Shown: positions 1-38,018 of the stretch, piece by piece
Layout: the number at the start of each line of letters is the position of its first letter
How positions within the stretch are numbered: position 1 is the stretch's first letter
NCBI GenBank assembly: GCA_945267035.1
Contig: CALYOS010000022.1
Location: forward strand, 1 to 38,018
Length of the DNA stretch: 38,018 nucleotides
Reading direction: 5' to 3'
Origin: an uncultured Neisseriaceae bacterium
Lineage (GTDB): Bacteria > Pseudomonadota > Gammaproteobacteria > Burkholderiales > Neisseriaceae
Notes under the pieces: model-generated
Databases searched by the model: none
What the model saw: only the letters and a program-made list of their open reading frames with translations
Told to the model about the DNA's origin: nothing
Made by a program: the position numbers and the translations under genes

Positions 1-132
1 GTGTTTATGTGCGTTATTTTATGCGTTTATAATATTTGGATTAACTCTCGCTATTTTGGCCGCAAATGGTGGACAATGATCACCATATCCTTATTAATTG
101 ATGATAAGACTGAAAAAACCTTTATACGATAG
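1..132 (+). CDS. 3' end of an unidentified ORF (partial)
   Basis: A reading frame open from the window edge runs 43 codons to a TAG at 130-132. The peptide is hydrophobic at first (VFMCVILCVYNIW), then basic-aromatic (SRYFGRKWW), and ends in a charged tail. This would fit the end of a membrane protein, but the piece is short and I recognise no family. It lies in a strip with several broken genes, so it may itself be debris. Confidence 0.25.
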   Translation: MFMCVILCVYNIWINSRYFGRKWWTMITISLLIDDKTEKTFIR

Positions 133-285
133 AGTTTTTTTATTGAGATTAAATTGATTATTAAAACTCGTGTAACTTTAAAGCCAATCTTTCCACTATT
201 AGAAAAATATGCATTAATATGCAGACAAGATCATTGCATTTACAATAACTGATACCTGCCAAAAAAGGTGAGATTTACTACGATT

Positions 286-597
286 ATGCAACAAATCTTC
301 GGGGTTCTTATGGTTATCTGCGGGGTAATAACTTGTTTTGGCCTAATCACCGCCATTATCGGGGTAGCAGCGATCATGGCAGCAGTGAAGTTGTTTCAAT
401 TAGGATCTTGTTTAAATCTGGCATGCAGAAGCTAATGTGGTGACAACATGATTTCTACTTTTGTGAAAATGCATGAATTGTGGAAATTCACATTAATCAC
501 CGTTATTCTGTTAATTGGTTATTGTTCAATTGTCTTTAGGTTGCCAATAATTATGACGCTCTATTTCCTGATAATATTAGCAAGTTCGTTACGTTGA
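286..597 (+). pseudogene. DUF5362-like small membrane protein gene with an internal stop codon
   Basis: One frame from ATG 286 to TGA 595-597 is interrupted only by a TAA at 433-435. The first half (49 residues) starts MQQIFGVLMVICGVIT and continues into GLITAIIGVAAIMAAVKLF. That GVL..I.G.....GLI.AIIG......KLF pattern matches my memory of the N-terminal membrane hairpin of DUF5362 proteins. The second half restarts at ATG 448, after GTGGTGA, with MISTFVKMHELWKF and a further hydrophobic stretch, as expected of the C-terminal part of the same family. The total of about 103 codons fits a full-length member. The simplest reading is one gene broken by a single nonsense change. Two overlapping small membrane proteins, or stop-codon readthrough, are alternatives. 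The family assignment is from memory. Confidence 0.5.
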
Positions 598-666
598 TAA
601 GCAGATTAATATTTATTAATGATTATAAAAACACGATAAATTAAACGTTTTTTGACTACATAACCA

Positions 667-845
667 TTATCGGTGATAAAAGATATTGCTTTAGAGCATT
701 TAGCGACAACAGAAGAGAGATGGTTTGATCAACTTAAAATATATCAATAAATAAAGATCTGATCATTGACTGGAAAGACGTCAGAGCGACAAGCATAGCC
801 AATTACCAACCATTGATAACAACCTATCCTAATTACCTTTCTTGA
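667..845 (+). pseudogene. Frameshifted remnant of an unidentified soluble protein
   Basis: Two adjacent frames each give protein-like sequence. Frame one (667-750) reads LSVIKDIALEHLATTEERWF and then DQLKIYQ before TAA 748-750. A frame offset by two bases (738-845) then continues with NKDLIIDWKDVRATSIANYQ and PLITTYPNYLS before TGA 843-845. The acidic, aromatic composition is far from random translation of AT-rich spacer. This suggests the 3' end of a gene with one frameshift and a lost 5' end. I do not recognise the family; an orphan immunity protein is one speculative possibility. Confidence 0.35.
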
Positions 846-868
846 TAAATGAAACATTGTGTTATACT
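842..868 (+). promoter_or_regulatory. Candidate sigma-70 promoter for the small lipoprotein
   Basis: TTGATA (842-847) and TATACT (863-868) each match the consensus at five of six positions. The spacer is only 15 bases, shorter than usual. It lies about 85 bases upstream of the lipoprotein start. This is read from sequence only. Confidence 0.3.
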
Positions 869-953
869 TTTTTAAGTTTAATGTATTCAACAGTATTTCA
901 TTTTTACAGATCTATATTATGGGCATGGTAAAAATGAAGTTAGAGGAAATGCT

Positions 954-1367
954 ATGAAAAAATTGATAAGTTTATTAACCACGCTGATGTTGATTTTTGT
1001 TATTACTGCCTGTAATAAGGGTTCCACTCCAGAAGCAGTTGCAAAAGACTGGGTAGAAGCGATTTATTCAGGCAATGAAAAAACGGTAGTTTCATTAATT
1101 TATTTCGAAGAAGAGGAAAAAAAAGATAAAGAATTACAAAAAATATTTTCAGGTAAAATGAAAAAATTGGTTGAGCAAACGGCCAAGTTAGCCAAACAAA
1201 ACGGCGGTATAAAAAAAATAGATGCTGAGAAAGCCAGGTTATCAAATGACAAACAATACGCAACTGTAAAAGTAAACGTGAGTTTTAACAATAGTCAGGA
1301 AATTGATAGCGCGGATATACAGTTAAAAAAGACCAAAAAAGGATGGATGATTTATCTGGATAAGTGA
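954..1367 (+). CDS. Small lipoprotein, DUF4878/NTF2-like
   Basis: The 137-residue protein has a lipoprotein signal peptide: a basic MKK start, a hydrophobic core, and the lipobox VITAC with Cys20 as the predicted lipidation site. After the cysteine comes a domain of about 110 residues with the layout of DUF4878 lipoproteins. That is an N-terminal helix (PEAVAKDWVEAIYSGN), a charged middle helix region and a C-terminal strand pair ending KKTKKGWMIYLDK, typical of small NTF2-like folds. It should be a periplasm-facing lipoprotein. AGAGGA at 942-947 is well placed for the ATG. The gene stands alone, and a decayed relative lies just downstream at about 1490-1735. The function is unknown; the fold assignment is from pattern memory. 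Confidence 0.75.
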   Translation: MKKLISLLTTLMLIFVITACNKGSTPEAVAKDWVEAIYSGNEKTVVSLIYFEEEEKKDKELQKIFSGKMKKLVEQTAKLAKQNGGIKKIDAEKARLSNDKQYATVKVNVSFNNSQEIDSADIQLKKTKKGWMIYLDK

Positions 1368-1489
1368 ACAATATTGATGTGCATAGCGAAAAAATGACAA
1401 AATAAAGTTTTGATCAATAATTCATTTTATTGGTCAATGATAGAAAATTAACCAGGGTTTATTTATTACAAGCTGTAAAAGTGCAGTAT

Positions 1490-1735
1490 TGAATAATCAA
1501 AAGTGCTGATATGAAAGATTTGCTTTTTGGTTAATTCAAGCAGGTATGACGATAGCTAGGTCAGATGCAGCAAAAAGGTGCGGTAGCGGAGTTTTTGGCT
1601 GCTGAAGCGAAATACTCGGATGATTACAAAACGCTAAAGCGGTTGTTACAGTGAAATTCACAGATTCCGCCAACGCAAGTATGCGCAATAGACGATCAAT
1701 TCAATCTAACGGTACTGGAAAATCCATGACATATC
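1490..1735 (+). pseudogene. Decayed second copy of the DUF4878-type lipoprotein
   Basis: Three frames together give a peptide that aligns with the C-terminal half of the intact lipoprotein at 954-1367. MKDLLFG (about 1511) parallels MKKLVEQ. MQQKGAVAEFLAAEAKYSDD (from 1565) parallels IDAEKARLSND. Then, one frame over, AKAVVTVKFTDSANA parallels YATVKVNVSFNNSQE, and GTGKSMTYQL parallels KKGWMIYL. Frame changes occur before about 1565 and again near 1630. No signal peptide or start survives. This is a tandem paralogue in decay; the outer limits are approximate. Confidence 0.6.
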
Positions 1736-1746
1736 AACTTGTCAAG

Positions 1747-1768
1747 ACTTGCTCATTGCAAGTTTTTT
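1747..1768 (+). terminator. Rho-independent terminator-like hairpin abutting a start codon
   Basis: ACTTGC (1747-1752), loop TCATT and GCAAGT (1758-1763) form a perfect 6-bp stem followed by a run of six T (1763-1768). It would end transcripts from the lipoprotein region. It also lies only three bases before the ATG at 1772 of the next gene, so any transcript reading into that gene from upstream carries it in the ribosome-binding region. Confidence 0.55.
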
Positions 1769-1771
1769 ATT

Positions 1772-2392
1772 ATGCGTAAACGTTTTTTAGTCTTGTTGTT
1801 GATTTCCTCCATGCTGCTGACAGGCGTGATTGTTACTGTATATGATCGCCATCAGCATTCTCAAATCAATGCATTATTACATTTACCTAAACTTGAGATT
1901 GGCGATTGGGTTGTTAGAATGGGGACAGTTAATGACAGTCGCTGGATCAGTTATTTGGGTAAAAGTGAATATTCCCATATTGGTATGATAATTGCCACTG
2001 AGCCTAATGTTAAAGTTATCCATGCTACCACCAATGATGAAGAAGAATATTCTGATCAAGTGATTATCTCTGATTTGGATCACTTTCTCAGCCCCCAACT
2101 GGCAACTAAAGGCGCGATTATTCGTCCGTTGTTTCTAACTTCACAGCAAAAACAGCAAATTGCTAATTTACTCTTAACTCAACGTGGTAAGCCATTTATT
2201 TTAGCTAGTCGGGACAAAAGTCACTTGTACTGCACCACTTTATTATTTGATTCTATCAGGCAAATTGAACCTTCATTCGATCCTAAATGGACGCTTATAA
2301 ACTATCCTATCTTTGAAGGCGAATACCTGTTTCCGCAATCATTTATCAATTATCCGAATACACAGGTTATTTATGCAATCAAGCATGGATAA
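1772..2392 (+). CDS. YiiX/YebB-like permuted NlpC/P60 (papain-fold) hydrolase, membrane-anchored
   Basis: The 206-residue protein starts with a basic MRKR and a hydrophobic segment (residues 5-24) that is a signal anchor or uncleaved signal peptide. The rest fits the permuted NlpC/P60 family (YiiX/YebB): GDWVVRMG near residue 44, YSHIGMI with the likely catalytic His69, and a late YCTTLLFDSI with the likely nucleophile Cys154. The permuted order puts His before Cys. Substrates in this family include peptide or acyl-amide bonds; none can be assigned here. An in-frame TTG at 1739 would add eleven residues encoded by the terminator-like hairpin, so ATG 1772 is preferred, although it lacks a clear Shine-Dalgarno sequence. 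No partner gene is adjacent. Confidence 0.7.
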   Translation: MRKRFLVLLLISSMLLTGVIVTVYDRHQHSQINALLHLPKLEIGDWVVRMGTVNDSRWISYLGKSEYSHIGMIIATEPNVKVIHATTNDEEEYSDQVIISDLDHFLSPQLATKGAIIRPLFLTSQQKQQIANLLLTQRGKPFILASRDKSHLYCTTLLFDSIRQIEPSFDPKWTLINYPIFEGEYLFPQSFINYPNTQVIYAIKHG

Positions 2393-3298
2393 TTGCAATT
2401 GAACGTTGCAAATAAATACAGATTAATCTTACTGAACTAAACAATAACACCCGGTTGCAGCTTAGTTGACACATTTTAGTTAAGACTTAAAAAATTGGAT
2501 TTTTTCTTTTCTATAATTTTCAATGAATTTTAATACTAAATAGGCGTAATTGATCATCTAGCATATTTTGTGAAGTTTAATTCGTCATATTATGCTTATT
2601 CGATAATTGAATAATCAGTATAAAATAAAGTAATCTAGTTAGACCAAAAGCAGAATATGCCTAAAGAAAAATACGTAGTTTATTGATGCAAAGATTGAAG
2701 CTGGTAATTAAGCCAAGAAATTCGAATTTGAGCTAATAATGGTCGATATCGACATAAATTATGCCTAAAGCGAGCAAAATTATTTAACCTAAGCGATTGG
2801 GTCATTTTTATTCGGAAAAAGTAATAAGCCTGGTTGAAATAATTTGACGATCCAAAATTTCTGAAGAATTGGTCTTCAAATAAATCAGTAAATATTGGCA
2901 ATGATTAGCAAATGCAATCATGATCGTCTTAGTTGAGAAAAGGGGATAGATGTAAGATTTTTATCAGTATAGAAGCGAAAAGCTAACAATTCAATTATCT
3001 AATTAAGCCAGTAAATAGGGCACCATCAAAAATTCAGCTGTTGCAAAGTCATCTTATTAACATGGGTTACTAAACATACCAACCATGATGATTAAATTAC
3101 CATGATCATGCATATATGCCATTAAAATATTATTATTTATGCTTAAGTACCGGCACGATTAATGACGTAGTCACGTAATTAATTGATTGCTATCATACAA
3201 ATATTAAAGTAAATAAAATATATTTAACTAAAAATAACACATGTATTGTTAATTATGCTATTATTTTTTTATTATTATTTTAAATATTTGAAACTACG
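2393..3298. other. AT-rich spacer without an intact gene
   Basis: About 900 bases with stops in all frames. A short open minus-strand stretch at 2680-2901 encodes a low-complexity aromatic peptide with no start signal, and I do not accept it as a gene. The plus strand at about 2657-2900 gives short protein-like pieces (IDAKIEAGN, AKKFEFELIMVDIDI) broken by stops, possibly debris. The promoter of the autotransporter must lie near 3230-3290. An 8-base direct repeat ACCATGAT occurs at about 3082 and 3099. Confidence 0.4.
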
Positions 3299-5740
3299 AT
3301 GAAATCAAGTTTTACTCAGACTAAAATTAACGCCATACTTTTAACACTATTTGGTTCTTTTTCTGCTTATAGCATGGCAAGTGGCGTATGTTCAAATCCT
3401 TCAGGGTGTCGGATTGGCAGTGGATCAAATTTGCATGGAACAGTTTTGATTTCTGGTCAAAACTATAAAAACTCAGTTCCTAATGTCAACGATTTCTTAA
3501 GTGGAGATCATTATAGCGTTGTTTTTGATACCGATGCTTATGGTGAAACTGAACCAATTCAGTTAATTTTTGATAAAAACGCCAATATTGTTTTAGACTC
3601 TTCATTTTTAAACGATCCTGCCTATGGTGATAAAAGAGACCACTTCCATCTTACCGGTGTAAATATTGAATCAGATAGCAGTTCGGCAATTATCCCCAAG
3701 GGTGTTCAATTTACTTTAAAAGGATATCCAAAACAATTTAATAATATTGGAATGACGGCTGTAGACGTGACTGCTGGTTACGTTGATTCGCAAGCGGATA
3801 TGAATATTGATTCAGCTAATTCTGTAGCATATGAGGTGTACAGTAGTACGGGTAAAATAGATGCACACGATTCCACAATTAATTTAGGTGCAGATGCATA
3901 TACTTCTTTCGCGGGTAGGAGTGAAGAAGATGGTCAGTTGAATTTTAAGCGCATCAAAATAAAAGGTAGTGGACAGTGGAATATGGGGGTGTCAGTTTTT
4001 GATAAAGGTAATATTAATTTTATTGACAGTAGTATGAATTTTTCCAATCCTGAAAGTCTTGCATTTAATCTATCAAATGGTAGCAATGTTAATATTGAAA
4101 ATAGCAGCATCGAAGCTGGTTATGGAATTTCTTTGCATACACGTCAATATACACCCAAGGAAAATAATTTTAATATTAAAAATAGTTCTTTTATGGCGAA
4201 AGATGCATTGCTAGGTATTAATGATCGTCGCTTATATTCAGAAGCAGATGAGGATGATGAAAAATTAGGAGATGAATCCATAGCTGCACAACAACCATTT
4301 ACTTTAACGGCCGATCATTCAAAGTTGGCTGGACGAATTTTTATTGATTTGCGCCCATCGCCAAAAATAACTTTTAATCTTAAAAACGGATCCAGTTGGT
4401 TGATCACTGGCAATAGTGAAATGGATGAATTAAATATTCATGATTCAACGGTTTCATTTCGCCATGATGGTCATTCACGCGGTGTGAGTTCCAGAAGTAG
4501 CAATAATTTTAAAATATTGACAATTCACGGTGATCTCAACGGCAGTAATGGTGTATTCAATATGAATACAAATCTGGCTGATGGACAATCAGATCAGATC
4601 ATTATTGAAGGACAGTTACATGGTCAGCATCAAATAAGTGTTGCTGATAGTCGTAAACGTCCGAAAACTGCCAATGGTCAGGTGACTTTAGTCGAGGTAA
4701 GAGGTGGAGGAGACGGTGCGTTTTCTATGATGCAAAATTATGTTGATGCCGGTCGCTATCGTTACTTTTTTCAACAAGATGGCAATCAATGGATTTTGAA
4801 TAATGTTAATGGTGCATTAGCAACCGGAGGTGGTCAGCATGGTTCATATTATGAAATCAGTGATTATGCCAACTCTCTAATTGGCATGCGTCAGGCAGCC
4901 AATCAGTTTGTCTATCAATTACAGCAGCCACTCAATACGCGGTTCAATAATTTGAAAGATCATGCACGTACCAATAATTTGTGGTTGGACAGTAATTATG
5001 CCAATAATCATTTTGACAGTACACAGACCAGTTATGATTTGATGACCTCTGGATTCAAGCAAAAATCTTATAGTCTGCAATTGGGTTATGATCATATTTT
5101 ACCTATTGGTAATGAAAATAATCAGCTTTATTTGGGTGCTTTTGTTGGTCGTGGTCATTCAAGTGTTGATTTTAACGGTGACTATAAAGACGGCAACATT
5201 AAGGTTTGGACGACTGGTATTTACGCTGGGTGGCAAAACATCAACGGTTGGTTTGGTGACGGATCTTATCGTTATAGTCATTTCAAAACTTCAGCGAATA
5301 AAATGGATGATACAAGCTGGAATGCACATAGTTTAGATGTGTTATTTGGTCGGGATATTCGCTTGGCCGATCAATGGGTGGTGACACCTAAGCTTGGTCT
5401 GACAGTCGGTCGTTTATCTGGGGATCAATATACGGAATCTACTCATTTTTATCGTAGTCAACTTGGCGGATCGATTAAAACCTCTGTTAATGTAAAACAA
5501 GTGAGTTTTACTCCATATGTTGGTGCCTATTGGTTGCATGATAAAAATAGCTTAGGCAATGTTATTGTTGATGATGAATATTTGTCTATTAAGGGTGCGG
5601 GAAGTTCAGGTTTGTTTGAAGCTGGAGTCGGTGTGGATTTTGATCGCAATAATCATGCGGATTTCAAACTCAATTATGCAAACGGACAAAAAACGGAACA
5701 AAAATTCGGCGCCAGTCTGAATTACCGCTATTCATGGTAA
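3299..5740 (+). CDS. Class V autotransporter with pertactin-like passenger
   Basis: The 813-residue outer-membrane protein has a signal peptide (about residues 1-27, ending AYSMASG). The beta-helical passenger (about 30-510) is rich in short Asn/Ser/Asp/Gly repeats. An autochaperone-like section follows (about 395-470: FKILTIHGDLNG, FNMNTNLADGQSDQIIIEG), then a linker. A C-terminal 12-strand beta-barrel domain of about 280 residues begins near GSYYEISDYANS and ends in Trp (LNYRYSW), as the assembly machinery requires. It should translocate and display its own passenger. Cys31 and Cys38 could form a small disulfide loop just after the signal peptide. No RGD or serine-protease motif was seen, so adhesion is more likely than proteolysis. 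No clear Shine-Dalgarno sequence precedes the ATG. Confidence 0.9.
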   Translation: MKSSFTQTKINAILLTLFGSFSAYSMASGVCSNPSGCRIGSGSNLHGTVLISGQNYKNSVPNVNDFLSGDHYSVVFDTDAYGETEPIQLIFDKNANIVLDSSFLNDPAYGDKRDHFHLTGVNIESDSSSAIIPKGVQFTLKGYPKQFNNIGMTAVDVTAGYVDSQADMNIDSANSVAYEVYSSTGKIDAHDSTINLGADAYTSFAGRSEEDGQLNFKRIKIKGSGQWNMGVSVFDKGNINFIDSSMNFSNPESLAFNLSNGSNVNIENSSIEAGYGISLHTRQYTPKENNFNIKNSSFMAKDALLGINDRRLYSEADEDDEKLGDESIAAQQPFTLTADHSKLAGRIFIDLRPSPKITFNLKNGSSWLITGNSEMDELNIHDSTVSFRHDGHSRGVSSRSSNNFKILTIHGDLNGSNGVFNMNTNLADGQSDQIIIEGQLHGQHQISVADSRKRPKTANGQVTLVEVRGGGDGAFSMMQNYVDAGRYRYFFQQDGNQWILNNVNGALATGGGQHGSYYEISDYANSLIGMRQAANQFVYQLQQPLNTRFNNLKDHARTNNLWLDSNYANNHFDSTQTSYDLMTSGFKQKSYSLQLGYDHILPIGNENNQLYLGAFVGRGHSSVDFNGDYKDGNIKVWTTGIYAGWQNINGWFGDGSYRYSHFKTSANKMDDTSWNAHSLDVLFGRDIRLADQWVVTPKLGLTVGRLSGDQYTESTHFYRSQLGGSIKTSVNVKQVSFTPYVGAYWLHDKNSLGNVIVDDEYLSIKGAGSSGLFEAGVGVDFDRNNHADFKLNYANGQKTEQKFGASLNYRYSW

Positions 5741-5761
5741 AGGTGATACAAATAATGGAAA

Positions 5762-5787
5762 AACGCCGCTTAAAAGCGGCGTTTTCT
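5762..5787. terminator. Bidirectional terminator between the autotransporter and pgl
   Basis: AACGCCGCT / AGCGGCGTT form a 9-bp GC-rich stem around a TAAA loop (5762-5783), with TTTT downstream on the plus strand and AAAA upstream for the minus strand. It sits between two convergent genes and can serve both. Confidence 0.85.
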
Positions 5788-6483
5788 TTATAGCGTTTGG
5801 TAAATTTCTAAATCTGGACGTTGCTGTAAAACTGCCCGTATAGGCATATCGTTGCTATCGTTTCCATCTAAAGCTTGTTGAAAAACTTGATTTTGTTTTG
5901 CACCGGATAATTGTAAATACAAGTGTTGGCTAGCTACGATGACTGGTAATGTCAATGAAATGCGATCGTGTGGTGCTGTAAGTGGTTTCATGTCTATAAC
6001 CAGTTGGTTTGAATGCATATCTAACCCTTTGGCAAGATTAGCAGCATGCGGAAAAAGGGAAGCAGTGTGTCCATCGTTGCCCATGCCTAAGACCAGAACA
6101 TCTATGGGCAGAGGGAGCTGTTGTTTCAGGCGTTGCCCAATTTCATCAACGCCGTCATAAGGATTTTCCGCTTCAGTAGTCATGCTGATAAAATGGGCTG
6201 ATTTAGCCTGATTTTGCAGTAAATGTGTATGTATCAGTCTTTCATTGCTGTCTTCATGATGCCGATCAACCCAACGTTCATCAACCAATGTGATGTAGAC
6301 TTGGCTCCAGGGTAATTGGGTATGACTTAGGATTTGAAATAGTTCAATGGTAATGGGGCCACCGGAAAGGGCAAGAGAAGCTTTACCACGCAGGTTGATG
6401 GCTTGCTGTAGATCTTCTCTAATGGCATTGGCCAAGGCTGAATTCATGGCGGTGTCGGTGTCATATTGATGAAGTTGATACAT
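5788..6483 (-). CDS. pgl: 6-phosphogluconolactonase
   Basis: The enzyme hydrolyses 6-phosphogluconolactone to 6-phosphogluconate in the oxidative pentose phosphate or Entner-Doudoroff route, in the cytoplasm. Family motifs are LALSGGPI near the N-terminus, ITLVDERWVD in the first third and LGMGNDGHTASLFP near the middle, in the order seen in DevB-type lactonases. The length of 231 residues is normal. An ATG six bases upstream (6489) directly abuts AGGAG, so ATG 6483 with a 6-base spacer is the better start. The gene is solitary; zwf, edd or glk, often nearby in Neisseria, are not in the window. Confidence 0.93.
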   Translation of the reverse strand: MYQLHQYDTDTAMNSALANAIREDLQQAINLRGKASLALSGGPITIELFQILSHTQLPWSQVYITLVDERWVDRHHEDSNERLIHTHLLQNQAKSAHFISMTTEAENPYDGVDEIGQRLKQQLPLPIDVLVLGMGNDGHTASLFPHAANLAKGLDMHSNQLVIDMKPLTAPHDRISLTLPVIVASQHLYLQLSGAKQNQVFQQALDGNDSNDMPIRAVLQQRPDLEIYQTL

Positions 6484-6489
6484 AGGCAT

Positions 6490-7135
6490 CTCCTGTAGTT
6501 TGAGTTTGTCAGTTATGTTTGCTATATGGAAAAAAAATCAATTGTTTAGATGAAATCATTATTTGCGCAATTGTGGTTAATGAGCTGATTTATATAGATA
6601 AATTATGTTAAATCAATTTGTTGATATTCATATTTATAAGCTTAATAAAATTTTGATTTGCTTCGCCGTCATTGACGGATATGCGCCGAAAATGAAAATA
6701 GGGTTTTGAAATGGGCGCGATTTGCTCAGGCATTGATTGAGTCGGTGATGGTTATCAATATCAGCCTACTGATTGATTAAACCTATGTAGGTTAATTTAT
6801 CGCTGGTCAGGATATGCTGTTTGCAATGGCTTGATGTGATGTTGGCAACTAAAAATTAGGCTCTAGGTAAGGGATAAATAGGCCATGAGTGGTGTAAATT
6901 ACCCGTTTTGTTAGATTGTAGTGCAAGAAATGTGACAAAATCAGTTTTTTTATGTATGACACTGTATAGTGATGATAATCATTAAAAGATAAATGGGTGT
7001 TTTAGGTGTCAAAATGGCTGTTTTAGCTTAGAATAGACGGCTATTTTTGATTTCCAAAACTGGCATAATGTGCACATTGTGATTAGTTAAAGCGATCTGG
7101 TAACAACGGTTATCAGGTATGGTATAGGGATGCAT
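6490..7135. other. Long pgl-lysS divergent spacer
   Basis: About 640 bases between divergent genes. A short open piece on the plus strand (about 6679-6780) encodes RICAENENRVLKWARFAQAL before a stop; it has no start signal and may be a gene remnant. A Fur-box-like sequence lies at 6968-6986. AACCTATGTAGGTT at about 6780-6793 is a small palindrome. No tRNA-like structure was seen. Confidence 0.35.
6968..6986. promoter_or_regulatory. Fur-box-like sequence
   Basis: Aligned with the 19-base Fur consensus GATAATGATAATCATTATC, this stretch matches at 14 of 19 positions, including the uninterrupted core GATAATCATTA (6974-6984). It overlaps a possible -10 element TATAGT (6965-6970). The nearest downstream gene on the plus strand is lysS, an unusual Fur target, so it may be fortuitous or a relic of a lost gene. 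Confidence 0.3.
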
Positions 7136-8659
7136 ATGAGTGAACAGCAAAATACGCCGGCAGCAGCCGAGCAGACAGAACAATTAGATGAAAATCAGAT
7201 TATGGCACATCGTCGAGAAAAGCTGACAGCCATTCGTGCGAAAGGCATTGCTTTTTCAAATGATTTTAAACGTGATGCCTTTGCAAGTGATTTACACCAA
7301 CAGTTTGAGCAGTTCGATAAGGATGCTTTAGCTGAAAAAGCCATACCTGTGAAGGTGGCTGGGCGGATTATGCTGAAGCGGCATATGGGTAAGGCTAGTT
7401 TTGCGACGATTCAAGATATGACCGGGCGCATCCAGTTGTATATCAATAATCAGGGTGTGGGTGAAGTTTTGCATGATGAATTCAAGCACTGGGATTTAGG
7501 CGATATTGTCGGTGCTGAAGGTGAGTTGATGAAAACCAATCATGGTGAATTGACCGTTCGAGTATCTGCATTACGTTTGCTGACTAAGTCTTTGCGTCCA
7601 TTACCGGATAAATTTCATGGATTGGCCGATCAGGAACTCAAATATCGTCAACGTTATGTTGATCTGATTACGAATGAGCAGTCTCGTAAAACGTTTATTC
7701 AGCGTAGTCAGATTATTCAGGCAATTCGCAATGTGATGGTGGATGAACGTTATCTTGAAGTCGAAACACCAATGATGCATCCTATCCCTGGCGGAGCAAC
7801 GGCAAAACCGTTTATCACCCATCATAATTCGCTTGATATGGATCTTTATTTGCGGGTAGCTCCAGAATTGTATTTAAAACGTTTGGTTGTGGGTGGTTTG
7901 GAACGGGTATTTGAGATCAATCGCAATTTCCGTAATGAAGGCATGAGTACGCGCCATAATCCTGAATTTACTATGATGGAATTTTATGAGGCTTATGCTA
8001 ACTATCAGCGCATGATGGAGATGACGGAAAAGGTTATCCGTGCTGCGGCGATTGCTGCTACAGGTAGTGCAGTGGTTATGTACAATGGTAAGGAAGTGGA
8101 TCTGAGTAAGCCTTTTGCTCGCATGACCATTGTAGAAGCTATACGCCATTTTAATCCGCATTATACTGAGGAACAATTGGGTGATGAAGCTTGGTTGCAA
8201 GCTGAAATCAAAAAATTGGGTGGCAGTATACCGATGGCACAGGGGCTAGGAAGTTTGCAGCTGGCTTTGTTTGAAGAATGTGCAGAAGGTCAGTTATGGC
8301 AACCTACCTTTATTGTCGACTATCCGGTAGAAGTTTCTCCATTAGCGCGGGGTTCGGACACTAAACCAGGTTTAACTGAAAGATTTGAGCTGTTTGTGGT
8401 TGGTCGGGAGTTGGCAAACGGGTATTCAGAGTTGAATGATCCGGAAGATCAGGCTGCACGGTTTAAAGCGCAGGTGGCACAGTTGGATGCCGGTGATGAT
8501 GAAGCTATGCATTATGACGCCGACTATATTCGGGCAATGGAATATGGTTTGCCACCTACAGGTGGTTGTGGTATTGGCATGGATAGGCTGGTGATGTTGT
8601 TGACTGATGCGCAAACTATTCGTGATGTGATTCTTTTCCCGCAAATGCGAATGGAATAG
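7136..8659 (+). CDS. lysS: Lysyl-tRNA synthetase, class II
   Basis: The enzyme charges tRNA-Lys with lysine in the cytoplasm. The order is N-terminal extension, OB-fold anticodon-binding domain (about residues 65-150, [20 protein letters not shown]), and class II catalytic core with motif 2 ([13 protein letters not shown]...[15 protein letters not shown]) and motif 3 ([14 protein letters not shown]). The length of 507 residues is normal. ATG 7130 directly follows TAGGGA, while ATG 7136 has AGGGA at a 5-base spacing and is preferred. A strong terminator follows. Confidence 0.97.
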
Positions 8660-8677
8660 TCAGGCTTGAAATGGAAG

Positions 8678-8705
8678 CCGTCCAGATATTACTGGACGGT
8701 TTTTT
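8678..8705. terminator. Terminator between lysS and fxsA
   Basis: CCGTCCAG (8678-8685), loop ATATTA and CTGGACGG (8692-8699), followed by six T. The 8-bp perfect stem ends lysS transcripts. It overlaps the stop region of the convergent fxsA-like gene and may act in both directions. Confidence 0.9.
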
Positions 8706-9165
8706 ATTTAGGCGGAAGCTGATCAGAGTGTTGCTGAGTTGAGGGTTCCTGATTAGATGAATCGACAGTAAATTCACCTTCGATAATATCATCGTTATTT
8801 GCCGAAAATTGGCTGTAAAAAGGGTTGCTGGAGTCCTTGGTCAGAGGTTTTCCTTTTATTGGTAAAAGTAAGATGGCAGCAATGAGGTCGGAAAAGAAAC
8901 CAGGACTGATTAACAATAAAGCAGCAAAGATAAATCGGAAAGGCCACAATAGTTGATATAGGGAGATTTTGCTACCGGAATTGATGGTGGCTAGCGCGAC
9001 AAATAATCCTGATATGCCCGTGTTACGCAACATGGACAGACCGAAAAATACGGAAAGTACCATTAAGAACAATGTCCATCCTCCACCAATGTAATGGCTC
9101 ACTATTATAATGGATATGACTTCTAATATTGCTACGATTAAAAATAGCCACCGGATATAACGCAT
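8704..9165 (-). CDS. fxsA: FxsA family membrane protein
   Basis: The 153-residue inner-membrane protein has about three to four hydrophobic segments in its first 105 residues. It carries the FxsA signature ALLLISPGFFSDLIAAILLL (normally L..PGF.TD..G..LL.P) and the later DDIIEGEF that recurs in the family's C-terminal tail. The tail is polar and Gln/Ser-rich (SSNQEPSTQQHSDQLPPK). E. coli FxsA relieves F exclusion of phage T7 when overproduced; the normal function is unclear. The start ATG at 9165 has AGGT about ten bases upstream. Confidence 0.88.
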   Translation of the reverse strand: MRYIRWLFLIVAILEVISIIIVSHYIGGGWTLFLMVLSVFFGLSMLRNTGISGLFVALATINSGSKISLYQLLWPFRFIFAALLLISPGFFSDLIAAILLLPIKGKPLTKDSSNPFYSQFSANNDDIIEGEFTVDSSNQEPSTQQHSDQLPPK

Positions 9166-9427
9166 TCTGTGTTTACCTGCTAAGTGTAATGTATTTTAAA
9201 TGGATGCAGCCGCATATAATTCAATATGCTGGTTATGGAAACTGCTTATTTTCTTAGGTTGATTTTTTTCAGCATGATGTAACGCGGTTGCAAAATGTAT
9301 CAATGATAGAAACAAAATTTTTGTTTTCAGTCATATAACGATTCTGTTATCCAAGCTATGTTAATATGGCTGCAATGATTGGTTGGTTTATTCTAACAGG
9401 GGATAAACGTTCAGGGGCAAAAATTTG

Positions 9428-10180
9428 ATGAAGTTAATCTGGAAAACCGATTGTATGTCAATAAGATATGTTTTGGTGTGCTTCTTTGTCAGTTGCGCGT
9501 TCATGGTAGGTGGTTGCTCTAGCAGTCATTATGCTCCAACCGCACCTGTCGCTAAGGGAAATGAGCATAACGGATTTTATAGGGTGCAACGTGGTGATAC
9601 CTTGTATCGTATTGGCTTACGCTTTAATCAAAGTGTGGGTACTTTGGTGCGTTGGAATAATTTACCGGATGCCAATTCGATTAAGGTTGGACAGTTAATT
9701 CGGGTGCGCAAACCGGCTTCTACTGCTTCTGTGCCATCTAAACCCAAAAATCCCCCTGCTAAGCCACGTGATAGAAATGTGCCTAAGCAAAGTGGTGGCG
9801 GTGGTGGACAAACGCCAAATATTAAACTTCAGTGGCCTGTACGTGGAACGGTAATCAGTAGTTTTAATGGTCAAACCCAGAAAGGTATTGATATCGCCGG
9901 TGTGCGTGGTATGCCGGTCAAAGCTGCAGCAAGCGGTACTGTTCAATATGCCGGAGAAGAATTACGTGGCTATGGTAAGCTGATTTTGATTAAGCATAGC
10001 AATTCTACTATTACTGCTTATGCGCATAATGAAACGCTTAAAGTGCGTAACGGTCAGACAGTGCAGGCTGGTCAAGTCATAGCGACGATGGGGGACAGTG
10101 GTACGACGGGAGTCAAGCTGCATTTTGAGGTACGGGTGAATAGTCAGGCAGTTAACCCAATGCGTTATTTACCAAATTGA
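9428..10180 (+). CDS. nlpD: NlpD-type murein-binding lipoprotein (LysM + degenerate LytM/M23)
   Basis: The protein (250 residues) has a hydrophobic signal with lipobox MVGGC followed by SSSHY, a LysM peptidoglycan-binding domain (about residues 50-95, YRVQRGDTLYRIG...VGQLIRV), a Pro/Lys/Gly linker, and a C-terminal M23-type domain (about 138-250). The zinc site is degenerate. Where active M23 enzymes have H-x-GxD, this has QKGIDIAG, and the second motif is LHFEVR rather than HxH. E. coli NlpD has the same substitutions and activates the amidase AmiC rather than cutting murein. That role at the division septum is the likely one here. TTG 9425 directly precedes ATG 9428; the ATG, with CAGGGG upstream, is preferred. 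Confidence 0.9.
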   Translation: MKLIWKTDCMSIRYVLVCFFVSCAFMVGGCSSSHYAPTAPVAKGNEHNGFYRVQRGDTLYRIGLRFNQSVGTLVRWNNLPDANSIKVGQLIRVRKPASTASVPSKPKNPPAKPRDRNVPKQSGGGGGQTPNIKLQWPVRGTVISSFNGQTQKGIDIAGVRGMPVKAAASGTVQYAGEELRGYGKLILIKHSNSTITAYAHNETLKVRNGQTVQAGQVIATMGDSGTTGVKLHFEVRVNSQAVNPMRYLPN

Positions 10181-10295
10181 TCGATCAGGCTGTCCGATCT
10201 TTCAATTGAATGTGTTTGAAGGTGCAAATCAATGGAAGAATATGATTGTTCGCGGCATGACTGTTTTATAATAGGGCATCTTTGAAGGAATGTAT

Positions 10296-11081
10296 ATGAA
10301 AGAACATCGCGCCCGTAAACGTTTTGGCCAAAATTTTTTACAAGATAAAGCAGTCATACAAGACATTGTGCGTGCAGTGCGCCCGCAATTTGAAGATACT
10401 GTGATTGAAATTGGTCCGGGATTAGCAGCGATTACAGAGCCCTTGGCTGCGTCGGTTAAGCAATTGCATGTGATAGAAATTGATCGTGATATTGTAGCGA
10501 GATTACGCCATCTCCCTTTTGCTAGTAAGTTGGTGATTCATGAAGGGGATGTATTGCAATTTGATTTTAATTCAATTGCTGGACGAAAAAAAATCGTCGG
10601 CAATTTACCTTATAATATTTCTACGCCTTTGCTTTTTCGCTTTGGTGAATATGTAGATGATATTATCGATATGCATTTTATGTTGCAAAAAGAGGTGGTG
10701 GAACGTATGGTTGCAGCAACGGGCACAAATGATTATGGACGCCTGAGTATCATGCTGCAATATTTTTTTGATATGGAATGTTTAATTGATGTCCCCCCTG
10801 AATCGTTTAAGCCGGCACCTAAGGTTGATTCTGCGGTGGTACGAATGATTCCACAAAAAGGTAGAATCGGTATTGCTCATGATTTTGCTCATTTTGCTGC
10901 ATTGGTAAAGCAGGCGTTTCAACAGCGTCGTAAAACGATTCATAATAATTTGAAGGATTGGGCAGATGATGCAGTCATGATTGAAGTCGGAATTGATCCG
11001 GGTGACAGACCAGAGCGGATCGCTCCTGAAATGTATGTGACTTTGAGTAATCATCTGTTAGATGTTGCAGCATCGGCCTAA
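10296..11081 (+). CDS. rsmA: 16S rRNA (adenine1518/1519-N6)-dimethyltransferase
   Basis: The enzyme dimethylates two adjacent adenines in the 3' terminal hairpin of 16S rRNA during 30S maturation. Visible signatures are the N-terminal [13 protein letters not shown], motif [22 protein letters not shown] for the ribose contact, and the catalytic motif NLPYNIS. The C-terminal helical part includes [11 protein letters not shown] and [14 protein letters not shown]. At 261 residues it has the normal length. AAGGA (10285-10289) favours ATG 10296 over ATG 10290. It lies 115 bases after nlpD and 39 bases before the ABC ATPase gene, in the same direction. Confidence 0.96.
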
Positions 11082-11120
11082 GCTATTTGTGGCTGGTTGC
11101 TTTATGGTACTGAGGAATAC

Positions 11121-11849
11121 ATGATTGAATTTAAAAATGTGCATAAATGGTTTCGCGATTTACACGTCATAAATGGAGTAGATCTGAAAGTTGAACAGGG
11201 TGAAGTGGTGGTGGTATGCGGACCATCTGGTAGTGGCAAGTCAACGCTAATCCGCACTGTTAATCAGTTGGAAAAAATTCAGCAAGGTGAAATTTGGGTG
11301 GATGGAATAAATGTGGCCGCTCCGAATGCTGATCTCAATAAAATTCGAACTGAAGTTGGTTTTGTGTTTCAGCATTTTAATTTATATCCACACTTATCTG
11401 TTCTGGAAAATATTGTGCTTTCGCCGATGAAAGTGAAAAAACAAAGTCGTGCTGATGCTGAAAAAAAAGCGAGAGAATTATTAAATATTGTAGGTTTGGA
11501 TCATAAAGCAGATGCTTTCCCACAGCAATTATCAGGTGGTCAACAACAACGGGTTGCCATTGCCCGCGGACTGGCTATGGAACCTCGGATAATGCTGTTT
11601 GATGAACCCACTTCTGCTCTCGATCCTGAAATGATTGGTGAAGTACTCAAAGTGATGAAGGATTTGGCTTTGAGTGGTATGACGATGATGGTGGTCACTC
11701 ACGAGATGGGCTTTGCCAGAGAAGTTGCGGATAGAGTCGTTTTTGTGGATCACGGAAAAATCGTGGAAGAAGCGCCACCGGAAGAGTTTTTTGCTCATCC
11801 GAAACATGAGCGAGCGCAGCAATTTTTAAACCAGTTGCTAACACATTAA
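11121..11849 (+). CDS. Polar amino acid ABC transporter ATP-binding protein (GlnQ-like)
   Basis: The 242-residue ATPase of the GlnQ/HisP type has Walker [11 protein letters not shown]-loop [16 protein letters not shown], signature [15 protein letters not shown], Walker [13 protein letters not shown] and the switch His in VVTHEMGFA. It would power uptake of a polar amino acid by a two-permease inner-membrane complex. No permease or binding-protein gene is adjacent, so its partners must be encoded elsewhere. A TTG start at 11097 is possible, but GAGGAA at 11113-11118 points to ATG 11121. It probably shares a transcript with rsmA and ends at the terminator at 11893. Confidence 0.93.
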
Positions 11850-11892
11850 AGAGTATTATCTTTGCAATAAGATTTATTTAATATACGAAATC

Positions 11893-11934
11893 AGTGTCAA
11901 CAAGGAATAGTTTATTTCGGTTGGCACTTTTTTT
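11893..11934 (+). terminator. Terminator after the GlnQ-like gene
   Basis: AGTGTCAAC (11893-11901) pairs with GTTGGCACT (11920-11928) with one G-T wobble across an 18-base loop, followed by seven T. Confidence 0.75.
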
Positions 11935-12262
11935 ATATCTTCAAAAAAAGGTTTGGGCGGTTTTTAATTCTGACGAACTTCAAAAATAAGTGATTAGATT
12001 TATTCAAAAGCTTATTTTTACTCGCGACTAATTCTTTATATAAACGATATTTAGTTTCAACGACCATCATCTGTAAACAGAAATTTTACCCGCTACATAA
12101 TGTTGAAGAATAGATCCATTTTCGGTTGCCGAATAATCCAGTTTCAAACTGTTGGTTTTTTATGGCAAAAATAAAATGTATGATATTATTCAATGGGTTA
12201 AATGATTAATGTGCCTGAAGTGGTAATATATGATTATGACATAGTCTAAATTTGAGGAGAAT
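11935..12262. other. Spacer without a recognised gene
   Basis: AT-rich, with stops in all frames. I see no hairpin, repeat or convincing promoter apart from the Shine-Dalgarno sequence GAGGAG at 12254-12259 serving the next gene. Confidence 0.5.
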
Positions 12263-12265
12263 ATG

Positions 12266-12607
12266 ATGGATGATAAAGGTTTTACAATAAAAGATTTTTT
12301 CTTTTTTAAGAAGATGTATACCCCGGTTTTCATTACTTTATTTTATTGGTTGTGTTTGTTTTGTATCGTACTGGTTGGTATAGGGATTCTATTCTCCAGT
12401 TTTCAATCATTCGAAATGAGTTTTGGCGCTGGATTATTTGGTATTTTTTCAGGAATCATTTTTATTCTAACAAATATCATTTTAGCGCGTTTGGGATTTG
12501 AATTAATCAGTATTTTATTCAAAATAAATAGTAATCTGGAAAAGCTGGTATCAAGTCATTCAAGCATAAGTAGTTTAGATAATAAAACCGATCAAGATTC
12601 AGTATAG
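12266..12607 (+). CDS. DUF4282 family membrane protein
   Basis: The 113-residue protein has a short polar N-terminus with aromatic FFFFKKMYTPVFI, then two long hydrophobic segments (about residues 18-45 and 55-90) and a polar Ser-rich tail. The opening pattern (D-F-...F-x-K-M-..P..I...Y) is what I recall of DUF4282 proteins, which are small inner-membrane proteins of unknown function. Two ATGs are adjacent (12263 and 12266); GAGGAG at 12254 gives the better spacing to 12266. No operon partner is visible, as an upstream terminator and long spacers isolate the gene. Confidence 0.75.
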   Translation: MDDKGFTIKDFFFFKKMYTPVFITLFYWLCLFCIVLVGIGILFSSFQSFEMSFGAGLFGIFSGIIFILTNIILARLGFELISILFKINSNLEKLVSSHSSISSLDNKTDQDSV

Positions 12608-12945
12608 TTATTTGTATTTGATGATGTTTATAAAAAAATCGATATGGGTACTACTTTAATCTGTTTACCTGATCTAGTTTCAATTGCTAATTTTTAGGTG
12701 AACGGCATTTAATCATAGTTGGTTGTTAGACAGGTCAGAGCAATAACTGCGTTGACAACCAATGATGATTTATTTGAACAATTAATATCTAGATGGCTTA
12801 ATATCGATTATTCAGTTTTTAGTGTTATCAATGGTAGATTATTTGCTTAAAACGATGCTTGGTTGGCAATTGATATTAAGCTTCTTTTTCTAGGTCTAAA
12901 TATTAGGCCATGAAATGCTTATATTTTCTAATATTAAATAGGTTA
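12608..12945. other. Spacer between convergent DUF4282 gene and metF
   Basis: There is no gene. An 8-base inverted repeat, TTGGTTGT (12719-12726) and ACAACCAA (12755-12762), has a 28-base interval and no T run. No good terminator was found for either convergent gene. Confidence 0.4.
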
Positions 12946-13779
12946 TTAATATCCCAGTCGCTGACAAATGGTAGAAACTAAACCAGCTTGATTTAGGGTA
13001 TAGAAATGAAGGCTGGGTGCCCCTTGTCTTAATAATTGGTCGCACATCTCGGTAACAACATCCAATCCAAGTGATTTGATGGAAGCAGTATCATCTGCAT
13101 AAGATTGAAGTTTTAGTCGCAACCAGCGAGGTATTTCGGCACCACAAGTTTCGGAAAATCGTGCCAATTTAGAAAAGCTGGCGATAGGCATGATGCCTGG
13201 AATAATGGGGATATCTACACCTCGAGATTGAACTTCATCGATAAACCAGAAGTAGCTATCGGCATTAAAGAAATATTGAGTAATGGCTGAATGGGCTCCT
13301 GCCTGACATTTGCGTACAAAGTGATTTATGTCATCTTCAGCACTGCGCGACTGCGGATGAAATTCAGGGTATGCTGCCACTTTGATATGAAACCAATCAT
13401 CAAATTCTTGTCGGATTAGTCCAACGAGTTCATTTGCGTATCGTAAGCCTTGTTGTCCGAAGCCAACTCCTGAAGGCACATCTCCACGTAATGCTACTAT
13501 GTGGCGGATACCCATTTGTTTATATGTATGTAGCAGCTCTGTCATTTCCTCATTACTAGCGCCAATACATGCCAGATGGGGTGCAGCAGCCACACCATCA
13601 TTCATGATGTCAGTAATGGTTTGAAGAGTACCGGCGCGGGTGGTGCCACCGGCTCCGTATGTACAGGAAAAATACTCAGGCTGATATTGGCTGAGTTGTT
13701 TACGGGTAATACTCAGTTTACGCCGACCCTCTTCAGAACGCGTCGGAAAAAATTCAAAGCTAAGTGGAATAACATTCAT
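12946..13779 (-). CDS. metF: Methylenetetrahydrofolate reductase
   Basis: The FAD-dependent enzyme reduces 5,10-methylene-THF to 5-methyl-THF, the methyl donor for methionine synthesis. The TIM-barrel family signatures are visible: SFEFFPTRSEEG at the N-terminus with the catalytic Glu, CTYGAGGTTRAGT, HLACIGAS, HIVALRGDVP, KVAAYPEFHPQS, QYFFNADSYFWFIDEV and IIPGIMPI. The 277-residue length is normal for bacterial MetF. CAGGT lies upstream of ATG 13779. It is separated from ntrX by 162 bases, with the same orientation, and probably has its own promoter. Confidence 0.96.
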   Translation of the reverse strand: MNVIPLSFEFFPTRSEEGRRKLSITRKQLSQYQPEYFSCTYGAGGTTRAGTLQTITDIMNDGVAAAPHLACIGASNEEMTELLHTYKQMGIRHIVALRGDVPSGVGFGQQGLRYANELVGLIRQEFDDWFHIKVAAYPEFHPQSRSAEDDINHFVRKCQAGAHSAITQYFFNADSYFWFIDEVQSRGVDIPIIPGIMPIASFSKLARFSETCGAEIPRWLRLKLQSYADDTASIKSLGLDVVTEMCDQLLRQGAPSLHFYTLNQAGLVSTICQRLGY

Positions 13780-13941
13780 GATTGACCTGAATGGCTAGTG
13801 GTTAGGTTGGTTGTAACCTTAACGTCTATGCCATGCTAAATCAATGTTTTATTGGAATATTCCTTTGAAAAATTCTCCAGTTAGTATGAATGAAATTAAT
13901 ACTATCCTTTTTATGTTTTTATTTAAGTCTAACTCTGCCAG

Positions 13942-15213
13942 TTATTTTTCGGTTTGACGGCGGGTAAACTGGATTCCAAGTTGCTTGAGCTTACGGTAAA
14001 GATGGGTTCTTTCTAAGCCAACTTTTTGAGCAACTTTGCTCATATTGTGACCTTCGTGCGCAATATGGTATTCGAAATATCTTCTTTCCAGATTTTCTCT
14101 TAGTTCACGCAATGGTAGATCAAAGTCGAATTTACCCACGTTTTCCAGTGGCTGTTGATGGGTAAACTGGTTAAGTATGCTGTTGACGGCTTTAACATCT
14201 ACTTCGTTATTCTCAGCCGTAAGCATTAAACTTTTTACGATATTGCGCAGTTGTTCCAAATTTCCCGGCCAATTGTATTGGCGTAATTCGTTTAGGGCTG
14301 CTGTGGTAAATTTTACAATCGGAATCTTTTGACTTTCTGCCAGCTCGGTGGTGATTTGTTCGACCAGAAATACCATATCGTCCAGTTGCGCACGCAGCGG
14401 TGGAATAGCAACAATTAATGATGATAGGGTATGCAAAAGTTTGTTATCTTGCAGCGTGTCGCTCATCATTTCTTTGATCGGGCGACTGCAAATACATATC
14501 ACTCGGGCGTTATAGCGGTCGGCTTTGGTTAGAAGAAAACCAATGCCTTGTTGGGTACTTTTTCCATACTGAGAAATGTCACCCAGATAAAGTATGCCAT
14601 TGCTGGCTTTTTGCAAAAGTTCGATCGGTGCATCAACTATCTGGTCAATTTGACTGGGCTCAATCCAAGGGGTGCCACTTTTATGAAGCGCCCGAGCCAC
14701 CAGTTCAAAAGGTGATCCCATTTCGCCAGTCAACAATACCGGAGAACTGAACCGAGCGATTTGCTCTAATTGTTGATTCAATTCTTTGATAACCTGACTG
14801 TGACCAAGTTTGTCTAGGGACAGGTTAGACGCTGCCTGCATTTGCCCATATTTGAGAGCACGATCAACTGTGCTAAGTAGTTTTTGCAGGGAAATGGGCT
14901 TTTCCAGAAAGTCCAATGCCCCGATTTTAGTAGCCTCAACGGCGGTATCGATACTGGCATGGCCGCTCATCATCACCACTGGCATGGTCAGCTGTCCGGA
15001 TTTAGCCCACTCTTTTAATAGGGTAATTCCATCGCAATCTGGCATCCAGATATCCAGCAATACCATTGCCGGACGGGTTTGCTGACGCAGCTGGCGAGCA
15101 GTATCTGCATTCTCGGCAACGGTGACGGTATAGCCTTCATCCTGTAATATTTCTGATAATAGATCGCGGATGCCTACTTCATCGTCAACAATTAATATAT
15201 CACTGCTTCGCAT
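13942..15213 (-). CDS. ntrX: NtrX-type response regulator with dismantled AAA+ domain
   Basis: The 423-residue regulator has a receiver domain (residues 1-120, acidic pocket D10/D11, phosphoacceptor D54, S83, K105), a central region matching the sigma-54 AAA+ family (about 130-350), and a Fis-type HTH at the C-terminus (MSKVAQKVGLERTHLYRKLK). The central region lacks the features of an active sigma-54 activator. Walker A is GEMGSPFE (residues 163-170) instead of GExGTGKE, the ESELFGH/GAFTGA loop is missing altogether, and the Walker B segment reads GILYLGDI instead of GTLFLDEI. The final part (YNWPGNLEQLRNIV) is retained. It probably acts as a conventional DNA-binding regulator partnered by NtrY. 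Its ATG follows the ntrY stop after one base, implying coupled translation. Confidence 0.92.
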   Translation of the reverse strand: MRSSDILIVDDEVGIRDLLSEILQDEGYTVTVAENADTARQLRQQTRPAMVLLDIWMPDCDGITLLKEWAKSGQLTMPVVMMSGHASIDTAVEATKIGALDFLEKPISLQKLLSTVDRALKYGQMQAASNLSLDKLGHSQVIKELNQQLEQIARFSSPVLLTGEMGSPFELVARALHKSGTPWIEPSQIDQIVDAPIELLQKASNGILYLGDISQYGKSTQQGIGFLLTKADRYNARVICICSRPIKEMMSDTLQDNKLLHTLSSLIVAIPPLRAQLDDMVFLVEQITTELAESQKIPIVKFTTAALNELRQYNWPGNLEQLRNIVKSLMLTAENNEVDVKAVNSILNQFTHQQPLENVGKFDFDLPLRELRENLERRYFEYHIAHEGHNMSKVAQKVGLERTHLYRKLKQLGIQFTRRQTEK

Positions 15214-15214
15214 T

Positions 15215-17326
15215 TCAATTCACCTGTGAGGGTAACGTTATTTTGATACAAGCCAGCTCGGTTTCCTGATTACTGATCTGGATCCGTCCACCATGTTCTT
15301 CAATAATCTTTTTAACTACCGATAATCCCAAACCTGTACCACTGGGTTTATCGGTAACATATGGATCAAATGCATGTAATAGCATTTCCTGACTAAATGT
15401 TTTGCCGTTATTGCTTACGTAGAAAAGAATATGTTCGTTATGTAATTCCGTTGTTACGCTAACAGTGGGGGCGCTATCTGATGCTGCAGCCTCCACAGCA
15501 TTTTTAAACAAGTTATGGATAACTTGTCGCATTGCACCGCTGTCTGCATTCACAATCATTTCTATCTTACTCAAATTGACCTCAAATGTACAATTACTAC
15601 CTTCATATAGGACTAAAACTTCACGAATAAGTTCATTTAAGTCAAGATAAGTTAAGTTAAGTTGTGGTGCGCGAGCATAATTGCGAAAGGTTTCTACCAT
15701 ATCTTTCATGGCTGAAACCTGCCGAATAATGGTGTTGGTTGCTCGGTTTAGAATCTGGGCGTCCGATTCGTTTAGTTTATCATTTAATTTCCAGGCAAGT
15801 CTTTCTGCTGAAAGCTGAATCGGAGTGAGTGGATTGCGTATTTCATGTGCTAGACGTTGTGCCACTTCGCCCCATGCTGCTTCTTTCTGCGCACTGACTA
15901 AGGCAGTTACGTCGTCAAATACTAACACTGTTCCGCCGCCACTATCTGCAGGGAGGGGGGTAGCTTTACCTAAAAGAATAAGGGTTTCATCTTTATGGTT
16001 GTAGGTTATTTGTACTGATTTGGTTTGATATTCGGTAGCCAGTATCTGTTGGAATACTTCGGCTAACATGGCCATTTGTGGACTGTTGTGTTCAGCCAGT
16101 TGGCTGATGCTGTATCCCATACAAGGGCTCAAGCTTTGTCCCAGTATGTTTTCTGCCATTACGTTGTAGGTAATAAGGTTACCCTGTGGATTGAGGGTGA
16201 CGACGCCGGTGGTTAGACTGTTGAGAATATGCTCCAGATAATGACGTGCCGCTTCTTGTTGGCTACGAGCATGCCTGAGTTGGGTGGTCATGTGATTGAA
16301 AAGTTCGGTCAGTTTGCCGAGTTCATCTTTTCCATAGATGGTTTGCTGCACACTCAAATCTCCTTTGGCTACTGCGCGAGCACCTTCTGCCAGTGAAAGA
16401 ATGGGTGCGACAAAACGACGAGCGAAATATAAAGCCACCAATAAAGCCAAAATAATTGCCAGCAGCGTCGCCATTAATAAGGTGGCCAGAAAGAAGGTTT
16501 GAAGGCTTTCTTTGGTAAAGCTTAGCTCTCCATATTTGGCATGGGCGGCTTCAATCAAGGTGGCATCTCTGGCCACTTTGCTGGAAACAGGTTGACGGAA
16601 AAAGAGTGCTTTGTCGTTATGACCACTAGGATCAGGAACGAATAACCAACCCTGCGAATAAAGTATGTTATTGATGCTTTCCAGTTCACGCACCGAACCA
16701 CTGTTGCGCAGTTGATTAATGGCTTCGGTGCTGAGGCTGGCAACAGGTAAATGATTCGGATTGTGCTCTACAAGAGGTTTATTCGTATTGATATTTTGAA
16801 TTTGTAGTTGGCTGAATGGTATATCTTCAGCGTAATTTTTTAATACTGGGGTTAATGGCTGCTGCAAGCTACTGGCGGCAATTAAAGCGATTTGAATGTT
16901 GGTGGCACGACTAACGCTATTATCCAATTCGTAATCAAGGGCAGATTTACTTAAACTTAAGCTACGATTGAGGGCTTCTTCGGTATCATTGCCAAACCAA
17001 GAATGAATACTGTGAGAAATAAATTGTGCAGACACACCAAACAAAAAAATACCGGGTAATATGGCAACCAGAGTAAACATGGTGGCCAAGCGTACGGCGA
17101 TTCTGGAACCAAATTCATGGCGATGGCGGCTTTGCAATAATTTCCACCAGTATGCACCAACCATCAGAACCAAAGCGATAAGGAGCAGGGAAGCAAAACC
17201 AAATGCAATCCAAAAATATCCTGATAGAAAGCCAGTGTTACCTGTAGCAACGGTCAACACATACAAGGTGACGACGCAAAGTACTACCAGTATGAAAATA
17301 AACCGACTCATTGTCTTATTCCGCAT
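15215..17326 (-). CDS. ntrY: NtrY-type membrane sensor histidine kinase
   Basis: The 703-residue kinase has three N-terminal membrane segments (about residues 8-28, 38-62, 85-105), a periplasmic section of about 165 residues, and a further membrane segment (about 278-305). A HAMP domain (RRFVAPILSLAEGARAVAKG), a PAS-like domain, HisKA (RLAHEIRNPLTPIQLSAERL) with the phospho-accepting His, and HATPase_c (HNLFKNAVEAA, SGTGLGLSVVKKIIEEHGG) follow. It should phosphorylate the downstream NtrX. In Neisseria gonorrhoeae the pair is known to influence respiratory genes; the signal here is unknown. ATG 17326 overlaps the end of the DUF4390 gene, and ATG 17311, with GGAA upstream, is an alternative start. 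Confidence 0.94.
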   Translation of the reverse strand: MRNKTMSRFIFILVVLCVVTLYVLTVATGNTGFLSGYFWIAFGFASLLLIALVLMVGAYWWKLLQSRHRHEFGSRIAVRLATMFTLVAILPGIFLFGVSAQFISHSIHSWFGNDTEEALNRSLSLSKSALDYELDNSVSRATNIQIALIAASSLQQPLTPVLKNYAEDIPFSQLQIQNINTNKPLVEHNPNHLPVASLSTEAINQLRNSGSVRELESINNILYSQGWLFVPDPSGHNDKALFFRQPVSSKVARDATLIEAAHAKYGELSFTKESLQTFFLATLLMATLLAIILALLVALYFARRFVAPILSLAEGARAVAKGDLSVQQTIYGKDELGKLTELFNHMTTQLRHARSQQEAARHYLEHILNSLTTGVVTLNPQGNLITYNVMAENILGQSLSPCMGYSISQLAEHNSPQMAMLAEVFQQILATEYQTKSVQITYNHKDETLILLGKATPLPADSGGGTVLVFDDVTALVSAQKEAAWGEVAQRLAHEIRNPLTPIQLSAERLAWKLNDKLNESDAQILNRATNTIIRQVSAMKDMVETFRNYARAPQLNLTYLDLNELIREVLVLYEGSNCTFEVNLSKIEMIVNADSGAMRQVIHNLFKNAVEAAASDSAPTVSVTTELHNEHILFYVSNNGKTFSQEMLLHAFDPYVTDKPSGTGLGLSVVKKIIEEHGGRIQISNQETELACIKITLPSQVN

Positions 17327-17912
17327 TGATGATCAGGTGATGCCAGCCAGAATCAAGCTGCCAACTGTGCGAAGTCAAAGCATTGATTTGAAAAGGTTTG
17401 GGTAATTGGCTGATACTCAGGCTTAAACGTACATCCGCACGTACTTCTTTGGTGGTAGCTCCACTTAGTGCGCCTTTATTCAAAACTCGCCAATTGGCTA
17501 CAGCACCAATTGCTTTCAGCGCGGTATCTAGGCTGTTGTATTCTGTAGAAAAGGTTGGCCCCATACTGACACGGTATCGACCAGTCAATGGGTGGTAGGT
17601 CAGTTTAAACTGAATGAGATTATCCCCACCAATAAGATTATTAATGCGGTTGCGATAAGAGGCTAAAGTAGGTGCGTTCAGTTGATAATTTAGGTCGAAA
17701 TTGAGCGGTACACCCTGATTGAGTGCTTGTTTTAGTTGATCAGGTAATTGTAGATTGAAGCGACTATTAATCGAAAGCTGACCGTTACTGGTAATGGTAG
17801 CTTGTGCACGAATGGTGCTAATGCCTTCTGCCTGTACTACTGTGATGTACAGGCAGAGTACGAAGGCAGCAAAAAGACTAAGTTTTGTCGATAAGCGCGT
17901 AGAAAAAGCCAT
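17316..17912 (-). CDS. DUF4390 exported protein
   Basis: The 198-residue protein begins with a signal peptide ending TVVQA-EG and continues as a beta-rich domain of about 170 residues (INSRFNLQLPDQLKQALNQG, YHPLTGRYRVS, WRVLNKGAL). In Neisseriaceae and other betaproteobacteria this DUF4390 gene sits between rsmB and ntrY, as here. It overlaps the end of rsmB by 35 bases and the start of ntrY by 11. A longer reading from 17960 would lie deeper inside rsmB and bury the signal peptide, so ATG 17912 is chosen. It may be periplasmic and assist NtrY sensing; that is inference from position only. Confidence 0.85.
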   Translation of the reverse strand: MAFSTRLSTKLSLFAAFVLCLYITVVQAEGISTIRAQATITSNGQLSINSRFNLQLPDQLKQALNQGVPLNFDLNYQLNAPTLASYRNRINNLIGGDNLIQFKLTYHPLTGRYRVSMGPTFSTEYNSLDTALKAIGAVANWRVLNKGALSGATTKEVRADVRLSLSISQLPKPFQINALTSHSWQLDSGWHHLIINAE

Positions 17913-19131
17913 CTTGTTTGCTGTTAGGTAACAATATTTGTGATTGACGTTCGCGTGCATCCGAATGCCGAGCTAAAAACCGCGCCAGTTGCTGCTGGTT
18001 CTCTTCAATAAAAATCGAACAAGTTGCCAGAAGCATGCGTCCACCCGATTTGAGTGTCTGCCATAAGCTATCTAGAAGGGCTTCTTGCTGTTGGGCAGTT
18101 GTACTGCTGTCATGCGGTTGGCGCAACCATTTTATATCCGGATGTCGTTTTGTGACACCCGAAGCAGTACAAGGCACATCGGCAAGAATGGCATCAAAAG
18201 CCTGACCATCATACCATGACTGTAGGTCTTTTGCGTCAGCACATTGCAGATGAGCGTGAAGTTGGAGACGTTGTAAGTTACTTTCTACACGCTCAAGCCG
18301 TTTGGGATCGATATCTAATGCGGTGACGTCGCAGTCAGCCCACTCCAGTATATGACCGGTTTTGCCTCCCGGAGCAGCACAGGCATCCAGTATTCGTTCT
18401 CCTTGAAGAGGATTGAGCAATGCTATGGCTTGCTGGGCACCATAATCTTGTACCGAGACATGTCCTTCAGCAAATCCGGGCAGATTTTGTACGTTAACCG
18501 GTTTATCCAGCATAACGCAATGAGAATCCAGTATTTTAGCGTCAATATGTACGGTGTTTAACATTGCCAGATATTGTTCGGCATTGCTGTAACGACGATT
18601 GATGCGTAAAGTCATTGGTGGATGTTGCATGGAGGCGTTAACAATATTATGCCAGTACTTTGGATATTGTTTTTTCAGGTAATCAAGCCACCACTGCGGT
18701 AGATTATAACGTGCTACATGGTGTTGTTCAGCCGCAGCAACTAAAGCATCTTGTTCTCGCAGAAAGCGACGTAAAATAGCATTGGTCAATTTCTGATAGC
18801 GTCCGCCGTGTAGCCGACGAGCATAATCAACAGCTTCATTGACCACAGCATGGGGAGCATTTCGGGTAAAAGCAAGCTGGTATAAGGCAACCAATAATAG
18901 GTGCTGAATTTCAGCAGCGGGTAGCGTTTTTGTCATTTGTCGCACTAATTGCTGTAATAAACCCAAGTAGCGCAAGCTGCCGTGGCTTAAGGCCTGGAGA
19001 GTGGCTTTATCTGCCCCAGTCAATTCTGGATGTTGGAGTGAAACGCGTGTCAAAACTTCATTTAGATTATGTCCATCTAACACTTCGCCAATACTTTTAG
19101 CCGCGAGTTGCTGAGCAAGAGCCATACTCAT
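17878..19131 (-). CDS. rsmB: 16S rRNA (cytosine967-C5)-methyltransferase
   Basis: The 417-residue enzyme has an N-terminal NusB-like RNA-binding domain (about residues 8-135, LLVALYQLAFTRNAPHAVVNEAVDYARR) and a C-terminal Rossmann methyltransferase domain. AdoMet motif I is ILDACAAPGGKTGHILE. The two cysteines of this family are in ADVPCTASGVTKRHPDIKW and LLATCSIF. It makes m5C967 in 16S rRNA. Its ATG overlaps the TGA of fmt (ATGA), indicating translational coupling. It is also known as sun or fmu. Confidence 0.96.
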   Translation of the reverse strand: MSMALAQQLAAKSIGEVLDGHNLNEVLTRVSLQHPELTGADKATLQALSHGSLRYLGLLQQLVRQMTKTLPAAEIQHLLLVALYQLAFTRNAPHAVVNEAVDYARRLHGGRYQKLTNAILRRFLREQDALVAAAEQHHVARYNLPQWWLDYLKKQYPKYWHNIVNASMQHPPMTLRINRRYSNAEQYLAMLNTVHIDAKILDSHCVMLDKPVNVQNLPGFAEGHVSVQDYGAQQAIALLNPLQGERILDACAAPGGKTGHILEWADCDVTALDIDPKRLERVESNLQRLQLHAHLQCADAKDLQSWYDGQAFDAILADVPCTASGVTKRHPDIKWLRQPHDSSTTAQQQEALLDSLWQTLKSGGRMLLATCSIFIEENQQQLARFLARHSDARERQSQILLPNSKQDGFFYALIDKT

Positions 19132-20069
19132 GAATGTGACTCCGCAGAGGGAAAAATAGTGCCGATAGAAAGGGCATTGCCGGCTTGAAATGCATTGACC
19201 GGCATGGCTTTACTGCCAGCTTTCTGAAGTAATTCAATACTTAGCGCTTTGCTGCCACATGCAACAATCAAGTGATGCTCATCACTTTGAACAATGGTAC
19301 CTGGCTGACCTGAGCCTTCAACGACCTGAGCGCGCCAAATTTTTAAAGGCTTATCCTGCCACAATGTCCATGAGCCGGGTACAGGGTTGAATGCTCGGAT
19401 CTGACGGTTAATTTCATCTGCCGAACGGTGCCAGTTTATTTGAGCCTCTGCTTTGGACAATTTATGAGCATAAGTCACCCCAGTTTCAGGCTGAGGAGTG
19501 GGTTTTAATTGATCCAAATGTTGTAAATCTGCAACAATTGCTTTAGCTCCTAACGCCATCAAACCATCATGGACCTGTGTAGCAGTATCATTTTCTCCAA
19601 TAGGATATAAATGACGACTAAGGATGGCACCGGTATCCAATCCGGCATCCATTTGCATGATACAGATACCCGTTTCGCTGTCACCAGCTTCAATAGCACG
19701 CTGGATTGGCGCTGCGCCGCGCCATCGTGGCAACAGTGAAGCGTGAATATTCAGACAACCATAGCGTGGTATGGTTAAAACAGATTGAGGCAGCAACAAT
19801 CCATAAGCAGCCACAACCATTACATCCGCTTGAATCGCTCGTATATGTGCTTGTATTTCAGGATCTTTTAATGAGGTGGGTTGTTGAATGTCCAACTCTA
19901 ATGACAAAGCAAATTGCTTTACAGGGCTGGATTGTTGTTTCATGCCGCGTCCACTTGGACGGTCTGGCTGAGTCAGTACCAGTGGTACATCAAATCCAGC
20001 AGCCACAATCGCTTGCAGGGATGCAGCAGCGAAATCGGGTGTGCCAGCGAAAATAATGGAAGGCTTCAT
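19128..20069 (-). CDS. fmt: Methionyl-tRNA formyltransferase
   Basis: The enzyme transfers a formyl group from 10-formyl-THF to Met-tRNA-fMet to allow initiation. It shows IIFAGTPDFAAASLQAI at the N-terminus, TQPDRPSGRGMKQQSSPVKQ and the catalytic core NIHASLLPRWRGAAPIQRAI with Asn-His, followed by GDSETGICIMQMDAGLDTGA with the catalytic Asp. A C-terminal OB-like tRNA-binding domain (about 205-313) completes the normal length of 313 residues. Deformylase is encoded 71 bases upstream on the same strand, the usual pairing. Confidence 0.97.
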   Translation of the reverse strand: MKPSIIFAGTPDFAAASLQAIVAAGFDVPLVLTQPDRPSGRGMKQQSSPVKQFALSLELDIQQPTSLKDPEIQAHIRAIQADVMVVAAYGLLLPQSVLTIPRYGCLNIHASLLPRWRGAAPIQRAIEAGDSETGICIMQMDAGLDTGAILSRHLYPIGENDTATQVHDGLMALGAKAIVADLQHLDQLKPTPQPETGVTYAHKLSKAEAQINWHRSADEINRQIRAFNPVPGSWTLWQDKPLKIWRAQVVEGSGQPGTIVQSDEHHLIVACGSKALSIELLQKAGSKAMPVNAFQAGNALSIGTIFPSAESHS

Positions 20070-20140
20070 GCAGTTGATCCAAAATGCATTTTGATTAAAG
20101 ATAAGAAAAATTTAGCTGTTTGAATGGATAAGCATTTAAC

Positions 20141-20644
20141 TTACATTCTTTCGCGCGCACGCTTTTTCAGCTTGGTTTTTATGCGGTTTTGTTTTAATGA
20201 CGAAAGATATTCAACAAAGACTTTTCCGGCTAAATGATCTAACTCATGTTGAATACAGATAGCCAATAAACCGTCTGCTTCCAGTACGAATTTTTCGCCA
20301 TGCTCATCATAAGCTTCAACAGTTACCCGCTCTGCACGATGGACTGTTTCATAAATCCCAGGCACAGACAAGCAACCTTCTTCAAATTCAGTATCACCTT
20401 CTTTATGAGTAATCACTGGGTTAATGAAAACACGTAACTGATCACGTTCTTCAGACAAATCCATGACCACAACTTGTTTATGTACATTGACCTGTGTAGC
20501 AGCCAAGCCAATACCACGCGCTTGGTACATGGTTTCAGCCATGTCTGCAACTAAAGCAAGAATTTTGTCATCGAATTCTTCAACAGGTTGCGCAATGGTA
20601 TGTAAACGCTCATCAGGATATTGTAAAATGTTTAAGAGTGCCAT
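20141..20644 (-). CDS. def: Peptide deformylase
   Basis: The metalloenzyme removes the N-formyl group from nascent proteins. All three family motifs are intact: [14 protein letters not shown] (motif 1), [11 protein letters not shown] with the metal-binding Cys (motif 2) and [19 protein letters not shown] with the HExxH pattern HELDH (motif 3). The 167-residue length is standard. The AAGGAA upstream is about 13 bases from the ATG, a long spacing. It is first in the def-fmt-rsmB-DUF4390-ntrY-ntrX series and is transcribed divergently from the LysM protein. Confidence 0.97.
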
Positions 20645-20747
20645 TTTGTTTCAAAATTCCTTCTTTGATGTGACAACACTATATGATGGCGATTGCGAAT
20701 TTTTAAAGATTATCGATAGAGTTTCAGGTAAACTGCCTGCAATTCTC

Positions 20748-20776
20748 TTATCATGATTAACAAATCATACTAAAAT
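20748..20776 (+). promoter_or_regulatory. Candidate promoter of the LysM protein gene
   Basis: TTATCA (20748-20753), a 17-base spacer and TAAAAT (20771-20776) give a fair sigma-70 match 26 bases before the ATG. It lies in the 157-base region shared with def. Confidence 0.45.
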
Positions 20777-20801
20777 AGCATTTTAGCTAAGGATACTTTA
20801 C

Positions 20802-22064
20802 ATGCATAAACACATTATAACCCTGCTGTGCACTTTAGGTATGGTGTTATCTATGCCAGCTATGGCCAAAAAGCTCACTTTACGTCCAGATGCACCGGAA
20901 CAATATGTGGTGAAAAAAGGTGATACTTTATGGAGTATTTCCCGCAAGTATCTCTATAGCCCTTGGCAGTGGCCACAATTATGGGGATCAAATCGTTCCC
21001 AAATTAAAAACCCACAGAAAATTTACCCAGGACAGATTCTAACATTGCGTTATGTCAATGGTCAGCCTCGGCTGGGATTTGTTGATAATAATATTCCTAC
21101 CATCAAGTTAAAACCACAAGTTCGTGATATCGCTGCTGGTTATGGCATCAGTACCATCAATGTAGATTATTACCGTATTTTTACCCAGCATCCACAAGTC
21201 ATAGATCAACTACAAACCAAAAACGCACCAAGGTTGGTTACTGGGCCGGATAATCGGTTGATCTATTCTCCTGGCGATCGTGTCTATGCTGATCGTACAT
21301 TGGAACCAGGTCGGTATCTGGTTTATCGTGCCGATCGTGATGTGGTTGATCCAGATACGCATAAATATCTTGGTCAATTAGTACGCTTTACCGGTGAAGT
21401 GGCGACACTGGCCAACAAAAACAGTGCTTTGCAAGAACGTAGCGCGAAAGATGAAAGTGAGTTGCCTAACGATGAGTACTACACTCGCTTACATCCATTA
21501 ATTAAAGTGCCTACGCGCACAGCACAGCCGCTAATAGTGACTAAAGTGGTTTCAGAAATCACTGATGGTAATTATCTATTGAAAATTACCGATGAGCGTG
21601 ATCCATTACAGATGATGCCACATGCTCCAAGTAAACAGATCCGAGGTAAAGTTATCTCTATAATGGATGGTGTTCTGGAAGCTGGTACTTTCCATACGAT
21701 TATCCTTAATTTAGGTGCGAAAGATGGAATTGATAAAGGCACAGTGGTTAGTCTGGTCAATAAAAGAAGAAAGATCAAAGCCGATCCTCCAAGAGATGCT
21801 GACAGCAAAAGCGGCGTGATCAAATATCTGAGTATTCCGGCAGAAGAAGTCGGTCTAGCACTTGTTTACCGAGTTAGTGAAAATTTATCCTCTGCCATCA
21901 TCATGAGTTCAACGAAATCTGTAGCTGTTGGCGATTTGGTTATGAATCCTGGCCACGATCTGGATGATATATCTGAAGACTCTAGACATGTGCCGAATGA
22001 ACCACAGGATTCGCATGAATCATCAAGACTTCAGGGAGATACACGCTCCAATATCGATATCTAG
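20802..22064 (+). CDS. Exported LysM-domain protein
   Basis: The 420-residue protein has a signal peptide (about residues 1-22, ending SMPAMA) and one LysM domain near the N-terminus (residues 34-80, YVVKKGDTLWSISRKYLYSP...IYPGQILTLRYV). A beta-rich remainder of about 340 residues has no catalytic motif I recognise. LysM should hold it to peptidoglycan in the periplasm. The same divergent arrangement with def is what I recall from Neisseria. TAAGGA at 20788 gives a good ribosome site for ATG 20802. The last 40 residues are polar and Asp/Ser-rich (DDISEDSRHVPNEPQDS). The role is unknown; cell-wall remodelling or sensing is possible. Confidence 0.9.
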   Translation: MHKHIITLLCTLGMVLSMPAMAKKLTLRPDAPEQYVVKKGDTLWSISRKYLYSPWQWPQLWGSNRSQIKNPQKIYPGQILTLRYVNGQPRLGFVDNNIPTIKLKPQVRDIAAGYGISTINVDYYRIFTQHPQVIDQLQTKNAPRLVTGPDNRLIYSPGDRVYADRTLEPGRYLVYRADRDVVDPDTHKYLGQLVRFTGEVATLANKNSALQERSAKDESELPNDEYYTRLHPLIKVPTRTAQPLIVTKVVSEITDGNYLLKITDERDPLQMMPHAPSKQIRGKVISIMDGVLEAGTFHTIILNLGAKDGIDKGTVVSLVNKRRKIKADPPRDADSKSGVIKYLSIPAEEVGLALVYRVSENLSSAIIMSSTKSVAVGDLVMNPGHDLDDISEDSRHVPNEPQDSHESSRLQGDTRSNIDI

Positions 22065-22139
22065 ACCATATTCAATTTAATGGGATAAATTAACTGCAGA
22101 CTCCTTTAAATTTTGATTGTTATATGGTCAAGTGATGAG

Positions 22140-22174
22140 AACCGGATCTAACTTTGCTTAGATCCGGTTTTTTT
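22140..22174 (+). terminator. Strong terminator after the LysM protein gene
   Basis: AACCGGATCTA (22140-22150), loop ACTTTGCT and TAGATCCGGTT (22159-22169) form an 11-bp perfect stem, followed by a run of T to 22174. Confidence 0.92.
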
Positions 22175-22197
22175 ATCTTGCTGCAATTGAATACATG

Positions 22198-22399
22198 ACA
22201 TGCAAAAGATTTAAATGGGAAAGAAAATAGAGAAGAGGACCAAATTAAACTTGGGGAACAGAATATGTTTAAGTAATTCCTAATGTCTGATGGCAAAGTC
22301 AAAACGCCAAAGATGTTAATCATCCATAATGGTGCAGTAACTGAAAAAATAATAGCCATTCATATCAGTATTTTTGCCAGTGGTGGATTCTTTGAATAA
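22198..22399 (+). pseudogene. Possible decayed ORF of unknown family
   Basis: One frame gives HAKDLNGKENREEDQIKLGE followed by QNMFK, a TAA at 22274-22276, then FLMSDGKVKTPKMLIIHNGA and a hydrophobic end to TAA 22397-22399. The composition looks like protein rather than random AT-rich spacer, but there is no start signal and I do not recognise it. It may be a gene remnant with one nonsense change. Confidence 0.25.
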
Positions 22400-23120
22400 A
22401 GATGATTAAGGGGAAAAATCTAGCATTGGCTTTATTCAACCATACCCAAACAGTCTAAGAGCATCCATGTTGCATTGATATCCCTCTTTAAAGCGATAAG
22501 ATTGACTAAAACGTTGTTGGAAAGCTTAGTATCCAATAGTAGGGCTGGATTAACTAACCAATTTTGCGGAAATTTTCAGGCATCAAAATACCGTAACTTC
22601 GTCTGAATATCATCAATGAGCCTTTTCTTAAAGTATCTAAAAATAAAACCAAGGGTAGTTAAACTCTCAGCTATATATAGAGTAAATAAGTGTAAATATT
22701 AAATAACTTATTAATTAATATGTTTATTTTGATTGAAAATCTTAATCAAAGCTTTATTTAATAGCAGAAAAAATTGCTTTTGGAAAATCCATGAGACACG
22801 CTAAGTTTATATCCCAAGCGAAATGATTTAAAATAATGGGTTCGGTTTTAATTTTTAGATTTATCAATAGATTATTTTTTGCATCCTTATTCCGAAATGC
22901 CGTGGTGCAAATATTGTTTTCCAGTATGCAGTACTCACTCTAATTACTATCTGAATCACTCTATTCAGATATAGAGTTGCTTGTAGAAAAGTATTTTGTA
23001 TGGAATGCAGTTAATCAGCGTGTTATGTTTATCGCATATTTGATGATGCTGTTTTTTTAGGAAAAGTTTAATGTTGTCGATTGAAGAATTAATATGCTAA
23101 ATAGTTAATTCTTTGCTGGC
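22400..23120. other. AT-rich spacer upstream of the eight-gene cluster
   Basis: About 720 bases with stops in all frames. I see no tRNA, insertion-sequence ends or long ORF. One sequence at about 22590 ends TCGTCTGAA, like the end of a Neisseriaceae uptake sequence, but it is single and incomplete. Confidence 0.4.
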
Positions 23121-23140
23121 ATTTATCCACTGGGATAAAT
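23121..23140. repeat. Perfect inverted repeat, 8 bp
   Basis: ATTTATCC (23121-23128), ACTG, GGATAAAT (23133-23140). No T run follows, so it is more likely an operator or a structured element than a terminator. It is the first of three inverted repeats ahead of the cluster. Confidence 0.55.
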
Positions 23141-23193
23141 CTAATTTATTATTTTCAACCCTTTGGGGTTCAAAAAATCTGTTAATTTAATGC

Positions 23194-23215
23194 ATACAAT
23201 AAGCTTTTATTGTAT
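23194..23215. promoter_or_regulatory. Perfect 9-bp inverted repeat next to the cluster start, candidate operator
   Basis: ATACAATAA (23194-23202), GCTT, TTATTGTAT (23207-23215). The right arm overlaps TATAGA (23213-23218), a possible -10 element, 15 bases before the first gene. This placement suits a repressor site. A short leader hairpin is the alternative. A weaker AACCC/GGGTT pair (23157-23170) lies between this and the repeat at 23121. Confidence 0.45.
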
Positions 23216-23232
23216 AGATTACTTGGTAAACT

Positions 23233-23964
23233 ATGACTTATTTTGTACCTGTTGAAGAAATTAAATTTTGCCATAAAGAATTCTTTGGTGGCAATAATTT
23301 ATATCAGGACATTGTATTGTGTGACTTCGATGGAACCATCAGTGAAAAAGATGTCACTGATACTTTATTAGAGCATTTTGGCAATGAAAAATGTGAGCAG
23401 CTTGAACAGCAATGGCTCAATGGCATTATTGGCTCACGAGAGTGTATGCAGCTGCAGATTGCCAATATGACTGCCCGCTTGTCAGAACTGAATGAAGTTT
23501 TGGCACAAATTAAAATTGATCCAACTTTTGTAGACTTTGTGGATTTTGCTCAAAGGCAAAATTTAACTGTTCATATTGTCAGTGATGGATTGGATTATGC
23601 GATACAATCTATTTTGAAACGCTATAAACTTGATTTTTTACCCGTCTATGCCAATAAGTTGCTGTATGACGGTCAACAAAACTGGCAACTGCAATTTCCA
23701 TATGCCAGTAGTGACTGTGTGAAAGCCAGCGGTAATTGTAAGTGCCAGCATCGTCGCCAATTATCTGATTACAGAAAAGTATTTTATGTTGGTGATGGAA
23801 CTTCAGATTTTTGTGTGGCTGATAAAGTAGATTTGGTTTTTGCTAAGGATAAACTGATTGAATATTGTCAGCAGCATCAACTTCCATTTCAACCTATTGG
23901 TGCATTTAGTGATGTACTTACTATATTACCCAATTTGATTAATGCAGAATCAGTTTACAGTTGA
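23233..23964 (+). CDS. HAD-superfamily IB (MtnX-like) phosphatase
   Basis: The 243-residue protein has the HAD catalytic motif I CDFDGT (D31 nucleophile, D33 acid/base), a motif II region IVSDGLDYAI, and motif IV YVGDGTSDFC with the Mg-binding aspartates. The cap insertion after motif I and the overall length fit the IB subgroup with MtnX and phosphoserine phosphatase. A Cys-rich patch (ASSDCVKASGNCKCQH) precedes motif IV. It would remove phosphate from a small metabolite in the cytoplasm. MtnX itself works in methionine salvage, but no other salvage gene is near, so the substrate is probably a cluster-specific intermediate. It leads the plus-strand arm; the next start is 43 bases on. Confidence 0.85.
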   Translation: MTYFVPVEEIKFCHKEFFGGNNLYQDIVLCDFDGTISEKDVTDTLLEHFGNEKCEQLEQQWLNGIIGSRECMQLQIANMTARLSELNEVLAQIKIDPTFVDFVDFAQRQNLTVHIVSDGLDYAIQSILKRYKLDFLPVYANKLLYDGQQNWQLQFPYASSDCVKASGNCKCQHRRQLSDYRKVFYVGDGTSDFCVADKVDLVFAKDKLIEYCQQHQLPFQPIGAFSDVLTILPNLINAESVYS

Positions 23965-24007
23965 AAATGGGTGCGTTCACACTTTAATAAAAAAATGATT
24001 TCTTATT

Positions 24008-24829
24008 ATGATTCAAGATTGTTCTTATTTTTTAAAAGGTAACCGCAATGGAGTGCTGTTGATCCATGGTTTAACCGGTACGCCGAATGAAATGCGCATT
24101 ATTGCCAGAGGTCTAAACCAGGCAGGCTTTACCGTCTATGCTATGCAACTGGCCGGACATTGTGGCGATGAGGCAGATTTATGTCGCACAACCTGGCACG
24201 ATTGGTATGCAAGCGTAGAACAGTCAGCTAAGTTTTTGCAGCAGCATGTTGATCATATATTTGTGGCTGGTTTATCCATGGGTGCGCTTTTATCGTTAAA
24301 ACTGGCTGCTGATCATCCGCAAATGATTAAAGGTGTCGGGGTCTATGGCGTAACCTTTACTTATGATGGTTGGTCAATGCCATTTTGGGCAAAGCACCTT
24401 TTTTTCTTACTGACATGGCTGAAAAAACTACATCTGTTTCAAAAAACTTCATTTATTGAAAAACCACCTTATGGTTTGAAAGACGAACGCATTCGTGCGA
24501 CTGTATCAGCCAGTATGTTCAGTGGGGATAGTGCCAGTGCTGGACTAGCTGGTAATCCTTTTCCAGCCCTGGCAGAAATGCAGTGGCTGGCCAAAGAAGT
24601 GCGCCGGCAATTACCTCAAGTGACCGCACCTTGTCTCATTATGCATTCTGGGCATGACGATATTGCCAATATTCAAACCAATGCCCGTTTGGTGGAAGAA
24701 AATGTCAGTGGACCAACCAAATTCATCGTGTTAGATGATAGTTATCATCTCATTACCATTGACCGTCAGCGCCGTGAAGTGATTAACGAATCGGTCAAAT
24801 TTTTTCAAAATATTGTTCAGTCAGCCTGA
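24008..24829 (+). CDS. Alpha/beta hydrolase (carboxylesterase/S33-like)
   Basis: The 273-residue soluble enzyme has an oxyanion-hole segment LLIHGLTGTPNEMR, the nucleophile elbow VAGLSMGALL (Ser90), the acid in MHSGHDDIAN (Asp217 or 218) and the catalytic His247 in DDSYHLITID. The triad is complete and the layout matches monoacylglycerol-lipase or Est30-like carboxylesterases. A lid-like aromatic stretch (FWAKHLFFLLTWLKK) lies between strands 6 and 7. It could release or trim an acyl chain on the cluster's product, or act as a type II thioesterase; the substrate is unknown. It is transcribed with the phosphatase and followed after 30 bases by the first EamA-like gene. Confidence 0.85.
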   Translation: MIQDCSYFLKGNRNGVLLIHGLTGTPNEMRIIARGLNQAGFTVYAMQLAGHCGDEADLCRTTWHDWYASVEQSAKFLQQHVDHIFVAGLSMGALLSLKLAADHPQMIKGVGVYGVTFTYDGWSMPFWAKHLFFLLTWLKKLHLFQKTSFIEKPPYGLKDERIRATVSASMFSGDSASAGLAGNPFPALAEMQWLAKEVRRQLPQVTAPCLIMHSGHDDIANIQTNARLVEENVSGPTKFIVLDDSYHLITIDRQRREVINESVKFFQNIVQSA

Positions 24830-24859
24830 TTTAACCGAAATTTTAAGGAAACCGCCTTC

Positions 24860-25216
24860 ATGACGCTGATTGTTTTTATTTTATGGCTCGCTAATATCTG
24901 TTTTGATACCTTGGGTCAAACAGCATTCAAATATGCAGCAATAGCTCCTAATAATCGCGATGGTTGGTATTACTGGGTAGATTTATTCCGGAATTATTGG
25001 TTATGGATTGGCATTGGCTCTTATGTGGCTGAGTTTTTATTGTGGCTGGCTTTTTTAAGTCAGGTGCCCTTGTCCCAAGGAATATTGCTCGGTTCCATTA
25101 ATATTATCGTACTGATGCTGGTAGGCAGAGTTCTCTTCCAAGAAAAACTAACTCGATTCCGACTGATAGGCATGTTTTGTATCACCATAGGCGTTGTCTT
25201 GGTAGGAGTATCCTAA
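24860..25216 (+). CDS. Half-size EamA/SMR-like transporter subunit A
   Basis: The 118-residue protein has four predicted membrane helices (about residues 2-20, 40-62, 68-88, 95-116) and almost no loops. The sequence FDTLGQTAFKYAA in helix 1 mirrors FDTIGQCSFKLTA in the following gene, so the two are paralogues. Paired four-helix proteins of this size resemble ArnE/ArnF (lipid-linked aminosugar flippase) and MdtI/MdtJ (spermidine export), both heterodimers. AAGGAA precedes the ATG. Its stop overlaps the next start (TAATG). An exporter or flippase for the cluster's product is the natural inference. Confidence 0.8.
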   Translation: MTLIVFILWLANICFDTLGQTAFKYAAIAPNNRDGWYYWVDLFRNYWLWIGIGSYVAEFLLWLAFLSQVPLSQGILLGSINIIVLMLVGRVLFQEKLTRFRLIGMFCITIGVVLVGVS

Positions 25217-25623
25217 TGCGTAAATTTTATCTGATTGGTTTTGCACTCCTACTGTTGTTTGATACCATCGGGCAGTGTAGCTTTAAATTAACGGCTAACC
25301 ATGCTCAACCTCTGATGGCTAATATGGAGTGGATTATGCGCGTATTTACCCAGCCTTGGGTATATATTGCAGTGCTGGGCTATATTGGCGCATTTTTTAC
25401 TTGGATGATTTTGCTTAAAAAAGCGCCTGTTGGTCCTGCATTTGCCGCTTCACATTTAGAGGTCGTGACAGTGATGTTGGTTTCCGCTTTTCTATTTCAT
25501 GAACACATCACCATAACTAGAACAATAGGTGCAGTTTTTGTCGTAGCTGGGATTCTATTTTTGGCTTTTGCTGAGAAACAATTGGTTCAGAGTGAGGCAG
25601 ACAACCATCACGATCCTGTATAA
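25216..25623 (+). CDS. Half-size EamA/SMR-like transporter subunit B
   Basis: The 135-residue protein has four predicted membrane helices and a short charged tail (QLVQSEADNHHDPV). It is the paralogue of the preceding gene (shared FDT-x-GQ-x-x-FK motif in helix 1). A longer reading from 25177 would add 13 basic residues encoded inside the previous gene. ATG 25216 has AGGAG eight bases upstream and overlaps the previous stop, so it is preferred. This subunit has the acidic FHEH...IGAVFVVAGI end typical of EamA repeats. The two probably form a heterodimer. Confidence 0.8.
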   Translation: MRKFYLIGFALLLLFDTIGQCSFKLTANHAQPLMANMEWIMRVFTQPWVYIAVLGYIGAFFTWMILLKKAPVGPAFAASHLEVVTVMLVSAFLFHEHITITRTIGAVFVVAGILFLAFAEKQLVQSEADNHHDPV

Positions 25624-25650
25624 CTCTCTTACATACGGGTAAAAGCGCAT

Positions 25651-26841
25651 ATGCTTAAACGCCATTATGAAAATCCCCCTACTGCCGGTTTGCCAGTTAA
25701 ATGGCGAGATTGGCTGCCTAATAGCCAGTCTTTAGCCAACGTAGCCAGTCATTTTCTGCATTTGCCAGATGTCGAAATTACCTGCTCTGGCACCGCAGCT
25801 TTGGTCATCATTTTAAGCAGTTTGGCGCAGCAAAATCCACAGCGTAAGAATGTTATTGTGCCTGCTTATACTTGTCCTCTGGTTGCCTTAGCGATTCATC
25901 ATTGTGATTTAAAAATACAATTATGTGATTTGCAACCTGATAGTATCGATTTAGATATCAAGCATTTGGCTACCATGGCTAATGAAGAAGTGCTGGCGGT
26001 GATTCCAACCCATCTTGGAGGGCGAGTAACTGATGTGCAATCTGTAAAGCACGTGGTGCAGCCATACCAGATCAGTGTAATCGAAGATGCAGCGCAAGCC
26101 TTAGGTGCTGATGTGGGGCATCATGGCGATGCTGTTTTGTTTAGTCTGGCAGCAGGCAAAGGCCTCACCATGTTTGAAGGTGGTCTATTTTCATCACCTC
26201 ATCCGAACTTACGTGCTCAATTTCGTACTACTGCCAGCAAATCTTTACCGTGGCAATGGAAATGGGAATTAAGGCGAATTATTCAGTTATTGGGTTATAG
26301 CGCGTTATACAATCCCTATGGTTTGCATTTTGTTTACGGTCAGGGAAGGCGTAAAGCTTTACGCCAGCAGCAATGGATTAGTGCTGTGGGAGACGATTTT
26401 GATTTTGCTATTCCAATGCATCAGGTCAGCCGTTGGCGTCAATATGTCGCTGTTAATGCATTTGCTCGCTTACCAGCTTTTTTAGCCTTGTTGCAACAAC
26501 AAGCACAACAACGATTACAACAATTGGAAACCATTAACGGCGTACAGGTTATCCAGGATAAATATGCAACTGGAGTTTGGCCTTTTTTAATGTTGTTATT
26601 GCCGACCACTCAGCAGCGTGATGCAATTATGGCGAAGCTGTGGCCTAGCCCTTTAGGCGTGACTCGTCTGTTCATCCATACATTGGCACAATATGATTAC
26701 TTGCAGTCGATCGTACCTCATAGCGCTGTGCCCAATGCACAGGATTTTGCTGCACGGATGTTAACCATTACCAATAGTCCTTGGTTAACCGATTCTCAAT
26801 TTGAACAAATATGTGAGGTCATTCAGACAGAGGTAAGCTAA
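25651..26841 (+). CDS. DegT/DnrJ/EryC1/StrS-type PLP aminotransferase
   Basis: The 396-residue fold-type I PLP enzyme has CSGTAALVIIL for the phosphate-binding loop, VIVPAYTCPLVALAI, AVIPTHLGGRVTDV, Asp146 in VIEDAAQALGA, and the probable PLP lysine Lys170 in FSLAAGKGLTMFEGG. These are the landmarks of the DegT/StrS family, which usually aminates keto-sugars but also other carbonyls. The C-terminal third is Gln-rich and less conserved. It ends the plus arm, and its stop overlaps that of the convergent arginase-like gene by three bases. No sugar-nucleotide enzymes are nearby, so a non-sugar substrate is plausible. Confidence 0.82.
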   Translation: MLKRHYENPPTAGLPVKWRDWLPNSQSLANVASHFLHLPDVEITCSGTAALVIILSSLAQQNPQRKNVIVPAYTCPLVALAIHHCDLKIQLCDLQPDSIDLDIKHLATMANEEVLAVIPTHLGGRVTDVQSVKHVVQPYQISVIEDAAQALGADVGHHGDAVLFSLAAGKGLTMFEGGLFSSPHPNLRAQFRTTASKSLPWQWKWELRRIIQLLGYSALYNPYGLHFVYGQGRRKALRQQQWISAVGDDFDFAIPMHQVSRWRQYVAVNAFARLPAFLALLQQQAQQRLQQLETINGVQVIQDKYATGVWPFLMLLLPTTQQRDAIMAKLWPSPLGVTRLFIHTLAQYDYLQSIVPHSAVPNAQDFAARMLTITNSPWLTDSQFEQICEVIQTEVS

Positions 26842-27713
26842 TGAGCACTCAAGGCATTCAATAACTGTAAATTAACTTTATGATGTTGTGCTTGCCATTG
26901 TGCCAAAGTTTCTGCTGGAATCTCTTCTTGTTTATCCATGGCACTCAACAACCGTTTAAGTAAACTGGTATATTGCCATTGCGACACTTCACCAGTGATA
27001 TCACTGCCAATAATACGTTGCTTCAGAGCACCGATCACAGTCAGGATATCATCTAATTGCATCCGTCCTTGATCCCAATTGGTTTGTACCACATCCTTAC
27101 TCAATACATCCTTATCGATAGATATATAGACCGGTTCATGACTTGTCTGCTGGGCTTGTATGAATGCTTGAATTAAATCGGTTGGTGAAGAAAACCTTTG
27201 AAACGCTTTGCCTAAACCGATTTTATCAGCCCAGCTTACATCAACGTCCATACTCCAATAAGTCAATTTATTAAGCCATAACGGTTTAAGCCGATTTTCC
27301 CAACTATGTGCTAACCCAATATCATTCGAGGTAATCCCCAGGACATGTACATGACTAACAAAAGGCAATTGAGCAACATAGCTCACCCATGATCCGCAAT
27401 GAATCCCGAATAAATAACGCATATTGTCGGGATGATTATCGAAAACCACAATTTGAATCGGTTTATCAGTACTAAAAAATTTTTTCAAGCGTTGAATAAG
27501 ATATAACGAAATGTGGTGATAATCTCCACTGCCCAGTAAAACCGTTCCATAGCGATCTGGTAATTTATGGTCTAACTCGGTAGCTAATCGAAGAAATTGA
27601 GATTTGTAGCAGCCGAAGCGAATAGCTTCCTGCCACTGGCCCAACTCAATCGTCAAAGCTTCATCATCATGTCCTGCACTTTGATCGAAATCTAAAACCA
27701 CCGTTTTATTCAT
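26838..27713 (-). CDS. Divergent arginase/agmatinase-fold hydrolase
   Basis: The 291-residue protein keeps the binuclear-metal motifs of ureohydrolases in altered wording: GSGDYHH (residues 61-67) for GGDHS, DNHPD (92-96) for DAHxD, and SIDKDV (198-203) for SxDxD. This supplies the six expected ligands (His66 or 67, D92, H94, D96, D200, D202). SDITGE near the end corresponds to the usual DxxE. It would hydrolyse a guanidino or similar C-N bond, or an acetylpolyamine-type amide if it resembles the deacetylase branch of the fold. Its ATG overlaps the stop of the acyltransferase gene (TAATG). The substrate is unknown. Confidence 0.78.
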   Translation of the reverse strand: MNKTVVLDFDQSAGHDDEALTIELGQWQEAIRFGCYKSQFLRLATELDHKLPDRYGTVLLGSGDYHHISLYLIQRLKKFFSTDKPIQIVVFDNHPDNMRYLFGIHCGSWVSYVAQLPFVSHVHVLGITSNDIGLAHSWENRLKPLWLNKLTYWSMDVDVSWADKIGLGKAFQRFSSPTDLIQAFIQAQQTSHEPVYISIDKDVLSKDVVQTNWDQGRMQLDDILTVIGALKQRIIGSDITGEVSQWQYTSLLKRLLSAMDKQEEIPAETLAQWQAQHHKVNLQLLNALSAH

Positions 27714-28825
27714 TATGAACGTTTTTCCTGATTAGATAACTTACTGGTATTTTGCTGCCAATTTTTATCTTGTTCGAAACGATTACTGATTTTCTTCAAA
27801 ATCATTCTTAGCAGCGGATTACGAACATATACCATATGTTTCGTAAAAGTGAATCGTGCTCCCAGTGAGGCTTTAACCTCAGGATCAGTCCAGCCAGCTA
27901 CATAATAGTCCAGACCTTGATTTTTAGCATAAGCCAAATTATAGAACCAGCTCACAAAATAAAGATTCAAATCACGTGCCAGCGGATAACTGAAACCTAT
28001 ATACTTATCAATCAGCATATTGTTTACAATAAAACAGATGTTATAGCCAACCAATTGTTGCTGATGGTGATAAGTAATCACTCGAGCCTGATTTTTTTCA
28101 TCTTGCAATAATTGAATGAAGAATTCCTTAGTCAATAAATCAAAATGAATTTCACTCTGATGATAGACATTCAAATAAAGCTGATAAAAATTATCTAGAA
28201 CTGCCGGATCAAAAAAGCACTCGTTACCACTATGCAGACAATTTATCTCAAGAGATTGCTGCGATTTCAATTTGCGACGGAAATTTTTTCTACGCTGATA
28301 GGATAATCTGCTTAAATATTCATCAACATCAGCAAAATCTATCGGTACCCAAGCCAGTGCTTGTCCCTCAACTTCAATAAAATCCTGATTTTGCAGTGCT
28401 TGAATCACTGCAGCAGAATATTGATTGGCCTGCTCAGATAACAAAGGAGATTGTTGCGGAATATCCTTGACAATTAACAGGGGTGCTTTAGCCGTATAGT
28501 GCTGTTTGATTTGTGCAGCGAGTTGTTCGGGTGATAGCTCAGCAGTAAAAAGTGCGTATTCAGATACCGTAGTACCAATGAAAATGGTGTATGGCTTAAG
28601 TAAATTTTTCCACTTATTAAACAGAGGAAGACCTTTGACTTTAACTTGTAAATCATGGTCGGCCGTGGTGAGTAAATCAAAACGCGCGGCGAAGGCGGGT
28701 ACTTCGTTCTGAATAAGCCAGGAAGTGAAATCCTGCGGAGGGAAAGTCAGAAAATTATCGACTAATTCATCTGGTTCGAGTTGAGTTAAATATTTCATAG
28801 CGTCCTGTAAAGGAGACTGAAGCAA
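27713..28825 (-). CDS. FemAB/GNAT-like (GNAT_6/BioF2-type) acyltransferase
   Basis: The 370-residue protein has a variable N-terminal half and a C-terminal GNAT-like domain (about 180-345). The latter contains LSYQRRKNFRRKLK, LDNFYQLYLNVYHQSEIHF, ARVITYHHQQQLVGYNICFI and DKYIGFSYPLARDLNLYFVS, the layout of peptidoglycan-bridge/FemAB-type and GNAT_6 proteins. The likely reaction is acyl or aminoacyl transfer to an amine. The start at 28825 is TTG, but it has AAGGAGG (28831-28837) at a 5-base spacing, a near-perfect ribosome site. ATG 28798, with CAGGA upstream, is the alternative (361 residues). It lies between the class III aminotransferase and the arginase-like gene in one operon. Confidence 0.75.
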   Translation of the reverse strand: MLQSPLQDAMKYLTQLEPDELVDNFLTFPPQDFTSWLIQNEVPAFAARFDLLTTADHDLQVKVKGLPLFNKWKNLLKPYTIFIGTTVSEYALFTAELSPEQLAAQIKQHYTAKAPLLIVKDIPQQSPLLSEQANQYSAAVIQALQNQDFIEVEGQALAWVPIDFADVDEYLSRLSYQRRKNFRRKLKSQQSLEINCLHSGNECFFDPAVLDNFYQLYLNVYHQSEIHFDLLTKEFFIQLLQDEKNQARVITYHHQQQLVGYNICFIVNNMLIDKYIGFSYPLARDLNLYFVSWFYNLAYAKNQGLDYYVAGWTDPEVKASLGARFTFTKHMVYVRNPLLRMILKKISNRFEQDKNWQQNTSKLSNQEKRS

Positions 28826-28830
28826 ATCAG

Positions 28831-28837
28831 CCTCCTT
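28831..28837 (-). promoter_or_regulatory. Strong Shine-Dalgarno for a TTG start
   Basis: AAGGAGG on the minus strand, five bases from TTG 28825. It decides the start of the acyltransferase gene. Confidence 0.6.
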
Positions 28838-28847
28838 ATAGCGTGAC

Positions 28848-30275
28848 TTAAGCGTTTAATTCTTTTTTAGCACGCGTAATTAACTGATCCAGTAACTCAA
28901 TACCCTGATCAATTTCTGCTTTACTGATGTGTAGAGAAGGAGCAAAAGTGATTACATTTTTATAATAACCACCAATATCTAACACCAGCCCCATTTTTTG
29001 ACCGTTCCAGTCCAAGTCTCCAGACATACCGATATCAACCATTTTATCAACCAAAGCTTTATTCGGCGTAAATCCGTCTTCAGTACAGATTTCAGCACGT
29101 AATGCCAAACCCAAACCATCAACTTCACCGATTTCCTTATGACGCTGTTCCAGCGTTTTTAGACCTTCCAGGAAATATGCACCACTTTCCATAACCATTG
29201 ATTCATAATCCGTTTCGGCCATCATTTTAAATACTTCCAATCCCACAGCAGTGCCTAATGGATTAGACGCAAAAGTAGAATGAGTAGAACCTGCAGGGAA
29301 TATTTGCGGATTAATTAATTCTTCCCGTGCCCATAAGCCGCCTAGCGGATTCAAACCGTTAGTCAACGCCTTGGCAAATACCAACATATCCGGCTGCACA
29401 TCAAAATGTTCAATGGACCAAAGTTTGCCGGTACGATAAAAACCCATCTGAATTTCATCTACAACCAGTAAAATTCCATACTGATCTAGAACCTTCTTCA
29501 GCCCTTTAAAATAATTGCGAGGCGGAACAATATAGCCACCCGTGCCCTGCAACGGTTCCACATAAAAAGCCGCATACTCAGCTTGACCAGCTTTAGGATC
29601 CCAGACCCCATGATATTCAGTCTCAAACAAGCGCGCAAAATCTGCGACCAGATGCTCACCATATTCTTCTGCAGTCATTCCTTTGGGACGTCGGAAAGGA
29701 TAGGGGAAAGGAATAAACATCGCCCTATCACCAAAATGACCATAACGGCGGCGGTAACGGAAACTAGATGTGATAGATGATGCACCAAGAGTACGCCCGT
29801 GATATCCACCTTCAAAAGCAAACATCAATGTTTTACCATTTGAAGCATTCCGAATAATTTTCAGCGAGTCTTCAATACATTGAGAACCACCAACATTGAA
29901 ATGCACCCGACCATCCCGACCAAATTTCTCTTTCATATCTAAAGCAATGGTTTTTGCCAGTTCAATTTTAGTTGGGTGTAAATACTGACTCGCACATTGT
30001 GGTAACGTATCAATCTGTTGCTTTAACACAGAATCCAGCCGTTCATTTGCATAGCCAAAATTGCAGGCTGAGTACCACATCTGCAAATCTAAATAAGGCG
30101 TACCATTCTTGTCATACATATAGCTGCCTTCGCAGCCGTCAAAAATTTTAGGTGGGTTGACATAGTGTACCGTGTCACCAAAAGAACAATACTTAGCTTC
30201 ATCAGCCAATAACGCTGCATCGTCAGGACGATTTTTTAGCGTTTCTGCACAAGGCTTACTCATCATTAAATCCAT
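28848..30275 (-). CDS. Class III PLP-dependent aminotransferase
   Basis: The 475-residue fold-type I enzyme of the omega-aminotransferase group (4-aminobutyrate, ornithine and lysine-6 type) has FNVGGSQCIEDSLKIIRNAS, FEGGYHGRTLGASSIT for the PLP-stacking aromatic, the acidic pair in LLVVDEIQMGFYRTGKLW, the Schiff-base lysine Lys302 in FAKALTNGLNPLGG, and STHSTFASNPLGTAVGLEVF. It would interconvert a terminal amine and an aldehyde with a keto acid as partner, such as diaminobutyrate or a polyamine. ATGs at 30275, 30266 and 30263 are all possible; GGA five bases before 30266 makes one of the last two likely. It heads the minus arm of the cluster. Confidence 0.9.
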   Translation of the reverse strand: MDLMMSKPCAETLKNRPDDAALLADEAKYCSFGDTVHYVNPPKIFDGCEGSYMYDKNGTPYLDLQMWYSACNFGYANERLDSVLKQQIDTLPQCASQYLHPTKIELAKTIALDMKEKFGRDGRVHFNVGGSQCIEDSLKIIRNASNGKTLMFAFEGGYHGRTLGASSITSSFRYRRRYGHFGDRAMFIPFPYPFRRPKGMTAEEYGEHLVADFARLFETEYHGVWDPKAGQAEYAAFYVEPLQGTGGYIVPPRNYFKGLKKVLDQYGILLVVDEIQMGFYRTGKLWSIEHFDVQPDMLVFAKALTNGLNPLGGLWAREELINPQIFPAGSTHSTFASNPLGTAVGLEVFKMMAETDYESMVMESGAYFLEGLKTLEQRHKEIGEVDGLGLALRAEICTEDGFTPNKALVDKMVDIGMSGDLDWNGQKMGLVLDIGGYYKNVITFAPSLHISKAEIDQGIELLDQLITRAKKELNA

Positions 30276-30342
30276 TCATCTTAAATAAAATAGCTCGTAA
30301 AATATAGCAACCAATTAATAACATTATATCGCGTTAAATGAT

Positions 30343-30612
30343 TCAAAACGAAATTAAGAAATATTTAAACCCAACTATACTCAATATCATGCTAACCAGG
30401 ATAACCCTAATAAAGAGCGCAAAAATGTAAAATGCCATCTCTATTGTGGAAACATATTGCATAGAATTATTAATTCCATCAAAACCGTACCTCTGCCTGA
30501 TCATTACAGATGGAAAATATTTAATCAATAAATATATGTAAATTAAGAGTAATTTTACCAATATTGATTTGTCAGATGGAATAAATACCGCTAAAACCAG
30601 CCATAATAGCAT
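30343..30612 (-). CDS. Possible small membrane protein
   Basis: From ATG 30612 the frame encodes 89 residues with three hydrophobic stretches (MLLWLVLAVFI, LLLIYIYLLI, FALFIRVILVSMILSIVGF) separated by polar turns such as RQRYGFDGINNSMQYV. That pattern resembles a real membrane protein more than chance. There is no clear Shine-Dalgarno sequence, the family is unrecognised, and extending the frame to 30732 would run antisense into the MFS gene. It fills the gap between the class III aminotransferase and the MFS gene. It could be a remnant. Confidence 0.35.
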   Translation of the reverse strand: MLLWLVLAVFIPSDKSILVKLLLIYIYLLIKYFPSVMIRQRYGFDGINNSMQYVSTIEMAFYIFALFIRVILVSMILSIVGFKYFLISF

Positions 30613-30623
30613 TGAAGAATCAA

Positions 30624-31823
30624 ATGACAGGTATTGCCATGAGTTCCGTAAACAACCAAATAAAGCATCCACATTGGCTATTATTTGCCCTTGCAGTGGG
30701 TGGTTTTGCCATTGGTACAACCGAATTTGCAACCATGAGCGTCTTACCCTATATCGCTCAAGGTTTGCATATTAGTGAACCTAAAGCTGGTCACCTAATT
30801 AGCATTTACGCCATTGGTGTTGTAATTGGCGCACCTTTAATCGCCGTATTTGCAGCCAGATTCAGTCGTCGCAGCCTATTATTAATACTCATGGCTTTCT
30901 TTGCACTTGCTCACCTTGGCACCATGTTGGCCCCTAATTATTACAGCATCATGCTATTTCGGTTTTTAAGTGGCTTACCCCATGGTGCCTACTTTGGAGT
31001 AGGGGCATTAGTGGCTGCCGCCATGGTTCCACCAGCCAAACGAACACAGGCTGTTGGTCTCATGATGATTGGTTTAACCATCGCCACAACCATCGGTGTA
31101 CCTTTAAGTAGCTGGTTAGCTCAAGCCGTAGGCTGGCGCGTAATCTTTTTAATTGTGGCAGTCTTGGCAGCTGTGACCGTTATCTTGGTCGCTCTATTTC
31201 TACCTACTTCTAGTATGCGCGGTGGTGCCAGTAATGCTTTACGAGAACTCAGTGCGTTGACCAATCGACAAATCTGGCTGACATTGGCTATTGGTGCAAT
31301 AGGATTTGGAGGTATGTTTGGTATATATGCCTACATGGCTTCTGCCTTGGAAAATATAACCGGTATGTCGGCCAAAATCGTTCCGCTAGTCATGTGTTTA
31401 TATGGAGTAGGGATGACGCTAGGGAACATCATCATTCCGCGATTAGTAGGTCGTCATGTTATGTTAGGATTAGGCTGGTTACTGGTCTGGTCTGCAGCCA
31501 TGCTGGCTTTATATCCCTTCGCGCTACATCATCCTTATTGGGTTTGCATTCAAGTCGTTCTTATTGGCATGAGTGGTGCAGTCGGTACACTATTACAAAT
31601 ACGCTTGATGGATGTGGCCAAAGATGCTCAAACACTTGCTGCAGCACTCAACCACAGTGCATTCAATGCTGCCAACGCCTTAGGTCCTTTTCTGGGTGGA
31701 TTGACCATCAATGCGGGCTGGGGATGGGCAAGTACTGCCTGGGTTGGTGTAGCTCTGGCTATCATCGGTCTGATTGTCTGGTGGTACACCTTAAGAGATG
31801 AGCGTAGAGAAAGCAAAGAGTAA
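30624..31823 (+). CDS. MFS transporter, DHA1 family (AraJ/YdhP-like)
   Basis: The protein of about 399 residues has twelve predicted membrane helices. GTTEFATMSVLPYIAQGLHIS in helix 1 is a hallmark of the AraJ/YdhP/SotB branch of DHA1 exporters (G.TEF...G.LP.IA). The motif A loop between helices 2 and 3 reads FAARFSRRSLLL, and the motif C-like region of helix 5 is MIGLTIATTIGVPLSSWL. Probable substrates are drugs, sugars or arabinose-like compounds, effluxed with the proton gradient. ATG 30624 and ATG 30639 are both possible; the latter has ACAGG seven bases upstream. The gene lies next to the eight-gene cluster but is separated from it by divergent orientation. Confidence 0.88.
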   Translation: MTGIAMSSVNNQIKHPHWLLFALAVGGFAIGTTEFATMSVLPYIAQGLHISEPKAGHLISIYAIGVVIGAPLIAVFAARFSRRSLLLILMAFFALAHLGTMLAPNYYSIMLFRFLSGLPHGAYFGVGALVAAAMVPPAKRTQAVGLMMIGLTIATTIGVPLSSWLAQAVGWRVIFLIVAVLAAVTVILVALFLPTSSMRGGASNALRELSALTNRQIWLTLAIGAIGFGGMFGIYAYMASALENITGMSAKIVPLVMCLYGVGMTLGNIIIPRLVGRHVMLGLGWLLVWSAAMLALYPFALHHPYWVCIQVVLIGMSGAVGTLLQIRLMDVAKDAQTLAAALNHSAFNAANALGPFLGGLTINAGWGWASTAWVGVALAIIGLIVWWYTLRDERRESKE

Positions 31824-31979
31824 GTGCAACAGATCTTAGAACAATTATTCCACCCGCGTAAAAGATAAATGTAAAAAATTAACCATCATTAATAAATATT
31901 GATAATATAACTATGCTATGAAAATAGTAAATCGTCAAAAAATGACTTGCCAAACAAATATTTATTAAAGGAGAGAATA

Positions 31980-32861
31980 ATGGCTACAAACGAAGACGAA
32001 CAAACAGGTGTCATTATTCAGTCAACAGAATCAAATGCAACAAATAGTGACCATAAAATAGATCCCAGCAAAAAGCATAAAAAGCAAAAAAAACTGTCTA
32101 AAAAGAAATATTACAAAGAGTTGGAAAAGCTCCAAGGTGAGATGGTTGCCCTACAGGAATGGGTGAAAGCCACGGGACAAAAAATCTGTATCATCTTTGA
32201 GGGTCGTGATGGAGCAGGAAAAGGAGGAGCAATTAAAGCTGTCACCGAACGAGTGAGTCCTCGTGTTTTTCAAGTGGTGGCTTTACCGGCACCAAATGAA
32301 CGCCAGAAAACACAAATGTATATGCAACGCTATATTCCTTTGCTACCCGCAGCAGGCGAAGTAATTATCTTTGATCGAAGCTGGTATAACCGTGCTGGTG
32401 TGGAGCGAGTAATGGGTTTTTGTACCGAGCAGGAAAGCAAAGAATTTCTTGAGGTTATTCCGTTTATGGAAAAAGCCATCGTTAATTCCGGCGTCATTTT
32501 GCTGAAATATTGGCTTGAAGTAAATATGGAGGAACAGAGAAAACGCATGCTAGGTAGAATTAACGACCCACGGAAAATTTGGAAACTGTCTCCGATGGAC
32601 ATCAAATCTTATAGTCGTTGGTATGATTATTCTCGTGCGAGAGACGAAATGATTATGTCCACAGATACCTCCTGGGCTCCATGGTTTGTAGTCGATTCGA
32701 ACGATAAAAAGAAAGCACACCTAAATATTATTCGTCATATACTTAGCGAAATCCCCTATAAAAAAACACCACATAAAAAAGTAGAGTTGCCCAAAAGACA
32801 GGAAAAGGGTGATTACCAAGAGCCTAACTATCCTTATCGTTATATTCCGCAAAATTATTAA
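31980..32861 (+). CDS. ppk2: Polyphosphate kinase 2, class I
   Basis: The 293-residue enzyme phosphorylates nucleoside diphosphates from polyphosphate or runs in reverse. Walker A is FEGRDGAGKGGAIK (Lys81). The lid and second motif region contains PAPNERQKTQMYMQRYIPLLP and IFDRSWYNRAGVERVMGF (the Walker-B-like DRSWYNR), followed by KMLGRINDPRKIWKLSPMDI-type residues and YDYSRARDEM. The domain is single, so this is class I. The N-terminal 45 residues are Lys-rich and variable. ATG 31980 has AAGGAGAG about five bases upstream and is clearly better than the upstream frame start at 31947. Confidence 0.95.
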   Translation: MATNEDEQTGVIIQSTESNATNSDHKIDPSKKHKKQKKLSKKKYYKELEKLQGEMVALQEWVKATGQKICIIFEGRDGAGKGGAIKAVTERVSPRVFQVVALPAPNERQKTQMYMQRYIPLLPAAGEVIIFDRSWYNRAGVERVMGFCTEQESKEFLEVIPFMEKAIVNSGVILLKYWLEVNMEEQRKRMLGRINDPRKIWKLSPMDIKSYSRWYDYSRARDEMIMSTDTSWAPWFVVDSNDKKKAHLNIIRHILSEIPYKKTPHKKVELPKRQEKGDYQEPNYPYRYIPQNY

Positions 32862-33874
32862 ATAAATTTTTGCTCTAAGGGCAGGCTGTGAAAGCAATAC
32901 ACCAAATCCTTTACATTACAAGGAAGATATTGTTATTGCAGCAGTTAAGATATTTTGCATATAGTTCGATTCTGATTAACTTTTGTTGATTGGATAGATT
33001 TTCTTAAATATTATTCGTTTGCGGTCAATAGCTAAAGAATTTAGTTATGACCGCAAAACATCGATGATTTAACATGAAAATATTTTAATATCCTTAAAAT
33101 CAAAGCTGATTTGATCAATGTGTTAAATATTATATTCAAAATAAATCTAAACTAAAATTAGTTAATTAAACCAATGAAACAAGACAACTGTTTAAAAATT
33201 CGCCTAATCGTGGATAATTAGTATTTATATCAATGCAACGTTGAAATGATTGCTGATAGCGAAGTAGAAATAAGTGGTGATATTAATATATATTCTGGAA
33301 GGAATTTAATGAATTATACAAAAACAAAAAATACTTAATAAGAATATGGCAAATAATTTTAACAGACTAATTAAAGTGAGTAATTTGAGAAGAGTTAATA
33401 TTTTACATTTAAATTAAGGTCTTATTCGTAAAGAAAAAAATTAGATAATTTAGTATTCTAGTACAGAGTCTCCTATACTTTATAACATGGTGGGAGTGCA
33501 CGTCATATGTATTTTCCTAGATCCTCTGTGTTTACATATAAATGTCTGGTTAAATCATTAATTAACTGTATTTAGGAGGTTCAGATAACACTTAAATACG
33601 TTTGAGAAGAAGCTGTGTATTGACTTGCAATATTATTAACATAAATTAATCTCAATCTATTTAATTTTCAAAATTAAAGGCGAAAGAAAAAAATTTACCT
33701 ACTCAATATAGAATGTATTTAAAGTATATCTTTATAACTCCTTAAATATTTCCCAATACCAATATAACAATTCAAGTTCCTAAAAATGCATTAGTTATTA
33801 AATTATTTATACCTTAAAAAAATATATTAACCTAATGAGTGGAATTCCTCTAAATCATGATATTTCTGCACATA
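32862..33874. other. AT-rich spacer between ppk2 and the glycosyltransferase gene
   Basis: About 1 kb with dense stops in every frame. It contains a long imperfect hairpin (33018-33057). No tRNA, insertion-sequence end or intact ORF was seen. Confidence 0.45.
33018..33057. repeat. Long 18-bp hairpin with a 3-base loop
   Basis: TTTGCGGTCA (33018-33027) pairs with TGACCGCAAA (33048-33057). The inner arms TAGCTAAA and TTTAGTTA pair with one wobble and a single bulged A, closing on a GAA loop. It lacks a T run on either strand. It could be a terminator relic for ppk2, an RNA element or a folded operator. Confidence 0.65.
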
Positions 33875-36097
33875 TTAAACACGGTCTCGGTTATGAGATA
33901 TCAAATTATAAAACAGGGATTCAATCTTTTTGGCAAAGATACCTGTAGTAAATTTCTCCTGAAAACGTTCCCGTCCTAACTCTCCAAATTTATGACGAAG
34001 ATCTTCATCAATTAAAAGTTTTTCGATAGCTGCCTTTAGGGCTTGTGCATTATCAGGAGGAACAAGTAATCCAGTCTTTTGATCATCAATAACTTCAGGA
34101 ATACCACCTGCCGTAGTTCCAATACAAGGCTTTCCAAAGCGCATTGCTTCAATATAAATTAAACCGAAGCTTTCATAGCGACTAGGAGCGACAAAAATAT
34201 CACAGTTTGCATATAAACACTCAAGTTCCCCATCATTAACATATCCAGGAAAATTAATGCGTGACAACCATGGCTTGCCACCATGTTTTTCTAAAAATAT
34301 TTCTTCATAAGTTTTACCATCTTTTGATGGTAAGGTTTTATCTCCAACACAAACTATCTCTAATTGAGGAAATTCCTCCATTAATTCTGGAAGTATTTCA
34401 AGTAATAAATCTATACCTTTACGATGTTCAAACCTACCAACATAAAGCAAATTCACTTTGTTAGAATCATTTTGTTCTGATGGTGAGATAGTTGTATATG
34501 CTTCAGATACACCAAAAGGTATTATACTTAGTTTTTCAGGATTGAAATGAAGTTGATATGCTTTTTCGGTATCTTGTGCTATAGCGTTTGTACTGGATAA
34601 AACATGAGAAACGTGTCTAAGAGCCCAACCTTCAGCCTCAATCATTTTTAGCACGTGATTATGATAAAACTCTTCGTTAGATTTCCATTCAGCCTTAGAT
34701 TCTTCCATGAGCTTGTAATTCGTCACTAAATACATTGCTGTAGGGTATTTTTGTGAGGCTATGATGGCAGCCATATCCAGATCCCATATCGTACCAATAA
34801 CATAATCAAATTGACGGTATTTATTGACACGATTCAATTCAGCTAAAATCTTTCCTGCGTTCTTTTTTGGCCCTTCAGGCATATCTGGCATATTGGGGGG
34901 TAATTCAATATCAACACTATCATCTTGAGGTAGCCGGTGTACCCAAACGCTATTTTCAAAATCTACAGTGTGTCCACAACCATTATCAGCTTGGGTAATA
35001 ACAGTGATTTCATGCCCTAGCTTTGCAAGTTCAATTGCAAGATTGTATATGAATACAGCCACTCCACCGCAAGGGCGTGGTGGATAAAGAGCAGTCACAA
35101 AAGCAAGGCGAAGTCTTTTATTAGAAGGAATTTTTCGAGGCAGATTTAAAAAAGTTGTTTTTTCAAATTCTCCTATAAGCTGGCGTGGCGTATGAGCAAA
35201 AGCATCGAATAAGCCCTTACGGTATCCCTCTTCAATCTCTTTAATCAAAGAATCAAATTTAGATTTATCAATAAAACCATTTTTAAAATAAATTTCAGTT
35301 TCATTTCGTCGGTTTTGTAACTCTTCCCAAATAAATTCTAATTTTTCAGACATTGGTTTATGAGGCGACATATTCTTTAATATGTAGTAACAAGTACTTT
35401 TTATAACCTCAAACCAAGACTGAATAAAATTTTTTTTATTACGTATATGGCTAGGTGCGTATTTATGATGAACCTGAGCATCAGGAATTATTTTAACATC
35501 ATATCCAGCGTCAATCATTCGAACAATTACATCTGTTTCATCAAGATAATAGGCGTATTCTTCATCAAATCCACCAACTTCTAAAAGTGCAGATCTTAAA
35601 AAAGATGAGTTAACTCCAATTAATGCAACAAAATTGTCTGCTCCTGGTTTAGCTACTGGTAATTTTGTTTCATCAGAAATAAGTGTTTCAGATCTTGAAT
35701 TTCTTGAACTAATAATATATTTAGTTTGAAATTCTACACCAGTGTGGTTTCTTACCCACCCACCAGCAGCTCCAACCTTAGGATTATCATATGCTAACGA
35801 CAAACTATCTAACCAGTCAAATTCAGGAATACCATCATCATCAGTAAAACAAATTATGTCTCCGCTGGCATTTTTAATGCCAATATTTCTCGATTTACTT
35901 AGATTAGCTTCATTGCATTTGCATATTTTAATTTTGTCTTTCCACTCTTTATTTAAATATTCGAATGTACCATCTGTACTTGGTCCATCAACAACTATAA
36001 CCTCTAATTCGGGATAACGAAGTAATTCGATAGCGTGTAGAGATATAGATAAAGTTTTTAATCTGTTATAAGTACAAATTACAAGCGATATTTTCAT
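33875..36097 (-). CDS. Bifunctional glycosyltransferase, GT2-GT4 fusion
   Basis: The 740-residue protein has an N-terminal GT-A family 2 domain (about 1-250): SLVICTYNRLKTLSISL, DGPSTDGT, and the metal-binding DDD at 86-88 in CFTDDDG. A charged helical linker (about 255-320) follows. The C-terminal GT-B family 4 domain (about 328-735) has LYPPRPCGGVAVFIYNLA, LLYVGRFEHRKGIDLLLEIL and the E-x7-E pair (Glu642, Glu650) in ESFGLIYIEAMRFGKPCIGT followed by GGIPEV. It would add two sugars to a growing glycan in the cytoplasm. It is the second gene of a two-gene operon (60-base gap after the methyltransferase) and is much richer in A+T than neighbouring core genes, suggesting transfer. Confidence 0.9.
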   Translation of the reverse strand: MKISLVICTYNRLKTLSISLHAIELLRYPELEVIVVDGPSTDGTFEYLNKEWKDKIKICKCNEANLSKSRNIGIKNASGDIICFTDDDGIPEFDWLDSLSLAYDNPKVGAAGGWVRNHTGVEFQTKYIISSRNSRSETLISDETKLPVAKPGADNFVALIGVNSSFLRSALLEVGGFDEEYAYYLDETDVIVRMIDAGYDVKIIPDAQVHHKYAPSHIRNKKNFIQSWFEVIKSTCYYILKNMSPHKPMSEKLEFIWEELQNRRNETEIYFKNGFIDKSKFDSLIKEIEEGYRKGLFDAFAHTPRQLIGEFEKTTFLNLPRKIPSNKRLRLAFVTALYPPRPCGGVAVFIYNLAIELAKLGHEITVITQADNGCGHTVDFENSVWVHRLPQDDSVDIELPPNMPDMPEGPKKNAGKILAELNRVNKYRQFDYVIGTIWDLDMAAIIASQKYPTAMYLVTNYKLMEESKAEWKSNEEFYHNHVLKMIEAEGWALRHVSHVLSSTNAIAQDTEKAYQLHFNPEKLSIIPFGVSEAYTTISPSEQNDSNKVNLLYVGRFEHRKGIDLLLEILPELMEEFPQLEIVCVGDKTLPSKDGKTYEEIFLEKHGGKPWLSRINFPGYVNDGELECLYANCDIFVAPSRYESFGLIYIEAMRFGKPCIGTTAGGIPEVIDDQKTGLLVPPDNAQALKAAIEKLLIDEDLRHKFGELGRERFQEKFTTGIFAKKIESLFYNLISHNRDRV

Positions 36098-36157
36098 AAA
36101 TTTGCCTCAATTAAAATATATTTAATCAGCATAAATTTCAAGTTTCAAAAATATAAA

Positions 36158-37111
36158 CTATTTTGTTGCGTGAATTTCAAATTCAAAACATAAACCGTTT
36201 CTTCGACCTTCAGCGATTAAATCAACCTTAGAAAAACCTACTTGTTTTAATAATTCTATTGTTGATTCTGAAGTCAGCATATTGAAATGGAAGTCACCAT
36301 CATACTCTTGAGAACCATACATAACTTCACGAAAATCATCATAAGGTATCTCACCCATATAATAGGCATTTATCATTGCTTGGGCATCAGGCGCTAACAC
36401 AATTAGTTTTCCATCTTCTTTAAGTAATGAAAACCAATGAGGAAGAATACTATCAGTTAACTCATAAAGCGTAAAATGCTCAATTAAATGAGATGCATAT
36501 ATTGTACTGATAGAGTTTTTTTCAAATTCTAAACTTCCTGCATCAGCGACAATATCAATATTAGGAAGTTCACGATTATCAATATTAATAAAATCTTCTT
36601 TAATTAAATGCCCACAGCCTACGTTCAGATGTAAGTTAGATGCATTTTTAAGTTTATCTTCATTTAAAATTTTAAACTTCTTATGTTGAGAAGAATTCTG
36701 AAAATCTACTTTCAATTTTCTTAAATTCATTTGCAATTCAAAAAAAATTTCTTTACGAATAAATTCTATTCTATCTCGAATATCTTTATTTTGAATTTTT
36801 ATATTACTCAAATCTATGTCGAGGGATTTTAAATTACGATCTACACACGTAACTTTATCTTTATATTCTTTTACCTCGTGCAAATGATTGGATAAATTAT
36901 CTAATGAATTATTCATTCCAAAAATCATTGCACCAATTGCATCTACCATTCTGAGGTTTTTTTCTTCCATCTGTTCTAATTGATTTGTTAAGTTTATTAT
37001 TTGGCTCTTTAGAATATCTAAATTTTCCTTTGTTTGAGGTGTTTTCCAAAGCGCATTTGGCAACTTGATAAGTCGTTTAAAAATATGTTTTATTTTTTTT
37101 TCGAATCTCAT
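36158..37111 (-). CDS. SAM-dependent methyltransferase with N-terminal coiled coil
   Basis: The 317-residue protein has a basic start, a long heptad-rich helical region (about residues 25-130, LKSQIINLTNQLEQMEEKNL), and a Rossmann methyltransferase domain from about 158. That domain holds the AdoMet motif LHLNVGCGHLIKEDFINIDN, DIVADAGSLEF, ISTIYASHLIEHF and LLKEDGKLIVLAPD. This is the layout of predicted methyltransferases found in polysaccharide loci, where a coiled coil can act as a molecular ruler or tether on chain-terminating enzymes. TTG 37123 is an alternative start, but ATG 37111 with GGG upstream is preferred. It is the first gene of the operon with the glycosyltransferase, and is AT-rich. 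Confidence 0.85.
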   Translation of the reverse strand: MRFEKKIKHIFKRLIKLPNALWKTPQTKENLDILKSQIINLTNQLEQMEEKNLRMVDAIGAMIFGMNNSLDNLSNHLHEVKEYKDKVTCVDRNLKSLDIDLSNIKIQNKDIRDRIEFIRKEIFFELQMNLRKLKVDFQNSSQHKKFKILNEDKLKNASNLHLNVGCGHLIKEDFINIDNRELPNIDIVADAGSLEFEKNSISTIYASHLIEHFTLYELTDSILPHWFSLLKEDGKLIVLAPDAQAMINAYYMGEIPYDDFREVMYGSQEYDGDFHFNMLTSESTIELLKQVGFSKVDLIAEGRRNGLCFEFEIHATK

Positions 37112-37123
37112 AATTGTACCCAA

Positions 37124-37938
37124 TGCTGAAAGGATTTATAAATTGGCAATGAAAAAACGCTATACACTATTTAATAAACTTAATACTCTAGTATTTGTAA
37201 AATACTAGAAGGGGTTAAATCAAAAAATAACAAAACCAAGAAGTTATTTAAGCTAACTTTACATAATTTGCTTATTAGAGTCAAATAATTAATTACCTTT
37301 TATTTATTAATTAATTAAATATATTCCAAAATAAATTTGACCTAATGCATTAATGGATTTAGTCAGACAAAAACTTAGATAAACATAGTGAATCCAAAAA
37401 AATATTTAGGTACTATTATACTTTAATTACATAGAACATTTTTTTATTAACTGTAATGTATCGTTAAAAATATCGATCTATATCATTTTATTTGACCTTT
37501 CAGCCATGTTTAATTCTTAGAAGAACTGTATTACTTAATTGAACCACAACAAAAATAAACGATATTAAGTATAGTATCGATATAAATTTTCCGCTCATAC
37601 AAAATATAAATTTATCTTAGGCGTAAATTAATTGTGCTGAAGTATTCAATATATAATAGTATAATTAATAGATTCTAAATTTATACTATGGCTTATTTAT
37701 AATTAGCATTTAGACATTTCGAATGAAATTCTAAAAAACGATCTTGAATTTATTATCAAGAAACGAAGAAATAGATTGTGCTAGAAAGACTTATTCTATT
37801 TTTGTACAAAAAAATGTTTCAAGATTATCAAATGACTTAATATAGTAAAAAGATATGATTTATCAAATTTCTTAGATATAGATAAGTTAAGATTTATGTT
37901 CGCTAAAGTATTAGAATTTTTCTATCTTAATTCTATAA
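37124..37938. other. Very AT-rich spacer before rsmE
   Basis: About 800 bases with no reading frame of interest. A perfect inverted repeat TCTAGTATT/AATACTAGA lies at 37187-37209, about 75 bases upstream of the methyltransferase start. A CTTGA/TCAAG pair near 37743-37760 is weak. Confidence 0.45.
37187..37209. repeat. Perfect inverted repeat upstream of the glycan operon
   Basis: TCTAGTATT (37187-37195) and AATACTAGA (37201-37209) with a 5-base gap, extendable to 10 bp. It is placed where a regulator of the minus-strand operon could bind, or where a small hairpin could form in the leader. Confidence 0.45.
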
Positions 37939-38018
37939 TTACCTCGCGAAGTCACCCCACAATATCTGCATGGCAGAAATAGCTGCTAATGAAGCTGTTT
38001 CCGTGCGTAAAACACGTG
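37939..38018 (-). CDS. rsmE: 16S rRNA (uracil1498-N3)-methyltransferase, 3' end only
   Basis: The minus strand from the window edge encodes RVLRTETASLAAISAMQILW and then GDFAR before TAA 37939-37941. RsmE proteins end in LGPR-x-LRTETA-x-LAA....Q..WGD, an unmistakable C-terminus belonging to the SPOUT knot that binds AdoMet. It methylates U1498 of 16S rRNA. The rest of the gene lies beyond the window. Spacer GC falls sharply right after its stop. Confidence 0.9.
   Translation of the reverse strand, partial: RVLRTETASLAAISAMQILWGDFAR

Follow-up and report, generated by a model that had tools for sequence, protein, structure and literature searches.

A conserved gene module of a Snodgrassella-like genome and scattered Pseudomonadota that may make, aminoacylate and export a cationic amine

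The window analyzed in this work is a stretch of 38,018 nucleotides from an uncultured Neisseriaceae bacterium with a Snodgrassella-like genome (assembly GCA_945267035.1, contig CALYOS010000022.1), and all eight open reading frames of the cluster were found at positions 23233-30275, arranged in two arms. The plus-strand arm encodes a HAD-IB phosphatase of the MtnX-like subfamily (HAD, 23233..23964, 243 aa; TIGR01489, 113 bits versus a cut-off of 81.6), an alpha/beta hydrolase (ABH, 24008..24829, 273 aa; PF12146, 81 bits), two EamA/SMR-like half-transporters (EamA1, 24860..25216, 118 aa, and EamA2, 25216..25623; PF00892, 26.2 and 36.7 bits, respectively, with a cut-off of 28.2) and an accessory member, a DegT-family aminotransferase (25651..26841; PF01041, 130 bits). 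The minus-strand arm encodes a class III PLP aminotransferase (AT3, 28848..30275; PF00202, 240 bits versus 30.5), a double-GNAT transferase with a predicted FemX/MprF fold (GNAT, 27713..28798; PF04339, 61 bits) and an arginase-fold metallohydrolase (ARG, 26838..27713; PF00491, 26.2 bits versus 22). The eight families named in the original prediction are supported by Pfam, NCBIfam and two predicted folds, with EamA1 just under its Pfam cut-off. The tail-to-tail arms with overlapping stop codons (26838..26841, both arms) described there were also confirmed, because the last base of DegT is 26841 and that of the minus-strand ARG gene is 26838.

The most likely start of EamA2 is the ATG at 25216, within the stop codon of EamA1. 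The GNAT frame is open to a TTG at 28825, but the open reading frames and the start at locus L001 make the ATG at 28798 the most likely start. The GNAT and ARG genes overlap by a median of 4 bases in the 76 loci measured, with starts called by script. Scanning the window for Rfam families and tRNAs gave no matches, a promoter scan detected fewer sites (17) than in shuffled sequences (30.4), and neither a regulator nor a TolC/ABC pump adjoins the cluster.

The distribution of these families was analyzed by tblastn in the best 80 of 165 relatives, as loci seeded with ARG. GNAT was present in all 80 loci, followed by EamA2 (72), EamA1 (71), AT3 (70), ABH (63), HAD (62) and DegT (47); every family except DegT was found in 58 loci and the complete set of eight in 36, and among the 61 loci with full flanks these figures were 48 and 29. 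Matches with stops inside the called range (GNAT of L001, L027, L053 and L078, AT3 of L062, EamA2 of L065 and L080) are scored as present in these counts and were left out of later alignments; the GNAT alignment A3 also omits L043 and L079, and alignment A5 was built without L079, L083, L084 and L085, which belong to the 32 rows of A1. Among 397 genomes of the phylum, ARG and AT3 occurred together in 20, ARG alone in 1 and AT3 alone in 8 (Fisher p 3e-26, a value not corrected for kinship), and in 2 of the 20 shared genomes (G386 and G198) both genes were distant or on separate contigs. The families co-occur and are co-located in other genomes, which supports a single module and a grouping that is not due to chance.

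Gene order varies among loci, the convergent arms are one arrangement of many, and in L025, L026 and L028, all with full flanks, ARG is accompanied only by GNAT. The original prediction had regarded independent occurrence of the arms as counter-evidence, and this was found in part: 7 of the 8 AT3-only genomes carry HAD-AT3-ABH with neither ARG nor a GNAT match (at E 1e-30), with an adjoining ketosynthase in 4 of the genomes of this kind and a carrier protein in 3. The two arms are not units, and their genes regroup in other genomes. DegT has Lys170 invariant in 21 rows and is an optional, dispensable member, with no strong match in 12 of the 17 genomes tested.

The DFDGT motif of HAD is found in 60 of 62 homologues and the G-x-S-M-G motif of ABH in 61 of 63. 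Identification of HAD as the methionine-salvage enzyme MtnX was rejected, since its scores against the MtnX equivalogs (109 and 94 bits) are far below the cut-offs (292 and 303). AT3 scores above the PF00202 cut-off, has the PLP-binding Lys302 and, like GabT and the alanine/serine racemase of class III, keeps both the catalytic Lys302 and Asp273 in the alignment of its orthologues (A4, with 31 rows, in which the 22% identical L085 enzyme is not counted as an orthologue). It differs from the three PDB relatives compared in having Thr443 at the place of their Arg (30/30 orthologue rows) and in an invariant RYRRR stretch (Arg173/175/176/177, 30/30). The NCBIfam cut-offs for argD (209.5 versus 410 bits) and GABAtrnsam (189.7 versus 506.7) were missed, which led to rejection of AT3 as ArgD or GabT; by these scores and its residues, AT3 is a distinct, conserved subfamily of class III aminotransferases. 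The invariant Arg stretch, together with the neighbouring HAD gene, raised the possibility that AT3 may act on a phosphorylated substrate. Beta-ketoacyl transamination, known from iturin-type enzymes, was also considered, in which AT3 would pair with a ketosynthase and a carrier protein such as relatives encode; both genes are absent from the window's cluster (they occur in 6 and 4, respectively, of the best 80 ARG loci).

Automatic annotation gives these genes the names of separate housekeeping functions, namely methionine salvage (MtnX), ArgD, SpeB, EmrE and an esterase, as seen in the 'specific genes' table of a Snodgrassella study (PMC9239279), which would make them neighbours by chance. 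Against this stand the co-occurrence of the families, their reshuffled co-location across classes and the missed equivalog cut-offs for MtnX, ArgD and GabT, so that this explanation is highly improbable and is largely refuted. The table includes YvaK (273 aa), two EmrE proteins (118 and 135 aa), SpeB (296 aa), MtnX (248 aa) and ArgD (471 aa), present in all Snodgrassella groups; all these lengths coincide with those of locus L003 except ArgD, which has 475 aa in L003, and by names and lengths the table probably lists five or more genes of the cluster. In the text available they appear singly, nothing marks them as transferred, and a cluster goes unmentioned. No description of the cluster was found among the papers listed in literature searches, including searches aimed at parts of it, in line with the earlier statement that no pathway with this combination has been described.

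In the text available, the authors of that study prefer gene loss elsewhere as the explanation for most such genes, whereas the present trees favour transfer. These trees, built with 35 chosen loci of the 80 plus the window, place the Snodgrassella copies among those of Orbaceae, which suggests, with good support, horizontal transfer of the cluster between Orbaceae and Snodgrassella; the cluster of the window was probably acquired by transfer. The module also occurs, with its genes rearranged, in many unrelated bacteria, among them Gilliamella, Frischella, bee Bartonella, Acinetobacter, Delftia and Xanthomonas; AT3 DNA gave no match in E. coli genomes. Matches were present in 49 plasmid records, of which 5 were examined. 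An MFS transporter gene (30612..31823, plus strand) adjoins the cluster in seven of the eight Snodgrassella-like loci (L001-L008), gave no match in the cluster-free stretches L127, L128 and L130, and is a probable passenger of the island. A second PPK2 gene (31947..32861, plus strand; PF03976) is present in all 8 of these loci, with a close copy (89%) only in the cluster-bearing genome among six tested, and probably marks the distal end of the Snodgrassella island.

The predicted model of GNAT (pLDDT 93) shows a double-GNAT fold, shared with the group of FemABX/MprF and natural-product GNAT-fold aminoacyl-tRNA transferases (FemX, MprF, Sbb17, Orf11). Its best fold matches were Sbb17/Sba18, FemX and MprF, with moderate TM-scores (0.42-0.54 for the first 26). 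Unlike FemABX/MprF proteins, GNAT is paired with an arginase-fold enzyme and its sequence profile gave no relevant PDB match up to E 1. In the available text of a review, GNAT-fold proteins of this kind are counted among the aminoacyl-tRNA transferases and Lys305 of FemX is named as key (PMC12945691); comparison of the motifs by eye relates this residue to Lys318 of GNAT, which lies in a [VI]-K-x-x-L-G motif in 32/32 rows. The original prediction had proposed an N-acyl amine, but since the model is nearest to aminoacyl-tRNA-dependent transferases, namely peptide synthases, FemX and MprF, an aminoacylated product seems likelier than one from plain acylation.

The predicted model of ARG (pLDDT 92) best matches agmatinase and arginase, and its metal-ligand residues (H, DxHxD, DxD) are invariant in 32/32 rows; with the two-metal ligand set and a PF00491 score above the cut-off, ARG is close to the ureohydrolases (arginase, agmatinase, proclavaminate amidinohydrolase), although the fold matches are only 11-18% identical. 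In ureohydrolases, a guanidinium-binding Glu follows the last Asp. At its ungapped place, ARG has an invariant Gly241, with Glu or Asp at 242. The acidic residue is thus one position off the expected place, and a guanidine substrate would be a guess. Also unlike ureohydrolases, ARG has nearly invariant TNWDQG and GIHCGSW motifs and no match to NCBIfam models at E 0.01.

The half-transporters have invariant Asp16 and Lys24 in both halves. The acidic residue of the first membrane helix of SMR proteins is represented by Asp16 in 36/36 rows of both halves, which we take to correspond to Glu14 of EmrE from comparison by eye. EmrE is among the PDB matches of their profile (E 1e-6), the first being an unrelated designed protein. 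They share with ArnE/ArnF and the SMR proteins (MdtIJ, EbrAB, EmrE) the arrangement in two adjacent four-helix halves and a weak similarity, and differ in genomic context, in the residues invariant in both halves and in missing the equivalog cut-offs. The ArnF/ArnE scores were 27.1/22.3 bits for the first half and 33.5/30.5 for the second (cut-offs 99 and 92), and for PF00893 (SMR, cut-off 23.7) only the second half gave a match (19.4 bits). Hence, their assignment to ArnEF or SMR was rejected.

The resemblance to the SMR class and the closeness of the ARG fold to agmatinase would fit a polyamine-like or N-acyl amine made by an agmatinase-type step and N-acylation by GNAT, and exported by an MdtIJ-like pair. 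The FemX-type fold of GNAT, the lack of NCBIfam matches for ARG and the absence of decarboxylases and aminopropyltransferases from the shared families make this rather improbable. A strict polyamine pathway was rejected, as the shared families include no polyamine-forming enzymes and ARG falls in no NCBIfam model. Of the product first proposed, an amine that is made and exported fits the families and the single module, and nothing points to polyamines as such.

MprF and the Arn pathway lower the negative charge of the cell envelope. The product could similarly stay in the envelope, as a lipid, LPS or peptidoglycan precursor, and lower the negative charge there, with the half-transporters acting as a lipid flippase. 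This is consistent with the GNAT fold near MprF and FemX, the weak ArnE/ArnF scores, the regulators of two relatives, nearest to the RstA/RstB models (Gilliamella) and the TctD/PmrA models (Xanthomonas), all below cut-offs, a MipA/OmpV-like family that lies near 20 of the 81 sources (Pfam was used to check one member) and UppP near the Roseomonas cluster. The window's cluster has no regulator next to it. In addition, the ArnE/ArnF cut-offs are missed by far, the shared families include no glycosyltransferase, and ABC-permease-like and TolC-like genes (15 of 85 loci each, query loci included) suggest release in some relatives, so that retention in the envelope is somewhat doubtful.

The reading preferred here, with a probability of about 0.4, is that a horizontally spread module forms a cationic amine, perhaps an aminolipid, which is exported after aminoacylation. 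Starting from a ketone or aldehyde as the precursor, AT3 would form an amine; HAD would take off a phosphate, ABH an acyl or ester group, and DegT could carry out a second, optional amination. The precursor may be acyl-derived, since a ketosynthase resembling FabF accompanies the module in some relatives, together with a carrier protein. Other extras are a TolC/ABC exporter or a two-component system, in line with response-regulator and kinase families in 38 and 39 of the 81 sources, respectively. The FemX/MprF-fold transferase would then pass an amino acid from aminoacyl-tRNA onto the amine, and ARG, encoded by a gene overlapping the transferase gene, may edit the product; as a guess, the amino acid passed on would be arginine, and hydrolysis of its guanidine would leave an ornithyl group, which no tRNA carries. 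Finally, the half-transporters would form a heterodimer exporting the cation, helped in some species by the TolC/ABC pump. Counting against this reading, 8 of 28 AT3 genomes lack ARG, and therefore aminoacylation would be an add-on. A more specific version is unlikely, in which the transferase takes arginine from arginyl-tRNA to the module-made amine or aminolipid and urea is then released by the dedicated arginase-fold partner. Exported ornithyl-amines would in that case form a class common to bee-gut symbionts (Snodgrassella, Gilliamella, Frischella, bee Bartonella) as well as to Acinetobacter, Delftia, Xanthomonas and others.

A biosynthesis-and-export module thus appears to be masked by housekeeping names in several bee-gut bacteria and scattered Pseudomonadota. 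If the proposal is true, the combination of an aminoacyl transferase with an arginase fold would be a new enzyme pairing to test, and an exported cationic compound or aminolipid would provide a chemical handle on the cohabitation of Snodgrassella and Gilliamella on the gut wall.

The cluster at 23233-30275 consists of eight intact frames, forming two arms that converge at overlapping stop codons, and the families originally assigned to these genes were borne out by family searches: a HAD-IB phosphatase (HAD), an alpha/beta hydrolase (ABH), two half-transporters (EamA1 and EamA2), a DegT-family aminotransferase (DegT), a class III PLP aminotransferase of a distinct subfamily (AT3), a double-GNAT transferase (GNAT) and an arginase-fold metallohydrolase (ARG). 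The genome containing the window comprises 83 contigs and 2.32 Mb. Since the closest relatives of ARG among the best 80 of 165 are seven Snodgrassella loci and one Neisseriaceae genome (72-80% identity), the host is probably Snodgrassella or a very close relative. The cluster is preceded by about 1.2 kb (22065-23232; GC about 32%) without frames of at least 80 aa, in which an Rfam search found no family and a terminator-like hairpin is located at 22137-22172. Beyond rsmB and fmt, a sigma-54-type response regulator and a HAMP/PAS histidine kinase are encoded at 13942-17326, a pair that we take to be NtrX/NtrY-like.

A scan for ARG with one genome per species yielded 165 relatives, the best 80 of which were retained and searched by tblastn for the other cluster genes within up to 10 kb. 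In these 80 loci GNAT was always present (80/80), immediately ahead of ARG by the printed positions, followed in frequency by EamA2 (72), EamA1 (71), AT3 (70), ABH (63), HAD (62) and DegT (47). Every gene except DegT was found in 58 of the 80 loci and all eight in 36; among the 61 loci with full flanks these values were 48 and 29, respectively. The 80 loci belong to Snodgrassella, Gilliamella, Frischella, Orbus, bee and other Bartonella, Acinetobacter, Oxalobacter, Wohlfahrtiimonas, Delftia, Stenotrophomonas and Pantoea, among others. Counter to a fixed gene set, three loci with full flanks (L025, L026 and L028) contain only GNAT and ARG, and two more (L056 and L073) only AT3, GNAT and ARG.

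Gene order and strand differ between loci, with HAD-AT3-ABH, GNAT-ARG and EamA-EamA(-DegT) as recurring groups; AT3 is immediately ahead of GNAT in 52 of the best 80 loci, and HAD immediately ahead of AT3 in 4. In the survey of 397 genomes described below, eight carry AT3 without ARG, with HAD and ABH beside AT3 in seven, an adjoining ketosynthase in four, a carrier protein in three and, within the stretch taken, the EamA pair in one. In this group, the AT3 match of one genome (G105) has an internal stop, and locus L108 has an AT3 relative (55%) followed by a sulfotransferase gene, with no other query gene matched. The ketosynthases checked were FabF-like, below the fabF cut-off, and most full matches retain the Cys and HGTGT motifs; among the best 80 ARG loci, ketosynthases were matched in 6 and carrier proteins in 4. 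When 17 genomes were searched with a DegT profile, five (those of L003, L023, L024, L032 and L067) had strong matches, whereas matches in the other 12 were weak, partial or absent; the DegT gene of Orbus (L024) is located apart from the cluster.

A survey of 397 genomes of the phylum (thresholds E 1e-3 for ARG, 1e-120 for the AT3 subfamily and 1e-30 for GNAT) detected ARG in 21, AT3 in 28 and GNAT in 19, with matches spanning 13 to 17 of 232 genera. ARG was present in all 19 GNAT genomes and together with AT3 in 20 (Fisher p 3e-26, kinship ignored), at a distance of 15 kb or less in 18 of these 20, the exceptions being G386 (about 150 kb apart) and G198 (separate contigs). The grouping of the cluster is more than chance.

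In the AT3 and ARG trees Snodgrassella groups with Gilliamella and two other Orbaceae (support 100/99 and 95/87, respectively), and Frischella and Orbus fall outside this group, with outer-fork support of 98/96 for AT3 and only 84/83 and 87/78 for ARG. The AT3 of the window is 88-90% identical to full Gilliamella copies, the sliding clamp DnaN only 44%. Within the host family, 11 of the 14 genomes assigned to the window's genus, counting the window's own genome, have AT3; none of the 69 genomes from other genera does. The trees suggest that the cluster has been transferred. In the available text of PMC9239279, genes of matching names and lengths, which we infer to be those of the cluster, are listed as common to all Snodgrassella groups without a transfer mark, and gene loss elsewhere is preferred for most genes of that class, in contrast to the transfer suggested by the present trees.

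Three genomes of the genus lack AT3. In G489 (99% complete) an RNA methyltransferase gene directly follows the LysM gene, and in the cluster-bearing locus L002 the same gene adjoins PPK2, so the island probably extends from after LysM to PPK2, as judged from this one empty site; G487 (99% complete) has a different neighbour at LysM, and LysM was not found in G484 (60% complete). This second PPK2 polyphosphate kinase (31947-32861) appears to move with the island, and cluster-free genomes have only a 48-51% copy elsewhere, plus a 31% copy in G487. The low-GC end of the window (33875-38018; 24-36%) encodes a two-domain glycosyltransferase, where L002 has the RNA methyltransferase gene instead.

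Other neighbours were also observed. The module is accompanied by TolC/ABC exporter and two-component genes on one plasmid each of Xanthomonas sacchari and Agrobacterium, and a diverged form lies near UppP in Roseomonas. On two Bartonella plasmids (L081 and L082) AT3-GNAT-ARG adjoins an AlgX-like SGNH protein and an MBOAT O-acyltransferase (Pfam for L081 only), which may point to a different route of export or transfer. Response-regulator, kinase and MipA-like families occurred in 38, 39 and 20 of 81 sources, respectively.

The predicted GNAT model (pLDDT 93) is nearest to the aminoacyl-tRNA-dependent peptide synthases Sbb17 and Sba18, and next to FemX, alanyl- and lysyl-phosphatidylglycerol synthases and MprF (TM-score 0.42-0.54 over the first 26 matches); a sequence search with GNAT recovered none of these fold matches. 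According to the available text of PMC12945691, GNAT-fold aminoacyl-tRNA transferases contain a pair of GNAT domains and depend on a key Lys (residue 305 of FemX). Lys318 of GNAT is present in 32/32 alignment rows. The ARG model (pLDDT 92) is nearest to agmatinase and arginase, with H66, H67, D92, H94, D96, D200 and D202 invariant (32/32 rows) and H105 in 31/32. AT3 retains the PLP Lys302 and Asp273, and in 30/30 orthologue rows Arg173, 175, 176 and 177 are invariant and Thr443 takes the place of the Arg that precedes the C-terminal Pro in the three PDB relatives compared. Asp16, Phe23 and Lys24 are invariant in both half-transporters, whose profile matched EmrE in the PDB at E 1e-6, ranked under an unrelated designed protein.

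The mechanism proposed for the module, with a product that may be either released or retained in the envelope, is drawn from these components. The transfer of arginine followed by urea removal would be its boldest step, and aminoacylation by the predicted FemX/MprF-fold enzyme, as judged only from the fold, the firmest.
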